A stretch of DNA of 64,000 nucleotides from Fulvia fulva (Eukaryota > Ascomycota > Dothideomycetes > Mycosphaerellales > Mycosphaerellaceae). The DNA lies in assembly GCF_020509005.1 (NCBI RefSeq), contig NC_063018.1, forward strand, positions 1,178,001 through 1,242,000. Reading direction: 5' to 3'. The notes under the pieces were generated by a model. The model searched no databases, was not told the DNA's origin, and saw nothing but the letters and a program-made list of their open reading frames with translations. Position 1 is the first letter of the stretch. Each line of letters opens with the position of its first letter. Made by a program: the position numbers and the translations under genes. This document shows positions 1 to 64,000 of the stretch, one piece after another.

Positions 1-1
1 G

Positions 2-106
2 CATTTTTGTGATGGGGAGGAGGTGGGGAGTTTGGATGAGGGGGATGAGGAGGTTTGTGTGAGGGCTTTTGGGGGGCATTCTATGAGGGTGGCGTGTTGG
101 AAGTAG
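2..106 (+). CDS. possible C-terminal end of a gene cut by the window edge
   Basis: An open frame enters from the left edge and stops at TAG 104-106. It encodes about 34 residues, acidic in the middle and ending in Gly-Gly-His-Ser-Met-Arg-Val-Ala-Cys-Trp-Lys. The composition looks like real protein, but no family is recognisable and the segment is too short to prove coding. It could be the end of a gene on the plus strand, or chance. Confidence 0.25.
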   Translation, partial: HFCDGEEVGSLDEGDEEVCVRAFGGHSMRVACWK

Positions 107-813
107 GGAGGACTTGAAGGGGATGTGGTGGTGCTGATGGGCAGGTAGTGAAGGTTGGCATGTGAAGATTGAAGATGCTGCGAGGCGAGATGCACATTTC
201 AGGGCGTGCTGATAAATCTTGATGGCGGATGCGGTGTCATCGCGAGTCTGGATGTGAGAGGAGGTATGGATGAACCTTGCTTGAGCATGCGTTGTGGGAT
301 ATCCAGGTTTATGAGCATTTAACATCTACCACGGTCGTTTCGGTAGCGCGCGGGTACATCCTCTCACGACAAGGATATTTTGGCTGTCGAAGCGGTGTAT
401 ATGCCGACACGCTTCCGAGATGCTGAGGATTCGAAATGACCGTGGCAGATGTTATTGAGAATACATCTGTTTCTGCAGTAGAGGGCACGTATTGTATTCA
501 TGGCAGACTCTGTGGCTCCGACATGACTTGCTGCACAACATTGAACGCAGTAGAGAAGTATCATATGTACAGTCTTGTTGTGCCCTAAGCAGCTATCTTG
601 ACTGCATTGACGAGATCGCGGTGAGCTGGCTTCACAGCCTATTCCCTGGCTGAGCTCTCAGGGTAGCAAGACGGCATTGGCATACCGATCCACGTTCTGC
701 CCACATGTGTTGTCCCAACATGTGCGAAGTCGGATCTGCCCTCAAGATATAAAAGCTGCCAGTGCTGACACCATCGCCACCGGATCCTGCCACAGCATTG
801 ACCAAAGTCTATC
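107..813. other. intergenic, no gene seen
   Basis: Several short overlapping open frames occur on both strands, but none has recognisable motifs or plausible splice partners. The right end is the presumed promoter and 5' leader of the methyltransferase gene that starts at 814. Confidence 0.5.
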
Positions 814-1768
814 ATGGCCGCCGTTTCAGCACAAACCCCTGTCATCAAACACCATGGCGATAGCTCATCTCATTATCCTCTGTCGAATGAGTATGTCGAA
901 CTCACGCCTCGTTGATGCCGAGTCACGTTACTGACATGTCGTGTTCAGCACTATGGAGCGAGAACGTCTCCATTTCCAACATGAAGCAGTAATGGCGTTG
1001 ATGGAGCAAGAGCCGATCCACGCTCCAATCCTCGGCCACCCAGTCAAGAAAATCATAGACATCGGCTGTGGTGTGAACGCTGATATGACGAAAGTCCTCG
1101 CACAGAGATTTCCGGTGGCCAAGGTATACGGCGTAGATCTCTCAGCAATTGACGCCGAAGGCGTTGCCAGCAATGTCGAATTCATTCGCGGGAATATTGC
1201 GAATTTGATTGGAGTTGACGAGAGGCTAACTCCAGGCAGTGCTGACTATGTCTTCAGCCGGTTCCTCGTAGCCGGGATTGATGACTGGGAGGCTCACATC
1301 AAGGCTGTAGCGAGGTTGTTAGCGCCTGGTGGGTGGTTGGAGATGCATGATCTCAAAGTGTTGCATTGGTACAGCCTCCAGACGGGCGAATGTCTGTCAC
1401 GCGAATGGGAGTGGTTGAAGTCCCTCGAGAAGCGGGAACCGACGTCGGACAAGAGCGATCTGCATGGTATCAAAGACTGGAAGGGGTGGTTCAGAAGTGC
1501 TGGCTTGAATGATGTCGTCGTGAAGCCATACCGTCTTAGATACGAGCCGACCCCGATTCCTGAAGAGCCAGCTGCTGAGCTGTATGCGCAGCACGGGACG
1601 ACGATGTCCTGGATCAGTTTCGGTACGTCATGCGAGCGCTGGTTTCCAGGTCCTGAGAACGCCGAGAAGAGGCGCCACTTGATTGAGGGGTGCAAGCAGA
1701 ACTTGAGGGGCGAGAAGGGTAAGCATTTGCCCATCGTTGCGGTTTGGGGCCAGAAGCCGGGCAACTAG
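814..1768 (+). CDS. LaeA-like class I SAM-dependent methyltransferase
   Basis: Predicted 298-residue methyltransferase that transfers a methyl group from S-adenosylmethionine to an unidentified acceptor. It is spliced from exons 814-890 and 949-1768. The 58-nt intron (GTATGT...CTGAC...CAG) joins the start ATG to the methyltransferase frame. The first exon supplies the 'YPLSNDTMERERLHFQH' segment, which resembles the conserved N-terminal block of fungal LaeA-like/TdiE-like enzymes. The SAM-binding motif I follows at about residues 60-70 (IIDIGCGVN), and an acidic 'GVDLS' marks the end of beta-strand 2. Length suits the family. Related proteins often influence or take part in secondary metabolism, but there is no intact cluster next to it. 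Substrate unknown. Confidence 0.8.
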
Positions 1769-1807
1769 ATAGAAGCATGCTACCTTATAACTTGCAAGTC
1801 GTCGAGC

Positions 1808-3266
1808 TCACGGAGATATCCTCGCCAAGAGCGTTGGGTTTGATGCCGAGAGGTGCCCGTGCTTTCGTGCTACCCATCCGTCTGTTTGGCAGTCCACGAT
1901 AGTCAGTCGCTCTAGCCTTTCCGCTCCCGGTTCATGAAGGATTGCGATATCCACAGGGCGAAGCCCCGGGCGCTCACAATACACTAGAGCTAAGATTAGT
2001 ACCGCATGTTGGCTTTCAGGACAGAGGTAACCTACCGACAAGCTCTTTCAGAGAGTCTGGCGTCACACTCTCAAGACAATGCTTGACTTCGTTCCCGTCA
2101 TCAGAGTCAGAGAAGTCTCCAGCCGGCACGAAACTGTCGTCGCGATGTGTGCCAAACAACGCTATGGATGAGACATGAAGGCTGTTCAAATGCACGAGGT
2201 CTCGCATTGAACCAAGACCGGGAAGATGACAATTCTGCAAATATTCGTCGTTCAGGTCGCCTGTGATATTCCGAAAGTCATCATCATCGAGCATGAAGTC
2301 CCGAGGGTGTTCGAGATGGACCTGTTCTAGACTTGGGCAGCTTTCGCGAATTGAGTCGCCCAGATCCGCCCAGTCGAAGCGCCTGTAATTGTCTTCGCGG
2401 GAGGGCCATTCGATCAACAGAGACCTCAAGCCAACGCACTCCCGCAGGAGCTCTGAAAGATCCTCTGGCTTCGCAAAGCAATCCGTGATCTCGAGCGTCT
2501 CGACTCGAGAGCGAAAAGTCACTCCTTCGTGATGGGAATCTAGGCTTGATATTTGGTCGAAAGTGTTTGTATGGAGTCTTTGCAGCTTCGGAAGCCACAG
2601 TAGCGACTCGATATGGAGCACGCTGACCTGCAGCTCGGATGTCGATTCGAGCTGCACGGTCCTGATTTTGTGGAAGCTTGTCGTGTTTTGAAGTGCTACG
2701 TTGCATTGTTCTTGAGAGTGTAGTGTCAGGTCAGCCCCTTCAGCGGCCCGTATCCCATGGACGATGTCATCGAACCCATACCAATGCCACAGATCTCTCA
2801 AGTTGCCCTTGAGATGCAACGTCTTGGCTTTGGGACAGATCGTCAGTAGCGTAAGGAGACAGTATTCTTCAGATATTGTGTCCTCATTGATCTCCAGATA
2901 CTCAAAGATGTCCGTTGCGAGATCCAAGTCGCGCCGCACCAGGTCCTCGATCGCTTCCAGCTCCAAATCCACCTCGATAGGTCTGTCCTCTGTGCTGCCT
3001 TCCTCGATAAAGTGAATGACTTCCTCGACATGCTGTGTGAGTGGCAGATTCCGGCTCATCGTCCGTAGCAATAACTGCAGTCGACGGAATCTCTCGGCCG
3101 ATTCCAGGTCTAGATCGCAGATACCGATGCTTCTATAGAGAAGCGGCATGGCCAACTCGTGCAGAGCTCTGCTGACGCGACATATCGCAGCGCATGTTTT
3201 CTTGTCGTTGAAGTCCAGGAACGAGAGTATGTGCTCGACAAGTTCGACAGGTAGTGTAGAGAACAT
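1808..3266 (-). CDS. F-box domain protein with leucine-rich-like C-terminus
   Basis: Predicted 470-residue protein starting at 3266 with an F-box at its very N-terminus (FSTLPVELVEHILSFLDF, then the C-x-x-V-S-R-x-L pattern). F-box proteins bind Skp1 and present substrates to SCF ubiquitin ligases. The remainder is a series of Leu-rich strands with aromatic and acidic residues, as in fungal F-box/LRR proteins of unknown target. An upstream in-frame ATG at 3377 exists, but the F-box Met is the natural start. A 46-nt intron at 1990-2035 (GTAGGT...TACTAAT...TAG) removes a stop near 2016 and adds about 60 residues. The branch site lies unusually close to the acceptor, so the last exon is less certain. 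The target is not deducible. Confidence 0.75.
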
Positions 3267-3545
3267 TGCTGTCCTTTCCTCTGGGAAAATGTCCGTATTT
3301 GCCAGTAGCGCGATGTCCGTTGATGAGGTGATGGCGATGAGATGCAAACAGTATGTGAACAGATGTTGTTCTACCAAACATGAAGCCGGCAGAATGCCGA
3401 CACACGCAACCGCGCCTGGACTTAGTTACGCTAGCGCGCGATATCAGCTGATAGAGTGTCACATGACTGAGCTTTCGACCGATGCCACCTCAATCGATCG
3501 ACCGTCCTTGCTGTCATTAAACCGTGGACAGCAACACCATCCACC

Positions 3546-6500
3546 TCACACCCCACCCTCCCTCCCCTTCCCCTCCCCCACCTCCCAAATCGACTCCCTC
3601 ACCCGATCCATCCGTATAGGCTTACTGATAAACCTATCCACCCCACTCCCCAACGCATCCTGCCTCGCCTGCTCCGTGACTAGCGCAGTGAGTGCATATA
3701 TCGGCGTTCTGGACACCGCACTCTGCATCTCATAGGTACGGATCTCGCGGGTCGCTTGGTACCCGTCCTTGACGGGCATGGAGAGGTCCATGAAGACGAG
3801 GTCGAAAATAGTGGTGGTGAAGGCGTCGATGGCTTGTTGTCCGTCCTCGGCGAGCGTGACGGTGCAGCCGATCTTTTGGGCGCACATGCTGAGGACTTTG
3901 AGGTTGGTGGGGTTGTCGTCGACGATGAGAATGTGGATGTGGATGGGGGGTTTGGGGGTGTTGGGTAAGTGCGAGACAACGCGGTCTGGTGTCGAGTTCG
4001 GGGAGGTTGGGGTGTCCAGTTGTTGCGTGGTGGTAGTTGTCGTCGTTGTCTTCACGGATGTGATCGATGTGCTCTGCATGGCCTTTGCCAAATCCGATGT
4101 GGACCTTTTTCGTCGGGTCGATGGCACGTCTTGCCTCGTCGACGACTTGCCGCCTCCCCTGCGTCGCTCAAGTAAGTTGAGCAGAGCGGTTGTCAGTTGC
4201 CTAGGGCCAAAAGGCTGTTTCAAGCGCGCCTCAGCCACGGCAGAGCCATCTCCAGTAGCATCTTCACCTCCCCTGATACTTCGAAGTACCCAAGCATAGC
4301 CCGTTGCGTCGTGGCCAGCATGTTGCAGTACAAGGTGGTGCTTGCCTGAGTCAACTATAGCAGCTGGCGGCCTATCGAAGGACACATCCATGCCTAGCGA
4401 TCTCGCCGCAATGCTTGCGAACAACGACCTTGTGGCAGAAACATTTTCGTTCTCTGACTCGTTCGCTGGACTTGCCGTCTCCAATGCTGGTAGTAAAAGC
4501 TGCAGATCTCGGAGTCTTCCAACATCGTCAAAACGCTGGCTTCTTGTCGTTCCTTCACTTTTTCGGAGCCTGCCCTGTGCCCTTAGCGTGTCCCCGATGG
4601 GCACGACCACACGGACAGTAGTTCCAAACCCTACCTCACTCCAAACTTCAATCGTCCCTTGAAGTCCTTCAACGAGTCTCTGCACGATACTCAGACCGAG
4701 CCCAGTCCCAATGGACAGGTTGTCCTCTTGGGCAAAAGGCAGGAAGAGCCGGTGTTGCAGGTACTCTTTACTGATTCCACAGCCAGTATCCACGATCTCA
4801 AGGCATACTGCCCCGTTTTCCATATTGCCTTCTTCAGAGTGTTGATCATTCAGATTAAGTCTCACGTTGATGCGTCCTTCGGAAGTGTACTTCAGAGCAT
4901 TTCCTAGAAGGTTCATGACGATTCGCTTCCAGGCACCAGGTTCGGTCTCGAAGGACCAATTGATCGCTGGTTCGACATCGATAAGCACGATGGTCTGGTC
5001 AGATGCGTGGCTCTGGCATTGCCAAGTATCAGGCGCGGTCCTCTCTGATCCGGCAGTTTCACTTCCAAAGTCTTGTGGTGGTTGACGGGCAGCGAAACCT
5101 AGATACACCCCTTCTACTACGTCTTGGACTAGTGTGCTCAGATCCACCACGGTGAAGCGTCTTGCGTTCTCTTCTGGAGAGGCAATGTCTGCGGTGCTGG
5201 GAAGATCGGCGGGTCGAGTGATCAGGCTATTGATCCTACGTCGCGCCAGATCAGCAGGTGGCCTCTGACCAAGATCGGCACGACTTACTTTGCAAAGTCC
5301 AATAAGTGGTCAACTGTGTCCAGCAGAGTTGTGCCGCATGAGGCGATGGTGTCCAACATTGAGACTTCCTCGCTGGACTTTATGCTCTCACGTAGCAGTT
5401 CGGTGCCTGCAAGGATACCGTGGAGTGGCGATCTCAGCTCATGCGAGACTGACGCGATGAAGTTGGATTTTACATCAGAAAGAGCGGCAGCTTCAAGCCG
5501 TGAGACTTCGGACATGATTGAATTGCCGAAGGCGGAGAAGTAGTTGAGGTCTGCAACAGACAAGATACGGGTTGGATCCTGGCCATACTTGTTAGCGCAC
5601 TATTGCAGACAGTTCTCACTATAGGTAATGCCCACCGAAGTCCACCCTATGCAAGCAGCGAACCAACGATCCTTTGGATAGTCCCAGAGCGGCAAGAAAA
5701 TAATCGAGCGCGCCATAGGAATCGCTCTGAACATGTCGGCCGCGTCCCGCTTTTCTTGTTCCTCATCGTCAGGTGGCACAAGCCCAAATGTGCGTCGAGA
5801 AGGGTGCTTTCTGTATTGCTGGTTCAGATCAGTATGCGACCGGATGATGACGCCCTGTGTATCTGAAGAGAGTATGTGCCCGAAGGGATAGCGTGCTAGC
5901 ATCCGTGCCAGGAGGGCATCCTTGAGCTTCAGGTTGCTGCCGTCAGGGTTGATTCCGTTGCGTGGTCCAGCTTCTATCGAGTAGCCAAAAAGCCGAGCGT
6001 TCGAAGCGTCATGTGCAGGAGACTGAAGACCAACGTTAGTACAGCTACTCGTGCTTGGGCGCTGTGATGTGCTCGTGGTGGCCTCCAAGGTATCCTGTAC
6101 GCATAGTAAGTCAAGTCAATCAAAATGGCGTTCAGTGAAGGAGAGATGTACGGACCATAAACGCCACTCCTTGCAGCTCCATCGACTGATGCACGATATT
6201 CCCGGCTCTGAAGAAAGCCTTCGATACTTCAGGCGAGAGGATTGTGTTCTGCTCAGGTTCCAGGATAGATTGGCTACTTTCTGACGCGAGGAACGAAGTC
6301 TTACGTGCGAAAGAGACATCGGCAGATTCGGTAGTGGTCTTGGAAGTACTTTGCGCGGGCGATATGTGCGTAGAAGGCACACTCTCCGTGCTGGGACTGC
6401 GCGTGCTAGAGCCCGCCGAGGTGTCAGTTGGATCGGGGACTTGCCTTATTGCTGGTGGTCGCGCCACGTCCATGCTAGCTAACATTGTCCGCTGTTCTCG

Positions 6501-7340
6501 AAGACTGGAGACGCCCGCGACGTATGAGCCTATGCCGCGCACGAGTCCTTCCACGCGTTGGAACTCAAGCCGCGACTTCATGAGATCCAGATGAGACATG
6601 ATGTTACTGGCAACGTCGGCCAATGTTGCAATTTCGGCATCATTGTAGTCTCTTGGTTTGTCGTCGACAACGCAATAAGATCCAATGACGAATCCGCTTG
6701 GACTCGTCAAGGGAACCTCTGCATAGCTGCGCATGTATGGAAAGCCCGTCACGTACGGCCGAGTCGCGAAGTGTGCATCGGCTTCAAAGTTGTGGATGAC
6801 ATAACGCGAATGATCGGCGTATACGTTGGGTGTATCAATAGTCATGTCGTCGGAGGTGAAGACTTTAATAGTCTGGGGACAGACTCCCCAGCTGAGCTCC
6901 AGGCTTCGAAAACCAAGATACAGGCCATCGTTGTGCGCTTTCAAGCCTTGAGGGGAAGAAGTGTTCGACCTGGTAGCTTCGCCTGGAAAGGTTCAGCAAG
7001 TTGGTCGGCTGGAGGATGAGCATGGCCAGCGCACCGATGATGTACTGATGTGAGCTGTCAATCAGAGAGATGAAGGAGCGCTCGCATTCGAGCTTGTAAA
7101 CGCCCAGCTGTGCTAATGCCGTCAGCGTCGGGTCTGGAAACGGCGCTGGGGTTTCGAGGTCGGGTTGTGGTGCTCGTGGCACAATGGAAGCAGCTGTAAA
7201 GTATCTACACGCCAGTCAGTAAGCCACAGATGTCGGGATGGCGTGGCATCTGACTTGGCCAATTCGAGCGATCGTGATCTTTCTTGTAGGAAGGATTCGG
7301 GAGGATCCGCTTCGCACGGTACGGCTGGGACGATGTTCAT
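3546..7340 (-). CDS. GAF-domain hybrid sensor histidine kinase
   Basis: Six-exon gene encoding a predicted 1,173-residue hybrid histidine kinase of the fungal two-component phosphorelay. It would autophosphorylate on His and pass phosphate to its own receiver domain, then to an HPt protein. Introns placed: 7205-7254, 6983-7034, 6095-6155, 5579-5635 and 5236-5288. Splicing them gives one continuous frame divisible by three. A GAF-like sensor region spans roughly residues 60-300. The H-box (SVSHELRSPLHG) puts the phospho-accepting His at about 560. The ATPase domain has N-box Asn (about 723), DTGCGIS (about 760) and GTGLGLS (about 787). The C-terminal receiver has paired acidic residues in LIVDDN, phospho-acceptor Asp in FMDLSMP (about 1093) and the conserved Lys (about 1148). 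A poly-Thr, low-complexity linker precedes the receiver. No transmembrane segment is seen, so it is probably cytosolic. The ligand is unknown. Confidence 0.88.
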
Positions 7341-7843
7341 GCTACGGATGGCGAGAAGTCAGGATGACCAAACGAGAGGGGTGGTGTGAAGAAGTGTCAT
7401 CTCTGCGGAATCCCTGCTGCACACGCACGCATTCTCCGCGTGGTGCCCACAAGACAGAGCTCCCACGACACCGATGAGGGCAGGCTAATCAAGACACTCT
7501 TCGTGTGTCATACGCGATTCGTCCTACCCCCTACCTCGTGCGCTACGATCAACAAGCCACGGCGTTGATGCACAGCCGCAATCCTTGTTCTTGAGATCCG
7601 CCATCGAGCAAGGATCATATCGATTGCGACCAAGGAACGATGCTATGTTTGATGCCTGTCGACATTCGACGTTGTTGGTGGCAGATGTTGTTGGTCGGTA
7701 CATGTATGTACCACGTGCGCCACGCGAAGCACCAGACATACTGCCTCTGAGGCTCGTGTTGACAACCTTCCAGCCCAGAAGCGCCACTCTGCTACGACCA
7801 GTGATGATATTCCATCCATCTACTCGGTGACGAGGCGCGTAGG
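7341..7843. promoter_or_regulatory. divergent promoter region
   Basis: About 500 bp separate the start codons of the histidine kinase (minus) and the ADCK2-like kinase (plus), so both promoters must lie here. A CACGTG E-box-like palindrome occurs near 7712. No other regulatory element can be supported. Confidence 0.4.
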
Positions 7844-10011
7844 ATGCGAGTCGCCGCCTCCCTTGGCCGGGCATGCACTGGCTTCAGCAGTCGACCCGTC
7901 CGGCCTCAGGTCCTGCGGCACATACAGTGCAGCATACGAAGCGGCCGACCGACAAAGTCATTCTCGATATTACGCACTGCGCGCAACACCTTCCGAGCGC
8001 CACCCGCGCCAGTCAAAGGAGGAAGTCTGCTCCTCGCAGCACTCAGTCCCGCCGCATTCATACACATCGCCGAGGACGATGATAATGGAGGTGGCCTCAC
8101 GCACGAGGAGCATATGCTCCAGCTCTCACGACAGGAATTGGCAGAGCAGGTGCCCGATCGCTTGGAATACAGCACAAAGTTCAGAAGGAGTATTTGGAGA
8201 TTTGTGGATACATGGATTGTGGAGCCTTTGGCCACAGCATTGCGCTTCTTACATCTGGTCATCATCTTTGTGCCAGTCATTGCAACCATGCCCGTCATAT
8301 GCTTCGGCGGACGGCAACACGATCGAGACGACCAGAGGAGCGGCACGTTATGGTGGTATGGCTTCCTCGTGTCCAGCATGGAAAGAGCGGGGCCAGCGTT
8401 CATCAAGCTGGGACAGTGGGCGGCCAGCAGAACAGATGTCTTTCCAAAGGCAATGTGCAGTGTCATGGGCGCGTTACACAGCAATGCGCCAGCACACAGC
8501 TTAAAGGTCACGAAAGAGACGATAGAGAGAAGCTTCGGCATGCGCTTCGAGCTCATCTTTGAGGAGTTCAGCGAGAAGCCACTGGGTGTCGGCGCAATCG
8601 CACAAGTCTACAAAGCGAAGCTCAAGCCAGACCTGGCTGTCAGCAATCCTGATCAGTACGATGCGGGCGAAGAGCACCCCACACTGCGAGAAAGAGCATT
8701 GAAGTCGGTGGATCCGCTATTGAAGAGCACACCGCAGCGGATACCCAGCACATATGTCGCGATCAAGGTCCTTCACCCGAAGATTGAAAGGATAGTCAGG
8801 CGAGATCTGAAGATCATGGGCTTCTTCGCGAACATCATCAATGCGATACCGACCATGGAGTGGCTGTCATTCCCGGATGAGGTGCAGCAGTTTGGCGAGA
8901 TGATGCGACTGCAACTCGATCTTCGGATAGAAGCTGCGAACTTGACACTGTTCAGGAAGAACTTCAGGAATCGCCCTACAGCTTGGTTTCCGTACCCTTA
9001 CACGCAGTACACATCTCGACAAGTGCTGGTAGAAGAGTTCGCTACCGGTATCCCACTCGAACACTTCCTTGAGAATGGCGGCGGTATCTTCCAAAAGGAG
9101 ATTGCAGATGAGGGACTAGACGCATTCCTGCACATGCTTCTGCTCGACAACTTCATTCATGCCGACTTGCATCCCGGAAACATCATGGTTCGCTTCTACA
9201 AGCCCGTCCCGCTGCGAGGTGAGGCAAAGTTCAGCGCGTTTAAAAGGATAATCAAGAACACTCCCAAGGACGACGTCGAAGGTTCTGAAGATGTGACTGA
9301 AGACGTCCTAGCACGCCTTCGCCCTCATCGACATGATAAATCATCATGGCTTGAGACCTTGCAGAAAATTGACGAGGAAAACTACACACCGCAACTCATC
9401 TTCATTGATACTGGTCTGGTGACAGAACTCAACGAAACGAACCGAGCAAACTTCCTAGCTCTCTTCAAGGCTGTTGCCGAGTTCGACGGCTACAAAGCTG
9501 GCCACCTGATGGTCGAGAGATGCAGACAACCCGATGCGGTCATCGACAAAGAGGTCTTCGCACTCAGGATGCAGCATCTTGTACTTGGTGTGAAGAGCAA
9601 GACTTTCGCCTTGGGCAACATCAAAATCGGCGATATCCTGAACGAAGTCCTTGACATGGTCCGAGGTCACCACGTCAGACTTGAAGGTGACTTCATTAAC
9701 GTTGTCCTCTCGATCCTTCTGCTAGAAGGTATTGGGCGGACTTTGGACCCTAGCATGGATCTATTCTCAGGGTGAGACATTTTGATAATCCATAATTTCA
9801 AGTCAATGTTGCTAATGGTACTCATAGGGCACTGCCTATTCTTCGACAGCTCGGCGCGCAGAATGCAAAGGGCGGATTGAAGAGCTTACAGTCTGGAGAT
9901 CTCTCCATGATCAAGGTCTGGGCGGGTCTCGAGGCGAGGAAGTTCTTGCAGGCGAGTATCGAGAGTGTGGAGATGTGCGTCAAGTATGATCAGTTGTCGC
10001 CTAACATTTAG
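7844..10011 (+). CDS. ADCK2/Cqd1-like mitochondrial UbiB-family kinase
   Basis: Predicted 703-residue atypical kinase of the ABC1/ADCK/UbiB family, probably at the mitochondrial inner membrane and linked to coenzyme Q distribution, as for yeast Cqd1. Exons are 7844-9771 and 9828-10011, with a 56-nt intron. The N-terminus is Arg/Ser-rich without acidic residues, like a mitochondrial presequence. A hydrophobic segment at about 132-154 could span the membrane. The family-specific KxGQ motif is at 188-191, and the Ala/Gly-rich nucleotide loop is GVGAIAQ (248-254), the variant form seen in the ADCK2 branch. Other key residues are the catalytic Lys in VAIKV (308), HADLHPGN (439-446) and the metal-binding Asp of FIDTG (522). 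Every family motif is present and the frame is clean. Assignment to the ADCK2 rather than ADCK1/5 branch rests on the loop and the QLDLRIEAANL segment. Confidence 0.87.
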
Positions 10012-10444
10012 AGGAATATATTGCGTTGCATAGCGAGGAGTTCTGGATCACCATGCAGGTCATCTTCTCCAGCTTCAATACATTACTGTAGCATCAGCGC
10101 CATCATGGCTTCTCCGCAAGCCCCGTAGAAGTCATGCACTCCGCATCGGCAGTTCCAATACTGAGCAGGTCCCGAGGCCGAACCGAGACAATACTGCCCG
10201 TAACGCCAATCTGGCAATGTTTTGGTCGAGCGAGGATGCATCTCCCCTTCCTACTGCTGCGTCCTTGAGGGCCGATGTTCGTCATCGTGCCTGGCATACT
10301 AGATCCAGCTTCCTCATCTAGGCCATGCACATTCCCCTCGAAGCAAGTCCTGTAACCTCTTCCAAGCCCCGAACACCATATATACAGTACAGCTAATCCA
10401 CGGCCCCGTTCCCAGCTGATCTCTGTCCCCAATCTTCACTCAAC
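10012..10444. other. intergenic; promoter side of the cutinase gene
   Basis: No supported gene. A TATA-like stretch (CATATATACA) near 10377 lies about 65 bp before the ATG of the cutinase remnant and could be its core promoter. Confidence 0.4.
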
Positions 10445-10812
10445 ATGCATCTCCTCACCACCTCAATCCTAGCAACTCTCGCCACCGCCGCAACCATCCC
10501 CATCCCCCTCATCCACCACCTCCCGCACAGGCTGGACCTCCATCCTCACAGCCAGCGGCGTCGAAAACGGCGTCTGCGCCCCCCTCACCGTCCTCTTCGC
10601 CCGCGGCACTAACGAGCCAGGCAACATCGGAGACACGGTCGGCGAGCCCATGTTCCGGGCCTTTTCAAATGCATTGAATGGCAACGTCGCGCTTCAGGGT
10701 GTCAACTACCCAGCGGACTCGTATGGGAATGTCGTGAAAGGGGCTACCGGGGCGCCGAGTATGGTTGCCCTGGCACGACTGGCGAGGGAGCAGTGTCCCC
10801 AGATGAAGGTGG

Positions 10813-10827
10813 CGGTGACGGGATATA
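10813..10827. repeat. 15-bp target-site duplication, left copy
   Basis: The 15 bases CGGTGACGGGATATA occur here and, identically, at 13117-13131. They directly flank the LINE. Both copies read as cutinase coding sequence just before the SQG motif, which proves a target-site duplication made by the insertion. Confidence 0.85.
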
Positions 10828-11013
10828 TATATTATTCATTAAGCTGTTGTGGTGCCTCCTGGCCCATGCAGCTGTTCTACGTACTTCTGTCTTTCGAAGG
10901 GGAAACCGCTCGCGGTGAAAACCCCTCTCCTCTCCTATGCTACTGTTGTCCGTTGTTTGCCTTCCCGCTTTCCTTATAGAGGGTGCACTAGTGTCATGGG
11001 CCTGCCCTGATGA

Positions 11014-11988
11014 CTACCTTGTCTGCATCCCCTTGGTCTCCCTCCTCTTCTCTATCCACTCCTCCGTCTCGTTGGCTAGTTTAAACTGGGTGAGGTATCC
11101 TTGTCTTAGGACCCAACGTGCTATCCTCTGTACGTCGCTCTTGTTCGTAACGATCGACTGGTAGTCGCGTCTAGCTGCTCTCGCTCTCCATGTGCTCCGC
11201 CCTTCTACCCACTGTGGGCACCGTACGACCATGTGTTCCGGGTTCTGCGACGGGTAGCCACACTCGCACGCTGGGTTGTCTATGTCTGGGACGTTCCTCC
11301 TGTACAAGTAAGCCCGAAGCCCGATGTGTTCGGACCGGATTTGGATTGTTACGCTTGCTTCTGCCCTTGTAAGGTCGCGGTATAGGAGGTAGTTGTGTCT
11401 CTGGAAGGTTCGTAGGGCTAGGGGGCCTGTTCTCGCTAGCGGGTTGCTGTTCCATTCCTGTTCCCACAGGCAGCCGGCTACCTGCTCTGCGAGTCTCTGG
11501 GACTTTCCCTTGTTCCCCTTCCTTTCCCGGGTTCTTCGTCCCTCCTCCTCCCTCGCTAGCCACTCCGGCGTTCCTTGTATTTTCCTAAAAACCCGTAAGT
11601 CGTCCCGCTTCTGACTCCTCCTTACGTGCGGTCCTATATGTAGCCGGCTGTATCTCTGTGCGATTCGTGCTGTCTCATCGTAGATAGTTTGCTGTACTGG
11701 GTACCCTATCGTCTTCGCCGCATATTGGATCCTCATCCCTTGGATGTAGTGACGGATAGGTGGTGTCCCGGTCTCCATCTCGGCTACTCTCGTCGGTGTA
11801 GTCTTGTACGCTCCGAGAATTCTTCTTAAGTTGCCTGCTTGGGTTCGATTAAGAGGCTGTTCGATCCGTCGCGGCACTGCCTTGTCGACTCCCCCCGTGC
11901 CCCAGATTTGTGCCCCGTAAAGCATCGCTGGTCGAACGATTGCTTTGTACATTATTCTTGCTTTGTCGAAGGTCGCCCCCCCCCCCAC
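11014..11988 (-). pseudogene. LINE C-terminal region with Cys/His knuckle
   Basis: Continuation of the LINE polyprotein after a frameshift at a run of C (about 11979-11990). It begins with the thumb-region motif ARIMYKAIVRPAMLYGAQIWG and ends with a C-x-C-x(10)-H-x(4)-C pattern (CECGYPSQNPEHMVVRC), the knuckle often found after the reverse transcriptase in fungal LINEs. It stops at 11014. It is broken off from the reverse transcriptase and presumably untranslated. Confidence 0.7.
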
Positions 11989-12296
11989 GTTGACTTAGTA
12001 AGACGTGTTATTGATGCCTCGTTTACTTGTGCTCTGTTCTGGGCCTTCTTGATCTATGGATTCCAGCTTAGCTTCGGGTCTAGCCAGATTCCTAGTACTC
12101 GGAGTTCGGGGGAGGGCTTCGTCTCGCATCCCTAGATTGTTATAGTTGCCTGCATGTTGTGGTGGGTCCTCGCTTTACTAAAGTGGATCAGCTGGTATTT
12201 CTCTGGGGCAAAACGGACGCCGTGGCGTCTAGCCCAGTCCTCGCATGCTCTGTGTCTCTCCGTAAGTAGTCTACAGTTTTCCTCCGTTGTCGCGGA

Positions 12297-13058
12297 CTAG
12301 GCTAGGATGTTTGTGTCGTCTACGAAGCCTGACGCCGAAGTCTGAGGGGACGTAAGTAAGGGGATGAGGTCGGCCATAAAGATTAGGAATAGGATCGGGG
12401 ATAGCGTAGATCCTTGGGGGATTCCGGTCTCCACGTGTACCCTGTCGGATTTATACCTCCCGAGGACTATTCTCGTAGTCCTCTCTTTAAGGAAGGAGTG
12501 TATGAATCTCGTGGCCCATGCGGGGACTCCCTTCTGTCGGAGTATGTGGAGTAGTCTTTCGTGGGAGACGTTGTCGAATGCTCCGGAGATGTCTAGGGAG
12601 AGCAGCGATGCTGTTCTGTTCCGTCCATAGTGCCAGAGGGTTTGGATCTGTTCGGTTATCAGTTCCATTGCCGTAAGGGTTGAGCGGTTGCTTCTCCCTC
12701 CCATCTGTGTCTCCGGGAGGATGTTGTTCTCCTCGACCAGTTTTGTAAGTCTCTGGGCTACTACCTTCTCTAGGATCTTCCCTACTGTGTTTAGGAGCGC
12801 AATCGGTCTGTATGACTTGAGCCTGTTATAGTCTTCCTTCTGTGGCTTCCGGATAACTACTGTTAGGGAGTCTCTGTACGGCTTCGGATGGTAGCCTTTC
12901 CGTAGACAAGCAGTAAAGAGCTTAGCTAGGCTCGGGGCGATTTCCTCTTTACATTCCTTCAGTAGGAGGTTTGGGATTTTGTCGGGCCCTGGGGCCTTTC
13001 TTCCCTTAAGCTGTCCTATTACGGCCTTAACCTCGCCTGGCTGGACTGTCCAGTGCAT
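12297..13058 (-). pseudogene. LINE reverse transcriptase domain
   Basis: Open segment containing most of a non-LTR reverse transcriptase. It has the finger motif GRKAPGPDKIPN, then RPIALLNTVGKILEK, the LSLDISGAFDNVSH catalytic Asp block, GIPQGSTLSPILF, and the catalytic FVDD with two Asp. A stop codon directly follows the FVDDTNILA motif at 12297. The same frame is open again after it, apart from one more stop near 12135. The full-length protein is therefore interrupted by nonsense codons inside the palm/thumb region. Confidence 0.8.
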
Positions 13059-13116
13059 GTCTAGTGCAAGGAAGGAATCGTATTTAGCAAGCTAGCTACG
13101 AGATAAGGTGACAAGT

Positions 13117-13131
13117 CGGTGACGGGATATA
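13117..13131. repeat. 15-bp target-site duplication, right copy
   Basis: Identical to 10813-10827. It restores the cutinase reading frame right before the catalytic GYSQG motif. Confidence 0.85.
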
Positions 13132-13477
13132 GTCAGGGTGCTAGTGTTGTGCGGTATGCGTTGAATGAGGGACGGCTGGAGGGGGCGAGTGTGGGGGCTG
13201 TGGTTGTGTTTGGGGATCCTCGTAGGGACTAACGATCATGACCAAGATTTGTGTATATGGATAGGCTGACGATGCGATAGAGTACAAGACGAATGCGACT
13301 TTTGGGAGTGTACCGAGGGGGTTGGTGAAGGAGTACTGTAATGTGGGAGATTATGTCTGTCAGCAGGGGGTTGGGAATATCACGTGGGATCATATTGCGT
13401 ACATGAGTAATGGGGCGGCGCAGGATGCTGTGAGGGTTGTGTTGGATGTTACAGGGCTTGGTGAGGGGACGGCATGA

Positions 13478-13784
13478 TGAGGTGGTAGGGAGTTCTCCAA
13501 TTTAGGCGAGTGAAGATATACAGCGCGAAGGTCGTCACGTAGATGAGCATCATAGTACCGGTTGCGCGGTTTAATGCTGATATGGGGCAGTAGACCGCGT
13601 GGCCGAGGGTGCAGTCAGCCGGCAGGATGTTTCTGAAGATCGAAGAAGGAAATTACTGACTATCGAAAGATGCTCATCTAAATCCGCCCCAACGCCTTAT
13701 AGACCTATTTGCCAAACGCCTCGACGCCAACTCCAACCCATCATCCATGGCTCCAGCACCAGGCTCCCAAATACGACCTCGCGA
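13478..13784. other. intergenic, no gene seen
   Basis: Space between the 3' ends of the cutinase remnant (plus) and the PKS remnant (minus), which converge here. No motif or coding signal is supported. Confidence 0.5.
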
Positions 13785-16700
13785 TCATCTCAAGCCCTCC
13801 GCAAAACGGGTCGAAACGTGCTGTGCCCAATGCAGTCTCTGTTCAAACAGTCAGTACTCGATTTCCTCTCGTCATGGTGAAAGCGAACACATACCATCAT
13901 CTCAAAATAATCCGCATTCTCCACTTTCCCACACCTCACATTCGAGCCAGGCAGCAATGCGCCCCATCCTCCCGGGCCAAAATCTTTCCTCGTCTCCGTC
14001 AAGAACCCCCCGTCAGGAGAATCGCCAGGCTCCAACTGGAACGGTGCAGCACCCACACTGTCAATGATACTCCTTCCCGCCCAAAGAATGCTAACGTTAG
14101 GGATAGCACCAGACGGTAAGAAGGCGGCGTGGTAGGTGTGCAAAGCCTTCGTCATAGCCTTGAAATGAGGTATCAGCCATTCCGGCGGAGTTTTATCACT
14201 GCTGTTGCTCTTCTTCGAAGGCGGCGAGAATACTCCAAAGGAAGAGAGATAATCATACAACCGCTGAGGAAGTTCACCGAGACCCTTGGGAACGGGGGCG
14301 TCGACCAGGGCCAAGGTGTTGATCTTGTCGCCTTGTGAGTGCATAATCTGAGCACTGCGGAAGGCAAGAGCTCCGCCAGCTGACCAGCCAGCGAAATCGT
14401 AGGGGCCCATGGGCTGACGACGGCGGATCCCAGTGATGAACGCTTGGCAGATGTTGTCGAACGAGAAGTTTGACATGGCAGTTGCGTCTTTGAGGAAAGG
14501 AGGGTTGAGGCCGTAGACGATGAGATCTGGAGCCACGCGAGGGAGAGAGACGTAGCTTGTTGCGCTGCCGCTGCCGTCGGGGAAGAGGCAGAGCGAGCGT
14601 GCGGCGGTCTTGGTTGTGCCTTGAAGGGCGACTGAGGTGGCTGGTGGTATTCCGGTTTTGGATCCCTCGAAATCTGGAATGGTGAAACCATCGACCTGTG
14701 AGAGGGGTGCAGCCTGCTGATGGCGTGTTCCCGTCGAACGACGTGGGTCGTGAAGACGTGGTCGAGGCTGAGGGCGTGGAGGTGTTTCGGCCTGTTAGCC
14801 AGTCTTTCATGTCGTGCATAGTTGTGAAGTTGGCGAATTCGTCGGCGTCGAGCTCGATCTCTAGCTCGTCTCGGAAGCGAGAGGTCACGACTAGGGAAAG
14901 CAGAGAGTCAATGCCAACGTCGCTCAGGATCGTATCCTCTGTCAGGTCTGCCAGTAGGATCTGAGTTTCTTCGCACAGGATCTCCAAGGCTCGAGGATAC
15001 ATGCTGTCTTTCTGGATTGGTGTCGCCATGGGATTCTGAATCCGGGCTTGGGATACTGCTTGAGGTATGACAGCAGCTGGTGGGGGAGCAGTGTACTGCG
15101 CCTGATGTGGCAGAGACTCACGAGCCGTATTTTTTGCGTCGGTGGGGGTAGAGCTGGAGGTGAACAGACAGGCGCGGCGACAGGTGTAAGGGGTTGTGCG
15201 ATGTCTGGCGTTGGCGCATCAAGACCGAGAGCACTCTTCAGATTGCCGACGGTTCCACACGTGCTGATAAGTGACTCAGTATCAATGTCGAGGTCCATTT
15301 CCTCTCGAAGTCGGCCGCCAATCACCAAGGACAGCAGCGAGTCAACCCCAGCGTCGAGCAGATTGTGGTCATCGGTCAAGTCGTCCAAGGACAGCGCACT
15401 TTCCTCCGAGAGGATTGTAAGCAGCTGTTTATGCCTCTCACTCCCAGCTGATACACTCTGCATTGGCATTGGGGCTGCCACGGATGCAGGCGCTGGTGCT
15501 ACCGGCTGCGGTCCGTTGTGCGAGCTCGGAGACGCACTCGACTGCATGGATGCCATTGACAGTGGAGCCTGGTGTGCCACCGGTTGTGGTGCAGCAGTCT
15601 CTGTCGTTGGTATTGCATATTCCTCGTCTTTCGCCGCAAAGAAGCGCTTTACATCTGCAATCGTGGGATGATCGTCGAAAAAGCTCGTATCAGCTTCAAT
15701 GTCGAAGTGATCTGCAAATGCACCTGTAATGGTCAGGGTGAGCAGGGAGTCAACGCCAATATCCGCGAGAACAGTATCATCTTGTAGCTCGGCGATCGGT
15801 ACTCCGCTTTGCTCGGAGACGATTGCAAGAGCTTCAGGAATGCGACTTTTTGGGGTCGCTGACGGCACTCGATCTTCGCTTGAGGTTGTACCTGCACCGG
15901 GGGTAGTGGTGATAGAGTGAACTGCTGCCATAGCGCAGGAGCAGCCCTGACTGGCGCCGGCAGAGGCGTATCCGATGCTGCGGCTTTAGGCGCAGGTCCA
16001 GCTGTGGCAGCCCCAGCCTTGCCCTTCGACTTTCCAGAACTGGTCGACAGGATGAACTTCATCACCCTCCTTGAAACGTGCATGGAGCAGCATCCTCGAA
16101 TGGAAGCAACCACCCGGTCCTCAGACCAGACAATGATGTCGCCCTTGAACAGCCCCTTTCCGACCGGAACCCATCCTCACGTGGGTACCGTACGAACAGT
16201 CATGTCTGACAGGCCCATACACGTGGAACGAGTCCCAACCGTGATTGACATAGATGTCCTTGTCCAAATCCACTGTTTCATTGGCATTCATGGTGAAACC
16301 TGCAGATTGCGTAAAGCCATCAATGGCACCAGGATGGGTGTGGAAGGTCCCGCCTTGCTTCATCTGCGCGAAGCTGACCGTCGCTGACGCCTCCCAGGTG
16401 GAATCACTGTAGATGGTCTCGTCGATGCAACCATAGTCCTCGTGGAAGTCCGCGAGGGCTGAGATCATGTTGTATGCCATGTCACTATTGAAACGGTATG
16501 TGGAACCGGTCAGGCAATCTTGTCGCATTTCACTGTAGCGTGTCTTCGCAGCTTTGATCGGTGCACCCTCAAGGCTATGGGAGTGGTCGTTTGTTCTGAA
16601 GCTCAAACCCGCAGTCGCGTGTTTGACGATCTCCACGCCATTCTCATCTACTGTCTTGTAGAGTGCTTTGGCGTACTTCGTAACCCAGTCTAGTTGAACG

Positions 16701-17490
16701 CAAGTCTGCAGGGAATGAATCTTCCTGCTTGCTGGGATAAGAGGTTTCTCAATTCTCATGTTGCCAACGTCGACAATTCGTTCCGGTCCTGGTGGATTGT
16801 ACTTGTCCAAAATGTAGTTGCCTATCGTAAAAGTGATGTCCGCGTAGACTGATGGGGTGCATAAGCCTACGGCATCAACCTTGTGACCTTCCATCATAGG
16901 CATGATGTCAGGTCTGCAAACATCGGTTTCGACAATGAGCTCCAGACCAGTTGCAGTGTTGACTTCCGAGACGACTTTGTGAATAGAGCTCGATTCAAGC
17001 GTCGGCACATGCTTCGCCACAGCCGGAGCCGGCGCTGGGACTGGCATAGGCTCTGACACACTCAAAATAGGGTTGGCAACGCCCCCGGGAGGTGCATCTC
17101 CACAAGTCAGGAGGAAGTCTTATTTATAACGGATCCAATGCGATTGCAAGAAGTCCCAGCGATATTTTGGCAAATCGACGACTTTGCGCGCGTGGGGCCG
17201 TGCACGATCGTACCCATCCCATCTAATTAGTAGGCCAGTGGAATACAACGCGGCAAGAGTCTGCGTAAGTGTCTCCCAGCAGTCCTTGTTGCGTCGCAAA
17301 GTTGACAAGGTATTGAGCTCTGGACCAAGATTTGACTTGATCATGCCCCCGAGACAACAGGATGCGGACCAAACTCAATAGCGTACGTCTGGTTGCCGAT
17401 GACTTTCTCCTGAGCCGCGGTGTGCAAAGACTGTACGAAGTTGACAGGCTCACGGGCGTGACGTGCTGGGTAGTCTGGACGCCGAGCTAA
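13785..17490 (-). pseudogene. C-terminal half of a non-reducing polyketide synthase (AT end-PT-ACP-ACP-ACP-TE)
   Basis: Remnant of a fungal non-reducing iterative PKS. In order: the last part of the acyltransferase domain (HAREPVNF..., 17490-17150), the product-template domain (about 17065-16030, with the GHKVDAVGLCTPSVYAD active-site His motif), three acyl carrier domains (phosphopantetheine motifs GVDSLLTL, GVDSLLSL, GIDSLLSL) and a thioesterase (GWSAGG nucleophile, near 14390). SAT, KS and most of the AT are absent. Lesions seen: frameshift in the C-run at 17346-17350, TAA at 17120-17122, frameshift at about 16170, and further frame changes near 15930-16000, 15130 and 14720-14750. An 84-nt intron (13821-13904) fits before the last short exon. 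The thioesterase has Tyr where a catalytic His is expected (NADYFEMM). Three ACPs are known in some averufin/dothistromin-type PKSs, but product class cannot be assigned. Not functional as it stands. Confidence 0.82.
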
Positions 17491-17493
17491 CAG

Positions 17494-18021
17494 TTGCACC
17501 AGATTGGAGGCTCCAGCGGCCATGCCAGCATCACGCTTGCCCGTGCTTTCGAGAATCTTCACTTCATCGTGCAGGATTTGCCGGAAGTTATCGAAACATC
17601 CAAACGCCAAGCCGTTGGCCTGGAAAATGACATCCAGAATCGAGTCACCTTTGAAGGGTACAGCTTCGTCGACCAACAACCTGTCCAGGATGCCGACGTG
17701 TATCTCCTGCGTATGATACTCCACGATTGGGCCGACCAGGAAGCAAGAATAATTCTCCAGAATGTGCACGATGCCATGAAGCCCGGTGCCCGCTTGATCA
17801 TCATGGATACTGCGTCACCAGACTCCGGCACGATCAGCCCACCGCAAGAATCCCAGCTTCGTGTTCGAGACCTGACCATGCGCGAGACATTCAATGCCCA
17901 CGAGCGGGAGATGGAAGAGTGGGCAAACTTGTTGAAGGACGTGGACCAAGATTGGTGCATCAAGGGTGCCGTGTCGCCATTCGGTAGCAAGCTGAGTGTG
18001 ATGGAGGTTGCTTTCTCTTAG
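17494..18021 (+). pseudogene. C-terminal half of a plant-type O-methyltransferase
   Basis: Fragment of a SAM-dependent O-methyltransferase (Methyltransf_2 family), the type that methylates phenolic hydroxyls in fungal aromatic polyketide pathways. It opens abruptly inside the SAM-binding loop (IGGSSGHASITLARAF) and continues with the QDLPEV acidic motif, the catalytic LRMILHDW His and the IIMDTA strand, to a normal stop at 18019-18021. The N-terminal dimerisation half (about 200 residues) is missing. The first in-frame Met is not a true start. The fragment abuts the truncated PKS head to head within about 20 bp, which suggests both are leftovers of one biosynthetic cluster after a deletion or rearrangement. 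Confidence 0.8.
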
Positions 18022-19297
18022 CTGCCAATGCCCCTAACCGAGTGCTGGTGGAATGTGTTATTGCCATGATGAGCGTCGATGCAATCGATCGTATGATGCG
18101 GTGAACTTCACGCGGAGAAGGAAAAGCGCATCCAAGGATGACGAGGTAAACCACGTTTGCTTGACATCTCACGTGACCGTAACTTTCCCAGAGTCCAGAA
18201 CTTTTGCAAGCCGCAGCACATTCTTGCCAGCCATCACGCTTCGACTGAGCCTAATTGATCAACACTGTTTCTCACGCCAACGTAGTACTACTCCAATCGT
18301 TACCGCCGGAAAGGCCGCCGCCTGATGAGAGAGTGTCCTGATGTCGAACTCTGGCCTTGATGAGCCTGACTCGGCGCTTCAGCGGCGTGAGGAACTGTAG
18401 TCCTGATGCCTGCCTTACACAACGAGTGGCCAGTTTGTTGCTCGGAGCAGGCTCCCACGTTCGCGAATGAGTGGTGAGCAAACGAGACGGCTGCCGAAGT
18501 GCAACATCTGTAGCAAGTCGGACAGATCCAAGACAGTGCTGACTTCCAGAGCCTCGTCGTATAGGCTCAGACATGGCTATGCAGCTCTGGCCAGGGACAT
18601 GGGTCAGATGCCCCAGCTTCCACCGGCAATGCACGTTGTAAAGTCTATACCTCATACCGGTTGGCCGTGTCGTCAGTCCAAAGCTATCGCCAGCTCCGAC
18701 TCGTGCGAGAAGCGAACCCGATCCGCGTGGCTCTCGTGTTGATGGTTCAGCCTGATGAGGCCCCAGTGGCCTAACACTTGGCTCTCGAATCTATCGAAGC
18801 ATTCCACCATCTCGAACGGGCCGCTCACGACAGGCGCCTGTCCACTCGCAGGATCCCAGCATTTGGTGTCAACGGCAAAGTCACACGAAATTTGTACCAA
18901 TATCCAGCGATCACTGATATCATACAATGATCTGAATTAGATGATATGTCGACTGGGACGAGCCAAAGTGGACTTTGAACACATTGAAACTCCTCAGCAT
19001 ACTAGCACTGGTCATGCCACAATAGTAGGCGTTGCTGCACCATGGGTAAAGTCAGTAACACTTCTCGTGAGAGATTGTCGGTGCGAGCAAAGTCCTACGA
19101 AGCGCCGGTCTCTGCATGCAGGCTGCGTCGAGAGAGGAATGCTGGCTCCACATCCACATGCAAGTTGTGGTGGAGTCAAGCCCTTGGCCTACGGCATCTT
19201 GAAGATCTCCTTCCTTCCTTTCTATGTACGAAAGCGACAGAACAACTACCCTCTTCTCCCTACCGGTCAGCAACATCTCCATCACGATAGCAACACC
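18022..19297. other. intergenic, no gene seen
   Basis: About 1.3 kb with many short frames on both strands and none with family motifs. It may contain unrecognisable remains of the lost cluster. The right end includes the promoter of the RidA-like gene. Confidence 0.45.
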
Positions 19298-19833
19298 ATG
19301 CGTTTCGAAGTCATTGCTCTCATGGCCTTCGCCGCCCTGGCGTCCGCCACCCTCGCACCGAATTACACCTCCAAAGCCGGCGTGGAAATCTACAACCCAT
19401 CTTCCTTCTTCAACACAACCGGGCCATGGAGCTTAATGTCCCGAGCTGGCGACTATCTCTACATCTCTGGTACGCAGTGCCCAGCATCAGAATAACACGA
19501 TTTGACGGCCATGCTCACCCTCACCCAGGCATGCGCGGCATCCACCAAGAGAACAGCACCCTTACACCAACCGGCTTGCCCCGCGTCCGCAAAGCATACG
19601 AGAACATGCGTGATCTCGTCGAGCTGGCCGGCATCGAATTGACAGATTGTGCCCGCCTCGTTGTGTATGTGACCGATATGTATAGGTACAGACCCATGTG
19701 CAACGAAGTACAGATCGAGCTTTGGGGTGAGGATGCGAGTCGGTATCCGCCGAGGACGATTCTTGAAGTTGATCGGTTGAATGATGATGATACCGTTGAG
19801 GTTGAGGGCACGTTCTACTGGCCTAGGGTGTGA
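19298..19833 (+). CDS. secreted RidA/YjgF-family protein
   Basis: Predicted 158-residue protein from exons 19298-19469 and 19529-19833, with a 59-nt intron. A signal peptide is evident (MRFEVIALMAFAALASATLA), followed by the RidA/YER057c/UK114 fold. That fold shows YISG, the ENMRDLVELAGIELTDCARLVVYVTDM helix-strand block (only part of the domain quoted), and RTILEVDRL, which holds the family Arg. Typical RidA proteins deaminate reactive enamine/imine intermediates in the cytosol or mitochondria. A secreted version is a fungal subfamily of unknown substrate. The domain is complete and the frame is clean. Sitting between degraded genes, it is one of the few intact genes in this zone. Confidence 0.78.
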
Positions 19834-20283
19834 GGAGTGGAGGGGGACGTTTGTGACATGATGATGCACTGTCATTCTGAGCAGGTCTTCGTTGGCTGAG
19901 ATGCGGTAATTATGAACGTATGGGTGTGGTCCCGCCATGACAGACAGCACATGCGACCGCATGCCAATGATTGTAGTGTAGGGCCGTGCAGTACCATCCG
20001 AATGCACAATTTTTGTTCTCGTCGGCCTAAGGTGACGGCCATTGAGTACGTAAACGAAGCAGATCCATCAGCATGCCACATGACGCAGGTTATTCTGCAA
20101 CGAATCTGTTCCCGCAGCACTCGGTGCAATGCCGTCGGAAAGTGACAGAAAGGGCGTACAAGGTCGAGACAGAAGATCAAAGAGTTGTGCGAAGTGAGAC
20201 TGCGGTTTACACGCGCCCTATATGCTGGGCGAAGCTAAGTCACAAAGTACCACAGTGGCGATCGAATCGTACGTATCCAGTCC
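19834..20283. other. intergenic between convergent genes
   Basis: 3' flanks of the RidA-like gene and of the broken HET gene. Only short shadow frames are visible. Confidence 0.45.
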
Positions 20284-22418
20284 TCACACCAAACTCACCA
20301 CATCGACCTCAGCCCCATCAAACATGCCCACGGGGCCCCTTCCTAGTCCAATTCGCCGATGAACATTGTACTCTTCTGTATTTGTCTGTAACAGCACAAG
20401 AACCAGAAAGCTTCGGCAGTCAGTCTTGTCGTTCATCTGAGGCAGCAGGAGATACGTGACTTGCAAACCAGGAACGAGGCTCTCTGCACAATCGGGTTGC
20501 ATGGTGCCACAAGCACTCATGTCACGGTCGTAGAGTGGAAAGTAGCCTCTCTTCCTGTCGGCCAGGTCCGAAGGCAAGGGGCCAAGGGACGTGCCATGCA
20601 CCAGAGGACCTGCAAGGACGACCGTGCATGCTTCGAGTATGCCGAAGAGATCGTTATCTTTGTGTTTGACGTGGCAGGAGATCATTCCTGTAGACCTGGT
20701 ATCTGGTGACTGAGCTGATCGGGATGTTGTAAAAGGCATGTGCGTATGTGAGCCTTCAAATGTGACTGCATCGTCTATTGCTGCCCACGAGAAGGATGGG
20801 GCGCGCCATTGGGTCGGTCTATGTTGCAGTGTGAACAGGTCTGCGATCGTAGTTTCCCAGGCTAGCATTGAAACTAGGTCATTGCTCCAAAGGCCGGCTA
20901 CATAGACCCGGCCTTCTTCGAATCCGCGATTCTCTCTCGCAAAGGCCAATGCCAGACCTGATAGTGCCAGTAGCTTGTCATCAGGATTGGTCAGCTGCAA
21001 TGTGCTGTATGCCTCAATGAGAGACTCCCACCGTGGCGGGTATGCAAGACCGTGGCGCCTGGTTGGCCTGCCATTGAGGACATCGCTGTACACAACTTTG
21101 GAGAAGTCGACTTGGTGAACGCCGCATTCGTCCTGAACGATGTGGCCATCTTCTGCAATGGTAGCTTGGTTGCACTCCCAGAAAATCTGAGATTTGGTGA
21201 AGTGGACGATTCGAGGTGAAAGAACCCTCTCCTGGAAGATCCATCCTCTTGTTGCTAGGCTAGACTCATTGGCGTGTTGTTTAAACAGCTCTTTCTGGTT
21301 GAATTGCCATCCATCTGCACTAGATCTGCGCAGGAATACGGTAGTCATGCGACCACCGAGGGTTTCGTGAAGAGGAAAAGACAATGGTGCCAAAACAGCA
21401 CGAGGGTGGAGAAAGCCGTGCCGACACGATCGTCCTCGCCAGGGCGCCCATCGGCAAATATAGTGAAGTAAGCCTTGCTATAGACGTCGGCCATGCGAGA
21501 AGCTTCTCGTCTCCAGTCTCTTTTCGAATCTTGAATGATGCACAATGAGTCTACCCAGATGTACTGAATGTCAAGACGGAGTGCTACCTGGATGGCGTCC
21601 GTGCTGGTAGGGGGCACATCATCTAGCCAAAACTGGTCGTATCGCTCCTCGATGTTGGATTTGGTGGTGGCCCATCGCGGCATCGGGCCCTGCGACCATC
21701 GGTGGCTCAGCGCTATGTACTTGCAGTCGGCGGGAAGACGTCTCTTGTAAGTGTTGACTAATCGCACGTATGTGCCAGAGCCCCGATCAAGCGCAATGAG
21801 TCTCTTCGGCAGTCCGAGATTTGAGATAGCGGTCCCGCAGGCCGTATGATTCTGTGCGCACGATGCAATCCAGCCGCGAATCAATCTCAGAGGCGCGTCA
21901 TCGAGAGGGTGCGAGACGATATTAGTATCGCACTGGATCCTGTGTCCGGCTTACGTAGCGTAAGCGCACGTTCTGTAAAGGTTTCTGGGTGAAATACTCT
22001 CATGCGTATAGATCCCAACCGATGCCTTATACTGAGGCTCGCAGTAGCTTTGACATGCCGCGAAGTCTCTCGATCCTATTGAGACTCGACGACCTGGTAG
22101 AGTGTTGCATCCACATCCGTACGCGGCTGAGACGTCTAACGATCTGAGCACATTAGGCTGGTCACAGCCATGGTGATTACCGTTGGACAGTCGGACGATG
22201 ATCTGTAGCGAAGCTCGTTGCGCCAAAGTCTTGTCGGGATCTAGTACTTCAGTCATGAGCTGACATAGCCCGCAGTGTCGAGCACTGTTGAGCAAGTCCC
22301 AGTAGGATGGCCAGTGCAGGTAGCCGCTCTTCGAAGTCAAGTCATCGATTGTCATACCGGCACACTTCGCGCAAAGATCGCCGCGAGCCTGCGATCCCAT
22401 CGATGGTATGGCTGACAT
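20284..22418 (-). pseudogene. HET-domain protein gene with two lesions
   Basis: Gene for a heterokaryon-incompatibility (HET) family protein, a class that triggers cell death on contact with non-self strains in fungi. It starts at 22418 with a zinc-knuckle-like Cys pattern (LCAKCAGM, HCGLCQLM). The HET core includes YIALSHRWSQG, IQVALRLDIQYIWVDSLCIIQDS, the EASRMADVYSKA block and, further on, RGWIFQERVLSPRIVHF. Two interruptions are visible: TAA at 21951-21953, between the N-terminal Cys region and the core, and a one-base frameshift at about 21411-21416, in the middle of the core. A 76-nt intron could hide the first, but would also remove a conserved DDAPLRLIRGW segment. The frameshift has no splicing explanation. 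Probably inactive. Confidence 0.75.
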
Positions 22419-22555
22419 ATCATGTCACGGTATGTGTGTCGAACGCTTTGGACGACTCGACGCAGACATTTTCCAGCTGAAGTCCAACGTCGCTTACCAT
22501 AGCTATACGCCACGGTGGCTGTTGCGCAGTGCATGCATCTCGCTTGAGTGCCCTG

Positions 22556-23798
22556 CTACTGTTCGCTCCACCTTGGCAGGTCCGTTCCTCTCAACTCTTC
22601 CAACTTTCTCGCACTCCCCAAAATCATCCTCAGCAACTCAGCAGAATTATAGCCTCCTTCCGCAGCCGCCAAAGCCGTCAAACTCGCCTGATCATCTCTC
22701 CCCGGCCTTCCAGGCGCCGTCATATTCGGCTTCATATTAACATCAAACAGCACAAACGGACTCTCCGCCTCGTCTGCTCGCTGCGGAACGTCAATCCTGA
22801 TCGGCGCGGTGACCTTGAGCAGCTTGGCCACAGCTTGACATCCGGCGAAAGCTTTACTGATAGCAGGGGATCTGGAAGCTTGCTCCGGGGTAACAGCTTT
22901 GGAATTGGCAGTGATGGCCACGGCACCATTGTAGGGCGCGATGCCGTTTTCGTGGTTGAAGCGGACGACGAATGGCAATGGCCAGTACTCGGGTCTTTCA
23001 GTTGATGGTGGCATGATTGTGACGGTGCCTTCTGTTCCCAGAAGGACCTCTTCGATGATGGTGGCATGATTGTCCGAGGCTCTCCACGTGCGTTGCTAGT
23101 TCTTCAAGACTTCGACACATTTTCACGCCTTGGCAACCACGGCCTCGTGTGGGTTTTGCCACTACCGGAAGCGTCAAATCGCACTGTGAGAGCAAGGTTC
23201 CCAGATTTGTGGCATTTGGCGCGAAGCATGCCTTTGGCATAGTTGCAATGCGACGATTGCGGAGTAGATTGTTGACGTAGTTCTTGTCATCGTATGCTTC
23301 TACGGGTCGAGGTGGCTGACCGACGACCTCCAAATTTGAGGCATATTGGTCCAGCTGCTTGGAAGCTTGCAGAGGATGATTGGCGAACAAGATTGTATTC
23401 GCCCACAGATGCGTTGCTCCAGCGTTGACGGCTGCGAGTATGCCTTCTTCAGTATCTGGGTAGCGCCAGCCTTCGTGGATGGCAGGATCAGGGTTGGCTT
23501 GCGGAGTTGTTATAGCTATCTTGCATTGCTCACGCAAAACGAATGCTATGTCCGCTCCGGAATCTTGGTAGCCTGTTCACGTTGTCAGTTCGCGAGAGGA
23601 TTGCTATGGCCGAATGGTCATGCCTCCCGGTTTCATTGGCTTGCGAACGCCATCAATGAGGGGTGGCTCAATTGCTTGGTATAGGACGGCAACCCGCATG
23701 GCTCTCGAAGAGACATTGCGTTGACGGACCAGCCGTCGTCCTGCACGCGCCGGTCGCAAACAGCGTCGAGTAAGCGATGCCAACAGTACAGGCAGCAT
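22556..23798 (-). pseudogene. ATP-grasp (D-alanine-D-alanine ligase-like) gene, frameshifted
   Basis: Two-exon gene for a fungal member of the D-Ala-D-Ala ligase-like ATP-grasp family; such enzymes join a carboxylate to an amine through an acyl-phosphate, here with unknown substrates. The N-terminal domain begins near MRVAVLYQAIEPPLIDG. The ATP-binding block has VVAKPTRGRGCQGVK, and the C-terminal metal-binding block has FVLFDVNMKPNMTAPGRPG. The intron 23573-23623 appears to have a GC donor (GCATGA...CTGAC...CAG). A frameshift lies at about 23065-23072, between the ATP-grasp subdomains: sequence before and after is clearly family-like but in different frames. The lesion coincides with a 17-bp direct repeat. 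Broken unless it is a sequencing error. Confidence 0.72.
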
Positions 23799-24251
23799 CT
23801 GGCGGTTTAGGGCGAGAGAGTAAGAGGGAAAGGGTCGGACTCTATCAAGATTGTTTTCTGGTTGTAGTGCCTAGGTCTGATGATTGAGTACTGCGAGGTC
23901 TGCTGTACTTCTTCGGTCGGGTCCCCGGAAAGTGCCCTGACCAGCTATGCCTTCGGTTTCTCGTATCGAGATGCATGGGAGTCGCCATGTAGCCGTACGT
24001 TCGTCGCGACCAACATTGAGGTGCCACGAGTCCTGTAGGGTTGCTGATCGTCGGTGGATGACGGCTTGAGGCACTATATGCAGCAATCTGCGGTCATGCG
24101 GTGTAAGCTGCGGCACTTCTGAGGCCATTTGTAGCAGACCCAATCCGCCCTCGTAATGGCTGACCTCGTGGCGGGGCTCGTTGAGCTACAGTGGATGATA
24201 TGTGCAGTTGTGCTTGATCTGTTTCGAGCAGAGTGATTGTTCGAGAGATGA
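23799..24251. other. intergenic, no gene seen
   Basis: Upstream flank of the ATP-grasp gene and 3' flank of the EMC10 gene. Short minus-strand frames carry no motif. Confidence 0.45.
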
Positions 24252-24881
24252 CTACTCTCCTTTGCCTCCACTGAGCACGACCTGCAGGAGCAGGAAGCCA
24301 CCGATGGCCCACCAATACCTGCTGCGTGTTAGCATATCTCGTGACCTGCTTCTCATCGCTAGTACATACTTCTGCAAGAAAGTCTGCTCTGGTTCCTTGC
24401 CCTCTACCGTGCCGTCTTCGCTGACAACAATGGGCTTGTTCAGCTGTGGTGTAGGTCCTGGTCTGATCTTTACAACTTCCACTGACAGAGCCCCATCTTT
24501 CTTCGACGCAGCCTTTGCTACGCCACCTGCACTACTCGCCTTGAAACCCACGTGATATAGCTCTCCGTTCGGTCGAACATGGAGCTGCAGTTTCTGACTC
24601 TTCTCGGGCGCCAAGTTTGATGCGGAAGTCGCGATACCGGACCACCGACCAGACGGATGGTAGAAGCCAACTCGGACTATGTCGTCGTCTTGGGGTACTG
24701 TTGGCGCATTATAGCTCTGGATCGAAGCATCGGTCGAGTTGAAAGATACTTTGGCGAGCGTCTGTGGTTTCGATGCGGACAGTGGCCAGGCGAAAATGTC
24801 GATGTTTCGTTGCTGCTCAGCGGCGGTCGCCAAGGATGTGAGGAAGGTCAGCACGAGGCTGAGAAAGAGCTGAAGCTTCAT
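24252..24881 (-). CDS. EMC10: ER membrane protein complex subunit 10 homolog
   Basis: Predicted 192-residue ER-lumenal/membrane protein of the EMC, the insertase that helps place tail-anchored and polytopic proteins in the ER membrane. Start at 24881 (MKLQLFLSLVLTFLTSLATA) gives a clear signal peptide; the upstream in-frame ATG would bury it. The lumenal beta domain contains VGFYHPSGRWSG and VGFKASS, and the C-terminus is one transmembrane helix (YWWAIGGFLLLQVVLSGG). An in-frame 51-nt intron (24319-24369; GTATGT...GCTAAC...CAGCAG) joins FLQK directly to YWWAIGG. Without splicing, 17 foreign residues would sit just before the helix, so the intron is well supported. The protein sequence closely follows the EMC10 family pattern. 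Confidence 0.83.
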   Translation of the reverse strand: MKLQLFLSLVLTFLTSLATAAEQQRNIDIFAWPLSASKPQTLAKVSFNSTDASIQSYNAPTVPQDDDIVRVGFYHPSGRWSGIATSASNLAPEKSQKLQLHVRPNGELYHVGFKASSAGGVAKAASKKDGALSVEVVKIRPGPTPQLNKPIVVSEDGTVEGKEPEQTFLQKYVLAMRSRSRDMLTRSRYWWAIGGFLLLQVVLSGGKGE

Positions 24882-25678
24882 GTTGGTATACGCTGGTGAT
24901 GGTCGTAGCTCAAGACTGGATCTCTGGAGCTCTCTCAAGATGCCTTATGCCAAGCCATTCACTTCGGCGTTCGGCGGAGCTCTTCCGCGGGGCAGACTAC
25001 AATTCAGACCTTTAAGTAAAATAGCAGTTTATGTTTTCGTAGCTAACTTTTTAATATTAACGAGAACATGATTAAATATAAATTACTGTATAACTACTTT
25101 GTTTTTTTTTCATTCATCAATAAAAAATAAAAATTGATCCCGTGCTGGCTTGTGAAGAGCAGCTGGGCAGTTTCAGAGCATCGCCGCTTCCCCCGTCTTT
25201 CACACCGACATCGAATATCGACCAGACGACAGCATTATTATGCCTTCGTCACGAGCCCGGCAGTCGATCTCGCATCGAGCCAACCATATCGCTGCCCTAC
25301 TGTGTACCAGCACTCCAGACTCGCGGAACTCCCTTGCTGTAGGAGGGTGGGAGGTAGCTCCACCGAGCAGCCCCAGTCTCTCCAGTCGAGCTCCCCGCAA
25401 GATCCACAGCTGACGTCGAGTGTGACGGACATGTCGGCTCTCATTGACTTTTCATCGCGGTGAGAGACGAACAGCTATCGACGCTCAACATTTCCCTGCC
25501 TGCTACAGGAAAAGCAGTCATCTCGTATTGATCATTTCCTTTCCTCTCACATCTCCCGCCCATCATCTGCTTACAAGCTCACCCAAGCCGAAATCTTGCA
25601 GCTGCCCAACGCTGTGCAACGATACACAAGGAAGCCCTCCAGAGCCATTGAGCATCACAAAAAGACTGCTTGCCCAGC
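24882..25678. promoter_or_regulatory. divergent intergenic region with an AT-rich island
   Basis: Holds the promoters of EMC10 (minus) and the FGGY kinase (plus). A sharp AT-rich block at about 25010-25137 includes a run of T near 25102-25110 and A-rich sequence. It is unlike the surrounding DNA and could be a RIP-decayed repeat scrap or a nucleosome-free promoter tract. The stretch 25140-25678 probably includes the 5' leader of the kinase gene. Confidence 0.4.
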
Positions 25679-27630
25679 ATGGCCGCCAATATGCCATACC
25701 GTAACCCTCAGCGGTCACAGTCGAGACAAATGTCGGTCGATCCTCACAATGAGCTCAACCCGGAGAAGAACCACTACATCGGCATTGATGTCGGTACTGG
25801 AAGTGCGCGAGCATGTATCATGAACGACAAGGGAGACATCGTTGGTCTCGCCAGTGAGAACATCGGTCTGTGGCAACCAGAGACTGGGTTCTATGTACGC
25901 TACATCAATCACAACACTGCCAGCTTCCACCTTACTGATGTTCGCAGGAACAATCCACCACAAACATCTGGAAATGCATCTGCAACTCGATCCAACGAGC
26001 TATGTCTCAACACAACATCGACCCCAACTCCATCCGCGGTATTGGCTTCGACGCAACATGCTCGCTCACAGTCTTCCGCGAAGACACAGACGAGCCAGTG
26101 TCCGTCACAGGGCCCAAGTTCGATAACGCAGACGGCAACGACCGGAACGTCATCCTATGGCTCGACCATCGACCTGTTGAAGAGACGAAGAAGATCAATG
26201 CTACAGACCACAACCTGCTGAGATACGTGGGTGGCCAGATGAGCATCGAGATGGAAATTCCCAAGGTGCTGTGGTTGAAGAACAACATGCCGAAAGAGCT
26301 GTTCGACAAGTGCAAGTTCTACGACTTGGGCGATGCTCTCACACACCTGGCTACTGGCAGTGAGACTAGGAGCTTCTGCAGCGTGGTCTGCAAGCAAGGT
26401 TACCTCCCCGTCGGTGTGGACGGTAGTGTCAAGGGCTGGCAAGAAGACTTCCTCACAGACATTGGACTGGAGGATCTTTGCGAAGACAACTTCAAGCGCA
26501 TGGGAGGCGTCAACGGGGTGGTATTCGCTTCCACTTTGCTTGTTGCTTAGTACAGAATGCTGACCACTTCACAGAATGGCCGGTACCTTACCGCTGGCGA
26601 GCTGATCGGAACGCTCTCTGAGAAGGCCGGCAATGACATGGGCCTACCCGCAGGCATTGCAGTTGGTAGTGGTGTCATTGACGCCTATGCTGGCTGGATC
26701 GGCACTGTCGGTGCCAAGGTCAATCTATCTGGCGACCACCTTGACTCTTCGTCGCCAAAGAACGACGTCTCGCAGGCCTTCACCCGGCTAGCAGCCGTGG
26801 CGGGCACTTCGACCTGCCACTTGGCCATGTCAAAGGACCCAGTCTTCGTCAATGGAGTCTGGGGCCCGTACAGAGATGTCCTCATCCCAGACTACTGGCT
26901 CGCCGAAGGTGGCCAATCCGCTACGGGAGAACTCCTCAAGCACGTCGTAGAGACTCACCCAGCGTTCCAAGAAGCCATGTCTGTCGCCGAGACTTTCAAC
27001 GCCAACATCTACGACTACCTGAATGAGCACTTGACCGAGATGCAGCAACGTGAGAACGCTCCAGCAATCTCCTACCTGGGACGACACTTCTTCTTCTACG
27101 GCGACCTCTTCGGGAACCGCTCTCCCGTTGCGGACCCAGAGATGAAGGGATCCCTCATCGGTCTCTCATCAGACAAGTCCATCGATGGCCTAGCCCTCTA
27201 CTACTATGGCACAATGGAATTCATCGCCCTTCAAACCCACCAAATCATCGAACAAATGAACAAAGCCGGCCACGTCATCTCCTCAATCTTCATGTCCGGC
27301 TCCCAATGCCAGAACCCCATCCTCATGTCCCTGATGGCCACAGCCTGCGACATGCCCGTCCTCATCCCGCGATACGTCCACGCTGCGGTAGTCCACGGAG
27401 CTGCTATGCTGGGTGCGAAGGCGGCGAGCACGGACAAGGACGGTAAGAGTGAGCCGTTGTGGGATATTATGGATCGTATGAGTAAGCCTGGTAAGGCGGT
27501 GTATCCGAGCAAGGATGAGGGGGAGAAGAAGCTGTTGCAGGCCAAGTACAAGGTGTTCTTGGACCAGTGTGAGCAGCAGAGGATTATCAGGAAGGATATT
27601 GATGCCGCTGTGTCGGGGTGGAAGAGGTGA
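25679..27630 (+). CDS. FGGY-family pentulose/D-ribulose kinase
   Basis: Predicted 613-residue carbohydrate kinase of the FGGY family, closest in motif pattern to eukaryotic FGGY/YDR109C-type proteins that phosphorylate D-ribulose or related ketoses in the cytosol. Exons: 25679-25894, 25948-26517, 26575-27630; introns of 53 and 57 nt. The actin-like fold begins with the phosphate-1 loop YIGIDVGTGSARACI (residues 33-47). Subdomain I has IRGIGFDATCSL and the sugar-binding WLDHRP, and later come GIAVGSGVIDAYAGWIG and the C-terminal adenosine motif FMSGSQCQNPILMSLMA. A variable 25-residue N-terminal tail precedes the domain. The start at 25679 is the first ATG in frame. The gene is clean and complete; exact sugar unproven. 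Confidence 0.85.
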
Positions 27631-27956
27631 AGAATGAAGCGGTTTGACATCGTTTCATCTGGAGAGAGCTCTGACGCTTGGATATAGATATAGATGCCTT
27701 TGCTGTGACCCCATCTGGCGGAGGTGTCCCACGGTTCTAATCTTCTCCTCAAGCTCTCCTCATGATAAAACGTCCTACAAATGACACTAGCCTCCCTCAT
27801 CATCCTCTTGAACCTTCCGGCCCAGCACAGCTCTCCCATCTAACGAGCCCCCCATCCCATGCTCTCGCTTTTCTTTTGTCGCTTTGACACTACATAGTCA
27901 GAGCAGTGTCTTCTTATACACTTCAACAAACAATACACTTAATCACACTCCTTCTC
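27631..27956. other. intergenic; 3' flank and tRNA-like upstream region
   Basis: No coding signal. A short TATAGATATAGAT repeat near 27683 lies just past the kinase stop. The last part precedes the tRNA-like locus. Confidence 0.4.
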
Positions 27957-28102
27957 GGGCGACTAGCTCAGTGGTCAGAGCATCTGCAACGAGCAAGGTA
28001 CCCTTTGAGGTACTGCGGTCAACTTTCTTCGCTCATAGCCAACCTGCCCCTGGTGCGAAGAATGCACGGCAGATGTCTTCAGTTCGACTCTGGAGTTGTC
28101 CA
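27957..28102 (+). tRNA. tRNA-like locus with a long intron-like insert, anticodon uncertain
   Basis: The ends pair as a 7-bp acceptor stem (GGGCGAC at 27957 with GTTGTCC at 28095-28101, two G-U pairs). A D-arm/A-box follows (TAGCTCAGTGGTCAGAGC), then an anticodon stem TCTGC...GCAGA enclosing about 80 nt, a short variable loop, and a T-arm/B-box (TTCAG-TTCGACT-CTGGA) with all five pairs. A T-rich stretch, the expected Pol III stop, begins 10 bases later. The 80-nt loop suggests an intron after position 37. However, position 33, almost always U, is A here, and the implied anticodon (CGA or ACG) does not suit a class I tRNA cleanly. It may be an unusual intron-bearing tRNA, a tRNA pseudogene, or another Pol III gene. 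Confidence 0.4.
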
Positions 28103-28143
28103 ACTCTTTGCTTTTACTTTTGCTACACATCCATACATGATGT

Positions 28144-30258
28144 TTACAAGAGGAATGCGAAGACAGCAGCGACAATCGCCACAAGTGACCCCGATGCTAC
28201 TGTGGCACTCCCGGTATACGGCACCGGCGACCCACTTCCAGCAGTGCCATTGCCACCGCCTGTGCTATTACCGCTCAGCACCAGAGTCCACTCTCCACCA
28301 GCGACGTTCTCTACTTCGCCGTCCTGCAACGCGACGGTAGTTCCGTTGCTACTACTCAGACTGCCGCTGATTCCGGGCAGACTCACCCTTCCACTAGTAC
28401 CCGCCGGCGTGCTGAACTTGAACCCCGTAACAACACCACCAGTGGCATTTACCTGCGACGCAAAAGCGCCCTCACTCGTCTCGAAGCCGGTGTCAACGAA
28501 TGTGAGATCCCCCAACCGCGGGCTCAGCTCCCAGGTTCGACCACCCGCGCTCGTGAGGTGGATGCCACCAATGTAGAATGTCAGAGTGCTCGTAGGTCCG
28601 GTTGACCAGCCATGAGCGTGGCTCACGCGAGGGTCGTTCGTGTACGGGGCGTAGTGGAGTCTACCGTCGAAGGCGTACCCTTCGATGAACGTCGAGTTCG
28701 TCATGCGAGGGTCGTCCAGCATGAAACCCCACTGTAGCCTCATGAGGTCGAGAGCTGCGGCGGTATCGTCTGCGAGGAGATGTGCTTGTAGCTCAAAGCC
28801 GCTGATGAAGGGACTGACAGCATCATCCGCTTCGGGGGCAGGCGCACCGTACTCACCCCAGCGCTCGCGAAGAGCAGAGCTGATGGCGGAGATCTTCTCG
28901 TCTGAGTCTGTGAGGTTCGCGACCACGGCCCAGGAGTTTCCATCTTGTGGTTGAAGGGTTGTGGTCTCGTTGTCGTGGTAGAGGCCAGAGGTATCGTTCC
29001 ACAGGAGGCGGTTGGCTGAGGCTTTGACGCCTTCTGCGAGCGATGCCCAGGAGTCGAGAACGGATTGATCTTCACCTACCGCTTCGCCGAGCATGATACT
29101 TTGGTAGATGGTGTAGTAGAGGATACTGTTCGCCTCGATGTTGTGGCCTCCCATACCGAAGCGGAGCCAATCTGCTGCGGAGGTGACGTTCATCATACCG
29201 CTGTCGTCGATGAAGGAAAGGGAGAAGTTCAGGGCAAGCTTATAGTCAGCCCACTTGTTTTGGACGTAGTCAAGCTTGTCTGAGTACAGGTAGTAGTCTG
29301 CAACTCCGATGAGGGTGTATAGATGGTAGGTGGCCGAAAATTGCGGGCGGAACCCGACACCGGCATAAGGTAGCTGGCCGGTTGTCTTGTTTTGAATGCC
29401 GAAGAGGGAGTCGATGGAGTTGGCGACGGAGATGAGGTCGTTGGTTGAGACGACGAGACCTGGGACTGCGATTGCCATGTCGCCGGCCCAGACGAGGCGG
29501 TCACGCTTGGCGCCATCTACGAGTGCGCTAGTCCCGTTGGTTATTGTGAGGTTGTTGTACCACGTGTTGGGTGGTGTGTCGTCTCCTGTGAGGTTCGACG
29601 TGATCGTTCCAAGGTGCACGAGAGAGTTGCCGTACTGCGGGTCAACCGTGCAGAGCTGGTTCGTGTATGCGCCAGCATACCAGATGCGGTTGATGAGCTC
29701 GTCGTCGCAGTGGAAGTAGCCTGTATAGTCCTTGAGTGCGTCGTCCTCCCAGTGCGGCATGGGAGTGAACTGAATGGTCACCTGCTGGACTTCCATGGAG
29801 CCTGTAGTATTGTGGATCAAACTCAAGTAGCGGAATCCTCCTCTTTCATGCTCTGCGCCAACCGTGTATTTGCCTGAACCATTGGGGTAGATCCATAGCA
29901 GCTCGTCCAGCCCAGCATCTGCGGTTCCATCACTGCCCTCACCAGTGATCCAGAGGGAACTCTCGCTGAAAGCAATGCCAATGGCTTGATCGTCGCCCTC
30001 AACCTCGCCAACTGTGAGTGAGATTCTGCCGGCTATGTTTTTCGCAAAGTCGAAGGTCACGGAGGAGACACCTTCGAAAGTGCTGCTCCCGGAGTCATCG
30101 CCGGTAAGGCTGTCCGCTCCGTCGACCGTGCCGTTGACTTTGTAGACAGAGACTGGATGAAGCTCTCTTGAGCTAGGAGCTAGAATGTACTCTTCGTACT
30201 GGGCTGCTGCTGACAGGCCGGCCAGTAAGAAAAGTACCAAGCTGTTCAAAGTGGCCAT
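28144..30258 (-). CDS. GPI-anchored GH78-like alpha-L-rhamnosidase
   Basis: Predicted 704-residue secreted glycosidase of the six-hairpin (alpha/alpha)6 type resembling family GH78, which removes terminal L-rhamnose from plant and fungal glycans. Start at 30258 (MATLNSLVLFLLAGLSAAAQ) gives a signal peptide; the upstream frame lacks sense. An N-terminal beta domain is followed by the catalytic barrel with the family signature GAKRDRLVWAGDM (acidic residues for catalysis), the ADWLRFGMGGHNIEAN block and the HAHGWSTGPTS motif. It has more than ten N-glycosylation sequons. The tail is Gly/Ser/Asn-rich and ends in a hydrophobic stretch (VASGSLVAIVAAVFAFLL), which fits a GPI-anchor signal, so the enzyme is probably on the cell surface. 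No intron is needed. Confidence 0.84.
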   Translation of the reverse strand: MATLNSLVLFLLAGLSAAAQYEEYILAPSSRELHPVSVYKVNGTVDGADSLTGDDSGSSTFEGVSSVTFDFAKNIAGRISLTVGEVEGDDQAIGIAFSESSLWITGEGSDGTADAGLDELLWIYPNGSGKYTVGAEHERGGFRYLSLIHNTTGSMEVQQVTIQFTPMPHWEDDALKDYTGYFHCDDELINRIWYAGAYTNQLCTVDPQYGNSLVHLGTITSNLTGDDTPPNTWYNNLTITNGTSALVDGAKRDRLVWAGDMAIAVPGLVVSTNDLISVANSIDSLFGIQNKTTGQLPYAGVGFRPQFSATYHLYTLIGVADYYLYSDKLDYVQNKWADYKLALNFSLSFIDDSGMMNVTSAADWLRFGMGGHNIEANSILYYTIYQSIMLGEAVGEDQSVLDSWASLAEGVKASANRLLWNDTSGLYHDNETTTLQPQDGNSWAVVANLTDSDEKISAISSALRERWGEYGAPAPEADDAVSPFISGFELQAHLLADDTAAALDLMRLQWGFMLDDPRMTNSTFIEGYAFDGRLHYAPYTNDPRVSHAHGWSTGPTSTLTFYIGGIHLTSAGGRTWELSPRLGDLTFVDTGFETSEGAFASQVNATGGVVTGFKFSTPAGTSGRVSLPGISGSLSSSNGTTVALQDGEVENVAGGEWTLVLSGNSTGGGNGTAGSGSPVPYTGSATVASGSLVAIVAAVFAFLL

Positions 30259-31331
30259 CTCGATCTGCCGTTTTCTGTGATGGACAGAGGAAATAGGAAT
30301 AAGAAAAGCCACAAAACAGCGGCCATACTTACTGTAGCCCTTAGTGTGACCCAATGACAATGCCGAGACAGCACGAGGCAATGTTAGTCCGACTGTCTTA
30401 CCAAACCCAACGGCGATCGTACCTCTCGATGCAAGCATGATGCATGGCAACGGCATCGGTCTCGCATATTTCGGCGCAGTATGCAGCAAAGTACTGCTAC
30501 TTACTGGTTGTGGCAAGAGTCGTGCCTGGCAGATCCTGGACACTTTTGCGGGGGTCCGAACCGTGCGCCTGCCAAGTGAATGACCTGGCACGCGTCATAC
30601 GGACCAAAGCGCCCACCTCCACCAAAAAACAACACCACATCTTCAATCGTGTTTTCTTTATCCAATATCAGGCCCATTGCAACCAGCAAATTTATATACG
30701 TATCTGCATACATCACTGAACAAATTGTCGTGCTTGGATTGGCTATATGTGGTGTTGTTGTCGCATGCTACCGTCGCAAACTTTGCACCTGTTTCTTGGA
30801 TTGGAGAAGCTACTGCAAGATGACCAAACACCTTTCAACACCTCAAAAGAATCAGACAGTAGGAGCCTATCACTACTGCAGACTTAAGGGCATCAAGTGC
30901 TCGCAAAGAGACTTTGTTAAGACCTTCAAACCGCTCTTCGCACCCACACGGCATCAGGTGCGCAATGCTCTGGACACTGCAGGCTCAAGACAGCCATATC
31001 ACCCGAGAGAGTGGAGAATATCATATTCAGCAGGGGTCAGAAGAACTGCAGTAGATACACATTGTGACTATAGACGCAGCAGAACGAAGAACAAGGTGGT
31101 GTGGATGTGAATAGAGAGATAGAACAACACCTTCAGAAATGAGCATAATCCCACCAGTTGTTTTGGGCGGTTTGGTCAGTGTGGAGCGTGCCTCGATGAC
31201 TTCACCTGCCTGAACTTCGCAGTCTTTTCACCCGACAGCGACATTAGCTTCTGCTTCTTCAACCTCACTCGTCTGATCGTGAACCAGGGCCATCGGTAGT
31301 TGTCCGACACGGCTGTTAGCAAGGCACATCA
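30259..31331. other. intergenic, no supported gene
   Basis: About 1.07 kb between divergent start codons, so both promoters lie here. One 176-codon plus frame (30580-31110) has no motif, odd composition and no splice partners, and I do not accept it as a gene. Confidence 0.45.
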
Positions 31332-32183
31332 ATGTCAGAGTCGGCGGAGCCCAACGGAGAAGCGATGCGCGTCGACCCTGCGAGAGCCAAGGTGCTGGTC
31401 GAGAACCTGCAGTATGTTGCGCAGAAAGTCGACGCTGTGAGAGGCAGCCGCAATGTCCGTCCTGCTGACTTGGCCCAAGTGAGTGGAGCTGATACCTAGC
31501 AGGTCAGACTCATCGCCGTGTCGAAACTCAAACCTGCCACCGATATCCTTGCCCTCCATGAATCCGAGACGAAACACGCAGACTTTGGCGAGAACTACTC
31601 GGATGAGTTGATAGAAAAAGCAGGGCTGCTTCCAAAGTCGATAAGATGGCATATGATAGGAGGGCTGCAGACAAACAAGTGCAAACCGCTTGCGTCGAAA
31701 GTGCCGAACTTGTGGTGTGTGAGCAGCGTGGACACGACCAAGAAAGCAAATGAGCTGGAGAAGGGCAGGAAGACTTTGGCGGAGAAGGAGTCATTGACTG
31801 AAAAGCTGAGGGTGCTGGTGCAAGTCAACACATCTGGAGAGGAGAGCAAAAGTGGCGTAGAGCCCAAGGAAGCGACTCAGCTGTGCAAGCATGTGCGAGA
31901 GCAGTGTCCGAGCCTGCAGCTGGCGGGCTTGATGACCATTGGTGCCATTGCGCGGAGTCGGGAGGCATCAAGTGCTGAAGCAATGAACAAGGACTTTGTG
32001 ACACTGCGGGAAACGAGGGACAAGGTGGCGGGCGAGCTTGGGATGCAGACATCTGAGCTGGCGCTGAGTATGGGCATGAGCTCCGACTTCGAGGCGGCGA
32101 TTGCGCAAGGGAGTGATGAGGTGAGGGTGGGCACCACCATCTTTGGCGAGCGACCGGCGAAGAAGGATGCAAAGATCCTGTGA
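31332..32183 (+). CDS. YggS/PROSC-family pyridoxal phosphate homeostasis protein
   Basis: Predicted 267-residue PLP-binding protein (bacterial YggS, human PLPBP, yeast YBL036C) that keeps free pyridoxal 5'-phosphate in balance; it binds PLP but has no known catalysis. Exons 31332-31454 and 31503-32183; the 48-nt intron (GTCCGT...CTGAT...CAG) joins SRN to VRLIAVSKLKPA, which holds the PLP-linking Lys. Further signatures are FGENYSDEL, RWHMIGGLQTNK, VQVNTSGEESKSG, LAGLMTIGA, and the phosphate-binding ELALSMGMSSDFEAAIAQGSD and VRVGTTIFGER. All family motifs are present. The N-terminal extension is short, so the protein is most likely cytosolic. Confidence 0.9.
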
Positions 32184-33049
32184 AGTAGGTGCAAACAGAG
32201 CTCAGAGAGCACACAAGTCAGAGAGAACTTCGCTCGGGCTTCGAGGACCGCATTGCCACCGTGTGAGAAGCAGGTTGTTATGGGTGGCGGCGCGAGACCA
32301 TACGGCAGCAAGACCTTCACGCTCGCTGCGGCGACAGTGATGGCTCACAGGTGAGCTTCTCGACGTCCTCTCATGGATACACAGCACTCATAGGTGCAGA
32401 CCAGCTCGCCGGCACAAAGAAGAAGCAGGATGCTACCACTACGTCACCTCCTCTCCCTCCACTGCGGCAGAAGACCCCGCCAGCAAATGTGTACCTACAT
32501 AACCCACCAAGCCGCAGTTCTCAGCACATACGGCCAATGGTCAGGATGGTTAGCTTGGAATCGCCTTTGCAAATTCAAGCTACCTGACCGCGGAATCAGT
32601 ACTATCATGGGTGACCACAATCTCATCGTCCAGAAGTCGACTGGCCCTTTGACATGCGATAAGGGTTGGTAGGTCTAGCTTAAGCTATTCCTGGAGGTTC
32701 CGAGAAGGGACTGATGGCTGCAATCCACCTGCGTACGATGAGATGTGTGTGTGAAGCGAGTGATGGGAACACTCCGTGCTGTATGTTTTTTTGTACTTTT
32801 TGCACCATTGGGGGTTGTTTGTTTATCGGGCACTGTGCTTGCGACCCCATCACCTTTCACTTAACTACTACTCACTTTTGTTCCTTTCCTTAAATTGCTG
32901 ACAGCCTAAGGCGGTCTGCACTCACCAAGTCCATGGTGGTGATGGCTTCCTAGTCAACCTGAATAAGCAGCATGCTTGATGAACAGCTGATTCTTTAATG
33001 CTTGGCCGAGTCACCATTTTCTGAACCCGCACAACGCCCCCTTACCGTC
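32184..33049. other. intergenic, no supported gene
   Basis: A possible small two-exon frame starts at 32280 with a GTGAGC donor near 32349, but no continuation gives a recognisable protein. The rest shows only shadow frames and T-rich stretches near 32786-32825 and 32875-32895. Confidence 0.4.
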
Positions 33050-33863
33050 ATGTCTCTTCATCATCTCGTCTCGAACAGTCGCCAGAAGCAATATGCACAG
33101 AACATGGCTGGCCATTTGGCCAGGGAAGCACTTCCTGATCTTGAATCGCCCATTTCTCGAGACGATCTCAAGCAACTCTGGCATCTCAGCCATGTCACGA
33201 AAATTTCATCACTATTCCAACGCAAACGCTCCACTGACAGCAAACTGCAGCACGCGTACCGGGACCTTCAGACCAAGGAGAAGAAGTCTCCCAACTTCCT
33301 AGACATACCGGCAGAGCTCCAATTCCAGGTCCTGTACACACGCTGGGAACCTATCAAGGCCCACCCCATCTACATCACGCGCATCGGCATGCACGGTAAC
33401 AACGCCCGCTCAAGCACCGCAGAAAAGATGGCGTAGCCCAGAATCCACCGCGTGTCGAACTCAACTAGCAATCTGATCACCTGCGTCAGCAGACGAATCC
33501 GTATCGACTGCCTCTCGATCTACAGTACTACCAGAGGAACTCCTTCGATCAAGGCTTTTGCGTGCATGGAAACAGCCACGACTGACTACGGGAGCAGGTC
33601 GAGGCGTGGATGGAAGCTTTGGGGGGTGGGGCAAATGTAGGCACGTACGGGAGGTGGTGGCGAGTGATTGCAATTCGTTCCCGGCGGACTAGGTGCATCT
33701 CAAGTTCCGCTGGACGTATCGCTACGAGGTGTTGCTGAAGATCAGGGTGTTGGGGTTTGATAAGGAGGTCGTAACGAAGGGGTTGGGGAGGCTTGGATTT
33801 ACGTTTCCAAGGGGTAAAGAGCTGTGGGTCAAGGATGGAGATCCTCGAGGACTGGTATCGTAG
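33050..33863 (+). pseudogene. degraded F-box-like/2EXR-type gene
   Basis: Pieces of one coding sequence appear in successive frames. A first segment contains FLDIPAELQFQVLY, like the start of fungal F-box-like '2EXR' proteins. After a TAG at 33434-33436, the same frame carries ITCVSRRIRIDCLSIY, the 'R-x-I-R-x-E-C-L' type motif of that family. Then a shift near 33525 puts YYQRNSF in another frame. A last coding-like segment (33690-33863, HLKFRWTYRYEVLLKIRVLGF) ends at TAG. At least one stop and two frame changes show decay. Function before decay is unknown. Confidence 0.5.
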
Positions 33864-34010
33864 TGATAGTTCTGCTCGCAAAACGGGTATATATATACGA
33901 TGCTCAATCATGCCAGTAGTGCATGTTTATCTGGTTAATATCAGTCTGTAGTACTATAGAATGCATCAACAAGGGTATAGAGCGGAAAAGACAGAACACA
34001 TGTGACCACT

Positions 34011-35141
34011 TCAAGCTACTGTAGCCTTCTCCTCAGGCTTCCCGGTCACTTCGGGCGCCGCATTCGTGGCAGACGGTGTCTCAGCAGCAACAACTTGAGC
34101 TGTTGGCGCGGATCCCACTTCAGCGGCTGGGACGCCCTCGATAGCGGCCTCCGCGGGCTTTGCCGCCTCCGTTTCCTGACTGTCGTACTTTGGTGTGATA
34201 GCAGTCTCCGCCAAGGTTGCGCCAGTCCCGCCATACTCTTTGGGTATATCAGTGCCCAGGTACTGGTATAGCTGATTGCCATATGTCATCCAGGTCATCG
34301 TCTGAATGCTATCCTTGCTCATCAACATCTTCATCGCGCCCATCATCCACTGCATGATGGTCGGCACGTTGACAACGTACTTGTAGCTGACAGTCTCGGG
34401 GTAGTAGCGCTGGAACATGTCGATGATCTTCTGTGAAGAGGCTTTGCTCTCGGCGGGCTGGCGGAAGAAGGAGACGGAGAGGTAGTCGTGGACGGCGATC
34501 ATCTTGTAGGGATCTGGGCCCTTGCCGTAGTCTGGAATGGGCTTGTCGGCGGAGTTGAGGTTGAGCTGAGAAATGGCGAGCTCTTGCAGCGCGACTCGCC
34601 AGCGGATGAAACTGCAGTCAGGTCAGGTGTGTGTAGAGATACTCTCCTTGCTGCCACGACATACGCATCTGTATCGCCAAATATCTTCTTCGACTCCTTG
34701 GCAGCATTGCCGTAGATGTTGAAGCACGCTATATCCTCCTCGTTCGGCGTCTCTTTGGCGGCCTTGACCTTCGTCACGTATCCAATACTCGCAAACTTGT
34801 CGGCATCGAAGACGTCATCCTTTGCCTTGAGTGGCTGATACTCTTTCCGCCATTTCAACGCTGCCGTAAGTTGCTCCTTCGCTTTTTCGAGGTCGTCCAC
34901 GTTCGCGCGAAGGTACTTCTGGAGGATGATGAGCGTCGTGTGCGGTGCCGGCTTGCTTGTTGGGGCTCAGTATGTGAGTAGTGTGTCAGTGGTGGTTGTC
35001 GAGGACCTACTCTGCTGTCGGAGCTGCCAGCTCGACACCGTACATCTCATTGTGCCCGGCGTTCTCGAGGATGCTTGACAGCTCGGCTGAGAAGTGCGCA
35101 AGCTTGTGCTCTTTAGGCAGATTGCTCCAGTGCGCCGCCAT
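34011..35141 (-). CDS. SFH5: SFH5-type phosphatidylinositol transfer protein
   Basis: Predicted 340-residue non-classical Sec14-like protein; SFH5 moves phosphatidylinositol between the ER and plasma membrane, and yeast Sfh5 also binds haem. Exons 35141-35011, 34955-34665 and 34611-34011, with introns of 55 and 53 nt; the spliced frame is 1,023 nt. The N-terminal lobe has TLIILQKYLRANVDDLEKAKEQL and LKWRKEYQPL. The CRAL-TRIO domain has the ASIGYVTKV strand, FIRWRVALQELAI, the gate-helix region MFQRYYPETVSYKYVVNVPT, and the C-terminal YLGTDIPKEYGG. An Ala/Pro/Glu-rich tail of about 80 residues follows, as in other filamentous-fungal SFH5 proteins. Confidence 0.87.
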
Positions 35142-35458
35142 GCTGGTGCAAGGAGACGAGCAGTCACGATGCTAATGTCTGGTAGGACTCGGTGTGAAAG
35201 TCATCCCATCGAGCTCGAGTCCAGAGTCTCGCATCCGCATCCGATCCGACATCGGCAGCGCAACTTCCATCTTCCTTCAACGCGTCTAGCAACCGACACT
35301 TTCTATACCATCGACCTTGATCTAGGCTCCTGCTCACCGATGATGATGGTGCTGCTGGCATGAGACGCCTCATCGGTATACCTGATCTGTCTCCCAAGCG
35401 CTGGTCCTTGTTGTCGCATCACGCTCGCTCCCGCCACTTCCATTCTCATCGCCACAAC
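35142..35458. promoter_or_regulatory. divergent promoter region
   Basis: 317 bp between the start codons of SFH5 (minus) and the HET gene (plus). Pyrimidine-rich stretches occur toward the HET start. No specific element can be named. Confidence 0.35.
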
Positions 35459-36662
35459 ATGATCAGACTCATCAACGCCTCTTCGCTCTACTTCGACGAG
35501 TTTGAGGGCGACTTCGTCCCTCCGTACGCTGTGCTCTCACACCGCTGGGGTGCTCGAAAGGATGAGGTCACATCTGAGGACTTCCAGAGTGGCCTGAAGA
35601 AAGACAGCCCGGGCTTCAAGAAGATCGATCAATTCTGCAAACACGCCTCCGATACGGGCCGTAAGTGGGTCTGGGTCGACACTTGCTGCATTGACAAAAA
35701 GTCGTCAGCTGAGCTGTCTGAATCCATCAGTTCCATGTTCAGTTGGTATCAGAAAGCCGATATATGCTTTGCTTACCTGCAGCATGTCGAGAATGCCGAG
35801 ACCTGGCGTGAAAGTGCTTGGTGGAAGCGAGGCTGGACGCTACAGGAGCTGATTGCACCTGACAATGTTGTCTTTTGCGATCGGGCATGGCGAGAGATAG
35901 GCTCGAAACATGGCATGGCCAACGATATCGCTACGCTGGCCAACATCCCACCGCGGGTGCTCAAGGTTCGGGGCAGGTATCGGCACTACACCGTTGCACA
36001 AAAGCTTTCATGGGCCGCCGGAAGAGCGACTACGAAACCCGAAGATCGAGCATACTCCCTTCTTGGTTTGTTCCACATCAACATGCCACTATTGTACGGA
36101 GAGGGCACCAGCGCTTTCCAGAGGCTACAGATCGAGATCCTACAGAAGTACTCTGATGAATCGCTCTTCGCATGGTCCAGAAGTAGCAAAGGTCCACATC
36201 TAGTCTTGGCGCATACGCCCGACTCCTTCCAAGGCTGCGGTGACATGGCACCACTATCGCTGCAAGAAGAGTCAGAATCTTACGCCAGACATCAAAGAAG
36301 ACGTGCCTAAGCACCATCGTGCTGTGCATCCTCCACGTGCGACAAGCTGGGGTATCGAGATCTGTGCTAATGCTAGGAAACTTGTGCCACTTGTAGAGCG
36401 CCCGATTCGTCACCAAGGCAGAGTTCAGGAGTTCTTGTGGTCTGTGACGCTCACCACTGCCTGGGCGGGCCAGATACGAGAACTGCCGTGCACTATACTC
36501 CTGGTGCGCAGCGGACCGGCGCCTTACAACTACAAGCGATTTGACCGCTATGTTGGCAATACACGCGAGTGCATGGAAAGGCTCTGCGAACAGTTCGATG
36601 TGTGCGAGCTCGAGGCAGACAAGATATTCTACTTGCAATTTGATGCTGATTTCGCCTACTGA
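35459..36662 (+). CDS. HET-domain protein, apparently intact
   Basis: Predicted 384-residue heterokaryon-incompatibility family protein. The start at 35459 gives MIRLINASSLYFDEFEG, the usual opening of HET proteins of the HET-E/D type. The core motifs are complete: PPYAVLSHRWG, FCKHASDTGRKWVWVDTCCID, SWYQKADICFAYL, WWKRGWTLQELIAPDNVVF and PEDRAYSLLGLFHINMPLLYGEG. A 49-nt GT-AG segment (36240-36288) restores the frame to the remaining conserved region, but its branch site is weak, so a frameshift at the same place is an alternative. There is no NACHT, WD or ankyrin tail. The family's known role is cell death on non-self recognition; this member's partner is unknown. Confidence 0.75.
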
Positions 36663-37197
36663 TCTCGATCTAGAACCCCTGAGCACTCCTCGCGTAACAG
36701 GAATCGTCCCTGGAATGCCACATCAACCAAAAGCGGCACTTCACATTCCTGTGCCACATGGACGTCAGGCTATACATAGTTATGACAGCATAACTCAGCA
36801 GGCGGGAGCTGCCACTCGCCGATCGGTATGCCATTTCACGCGGCTAGCCGACCAACAATGATCGTGAGCTGATGTGCCACCACAGTCTCGGCCCGGTGAA
36901 CATCATTCCTCATACTGTATCCAGCAACGGTGCCCGCTCGGCAAGCCGCCCGAAACGGCACTCTCGAAGTCGATACTGTTTTCGTTGTCGTCTTGCTTGG
37001 AATACCTGCCGGTTGTTGTGACGAGCATCGGGTCAGGCCAAGACACCGCATTCGTTTGGTATGGACGTGCCAGCAGTCGGTGGTGGAGTAATGGCAGATC
37101 CAAAGTCGCATGCTATCGCCCGTTTTCTGTCGAGTCTACAATTCAAGTCATTTGAAGCGATTGGGCGATAAGCATTCACGCGAACACAGCAGCGAAG
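36663..37197. other. intergenic; promoter side of the giant gene
   Basis: About 535 bp with no coding signal. It precedes the start codon of the giant secreted-protein gene and should contain its promoter. Confidence 0.4.
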
Positions 37198-40100
37198 ATG
37201 CAAGGACTAGCTTTCATACTCTCATTACAATGGCTGCTGAGCACAGCCAACGCGAGGTCTTTAGGTGAGCTGGCAGTTGCGACGCGATTAGAGGCTTTGC
37301 TGATGAGCACAGTTCCAGTCATTACTGTCACAGCTCACCGGTCGTGCTCCACCCCAGCAAGCCCGACCCTACCAGCATACGGATGGATTTCAACGAATGG
37401 AACGGTAATCCCTTACACCTTTACTGCTGACGATGTGCAAACAGAACTGGAAGGCGGATACTCGCCGGCCCTTACAAAATCCGACAGTCATTTGGAGCAG
37501 CCACAGTCGCCCATCACAGAAATCGCCATTACTACAAATGGCCAAACGATCACGGCTGCCGACTAAGTGGGCTCGGTGGTGCTACAGCACGGATTTTCGC
37601 AAATTACCCTCAGGGATGGGTCACGGACAGTCTTCGCCGGGCAGACCGTTAGCGCCCTTCAGAACGGCGACGGTGTGGTCTTGCTTGGCTCCAACACCCA
37701 GTTCTTCGGCTCTTCCTCAACCAGGCTTATCACAGCCAATGGTCATATATTCACAGCGGTCGACTATCAAGGATCGATGGTCCTTATTGACGGCACATCG
37801 ACTATCACTCTTCGGAGTGGAGCATCCACAACATTCGGCGGAAAGACAATAAGTGCGTTGGATTCTGGCGACGGAGTGGCGATTGGCGAGCCGATCACGA
37901 GTCTCTTCAACCCAGTACAAGTCCAAGTCACTCTTGGGAGCGGTGGTAATGTCATCACGGCTATAGCCACCAACAGCTCTGTGATTCTGCAGGTCGGATC
38001 ATCCACCATCACTATTGGCAACGGTGCACAGACGACCATCGCTAGCCAGACTGTCAGTGTCCTACCCGGCGGCAATGGTGTAGTATTCGATGGGTCAATC
38101 ACGAGCACGTTTGGGGCATCGTCGACAGCTCCGCAGGCAGGTGCTTACCCGACTCCGGCGATTCCATCTGCGACCACTAGGACCCTCAGTACTGGGAGTG
38201 CTCAACAGGCGAGCGTCACGATCAGTAGTCTTGTTCCGGGCGGCGGCGCATCTCCATCCATCAATGACGCGGTGCCAATTGCTGCACCTCAGACTGGTCT
38301 TGCCGGCCCACAATCAAGCTCCCAGTCGCTTGACAGCTCCGCAATGCCTACTCCTGCCGCCAGCTCAGATGACGACCTCCCATGTCCCATTCCTGGGGCA
38401 TCCTATGGCTACACTGTCCCATCAAGCGGCAGTCAATATGTCGTTCAGTGTAACACGACCCATGGAGGCTCTGTGTACCAGATTCTCATGACGGCGGAAA
38501 TAGGCGCCTGCCTTGATGCATGCAACGACGATATCCGCTGCGACGCTGTAGGCTATGACCTTGGGGCAGACCTCTGCTATGAGTACAATGCGCTATCTGC
38601 AGGGAACGGATACTTCTCGCCTACGATGCACTTTGCCCAGTTGAGGTCACGAGCGGTGGTCAAGGATGGTTTCACGTCGCTCGAACCAGTATTGATCTCG
38701 ACGTACTCTACTAGTGGTCTGATGACCAGCTATCCGAGCAATGGGGCACCTATTTTGACACCATCTCTTATTACCTCGGTGCGCGGCGGCATCACGACGC
38801 TCTCGACTTACACCACGCTTGTCGGCTCTTCCACCGTTGCTCGGACGCAGACCATCGTCAATGGAGGTGTGACCTCGATCAGCACGACCTATGCCACCCC
38901 CAACTCGGGGCCGTCGCTGGCTGCGTCGATTTTACCTGCGTCCTCTCCGACGCCTTCGAGCATCTTGAGCAACGCGGGCAGTGCAGCGGTACCTGTCACT
39001 TACGGCAGTCCCATTACGACAATGACCACTGTCCTTGGTGGTCAAACTTTGGTATCCACATATGCTACACTCTCTGGATCGTCCACGGCGGTCGAAACCT
39101 CGACTTCGGTCTTAGGTGGTCAGACTCTGACTATTACCGCCTACGTCACACCAACGACGACCGTAGGACAAGTAGGTTCCATCGGTCAGTCTATCGTTTC
39201 ACAGACTTCCTCTGGATCTAGTGCCATGCCAGGTATCGTGACCGTGGTCGCAGACCCCAGCAACACAGCACCTCTCACTATCGGCAGCCAGATCGCCATA
39301 CCCATTGCATCTGGTGCATATGTTCTGCCTAAAGGAGCCACCCTTGCTCCTGGCGGTTCGGCTGCAACGATTGTTGGTACTACGTACACTCTTGCTCCAT
39401 CAAGAAGCCCTGCTCCCGGTATTGCCACGTTGACAGTACCATCAGGCACGAGCGTGCCGATTACTATTGGAGACCAAGTTGCATCACCAGTCGCTTCCGG
39501 CGCCTACGTACTCCCCAACGGAAGCACTCTTTCTGCTGGTGGTCCTGCGGCGACGATCGACGGTGTCACCTACACTCTTGCACCGAATGCGGCCCAAGAC
39601 CAGGGCATTGTCACCTTGACTGTCAGTTCTGGTCAGAGTGCTCCGATTACGGTTGGCAGTCAGCTTGCCACTCCAATCGCATCTGGTGCGTTTGTTCTTC
39701 CCGGTGGTCAAACGCTTTCCCCTGGTGGCTCTGCCTTCACATCGGACGGCGTTGCGTATACCTTAGCCCCATCAAACCCCACGCTGATCACCTTGACGCC
39801 TGGTTCCGTGCAAGATTCACTCATCATAGTCGGCACTCAGATCGCTACACCCAATGCTTCTGGTGCCTTTGTGCTTCCTGGAGGCCAGACATTATCGGCA
39901 GGGGGCCCTGCCATCACGGTCGACGATGTCGTCTATACCTTAGCACCATCGGCTGCTGCTGTCGCTTCATCTGTCATCACCTTGACAGCAGGCCAGTTCC
40001 CGAATGCACCCATTACTATCGGCAGTCAAGTCATCACGCCCGCTTCTGGAGCCTATGTTTTACCTGGAGGACAGACACTTACCCCAGGCGGATCCGCAGT

Positions 40101-43100
40101 CTCTTTTGATGGCGTTGTATACACCCTGCCGCCAGTAGCGACCCCGAACCCATCAGCGATACTCACTCTCACGAGCGATCCGCGCCAAAGCACTCTCCTC
40201 GCCATTGGTGGTCAGCTAGCCACACCATTGCCTTCGGGAGCTTTCGTGCTACCTGACGGCCAGACTCTGTTCCCCGGAGGTCCAGCTGTAACGGTTGATG
40301 GTGCTGTGTACACTCTGGCACCCGCGACAAGCCGGATTCAGCCCGGTATCGCTACGCTGACTGCCGGATCCCTGCCTATCTCCATTGGCAGTCAAATCGT
40401 CAGTCCAATTGGACCGGGCGTTGATGTGCTTCCAGGCGGTCAGACATTGTCGCCTGGAGGCTCAGCTGTCGCACTTGATGGAACGACATACACCCTCGCA
40501 CCAGCACCAACTCGAGCGGCCGACGCGTTCACTTTGACTGAAGCTGGTGGTTCGGCACCACTGATCGTCGGTGGGCAAACGGCAGCACCGATTGGACCTG
40601 AAACTTATACGCTTCCCAATGGACAGTCACTCTACGTTGGTGGTCCTGCCGTCACGTTGAATGACGCGACATACACGCTGGCATCACCGACTAGTCAAAC
40701 GCCAGCGAGCGTGGTCACGCTTTCTCCTGGGTCAGGAAATGCTGCTGTCATCACATTTAATGGACAAGCCATATCTCCGGCGGCTTCTGGTCAATACGTG
40801 CTGCCAGGAGGTCAGACCCTGTCTCCGGGAGGCTCAGCTGTGGTCCTTGATGGCACTACCTACACATTGCCTGGATTTGCCACTTCTACCACTACGCGGA
40901 ACATTCCGGTCCCCGCTGGACTTACCACGGCGATACCAGGCGCATCTCAAGGAAGCAGTTTCGTTCTGCTGTTACCAGGATCTACGATTGGTCCTGGATC
41001 TTCAGCAGTATACTCTGGTACGACATATTCGTTGCCGACTTCGGGCAGTGGACTGTACACCAATGGCCAGTCCGTCGCCCTTCCCACTACAGCACCCGGA
41101 TCGCCTATCACGTTGTCCAACGGTGTCGTTATCGATTCAGCAACAACGTTCAGCGGCGGTGTCTCCAGTGGTGAGCCTCTGGTAATATTGCCGGGAGTCA
41201 CCCTATTGCCTGGCTTAGCAGCTGTCATATCGAGCACAGCCTACTCGCTTCCTACCTCGGGTAACAATGTCTACATTGATGGATCGCCGTATGCTATTCC
41301 GACAGTGGCTCCTGGCGCTCCGATCACTCTCCCGAACAGTGTCGAAGCAACACCGACAGTTGTGCCTAATGTGGTTCTTGGCACGCAGACTCTGTTGCCA
41401 GGAGGCGCACCTTTGACAGTCTCCGGGAGTACGTACTCATTGAGCGGCAGCGAAGTCGTGGTAGCAGGGCCATCGACTACATTCAATGTGGCTTTGACTG
41501 GACAAGCTCCAAGTCCCTCTCAAGCATCGTCAACTTCGATAAATGGAGAAGCCGCTTCACCCGGCACACCACCAGCATTGACGATCCATGGCAGCACATA
41601 CACTGCACAGTCTACTTCTGCTGGTCAGCTCGCTAGCTACTTGGTCAACGGCCAAGTTCTGACGCCAGGAGGCACGATCGCGAGCACCGACACCGTTGGA
41701 GCACTTGAGACACTTTCTCTTGACCCTGCTGGCACAGCAGTCGCCTTCATCGCCCAGGGCAGCACTACCATCTGACGAATATCGACAGTGGGGCCGCAGA
41801 GTATAGCTCAAAGCACCACGAGCATTCCTCAGGCCTCGGCCTCTGTCCTTTCAACTGCTACGCCGATTCTGACCGTCGACGGCAATACTTTCACGCCCAT
41901 TTCATACACACCTGGTGGCCTACCGACGTATGTAGTCAACAGCCAGACGCTTACGCCAGGCGGCACAATTATCGCCACGGACTCATCTGGTACCTTGGAG
42001 ACCCTGTCACTTGTCCCAGCGGGGACTGCGGTCGTCGTCATTGCTCAAAGCACGACGATTACTTCTCAACTCATCGAATCAGCCCCGACGAGTGCTCCAG
42101 CCTTGACGGGAGCTCCAATCTTGGCGGATGCTCCTCTGATCACGATCGGCGGCACGACGTACACTGCAGTGTCATACACTCAAGGCAGCCGACCCACTTT
42201 CCTAGTCAATGGCCAGACTCTGTCGCCTGGAGGGCAGATCAGTACTCCCCTGTCGAATGGTGTAACTGCTGTTTCATTGGATCCCACTGGATCTTTCATA
42301 GCATTCGTCGCGCCCAGCACCACACTCGTCTCGGAAATTGCTCTAGCACCTACGCATGGGCCAGAACAAGTACCGCTGCCAGTTCTGACCATCAAGAGCA
42401 ATACCTACACTGCAGCCCCGGACTCTGGAGTTGGTGTGCCTACTTATGTAATACAAGGGCAGACTCTTACGCCCGGAGGACAGATAAGCACCTCAATGCA
42501 AGGCGGCGTGAATGCCATCTCACTAGATTTATCTGGCTATGCTTTGAAATCCATCGCAGAGACCACTACAAGAATGTCTCAAATCGCTTCATCGGCATTG
42601 AACAGCCCAGCAACAACGAGTGCTCCAGTGCTGAGTATTCATGGCAACACGTATACAGCAATGGCGAACACCGCAGGTGGTCTACCTACGTACATGATTG
42701 AAGGCCAGACTTTAACGCCCGGAGGCATGATCTCTACGGCGCTTCCTGGAGGTGTTACAGCTATCTCTCTAGATCCTGGAGGAACGGCTGTAGCCTTCGT
42801 CGGCCAGACCAGCACAAGCACATCGCGATTAGATGTTTTGAGTACCTCCACTGGCTCGCCTTCCACCATCCCGCCAGTCTTGACGATCAACGGCGACACG
42901 TTCACTGCTGTCTCATATGCTCAAGGTGGTCAGCCCACCTACCTCGTGAATGGGCAGACATTGACTCCGGGAGGTCAGATCTCGACGACACTCCCCGGAG
43001 GCATCAGTGCCATCTCATTGGAGAGCACGTCAAGCGCCCTGCAGTTCCTTGGGGACAACACGGTGCTTACTTCGCAGATCACCACGTCGACGATCGCTGC

Positions 43101-46100
43101 ATCAGGAACAGACCCATCGGACATGCCAACATTGACATTCAATGGCGATACATATACTGCGACTGTGTTTAGCGATGACGCTGGCGTTGCGTACATCATC
43201 GATAGCCAGACATTGATGCCCGGTGGCGCCATTACCCTTACCGGGTCAAATGGTGTGAACACGGTCCAGTTCGACAATGCCGATTCTTCACTCATCGCTT
43301 CGAATGCTGATAGCACCACGACTCTCGCGGCACCAGGGTTCAACGTTGTTAGCCAAACGGATGTCTCAACCCAGTCAATGCCTGCTGCGCCGGCGCAAAG
43401 TATTGGCTTCCAACCGACTGCTCAGCCCACTGGATCGCAAGAGCAGCCTACGCTGAGCCCTGTGCCAAGCGTCCCGACACCTTCTGCTACATCCTCCGAG
43501 ACTGCTATCAGTCTTTCAGCTGCTACATCACCGTACGTTACGAGCTCTATGTCTTCGCGTTCCCGTACAAGGACAACGTCAAGCGCTTCCGGCCTCGTTG
43601 AGAGCCAAGGACCAATGACCACCTACATGTCTGGCGGTACGACTTTGGCAACCACCATTGGAGGTAGCACAAGGATTATGTCGATGAGCACCCGGGTCAT
43701 GATCACAACACCAATGGTCGTCGTAACACTGACAGAGGATGGGTCCACAAGCATGTCAATATCGACAGGGTCTGCGTACTCGATCACAAGAGACGCCACC
43801 GTTCGGACGATGGTGATGGGAGGCGTCAGGACATCCTACGTGACTGGCGGTACGACCGTGGTGGCACCAAGTACCCTGATTGACCCTTCTAGTGCCCCGT
43901 CAGCCACAAATGTGGTGGCCGAACAACGCATCGGGATGTGTCCTGAGTATAATGGCTTACTGTACAGCTCCGAAGAACGCTCCGGGTCAGCGCTCGTCAC
44001 TTGCGGCAATATCTACGAAGGTCAAGTGGCGGCCAATGACACGGAGGTCGATGCAGAGGGCTGTGATTACTCTTGCGTCGATATGTTGGATTGTATGGCT
44101 TTCTCATACACCGAGAACGGCTGCAACCTCTACAGCGACGTATCTGGGATGCGCATCAGCGAGGTTCCTGTGTTCTCGGCGCTACGCCTTCGAACGGTGC
44201 AGAAGGCTGTCGATACAACTACGCTTAGTGCTATGCCATCGACTACGGCAACGACTTCGAGTGGCTTCATGTCTAGTCTGGCTAGCTTGTTCAGCAGTGC
44301 TCTGGGTCGTTCGAGCACTGACCTGAGCACCACCACGATATCGAGTGACTCCAGTCCAGTATCAAGTAACCTTCCATCAGACGAGTCACCATCCACCGAT
44401 CAAGAAGCCAGCTCTGGTGCTTCAGGACCAGCCACATTGACAGACATGGACATCGAGCCGGGCCAGACTACGTCTGCGGTCACGGGAACGTCGAACCTGG
44501 CGGAGACCATAACTTCAACCGGCGAAGAGCCTTTGGTGAAGACTATTCATGAAGGATCTACTCTCACCTACGAATCGGATGGAACAACCTACACCAGTGT
44601 AGCACAAAGCGAGATTGTAACATTCATGCCGGATTCTGAGGTTCCGATCAGCCAACAAGACACTACTTCGCTGGCCGGAGCAGGCCCTTCTAGCTTCATC
44701 ATAACATACATCACTGGCGGCAGTACTTTGACTTATGTTTCCGCTGGCCGGACATACACATCAGTGGAGGGAGAAAGCGTAATTGCATCAAGTGGTTTTG
44801 GTGTTGCACCGACGCCGCAGCTACCCAACATGGAGGCAACATCAAACTTTGGCACGACACCACTCTTCACAGCGACTTTCGTCACAGGTGGGAGTACAAC
44901 GACTTTCTCCTCAGGTGGACAGCTATACACCTCTGTTGATGGTGGAACCATCGTCGAGACCGTGGCTGATGGTCCTCTTTTGTCCGACCTGCCATGTCAA
45001 TCAGGCTGTCTTCTGCCCACGACGGCGGTCCCTGGAGCATCAGCCAGCTCTGCTACATCCGGTGCACAGAGCATCGCTAACGACACACTCATAGCCGCTG
45101 AAGGCTCGATCGGAGCTACGGATCTGCCCGCGTCGACAGGAAGCCTGGCCGACAGCTCAGATCTGTCAGGATCGACCTCCGACAGCACGCCGTCTCTCGC
45201 AGCCAGTCATTCGACAAGCTCGCCGCCGAGCATATCTGTTCCGGATCTTGAAGTGACTATGAGTTTGCCATCGATCACTCCGGCTTCGATAACTGAACTT
45301 GGAACCATCTCGACCGTCTGGGGCTTTCAAATCTCGTATGCATGGCCTTCGATGGTCATAGTGGATGGAAGCATCACTGTTACATCCACGCCAAGCCCCA
45401 CGAGCGGAGCTGGTAGCTCGGCGCCGACCTCAATGACAAGCTCCGCCTCCAGGACCGTCACTACCAACGCAGAGACGGAATTGAGTTCGTCGAGTTCAGC
45501 TGACGATGCTTTTTCGATCAGCGCAACAGGGCCATCTTCTAGCCTGTCCGCCTCGCCCTCTAGCATGTGTCAAGCAGATACAGTCGGGGGCCAGGTTTTG
45601 CAGAATAGCGACTTCTGTACGGATGACATGAGCGGTTGGAGCAGTGGTATTTCGTCAGAAGTCGACCCTGCTGGCAACACATCTGCGCCAGGTAGTACTT
45701 CGTCAGGACGAGCAACAGTCGCTGTCATCAGTCGTCGTGCAGTGATCTCCTACGCACGATCCACGACAGAAGAGCCGACCTCCGCATGGATAGGGCAGCC
45801 TATCAATGCCACCGAGGGAGGTGTATACAACGTGACAGCCAATCTCTGGATCACCATGCCGGACGATACTAGCTCTGTCAGTTTCGTAATGCTTCAACTT
45901 GGCAACACGACCGTTTTCAGCACCGGCAATATCACCGCTTCGCAGAACTACACTATAAGCGTAAATGGAGCGGCTACCTCGGACATGACAGCCTTCCGCC
46001 TGATCTCGGCATACTCTGGTGAGCAGGAGGGTGCTGTAGCATTGGACAATGTCTACGTCTCGTTTGGATCAAGCAATGCGCCTTTGCCGGTGAACAGCGA

Positions 46101-49100
46101 CACTCACATTGCAATGACCGCAACTTCGAGTCCTGACACCACAAATACAGCGCTATCTGATTCTACATTGGCTGCATCGTCAGGCGAGGACCTTTCTCCG
46201 CTATCGTCATATGCCTTGGGTTCGGGGCCTGTAGCGGCTGACAGCGGCACTCAAACCGCCATGACCACACCTTCAAGTCCTGATATTACAGCTTCGACGC
46301 TTTCCGGCGCTACATTTACTGCATCACCAAGCCTGGAGCTCCTTCCGTTATCGTCCATGTCGGCCTCGGAGCCATATCTCCCATCGACGAGCTCGCCGGA
46401 TATGGACACGGCTGCACAACCGCTGACGGCCGACCTATCAGCCGCCGATCTTTCCTTGGTCTCTCAATCGAGCTCTGTAATATCCACACAGTTGCCTACG
46501 AGCTCTACCGCAGCCACGGACTTGACGTTAGGTGTTATTGCATCTAGCGATGCAACGCAGTCACCTGCAGAGGACAGTCACTTGGCCTCTTTGACCGACT
46601 CTGCTACATCGGGGCCTACCCCTGTGGATATCACCACATCCCAGGCTAGTATGGGCTCCGCTGGGCCCCAGGCTTCCGACTTGGGCGCCATCGTCTCATC
46701 TACAAGCACTTCTAGCCTGACGACCTTGGCTGCTGCACTTCCAACAGTCTCCGGCTCTGCTGTCTGTCCAGATAATGATGGAAATACCTACGACGCCACC
46801 GATGGCTCACAATACACCGTCCTCTGCAACCAAGAATACGATACGCAAAGAATGATGACAGTCGATTCTCCAACCCTAGACGACTGTATCAATCAATGCG
46901 CAGGCCAAGCGCAATGTATGGGCACGACTTACTCAATCGCGAACGGTACCTGCCAGGTCAGCTCCAGCATGTCTTCGAGCAACAAGCAGTCCAATGCTAG
47001 AGTGGCTAGCGTGTTGCGTGTTCGAGCTCCCACTGTTGCACAGGCTAATGTTCAGACTGTCCTTAATCCGACGTTCATTGATGACACTCTTTCCCCATGG
47101 GTCGCTGCTGGTGCATCGGACGGCTCGAACTTCGCCGCGATCAGCAACACCGCTTCCGCCAGCTTCAACTTCTCACAGTTGGCCAATGAAAATGTGTACA
47201 ATGGCGGTACACCACAAGCGACCGTCTGGCTGCGACAGTGGGTCAATGTCACCATGGGATACTCCTACTTCGTTTCCATGAACGTCAACTTGACCAACGG
47301 AGGAGACAACACTTGTCAGATCGGTATGATGTCTGGCGTCCAGAGTCTTGTGTCGTATAGCTTCCCAGTCGGTCAATCATATTACGGGTCCATCAACGGT
47401 AGCGGAATCATTACGAATGAGGGCACGGATTATGCCATGATCTACGGCTCTTGCTCAGGCAACTTCGATACCACGATCAGCGTTTTCAATATCGTCTGGA
47501 ACGCCTGGCCACCAGTATCAAATGTTGCTAGTACCGACAACGGGGTCTCTTCCGGGTCGCCTATCAACATGGAAGCGCCAGCCACTTTGACGAGTCAACT
47601 GCCGCAAATGGATATAAACACTCAACTGCCAGCGCCAGTCAGCAGCCTCGACGAAGTCACTTCTTCTGCTACGCAACCAATCGTGGCAATTGGAGACTTG
47701 CCGTTCTTTGCGCCAAGCACGACTACTACAATATCGCTCAACAATGCGGAGAGCACAATCGAAGCGACTACTGGCGGCGCTGTCAACGGTCTGAGCAGCA
47801 TCATCGAAGAGATCTCATCGTCAGCAGTCAATCCGACCTCGGTTCCAGCCGCGGATCTGACTTCTTCAAACACGTTGATCACCGGCAGCGATGCCATTCC
47901 CTCGTCTATGATATCCGATGCCACAGCGACGGTGCCAAATAGTAACGAGGCCCCGAATACCAACCTTGTGGACAGCACACCATTGTCTTCGATATCATCC
48001 AAGGCACCATTTCCTACAGCGAGCTTCGAAGTTGCTATCCAGACGAGCATCGCGATCAGCACCGAAAGCACCTCGCCTGCTACACCACCTGGCAGTGGTA
48101 TAGGCTTTGGCACACCAATAGTATCCAGTGGCATCAACCAACAGGCATCGCCCGTTGCTACCTTGATCAACTCCCAGACATCAGCCACGACATCCATACT
48201 GACGGACTCTGTCCCTTTCCTGTCTACTAGCAGCACGGGCATTATGGCCTTGCCATCGTCCAGCATGCTGGGTCTGGGATCAATCAGCTCCAGCGCGACT
48301 GCAGTGATTGCGAATCCATCAGCGGTTGTTCCTTCCTCCGTGGCCTCTCCAGCGGCTCCCACCAGCACACTCTGTCCAGGCTACAGCAATTGCACGTACA
48401 CAGGTCGTGATGGATCTACCTACCTCATCGTGACCGCGCAAGTATACGAGTCTTTGACCATCCCCGGCATTCCAGCTTTTCTGGCTGTCAGTCTTGCTGT
48501 CTGCATAGACTTCTGCACCTTGCAAGGGACTCAATGTCAAGGTGTGAGTTGGAGGCCAGATACACAGCAGTGTCGACTCAAGGCCAACATGATCCCCACG
48601 GGCAACACAACGTATCCGTCCGTCGGTGCGATCAGAATGAGCAGCTCGCTTGCGATCTCGGCGGAAGTGCTTGTGAACGGCGCTTTCGCGGCTGGAATGG
48701 CTAGCTGGACCACGTTTACGACGGGGGTTACGGATTTGGTGGTGAGGCTGTTGAACTTGGTCTTGGGGATCTTGGGCGGGGGAGTGTAAGTCTGCATCTT
48801 GTCACAATGTAGCAGACATTTTTACTAACAATTCATAGTGGTTGCATCGCCCGGCTTCCAGGTCTTGGCGGGCTGCTCAACACGCTACTCAGCCCGCTTG
48901 AGCTCGTTCTGGTGCAGACCGTCAACGTCGCCGCCGGCTACTCCTTCTTCCTCCAAGCCGATCTCATCATCGTCAACGCCAACTTCAACACCGACGCATC
49001 TTGCTGGATCTACTTCCGCTCCGAGAACGAAGTCCTTTGGTCAGGCCTGTATGACCGCACCTCCACGGCAAGCACGATCTATGGAAGCGGGACGCTCGCG

Positions 49101-49691
49101 GCTGTGGCAACTAGATTCCAAGCGGCCGCTCAGTGCAATGGCACGACAGATCTGACCGTCACCTTCGACAACCTCTCGTGGAAAACGTACCCTCGCGCGA
49201 TAGGGATCAGTCCGATCAATCTGCAACCCATGTTTGCACTTACCAACAGCGCCTTCAATACTGCTCTAGGCGCAGCCAATGGTGCCTGGAGAATTGGCGC
49301 TGGCACAACAAGCACTATCGCCACCACGATATCTGGAGGTCTAGCATCAATGTACTGGGGCGCAATCTCCGCCACGCCGACCATCTCTACACTGCTACAG
49401 GATCTGGCCGTCGGCGCTCAAGCAAACCAGAACTTCGCGTTGACCGCGTTAGTGACAGTCACGATCCCGCCTGGTCTGCTTGGTGGCCTTGCGCTTTGTT
49501 CTGCAGGGATCTACTTGAACGAGTCGCTTTGGGCGAGTGGTGCGTTGGCTGCTTCGCAGACTTTCAATGTCAATGCGAGAGGCACGCTGAAGAACGATGC
49601 GACGCAGCTGAGTCTGTGGGCGCAGTGTTCCGGGAGCTCGCCGCCGAGGGTTACGTGGGATAATGTTGATTTGACGCTGAATCCGGCGTGA
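37198..49691 (+). CDS. giant secreted multi-repeat surface protein, interrupted by two in-frame stops
   Basis: Single reading frame of about 4,130 codons after splicing, beginning with a signal peptide (MQGLAFILSLQWLLSTANA). Introns: 37265-37312 (48 nt, in frame) and 48786-48838 (53 nt). Order of parts: three 'A' modules (about 37504-38115); a Cys-rich apple/PAN-like segment (38380-38660); a Thr/Ser region; nine 'B' repeats of about 50 residues; divergent B-like modules; seven 'C' repeats of about 85 residues (41572-43332); Ser/Thr mucin-like stretches; a second PAN-like segment (43930-44200); three short 'D' repeats; a beta-sandwich, CBM-like module (45560-46080); mucin linker; a third PAN-like segment with CBM-like module (46760-47515); a fourth PAN-like segment; and final beta modules ending at 49691. 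TAA at 37564-37566 and TGA at 41773-41775 interrupt the frame. No GPI or membrane anchor is seen at the end. Probable role: cell-wall or adhesive surface protein, by composition only. If the stops are real, translation ends after about 105 residues. Confidence 0.75.
37504..38115 (+). repeat. 'A' modules, three tandem copies
   Basis: Three copies of about 60 residues with the pattern NGxxxTA...GSxVLxxGxSxITLxxGxxTxFAGQTVSAL..GDGV. The first copy contains the TAA stop where the second copy has Tyr (VDYQGS). The third copy is the most divergent. Beta-rich by composition. Confidence 0.75.
39225..40880 (+). repeat. 'B' tandem repeats, nine clear copies
   Basis: About 50-residue repeats with core PITIGSQxATPIASGAYV, then LPGGQTLSPGGSAVT and DGVTYTLAP. 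Copies differ at both DNA and protein level and spacing stays regular, so they are old and diverged rather than recently expanded. Looser relatives continue to about 41470. Confidence 0.85.
41572..43332 (+). repeat. 'C' tandem repeats, seven copies
   Basis: About 85-residue repeats: PVLTINGNTYTAVSYTQGG, then PTYLVNGQTLTPGGQISTTL, then GGVTAISLDPTGTAVAFVA and STTxTSQ. They share the GQTLTPGG core with the B repeats. The first copy ends at the TGA stop. Confidence 0.85.
44530..44970 (+). repeat. 'D' short repeats, three copies
   Basis: Three copies of a pattern like TYITGGSTLTYVSAGRTYTS, spaced by about 60 residues of variable linker. Confidence 0.6.
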
Positions 49692-50673
49692 TGATTGATG
49701 ATTGATGTTTTGGGGGTTTGGGATTTAGCAGGCTGTGTGGAGTTTGATGGGCGGTGGTGTTGTCTTGATGCGGAATCCGGATATCGTGTTGGAAGTCAGA
49801 TGTTTACAGTTATAGACAATGTCAAGGATGTTAGATCCTGGCGTGAGAACACTAAAAGGCGTTTGTTAGTCATTCGTGATACCACTTTGCCAGCATCACA
49901 AGGCTGAGACAGCCTACAGGGAATGCCGATAGGCAAAAATGCTTGGCCGTTGACTTCGGCATCGCAATCGCAGTCGTGGGCACAGTATTTCATGCCAAGA
50001 TGAAGCACCAGGTTGTAGCAATCACGTGGTGTTGAGTAATGGTCAACAAGATGTACATAACCGAAACTCGTAAATGCGAGCGAGCACTCTGCAGGTGTGC
50101 AGGCAGGCCCAACCATCTGCACATGCAAGCGCACGACCTGCACACGGCATCTGGATACAGTCCCTGCCGAAGCGCCTGTCCGATCAAATGATCGAACAGG
50201 CGCCGTAGCGCGGTAGAAGGATTGTGGAAGCATGGCATCATCGCCGGATCTGCTTAGCTCATATTTCTCTGCGATCGAAAAACAAGGAGGAAGGTCCCTC
50301 GGTCGCAACGACTGCTGCTGGAAGGAAGAAAGTGCGGCCGCCATGGTCCTCCGTCGCGGCGTCGCCGCTGACCAACAAGTCAACAGAAAGTCTAGGTAGA
50401 GCTACTGTACGGGCATGCACGCGCGGAGATTAGGGTCCCAGGTCATGGCTTCACTTCGATGACTTCAGCATCTTTGTTGATACCGTGCCTTTTCCCGATA
50501 ATGCTGTAGCATCGCAGGACATCGTGCCACCTGGTACTTCTTCACTTTTGTCATCGCTACCGGCCGAGCGCGCTGGCCGATAGCGGAGCTGCGACTCTCG
50601 AAGTCCGACGATTCGAAGATTCAGTAGTCTCACGACGAAGCAGGAGCGCAGGCGCTCTTCCCACAACGACAGC
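49692..50673. other. intergenic with a perfect-loop hairpin
   Basis: About 980 bp without a supported gene between the giant gene and the ARA2-like gene. Short frames on both strands carry no motif. A strong inverted repeat lies at 50172-50203 and is listed separately. Confidence 0.45.
50172..50203. other. inverted repeat able to form a hairpin
   Basis: GCGCCTGTCCGATC and its complement flank a short AAAT-type loop. The 14-bp arms have a single mismatch. It lies about 470 bp upstream of the ARA2-like start and could be a binding site, an RNA hairpin or a small transposon scar. Confidence 0.5.
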
Positions 50674-52008
50674 ATGGCGAGCGACGAACAGAAGGTGTTG
50701 CTTTCGAGTGTGCTGCCGCCATTGATTTTCGGCACTGCGACGTTCAATTACCAGTACAACCCCGACCCGTACGAATTGGACCCGCCAGGACTCGTCAAGA
50801 CTGCGTTGGAGCACGGCATTAGAGCCTTCGATACATCGCCTTACTACGGTCCTTCGGAAGACATTCTCGGCGCTGCCCTCGATACCGACTTCGTTCACGA
50901 GAATTTCCCGCGCAATGACTTCTTCCTCATCACGAAATGCGGTCGCATCGCCAACGACGAATTCGACTATTCGAAAGAGTGGGTGCGACACAGCGTACAG
51001 CGCAGTCTTCAGCGACTACAGACACCATACCTCGATTTGGTCTATTGTCATGACGTGGAGTTTGTCACAGAAGACGAGGTTATGGAAGCGATACGCGAGC
51101 TACGGAGAATACGAGACGAGGAAGGGACGATCAAATACGTTGGTATCTCTGGGTACCCGGTGCCAGTGCTGTGCTCGCTCGCGACTCGAGTTCTGCGCGA
51201 GACGGGCGAGCCACTCGATGCGGTAATGTCGTATGCGAACTACACGCTGCAGAATCAACTGCTTGCATCTACGGGCATCAAGCAATTGAAAGAGGCAGGC
51301 GTGGACGTTGTGCCCAACGCCTCCCCACTCGGCATGGGACTCCTGCGACGAGGCGGCGTACCTGTCGGTAGTATGGGCAATTGGCATCCAGCCAGCAACG
51401 GCCTCCGCGCAGCCGTCAAACGCGCCAGCGACTTCTGCGACCGCCACGACGAGAAGCTCGAAGTCATCGCCATCCGCTACGCCCTCGAGCAGTGGCTCAA
51501 GATCGGCGCATCAGTAGGCTCACGCGGCGACCCTGCCTCTGGCATTCCCTGGAAGCGCGAGTCCAATGCGCAAGTCGGCGGCGACAGACTGGGTGTGAGT
51601 GTTATAGGCGTGAGCAAAGCCGGCGAACTCGAAAAGACGATGCAAGTCTGGCGCAGTATCCTCGACGGCCTCGAGAACGGTGCAGAGACAGCACGTCTCG
51701 CAGGTCGGTGGAAGCGCGACCACGAGTGGAGTCTCAACCGTCAGAGAGCTGTGCAGATTCTCGCCGATGGGATTCAAGAGCATTTGGATGAGTACCTCGA
51801 TTATACGTGGGCGAGTGGGAACGATGCGGGCACTCGAGGTGCTGCAGAGGGCTGGACGCCTTTTGTGAACAAGCGTGCGAAGTCGAAGCAGGCGGCGGGA
51901 AATGGTACCCAGTCCGAAGATGCGCCTCCGCCATGGTTGACCCCTGCGCAAAGTCCGCAACCCAATCATGAGCCCGATGAGATACCCCCGACGCTGCCTT
52001 TGCGATAA
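50674..52008 (+). CDS. ARA2: D-arabinose 1-dehydrogenase (NAD-dependent), ARA2-like aldo-keto reductase
   Basis: Predicted 444-residue aldo-keto reductase. Fungal ARA2 oxidises D-arabinose to D-arabinono-1,4-lactone with NAD, the step before D-erythroascorbate synthesis. The start at 50674 is the first ATG. The AKR catalytic tetrad is visible: Asp in RAFDTSPYYG, Tyr in YYGPSEDIL, Lys in FLITKCGRI and His in LVYCHDVEF. The barrel continues with KYVGISGYPVPVL, SYANYTLQNQ, NASPLGMGLL and the cofactor-site VIGVSKAGELEKTM. The last 60 residues are a Pro/Gln-rich tail not needed for the fold and longer than in yeast. The frame is intact and has no introns. Confidence 0.88.
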   Translation: MASDEQKVLLSSVLPPLIFGTATFNYQYNPDPYELDPPGLVKTALEHGIRAFDTSPYYGPSEDILGAALDTDFVHENFPRNDFFLITKCGRIANDEFDYSKEWVRHSVQRSLQRLQTPYLDLVYCHDVEFVTEDEVMEAIRELRRIRDEEGTIKYVGISGYPVPVLCSLATRVLRETGEPLDAVMSYANYTLQNQLLASTGIKQLKEAGVDVVPNASPLGMGLLRRGGVPVGSMGNWHPASNGLRAAVKRASDFCDRHDEKLEVIAIRYALEQWLKIGASVGSRGDPASGIPWKRESNAQVGGDRLGVSVIGVSKAGELEKTMQVWRSILDGLENGAETARLAGRWKRDHEWSLNRQRAVQILADGIQEHLDEYLDYTWASGNDAGTRGAAEGWTPFVNKRAKSKQAAGNGTQSEDAPPPWLTPAQSPQPNHEPDEIPPTLPLR

Positions 52009-52555
52009 AAGGCGGGATCGAATGATGCGCTCCAATGCAATGGGATGGGTTGGCGTCGATGGTGCAATGGGGCATGTGAGATGTTTATATCAGCCTAATC
52101 GTGGCTGCGTGCCAGGGTGAGCATCAACAGGACGATGGGTGTACATACTTGCATCTTGCCTTGGAGGAACGGCGGTCAGACTCCAGGCAGCTACATGACT
52201 GAAGATAGAGATGTTGAAACGTGCATTCGCGTCGTGTGAGCGAGGAGCGGAAGCTCATCCTGACAATGTTGTTGCTGATCTTGCTACTTGCAGCACGTTG
52301 AATGTTTCCACTTGCACGTGTGAGAAGGATGCCCGACCAGGAACATGCACAGCAGCAGCACAGATGCAATGATATGCACGGCGCTAGTCCGGATGATCTG
52401 GAGACTTGATACCTGAGGATGACATCAAGCATGGCTATTATTAATCTAGTAGCTCTTAATACTTGAAAATAAAGCTCGTATAGTTCTCGTAGACTAGGTA
52501 TTCAATATAAGCGCTACGTAATATATATATACCTTAAGAACTTACTATTAACGTA
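52009..52555. other. 3' flank and AT-rich border of the transposon nest
   Basis: To about 52434 this is ordinary 3' flank without a gene. From there composition switches abruptly to TA-rich DNA nearly without CA/TG dinucleotides, the footprint of RIP, before the pogo element begins. Confidence 0.5.
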
Positions 52556-52622
52556 ACGTACTTCACTACCGAGCGGGCTATACTACCGAGCGGGCCACTT
52601 TTGCTAAGAACTGTACCACTTC
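52556..52622 (+). repeat. terminal inverted repeat of the pogo element, left
   Basis: Begins ACGTACTTCACTACCGAG. Within it, ACTACCGAGCGGGC occurs twice, about 16 bp apart. Matches the complement of 60592-60658 except for transitions. Confidence 0.85.
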
Positions 52623-52639
52623 TATAGATACAGCTATGC

Positions 52640-53893
52640 AACCACTATTACAGCGTATATTGTCTTTAAACGAGGCCAAACTGTCCTTAGCTGTCTAGGC
52701 TACGAAACGCGACGCGACAATTACGAATCGACTTGCTCTAAAGGTATACGACGCGTCTCGAACTACACTAGGGTATCGATTGAATAGACGACCTCCTCGG
52801 GGTGACTACGAGCCTAATTCGAAGAAGCTTATAGAGCTAGAGGAGAGGGTGATACTTAAGTATATACTCGAGCTAGATCTTAGAGGTTTTCCGCTATAAA
52901 AGGCTAGTATACGAGCAATAGCCGATTTATTACTATAAGAGAAGGGTCTTAAGCCCGCTAGTCTCAATTAGACAGACAGGTTCATTAGGCGGCATCGTGA
53001 GCTAAAGGTTCGTATAATACGTAGATACGATCGTTAGCGAGCCCTAATAGAAGATCTAGACGTTATCGAGAAGTAGTTCTTACTTATACGTAATATAAAG
53101 GGGAAGTATAGCATCCTTAACTAGGACACCTATAACTTCGACGAGATAGGGTTTATAATAGGTGTTATTACGTCTTAGAGCGTTGTTACGGGTTTAAAAA
53201 GGCGTAGTAGAAAGAGGAAGGTCGTTTAATAGGGTAATAGAGAATAGGCAACAGTAATTAAGACTATCTATATAGACGGAATAGCGCTCCTACCCTACGT
53301 CATCCTTATAGGTATATAGCACATTAGTACCTAGTACTAAGACGGCAACTTAGGTCTAGACTAGACAATCGGGCTAATAGAGAACGGCTAGACTAATAAT
53401 AAGTTCGGTATACGGTAGCTAGAGTATTTCTAGAAGTATACTATAGCTCGTACGACTAGGGCATAGAGACTACTTATTATCGATAGCTACGAGAGCTATA
53501 ACTCGAAGGCATTCTAGAATCTATATAAGGAATACAAGATCTTGGCCCTATATATACTATCGTACGCCTCGTACTTACTCTAGCTATTAGATATAGGTTA
53601 CTATTCGCCTTTAAAGAAGGTATACGGTGCTTAGCTCTCGGGCTTAGTACGCTAGCGCATTACTTATATCGATAAAGTAGAGTTCCTACGCGCCTTCCGG
53701 GCAGCCTATAACGCTGTATTTAGACAGGAGAACATCTTATCGAGCTTCAGAGGCGCTAGTTTGGTTCTATTTAATCTATAGGTAGTAATAGATAAGCTTA
53801 ATATTAAGCTATATACGCTAACCCCTCTAGCTCCGGACTCTACCCCTTAGGAGTCGAAGACACTACGAACTATAAAAGAATTCTACTCTTAAT
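52640..53893 (+). pseudogene. pogo/Fot1 transposase remnant
   Basis: Conceptual reading through the stops shows the typical order of pogo transposases. An N-terminal helix-turn-helix and CENP-B-like part includes LELDLRGFPL, IRAIADLLL and FIRRHREL. The DDE catalytic part follows: YNFDEIGFIIGVI with the first Asp, then LLIIDSYESYNS with the second, and YYSPLKKVYG. Numerous stops replace Trp and Gln. The C-terminal end continues on the far side of the retrotransposon (about 60081-60412). Not translatable. Confidence 0.8.
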
Positions 53894-53933
53894 CGACACT
53901 AGTAACAAACAAAATACGTGCCCGGGCAGGTTT

Positions 53934-53938
53934 ATCGC
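53934..53938. repeat. 5-bp target duplication, left
   Basis: ATCGC directly precedes the left LTR and directly follows the right LTR (60076-60080). Confidence 0.85.
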
Positions 53939-54381
53939 TGTCAGGGCGAGAGCCTAGCCTGTGAGATGTAAGGGTGAAAGCGAGAATGCAGGTGCGAAGT
54001 GCAGATGCAAAAGGGCATGGTATGATTGCTACACAAAACAAAAGACGAAGAAAGCAAGAGAGGCCTGGGGAAGGCCAGATATTTATACGCGACCCTCGCG
54101 AGTGCGTGTCCCCGCATCAACAGGGCTAACCCGTGCGAAGCCGCGCTCAGCAGCTTTGCTCAAAACCTTATTCCAACCTGCCCTACGATCCGAGTCTTCC
54201 ACGTGCTTCAAGGTTTGGTAGAGGGGTGAATCTGGAGGGCTGGGTCCCGTAGTGAATGTTGCGGGGCATGTGATTCTTGGCGTTCACACACCAAGCTGGA
54301 CTGTCACTTCTTGACGACTTCTGAGCGCTCTGAGACTCTTCTGTCCCCACCTTCTGTACACTCTGTGGGGAGACCATGACA
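53939..54381 (-). repeat. LTR (3' LTR of the element)
   Basis: 443 bp, TGTCA...TGACA. The end of pol runs into this LTR and stops at 54183. An apparent 86-codon frame inside is repeated identically in the other LTR and is not a gene. Confidence 0.9.
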
Positions 54382-57300
54382 GTAGCCCCCCCGAACAAAG
54401 CTGAGTTCCTACGAAGCCGTAGTAGTTCCACATATCGAGGATGTTCAGCTTCAGTACCAGGCCTAGGCCTGATGTCATGGTCGATACACCATTGGTAAGC
54501 CCCGTCGAAAAGCTCAGATTCGAAGAGCCTGCCGATGTTGACTTCTGGGCCGTCTGCGCGGGCGTGGTATTCTTCGATTGCTTGACGATTGAAGATGATA
54601 TGTTGGATAGGTTCCCATGAGGTATCCCACTCAGGGCAACCTTGCCATTCGACTTCATACTTGATCGGCGGTAGTCCTTCAACGTCGTTGGGCTCTACGC
54701 GGATTCCCCGGATCTTGCGGACGGCATAGTCGTCAGAAGGTAGGTTAACAGGCTCGTCGACTTCTACTTCATCGGGAGGACCTGGCATGTCTTGGTTTTG
54801 GTTCGGGAATGGGTCCTCAGCCGACGGCCGAAGGCGTACGGGATGGAAGACGTCGTGGATCTTTATGTTCGCAGGAAGAGCTAGACGGTAGGCGTGTGAA
54901 CTGATACGCTCGGTGATCTCAAAAGGACCTAGGTTCTTCCAGTTCAGCTTCTTGGAGGGGCGGTCTGTCTTGATGTTCTTGGAGTTGAGGTAGACCATAT
55001 CGCCTACTTGGTAGTCGGGAGCTGGCTGGCGACGACGATTGGCTTGATCCTCGTAGATTGCTTGTGCGTACACCATCTCGTCGTGAACTTCTTCATGGAT
55101 CTGTGAGAGCATAGTAGCGAACTCGTCTGCTGCTTGCTCGTTTGCGTCTTCGGTAGGCGGGAGAGGTTCTTCTGGTTCCATGCCTGTACGAGGGTGGTAA
55201 CCTCTCGTAGTATAGAAGGGAGAGTAGCCAGTAGTCTCCGAGTCCCAGTTACGAGTAGCGAACTCTACCGCAGGGATATGCTGAGGCCAATCCTTCTGGT
55301 GGTAGTCGACGAAGCAACGAAGGACCTGCTCGAGGATAGCGTTCGTAATTTCGGTCTGGCCGTCGGTCTGTGGCTGAAAACTGGTCGAGAGGTTATGCTT
55401 GATGCCTAGGATAGCACACAGACGCTTCCAGAAGTGCGAGATGAACTGGGTGCCTCTGTCAGAGGTGATGCTATCCGGGAGGCCTTGAAAGCGCCAGACG
55501 AATTCGTAGAACAAGCGAGCAGTCTCCTTTGCGGTCATGCTCCAGCACGGGATCATGTACCGGTCCTTGGAGTGACGGTCCACGATCACTAGAAGGGCCT
55601 TTGCTTTCACGCCGCTGAAGGTCTTGCCGTGAGGAAGATCGGTGATAAAGTCCATAGTGATGTGCTTCCACGGACGATCAGGAGCCGGGAGAGGGTGCAA
55701 GAGACCGTGGGGACGGTGGCGGTTAGCTTTGGCTCTTCGGCAAGTAGCGCAGTTCAGCACGTAGCGGCGGACGTCCTTCCAGGAATGCGGCCACCAGTAA
55801 TACCTAGCGAGGAGCTTGTGGGTCTTGGCTACGCCTGGGTGACCCCCAGAGGCGGAGTCGTGGATGATTTGAAGAATCTCAGCTCGGATATTAGAGCCTT
55901 CGGGCTGCGGTACGTAAAGCTTCTTACGGAAGTAGACGACACCTTCCTGGAGCTCGCACTCGGACAGCGAGAAGCCCGGGAATGTCCTCGCGCCAGATCT
56001 AAGGGCCTGAACTAACTCTTGGGCGTCTATGTCGGCATCGTACGCTGTTCGTACTCGTGCCATGATGCCTTCGGGCTGCTCCTCATTATCAAACCCCTCA
56101 AAGTCTGATTCGGATGAGCCGTCGGTCGTTACTGAGCCCTCTTCATCGTCGTTCAAGTCCTCAGCGTCCGAGGCGTATTCTTCAGGCTCGGATTCATCGT
56201 CACTCTCGTCAAGGTAGGCAGGAGCGAGCACGAGAGTAGCAAAGGAAGCGGCGAGCGTAGGCTGGCCGTTCGATAGGTACTCTCGAAGCTCGGAAGAGAG
56301 GTTGTGCTCTTTGATGACTTGTTGCCCTGCGATTTGCCGGCCCCCTCTTCGATCAACTGGAGAGTCTCCAGGGCGGCGGGTAAGGGCGTCGGCCATCGAG
56401 TTGGCCTTGCCGGGCGTGTACGAGATCACGAAGTTGAACCGGGAGAGGAACTCGCTCCAGCGGGCCTGGCGACGATTGAGCAGCTTGCTCTTCATAAAGT
56501 AGACGAGGTTCTTATGGTCGGAGCTTACTTGGACGGGCATAGCAGAGCCTTCGAGCTCGGGGCGCCACTCTTCGAAAGCTTTGACGATGGCGAGAAGCTC
56601 CTTGTCGTAGATCTCGTAGTTACACTCCGTGGCGGTCAACTTCTTGGAGAGGAAGGCGACAGGTAACCAGGGGGATTCAGGCGAGCGGCGTTGTAGCAGG
56701 ACACCGCCCACCACGCCGTCGGATGCGTCGGTCTCTACACGGGTCTCCAGTTCGAAATCGAAGTGCTGTAGAAGCGGGTTCTCAACAAACTTCGCTTTGA
56801 GCAAGTCAAAAGCCTCCTGGCATTCGTCGGTCCAGGCGAACTTCTCACCCTTGCGCGTGAGCTTCGTCAAAGGGCGTACCACGCCCGAAAATGCGTGGAT
56901 GAAGCGGCGGTAGAAGTTGGCAAAGCCTAGGAAACCCTGGACCTCTTTGACGTTCGTAGGAGCATCCCATTCGACGATAGCGTCGATCTTCTCTTGGTCC
57001 ATCTTGATGCCGTCTGCGGTAATGATCAAACCAAGGAACTTGACTTCGGTCTTCTCAAACTCGCACTTGTCGATATCGAGCTGCAAGCCGGCGTCTGCGA
57101 GCTTCTGAAGGACCTTACAGACGTGCTCGCGGTGCTCCTCCTTGGTCTCGCTGTAGACTAGGATGTCGTCGATGTAGGCAGTGCAGAACTGATCGAGGAA
57201 CTCCTGAAGGATGTCGTTAATGAAGTTCTGGAAGGTACTAGGCCCGTTACAAACGCCGAAGGGCATAACGAGCGACTCGAACAGCCCGTAGCGAGTACGG

Positions 57301-58442
57301 AAGGCTGTGAGATACTCGTGTCCTTCTGCCATTCGTAACTTGTTGAACGCAGCGATGACATCGAGCTTGGTGAAGTACTTGGCCTTAGAGAGGCGCTCGA
57401 GCGTCTCCTGAATCAACGGTATTGGGTAGCGGTTCTTCTTTGTAACAGCGTTCAAGCCTCGGTAGTCTACGCAGAAGCGTAGACCACCGCCGGGCTTCTT
57501 GACGAACATGACGGGACTGCCAGCGCTGGAACGGCTCGCTCGAATGAACCCCTTCTTTAGGTTCTCTTCGAGGTATCTCTTGAGGACGATAAGCTCTTCT
57601 CGGGACATGGAATATAACGGTCCGAACGGTGTCTCTGCACCTTCTTCTAGCTCAATCTTGTGGTCGTGAGGGCGATGAGGAGGCAGCTCGTCTGCGGCTT
57701 TAGCATCGAATACGTGGAGGATGTGGTGTGCCCAAGGAGGGACCTTCGTAGCAGGGTCGGTAGGTGTACGCTTCTTGTCGAGCTTCTCGAGGGCGATGTC
57801 GATATCGCGGAGAGAGGCGGCGAAGACTTGAGCTTTGGGCTGCTTAGCAGCAGTGGTGAAGGCAGCGGCGTTCACCTGGAAGATCTTGGTATACTCAGGA
57901 CCGCGCTGAGGCGGCGGAGAAGGCGGAGGTGCCGGAGGAACTTCTGGAGGGAAGCTGACAGTAAGGGAAGTCCAGTCGATGATAGGTCGGTGTCGTCTGA
58001 ACCAGGGGAGGCCGAGGATAAACTTCTGATGCGGTAGGGACGTAAGGAAGCTGGTGATCGACATACGCTTGCCTCCGAGGGTGATTGACGTGTGTACAAC
58101 ATGAGTAATCTTACCAGTGGTAGTCTCCGTGCCGTCAAAGAGTTCAAGGGTGCGAGGGTACTTAAGTTCCTGGGGTTCGAGGTTGAGAGAGGTCGCGAGT
58201 TTATAGTCCATAAAAGACTCGCCTAGTGCGCCAGTGTCCATGAGAGTGAGATTGGAAGAAGAGAGTTTCTTTGAGCCGATATTTACATTCGTGACGAACG
58301 GTTTGCAAGCGTGGTCCTTGCCCGTCTCGTCGTACAGGTCTAGCTGTGCTGTATTGATCCTCAACTTCTTTCCTCTCTTCACTTTCGGTAAACGTTGTTC
58401 TTGGTCTTCATCGCGTCGATGAGGAAGACCTAGGCTTTTTCC
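54183..58442 (-). CDS. pol: chromovirus Pol polyprotein (PR-RT-RH-IN-chromodomain)
   Basis: Open frame of about 1,400 codons in the -1 frame relative to gag. Counting from the GTG at 58382: aspartic protease (LMDTGALG, about 47-54); reverse transcriptase (LRFCVDYRGLN, FTKLDVIAAFNKLRM, catalytic YIDD at about 405); RNase H (VETDASDG, DKELLAIV, SSDHKNL); integrase with HHCC zinc finger (HDSASGGHPG...CATCRRAK), then the DDE core (MDFITDLP, SITSDRGTQF, QTDGQTE). A C-terminal chromodomain follows (VEWQGCPEWDTSWEP), which targets integration to methylated-histone chromatin in this class. Translation ends inside the 3' LTR. No interruption is seen. Expression probably needs a -1 frameshift or reinitiation at the end of gag. 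Confidence 0.92.
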   Translation of the reverse strand, partial: GKSLGLPHRRDEDQEQRLPKVKRGKKLRINTAQLDLYDETGKDHACKPFVTNVNIGSKKLSSSNLTLMDTGALGESFMDYKLATSLNLEPQELKYPRTLELFDGTETTTGKITHVVHTSITLGGKRMSITSFLTSLPHQKFILGLPWFRRHRPIIDWTSLTVSFPPEVPPAPPPSPPPQRGPEYTKIFQVNAAAFTTAAKQPKAQVFAASLRDIDIALEKLDKKRTPTDPATKVPPWAHHILHVFDAKAADELPPHRPHDHKIELEEGAETPFGPLYSMSREELIVLKRYLEENLKKGFIRASRSSAGSPVMFVKKPGGGLRFCVDYRGLNAVTKKNRYPIPLIQETLERLSKAKYFTKLDVIAAFNKLRMAEGHEYLTAFRTRYGLFESLVMPFGVCNGPSTFQNFINDILQEFLDQFCTAYIDDILVYSETKEEHREHVCKVLQKLADAGLQLDIDKCEFEKTEVKFLGLIITADGIKMDQEKIDAIVEWDAPTNVKEVQGFLGFANFYRRFIHAFSGVVRPLTKLTRKGEKFAWTDECQEAFDLLKAKFVENPLLQHFDFELETRVETDASDGVVGGVLLQRRSPESPWLPVAFLSKKLTATECNYEIYDKELLAIVKAFEEWRPELEGSAMPVQVSSDHKNLVYFMKSKLLNRRQARWSEFLSRFNFVISYTPGKANSMADALTRRPGDSPVDRRGGRQIAGQQVIKEHNLSSELREYLSNGQPTLAASFATLVLAPAYLDESDDESEPEEYASDAEDLNDDEEGSVTTDGSSESDFEGFDNEEQPEGIMARVRTAYDADIDAQELVQALRSGARTFPGFSLSECELQEGVVYFRKKLYVPQPEGSNIRAEILQIIHDSASGGHPGVAKTHKLLARYYWWPHSWKDVRRYVLNCATCRRAKANRHRPHGLLHPLPAPDRPWKHITMDFITDLPHGKTFSGVKAKALLVIVDRHSKDRYMIPCWSMTAKETARLFYEFVWRFQGLPDSITSDRGTQFISHFWKRLCAILGIKHNLSTSFQPQTDGQTEITNAILEQVLRCFVDYHQKDWPQHIPAVEFATRNWDSETTGYSPFYTTRGYHPRTGMEPEEPLPPTEDANEQAADEFATMLSQIHEEVHDEMVYAQAIYEDQANRRRQPAPDYQVGDMVYLNSKNIKTDRPSKKLNWKNLGPFEITERISSHAYRLALPANIKIHDVFHPVRLRPSAEDPFPNQNQDMPGPPDEVEVDEPVNLPSDDYAVRKIRGIRVEPNDVEGLPPIKYEVEWQGCPEWDTSWEPIQHIIFNRQAIEEYHARADGPEVNIGRLFESELFDGAYQWCIDHDIRPRPGTEAEHPRYVELLRLRRNSALFGGATVMVSPQSVQKVGTEESQSAQKSSRSDSPAWCVNAKNHMPRNIHYGTQPSRFTPLPNLEARGRLGS

Positions 58443-59590
58443 TGCTCAGCGGGAGCAGCAGTAGCAGGCTCGATAGCGCCGACAGCGCCGCGAACCGGGT
58501 TGCGGGCGTTACGGGCAGCGAGCTGCGGACAGTTAGCTGCGATGTGGCCTGGACCGCCGCAGTAGGTGCAGAGTCCGGCCTGGCGACGGCGAAGCTTCTC
58601 TTCGGGAGTAAGCTTACCGTTAACGAGGCCCTGGACTCGAGGGACGGCGGCACCAGCGCTGAGATCCATAGCGTCACCTACAGAGACGGGAGGGAGAGCC
58701 GTAGGAGCGGCGGCGCCTAGTGGAGCAGCGAAGTGGCTTCCGGGACCACGAGGCTGACGACCTTGAGAACGGGAAGCGAGGAGAGAGGCGGTGTGTTTCA
58801 TGTTGGAGTCGAGGCGCTGGCAGGTCTCGACGAGCTCACGGAAGCTCATAGCACCAACGTCCTTGTCCTCGAGGGCTCGAAGAAGCTCTGCTGACAAACC
58901 ACGGCGGAGAGTGCTCTTCTTGGTCTCTTCGTTGTAGCCGGTGAACCCGATGTCGCGGTTGAAGGCCGCGAGGTACTCGGCGAAGCTCTTGTTCTTCTGG
59001 AGGAGGTTGTGGATGGCGTTCTGGGCGGTGGCTCTACGGTCTGGATCACCAAAGGCAGCACGGAGGTCCTGCATCAAGGTGAGGACGTCCGGGCAGCCGA
59101 TAGTCTGCGTGGCGTTGTCGATGTAGTGTTGTACCTGAGCCGCGGCGTCTCCCCGAAGGAGGGAGAAGACGTACGTGACTTTGTCCTTCTCTTGCGGAAA
59201 GTGGTCGGCATTAGCCAACAGCTTGATGGTGAGCTGTGTCTCAAATGCCTCAAACTTGCTCTTGTTGCCGTCGAACTCGTCTGGGTCGTTGACCTTCTTG
59301 GAGAAGTGCTGGCGGCGGTTGTCGTCGGCGTGCGGGGCGAGGTTCTGGAAGGTGTTCACAATACCTTGAAGGTATGTTGCTTGGTTGTTTGCTTGCTCGA
59401 CCTGCTGGGCGGTCTCGCGGAAAGAGGAGACGGTGCGGTTGATGAGAGCGTAGGCGGTGTCGGGGTTGGCGTTTGCCCAGGCACCGAAGGCAGCGGCGTT
59501 CGAGAAGGGGATGTCAGTCCACTCACTGAAGTGGAATGGAGTGTCTTGGTTGTCGAGGTTGACACCTCTATCGGTGGCGTGGTCACCCAT
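58430..59590 (-). CDS. gag: chromovirus Gag with CCHC zinc knuckle
   Basis: Predicted 386-residue Gag capsid protein. The start at 59590 (MGDHATDRGVN) lies about 43 nt inside the 5' LTR border; an upstream in-frame extension would start within the LTR and is not needed. The capsid region has KVNDPDEFDGNKSKFEAFE and a retrotransposon-gag domain (DVLTLMQDLRAAFGDPDR, FAEYLAAFNRDIGFTGYNEE). A zinc knuckle CTYCGGPGHIAANC is near the C-terminus. It ends at TAG 58430-58432, preceded by a run of five A (58436-58440) where ribosomes could slip into the pol frame. Confidence 0.88.
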   Translation of the reverse strand: MGDHATDRGVNLDNQDTPFHFSEWTDIPFSNAAAFGAWANANPDTAYALINRTVSSFRETAQQVEQANNQATYLQGIVNTFQNLAPHADDNRRQHFSKKVNDPDEFDGNKSKFEAFETQLTIKLLANADHFPQEKDKVTYVFSLLRGDAAAQVQHYIDNATQTIGCPDVLTLMQDLRAAFGDPDRRATAQNAIHNLLQKNKSFAEYLAAFNRDIGFTGYNEETKKSTLRRGLSAELLRALEDKDVGAMSFRELVETCQRLDSNMKHTASLLASRSQGRQPRGPGSHFAAPLGAAAPTALPPVSVGDAMDLSAGAAVPRVQGLVNGKLTPEEKLRRRQAGLCTYCGGPGHIAANCPQLAARNARNPVRGAVGAIEPATAAPAEQEKA

Positions 59591-59632
59591 GAGGATGACT
59601 CGAGTGGTTGACGGTTTGTTGGTCTTTTGTGA

Positions 59633-60075
59633 TGTCAGGGCGAGAGCCTGGCCTGTGAGATGTAAGGGTGAAAGCGAGAATGCAGGTGCGAAGTGCAGAT
59701 GCAAAAGGGCATGGTATGATTGCTACACAAAACAAAAGACGAAGAAAGCAAGAGAGGCCTGGGGAAGGCCAGATATTTATACGCGACCCTCGCGAGTGCG
59801 TGTCCCCGCATCAACAGGGCTAACCCGTGCGAAGCCGCGCTCAGCAGCTTTGCTCAAAACCTTATTCCAACCTGCCCTACGATCCGAGTCTTCCACGTGC
59901 TTCAAGGTTTGGTAGAGGGGTGAATCTGGAGGGCTGGGTCCCGTAGTGAATGTTGCGGGGCATGTGATTCTTGGCGTTCACACACCAAGCTGGACTGTCA
60001 CTTCTTGACGACTTCTGAGCGCTCTGAGACTCTTCTGTCCCCACCTTCTGTACACTCTGTGGGGAGACCATGACA
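59633..60075 (-). repeat. LTR (5' LTR of the element)
   Basis: 443 bp, nearly identical to 53939-54381. The presumed primer-binding region lies at about 59615-59632, but I cannot match it to a particular tRNA. Confidence 0.9.
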
Positions 60076-60080
60076 ATCGC
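60076..60080. repeat. 5-bp target duplication, right
   Basis: ATCGC, matching 53934-53938. The pogo transposase tail resumes here. Confidence 0.85.
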
Positions 60081-60591
60081 TAAACTCGTTATAGGAAGGG
60101 GTGTATTAGCTTATAAAAGGGAGTAGAGAGATAGCGTATTAGATAGCTCTTATACGAAGCGAGATTAGTAAGCTACGTAAGTCTAACGAGGCCCTTATAT
60201 AGCGAAAAGTACAAAAGCGCAAGTATATTTAGTCTAGAGGGTCTCTAACCTTCGATAAGGCGTCGTAATTAATACTTCTAGAGGATACTAGGAGGTAGGA
60301 AGTAAGTAGAGAGTCGCTAGATAGTGTTCGGCTAGTACTAAGGCTACGACGCTATAAGCGATATAGCGAGTCGGGGTATAACGTACGTACCTATTAAGTA
60401 GACTTATGTTACGGGCAGCCCGCGACCCCTTACTATAGCTACGTCGGCCCGGCTAAACCGCGGACCTTCCGTATCGGGTTAGCGTGGCTTAGCTTTACTT
60501 TATAACTTCGCCACGCCTCGCGCTCCTCTTTCGTAGCTTCGTAGAATAACAACTCTCTTATTCGGACCCTATAGTACGCGCGCCCTTCTAG

Positions 60592-60658
60592 GAAGTAGTA
60601 TAGTTCTTAGTAAAAGTAGCCCGCTTAGTAGTATAGCCCGCTCGGTAGTAAAGTACGT
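60592..60658 (-). repeat. terminal inverted repeat of the pogo element, right
   Basis: Inverted partner of 52556-52622, ending ...AAGTACGT next to TA at 60659-60660. Confidence 0.85.
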
Positions 60659-60727
60659 TATCTCTTTAATATTCTAGAAAGTTATCTAGTATAAAGTACT
60701 ATTAGTATTAAATAGATATATATTAAT

Positions 60728-60785
60728 AGTAGCGGAGTAGAGTAAGAGATCAATCTTTAACTAACTAATAGTACGAGTATATAGC
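60728..60785 (+). repeat. 58-bp inverted repeat, left copy
   Basis: The reverse complement of this stretch occurs at 63665-63722 with a single visible mismatch. Weaker similarity extends further outward from both copies. Confidence 0.75.
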
Positions 60786-63700
60786 TAATACGGATAAGGC
60801 GTAAGATAGGGCGCAAACGTATTAATACCTTAGAATCGAATAAGTTCTATAAAGAAGAGAAGATAAGAAAGTCGCGAAGCCGCGATAAAGTAAACGTCGA
60901 GGTCAGGGTCTAGGGTCCGGGCGCGCTAGCGTACTAGGTCACGTGACACCAAGTGTAGCCTTACGAGGTGAACCGTAACACTACCCCCCTTCTTAAACCG
61001 CCGTACGCCCTCGTACGCGGAAACATATCGCCGTAGGATATATCCGTAAGGAAGGGCCGTACTATTAGGTAGCGCTAGCTTACGTCGAGTTAACCGTAGG
61101 GAGACTATATATCTTGCCGTAGTAAGCCGTAAGTCGAGTCTATATTATACCGTAGTATACCTTAGACAAGCTAACTATATATTAAGCCTTAGCTTGCCTT
61201 AAGTTATATCTATGTTACGTAGGCGTCGTAGGGTCGACTATCGGTAACGATGTCTAGATCGTCTAATATCTAACCTTTAGGCTTACGCTATCTAGGTAGT
61301 AGACCGGCCGCTAACGGGTTCTTATAATAATAATCTGCTATCGCTTCTTCGGAACTACCTTTTAATTTGCTATAAGGCACTTCTATAATAGTACTACCTT
61401 CCTAATAGACGGTATACTTTATATACTTCTTAGCTCTACTAGTCTATCTACTGTCTATAATCGCCTTAACTACGTATTTATCTAGCTCCTCGCTATCGCC
61501 TTCGGAGGCCTCGATAAGTAGTTGAACTTAGCTTTAATTAGGGAATAGGTCGTCGTTTACTAGGCGTAGTATACTAGTATAGAACCTCGGGTATATACGT
61601 ATACTTTCCTAAAGGTCGAGCTCGTACACGTCTACGTTAATCTTACGGGTAATCGTAAAGGGACCTATATTCTTATAGTCAAGTTTCTTATAGGGCCTTC
61701 GAGTACGGTTGTTTCTAGTATCTAGCCAAACCTTATCGCCGATCGCGTATCTTAGTATAGGCTTACGCTTATTCGCTACGGTGTCTACGTACCGCTCTTA
61801 GGTATATCTAAGCTATATAATGTAGTATACGTTAACGTTCTCTATAAAAGTCGCGAAATCTTCTACGTACTACTTCGACAAGGCCTATACTTTCGGAAGC
61901 TTAGTACCGTTACCGCTCGTAGCCTAAGGCAACACCTCTATTCGAGGATTACGGCCTAGCGTTACGAAGAACGGTAATATACCTATAGTAGCGCTCTGTT
62001 AATTGTTTAGTACAAACTCTACGATAGGTAACTACTAGACCTAATCGTCCTACGTATAGTTAACGTACGCGCGTAGGTACTATTCTATAGCTTAGTTCGT
62101 ACGTTCTAACTACCTATTAGTCTAAGGGTGAAAGGTAGTCGAGATCTTTATACGTATAGCTAGACGCGCTATTAGAGCCTTCTAGAATTGGCTTACCTAC
62201 TAGCTACTACGGTCTAATACTACCGTATCGAATAGGTCCTAATCCTTAATTACGTACTTTAATACGGCGTCGGCCGCTACCTTAGGGGTCAAATCTACTA
62301 CGGGTATAAGATGCTTCCTCTTAGTGAGTCTATAGGTTAGGGTGAGGATAGCGTTATACTTCACGCCCTTAGTACTATAACTATCCGGTAGCTCTACTAC
62401 GTAATCGAGTACTACCTCCTTATAGGTACCCGAGGGTACGGGTAACTATCGGAGTATACCTTAGTACGTATCATAAAAAGCCTTAGATCGTATATATAGG
62501 TAACAATTCTTAACGTACTTAGCGATATCTACCACTAGACTAGGCTAGTAGTACGTACGCGTAAGTAGGTCGACTGTCTTCTTACGCCTAGGATACCTAG
62601 CTAATAGAGTATCGTAGTGCCTCGCTATTAGCTCCGGACGAAGCTTATACGGTACGTATATACGTCCTTAGATCTTGATCAGGTCACCGTCTAACTTATA
62701 GTCGCTAAGCGAGATATAGCTAGAGCCTTCTAGGTTTTGTAGCAAAGTACGAGCATTATCGTCTAGGGCCTTCTTAATACCGTACGCTAGCTCGTCTTTA
62801 GTATAGGCTTCCTCGATAAGTTCTTCGATAGAGGCCTCGTTTACTTCGAGTACGTAAAGTACTAATTAATACTAGTCGGCCGTAGTTTACGGAGTAGTTA
62901 TAGCTAATAGCTTTAAGCGCTAACGTATATTAGGAGGGAGATTGCGTAGCTTTAATATAGCTTACTGCCTATATTTTATATTATCCTTATCGTCTATGTC
63001 TTATCTACGGCGCGTAAGGCTGTCGGGCTTTGTCCTAAGCTTACTAGGGCGATATTCTATCTAGAAGTCGAACCCGGACAGGAACTCGTTCTAGCGCGCT
63101 TGTCGGCGGGTTAGCTACTTAGTCGTTATGAACTACTCTAAGCCCTTATAGTCGGTAAGAACCTTAGAGGGAGCGCTTATTAGCTCCGGCCTCTATTCCT
63201 CGAACGCTCTAATAATAGCTATTAGCTCCTTATCGTAAATCTCGTAATTACATTCTACTAGGTTTATCTTTATCGAGTAGAATGCGATAGGATACAATTT
63301 ACCGTCATCTCTGACCTAAGATAACACGCTAGCTATACACCTGTCTAAGGAATTAGTTTCTACGACGTAGGGCTTAGTAATGTCAAGATGTACTAATACT
63401 AGGCGTTTATAGAATACTACCTTTAGGGTCTCGAACGCACTTTAGTAGTCTAGGCTCTATATAAAGGGTACACGATTCTTAAGTACGTTACCGCGTATAA
63501 GGTCGGATATATTAAGATGTAGCATTTTAAAGGGAGTCAATAATCAGGAAGTGATCTAGTAGCCTAAGGTATCTACGATAACTTAGCTTATAGGGAGATA
63601 CCTTCTCTCCCCTTTAGCTTAGATAGACATCTAACACAATTAACATATTAGTTCCTGATATATTGCTATATGCTCGTACTATTAGTTAGTTAAAGATTGA

Positions 63701-64000
63701 TCTCTTACTCTACTCCGCTACTATCTACCCGTACCTATTTAATAGGTTAAAGGTATAACAATACCGGAAAAGTTGTTAACGAACCTCCTATAGAAGTTAG
63801 CTAGCCTAAGGAAGGACAGTACATCCTTTAAGCTCTATAGAGTAGCCTAATCTATAATAGTCTAGACCTTGGATTTATCTATCTAAATGCCCTTGTTAGT
63901 AATGATCAGTCCTAAGAACTTGACGCTCTTCTAGAAGAAGCGGTACTTATAGACGTCTATAGGAAGTCGAGCGTCAATTAGACACCTAATAATAGTACGT
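60786..64000 (-). mobile_element. heavily RIP-mutated Ty3/gypsy remnant, runs past the window
   Basis: AT-rich sequence dense in TA and TAG/CTA, with almost no CA/TG but many CG, typical of RIP. Stretches align by eye with the intact chromovirus read on the same strand: integrase C-terminus/chromodomain-proximal part (about 61640-61760), integrase core (about 62050-62400), RNase H (about 63060-63300) and reverse transcriptase (about 63740-64000). It is a different family, not a copy of the intact element. A polypurine-like CTACCCCCC (60981-60989) next to ...CCGTAACA suggests an LTR border at 60980 (TGTTACGG on the minus strand). No open frame survives. Confidence 0.8.
63665..63722 (-). repeat. 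58-bp inverted repeat, right copy
   Basis: Inverted partner of 60728-60785, embedded between RNase H-like and RT-like parts of the gypsy remnant, so it seems to belong to an insertion in it. Confidence 0.75.

What the first reader, a model, noticed from the sequence alone, without database searches (positions are those of the whole stretch)
37198..49691. A 12.5-kb single-frame gene for a giant mosaic secreted protein
Seen in sequence: one reading frame of about 4,100 codons with a signal peptide, two normal short introns, three families of tandem repeats, mucin-like linkers, four Cys-rich apple/PAN-like segments and several beta-sandwich modules. No membrane or GPI anchor is visible at the end. 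The combination does not match a protein family I can name. Inference: a secreted cell-wall or adhesion protein that presents lectin-like modules on a long repeat stalk.
Basis: partly seen in the sequence, partly recalled or inferred. Interest (0 to 1): 0.75.

Follow-up and report, generated by a model that had tools for sequence, protein, structure and literature searches.

The report
Interrupted giant fungal surface-protein gene

Summary
The window is from Fulvia (Cladosporium) fulva Race 5: its genome has 67,169,167 bases in 14 contigs, exactly the published assembly. The 12.5-kb coding region, two short introns, repeats, four PAN/apple-like segments and related beta-sandwich modules are real. 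The claim of one open frame is not: in-frame stops lie at 37564-37566 (TAA) and 41773-41775 (TGA). Neither stop sits in an intron with better-than-chance signals, while the same test finds the intron around an in-frame stop in a paralogue. A 2616-aa database protein from a 13,431-nt contig equals the last piece with intron 2 removed and starts at the first start codon after the TGA, so RNA exists and the TGA appears to be in it. A Zasmidium protein and a paralogue on contig 10 hold modules from both sides of the stops in one frame, so this was probably one gene. Best reading: a modular wall or adhesion-type protein (beta-bead and Ser/Thr-rich stalk, PAN and lectin-like modules), recently interrupted; ordinary translation would give about 106 residues. 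Hidden splicing or stop readthrough remain possible but less likely. Glycan binding is inferred only.

The parts
37198..37254 (+). signal-peptide-like leader (MQGLAFILSLQWLLSTANA)
   Evidence: read by eye from the translation; no signal-peptide program was available
37265..37312 (+). intron 1, 48 nt (GTGAGC ... CTGAT ... CACAG)
   Evidence: signals; a paralogue shows an intron at the same place by eye, between leader and N-module. No RNA evidence for this one
37313..37452 (+). N-terminal module (VITVTAHRSC...GWISTNGTVIPYTF)
   Evidence: aligns to N-termini of the contig-10 and contig-9 paralogues; z 15.2 and 18.2, 0 of 200 shuffles as good in each
37519..38136 (+). A repeats, 3 units; the first holds the TAA
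   Evidence: by eye; stretch right of the TAA against units 2 and 3: 0 of 1000 shuffles as good; 20 residues left of it: 1 of 1000 against unit 2, 269 of 1000 against unit 3
37564..37566 (+). in-frame TAA stop inside A unit 1
   Evidence: no better-than-chance intron removes it
38368..38670 (+). PAN/apple-like segment 1
   Evidence: PAN_1 13.7 bits, below cut-off; six Cys, alignment with the others
39229..41400 (+). B repeats (9 units) and 2 B-prime units
   Evidence: modelled as small beta units joined by low-confidence linkers; homologues
41518..43400 (+). C repeats, 7 units
41773..41775 (+). in-frame TGA stop at the end of C unit 1
   Evidence: a C-repeat match runs through it to 41787; P0001 begins at the GTG 41788, five codons on
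43927..44220 (+). PAN/apple segment 2
   Evidence: 48% identical over 138 aa to the Zasmidium protein P0003; piece 3 as a whole has 3 PAN_1 stretches
44554..44950 (+). D repeats, 3 short units (STLTY.S.G..YTSV)
   Evidence: five pattern hits, two of them overlapping doubles
45565..46080 (+). beta-sandwich module M1
   Evidence: similar to M2 (z 7.4) and M4 (z 6.1); weakly to M3 (1 of 200 shuffles as good); alignment
46741..47040 (+). PAN/apple segment 3
   Evidence: PAN_1 23.6 bits, cut-off 21.4
47020..47517 (+). beta-sandwich module M2
48349..48663 (+). PAN/apple segment 4
   Evidence: PAN_1 21.2 bits, just under the cut-off 21.4; similar to PAN3, z 11.2
48664..49211 (+). beta-sandwich module M3, split by intron 2
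   Evidence: exon-3 part similar to M2 (z 11.8) and M4 (z 8.2)
48786..48838 (+). intron 2, 53 nt (GTAAGT ... CTAAC ... ATAG)
   Evidence: P0001 is identical to the exons joined here (2615 of 2615 residues after the start)
49212..49688 (+). beta-sandwich module M4, C-terminal; no hydrophobic tail follows

Best explanation
One gene for a large secreted modular surface or wall protein of Fulvia fulva, in which two in-frame stops have arisen recently. Shown: two stops in one otherwise clean frame; a database protein equal to the spliced last piece, starting just after the TGA; relatives with modules from both sides in one frame. Inferred: the ancestral protein was secreted, held PAN and carbohydrate-binding-like modules on a flexible stalk of beta units and Ser/Thr-rich linkers, and bound wall glycans or proteins. 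In this isolate ribosomes would end at the first stop and release a peptide of about 106 residues (leader included), so the gene would no longer work as a giant adhesin.
For: Stops at 37564 and 41773 against about 140 expected in a non-coding frame. Repeat homology reaches each stop: right of the TAA and left of the TGA, 0 of 1000 shuffles as good; a C-repeat match runs four codons past the TGA. Splice test: with introns up to 120 nt, 220 of 300 (TAA) and 83 of 300 (TGA) random positions score as well; 0 of 300 for the paralogue's intron. P0001 lacks intron 2 and starts at the first start codon after the TGA. The assembly was polished with Illumina reads (PMC9453070, passages). Two stops and no frameshift in the pieces fit roughly 2% or less neutral point divergence (P of 2 or fewer stops 0.10 at 2%, 0.0001 at 5%). 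Past purifying selection on unit cores: pN/pS 0.34 (8 of 9 B units) and 0.28 (6 of 7 C units). Broken genes are reported in this species (PMC3510045, PMC9453070, PMC10823647, passages).
Against: No expression level, ribosome or protein data were seen, and other isolates could not be examined. Homology on the far side of each stop is partly weak: 20 residues left of the TAA match A unit 2 (1 of 1000 shuffles as good) but not unit 3 (269 of 1000), and the 30 residues right of the TGA look like linker (188 of 1000). The RNA is apparently stable enough to be assembled. A 1402-aa product of the middle piece should also be called on a full-length RNA contig, yet no identical protein of 771-2453 aa was found; unexplained. 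The region has no RIP signature, so what caused the stops is unknown. That P0001's contig is RNA is inferred from the missing intron.
Confidence: 0.6

Rival explanations
1. The stops are bypassed by alternative or unrecognised splicing, giving an in-frame protein somewhat shorter than 4,100 residues.
For: Frame-preserving GT..AG pairs around each stop exist if introns of about 100-400 nt are allowed. A paralogue does hold an in-frame stop inside a 54-nt intron of length 3n. Homology on the far side of each stop is only partly strong. Alternative splicing in this fungus is the subject of PMC11694984 (start of abstract and one passage seen).
Against: Signals are no better than chance: 156 and 48 of 300 random positions score as well with introns up to 200 nt, 248 and 47 of 300 up to 400 nt. 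No GT lies between the conserved end of C unit 1 and the TGA, so such an intron would remove conserved sequence (by eye). P0001 starts just after the TGA, as expected if that RNA kept it.
Confidence: 0.17
2. Both stops are read through at some rate, so one mRNA gives a short, a middle-sized and a giant secreted product.
For: Only two stops and no frameshift in 11.6 kb of frame; past purifying selection on repeat units of both large pieces; apparent RNA.
Against: Neither context matches the UGA-CUA readthrough motif reported in fungi (recalled, no call). Two leaky stops in one gene, one of them UAA, would be unusual. Recent nonsense changes give the same pattern.
Confidence: 0.11
3. Two or three separate genes.
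For: The stops split the region into pieces of 122, 1402 and 2337 codons plus the last exon. The missing 1402-aa database protein is not explained by a single transcript.
Against: Only the first piece shows a leader (by eye). C units lie on both sides of the TGA. P0003 and the contig-10 paralogue hold modules from both sides in one frame. The P0001 contig (13,431 nt) is about 1 kb longer than the whole spliced region (12,393 nt).
Confidence: 0.08
4. The stops are assembly errors.
For: None beyond the oddity of two stops in one long gene.
Against: Polished assembly (PMC9453070, passage); the frame is otherwise intact; for the TGA, the start of P0001 agrees.
Confidence: 0.04

Closest known systems
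Zasmidium cellare PRZ48_008006 (P0003, 'Apple domain-containing protein', 1319 aa)
   Same: PAN1, B-type repeats and PAN2 in the same order in one protein; 34% over the repeats and 48% over 138 aa around PAN2
   Different: At E up to 1e-4 no match to the A repeats (its model starts at PAN1), to the C repeats of piece 3 or to the M modules; its C-terminal end looks unrelated (by eye)
Fulvia fulva paralogues on contig 10 (L021) and contig 9 (L022)
   Same: Same N-terminal module and one PAN-like segment with the four invariant Cys; PAN_1 21.9 bits in L022 (above 21.4), 18.2 in L021 (below)
   Different: Much shorter; own-genome searches with B and C stretches found no match there; L022 has a GLEYA domain (61.5 bits, cut-off 26.2), which the giant gene lacks
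Fungal B-repeat proteins, mostly Dothideomycetes (P0004-P0016 and others)
   Same: Same repeat unit, about 26-39% identical in the aligned parts
   Different: A different N-terminal region by eye; a hydrophobic C-terminal tail by eye in 11 of the 12 printed; P0004-P0016 are 821-1258 aa; no PAN family in their precomputed Pfam column, not scanned further
Ss-Sl2 of Sclerotinia sclerotiorum
   Same: Secreted fungal wall protein with PAN modules; silencing impairs cell integrity and sclerotia (PMC3338822, abstract and section list seen)
   Different: Two putative PAN modules; homology to this gene was not tested

Membership tests
PAN/apple domain | Pfam PAN_1 score above the curated cut-off | tested here: met
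   Piece 3: 45.2 bits against 21.4, 3 stretches. Singly: PAN3 23.6 above; PAN4 21.2 just below; PAN1 13.7 below; PAN2 not scored alone
PAN/apple domain | central C-x3-C pair with further half-cystines | tested here: met
   Four Cys columns, C-x3-C among them, invariant in 7 of 7 rows: 4 window segments, 2 paralogues, P0003. Each window segment has six Cys, but the second Cys of PAN4 is placed differently
GLEYA/PA14 adhesin (Flo/Epa-like lectin head) | GLEYA or PA14 domain | tested here: not met
   Not among Pfam matches of the four pieces at E up to 1, though present in the contig-9 paralogue
GPI-anchored fungal wall adhesin | C-terminal hydrophobic tail with anchor site | tested here: not met
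   Sequence ends ...VTWDNVDLTLNPA, read by eye; no predictor available
Carbohydrate-binding module, CBM4/16-type | CBM-like jelly roll and family profile match | tested here: inconclusive
Carbohydrate-binding module, CBM4/16-type | binds a glycan | not testable with these tools
   needs a binding assay
Fimbrial_PilY2 (PF14481) | Pfam score above the curated cut-off | tested here: inconclusive
   Piece 2 scores 31.2 bits, cut-off 25, but no single stretch passes and the best covers 24 of 75 profile positions; P0003, P0013 and P0018 carry the same precomputed label. I take it as a sum over short repeats, not as membership
   No CFEM match at E up to 1 in the four pieces
Pseudogene | disabling change relative to the ancestral frame | tested here: met
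   TAA and TGA in frame, with coding sequence of one family on both sides and no better-than-chance intron
Pseudogene | no full-length product made | not testable with these tools
   needs proteomics or ribosome profiling

The most novel reading that the evidence does not exclude
The two stops are programmed leaky signals: the fungus sets the length of its surface fibre by readthrough, releasing a short N-terminal peptide, a PAN plus B-repeat form and a full 4,100-residue form from one mRNA.
Probability: 0.08. Interest if true: 0.75.

Novelty: new member of a known kind. Interest (0 to 1): 0.4.

Why it matters
It turns an apparently novel giant secreted protein into a probable case of recent gene loss in a biotrophic plant pathogen, where loss of surface proteins may relate to host adaptation (inference). 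It also outlines a family of fungal surface proteins with a shared N-module, PAN segments and variable stalks and heads, one of which carries a known adhesin domain; my paper searches did not turn up a description of it.

Tried and rejected
PDB sequence searches gave nothing usable: 0 matches for PAN3+M2 and for the C-terminal exon at E up to 1, 0 for alignment A1 at E up to 0.1, and for A2 16 matches with best E 0.24, taken as chance. NCBIfam gave 0 families for 3 pieces. Weak Pfam matches below cut-off were set aside: Cu_amine_oxidN1, PAN_2, PAN_3, PAN_4, Reelin_subrepeat-B, DUF7604, LysM2_NFP; Fimbrial_PilY2 is above its cut-off and is discussed in Membership tests. Foldseek of the B-repeat model: 3 of 113 matches under E 0.001, all with TM by query about 0.1, so no fold match is claimed. 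VIA-align of M2 put unrelated capsid jelly rolls first. The third protein search, with residues 2190-2616 of P0001, found only P0001 among 7,996 scored candidates; this search reaches only close relatives, so more distant ones may exist. Own-genome searches: PAN3+M2 gave four weak further matches, E 3e-4 to 8e-4 (L006-L009), not followed up; the C-terminal exon matched only itself; a B-unit stretch matched only this gene (4 of 4 matches). Of 6 PAN pairs, 3 beat all 200 shuffles and 3 were equalled by 5, 4 and 1. RIP as cause of the stops: no signature in the gene (product 0.67, substrate 1.21). Paper searches listed no paper that I recognised as describing this protein; I saw listings, one abstract with section list (PMC3338822) and passages of four papers (PMC9453070, PMC3510045, PMC10823647, PMC11694984), no supplements.
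Full report
Where it is. The window lies on contig 7 of a genome of 67,169,167 bases in 14 contigs. Size and contig number are exactly those printed for Cladosporium (Fulvia) fulva Race 5 Kim (PMC9453070, passages read), the tomato leaf-mould fungus.

Noticed in passing
54186-59722, minus strand: A Ty3/gypsy-type chromodomain retrotransposon with long open gag (430 codons) and pol (1420 codons: RT, RNase H, integrase, chromo) frames lies about 4.5 kb downstream.
   Followed up: partly
52001-54000 and 60001-64000: AT-rich stretches with a RIP signature (TpA/ApT 1.5-2.2, substrate index 0.67-0.20) border that element, whose own stretch stays below the thresholds used.
   Followed up: no
L022 (contig 9: 1462000-1471900), frames 2864-6127 minus: Paralogue with the same N-module, a PAN and a C-terminal GLEYA domain; it holds a 54-nt intron of length 3n with an in-frame TGA.
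   Followed up: partly
L020 (contig 4: 2506500-2516400), 2223-5861 plus: A 1212-codon open frame with C-type repeats, a Gly/Ser-rich middle and a hydrophobic C-terminal tail (by eye), with no Pfam match above cut-off.
   Followed up: partly
37567-41775: No identical protein for the 1402-codon middle piece was found in the database, although the P0001 contig is long enough to contain it. Unexplained.
   Followed up: no
L006, L007, L008, L009: Four weak PAN-region matches elsewhere in the genome (E 3e-4 to 8e-4; contigs 12, 13, 6 and 13); the one on L007 has a TGA inside.
   Followed up: no
35321-36310 plus and 50584-52008 plus: Neighbours: a HET-domain frame upstream and an aldo/keto reductase frame downstream.
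   Followed up: no
28147-30594 minus and 26551-27627 plus: An alpha-L-rhamnosidase-like frame of 816 codons and an FGGY-type carbohydrate kinase frame.
   Followed up: no
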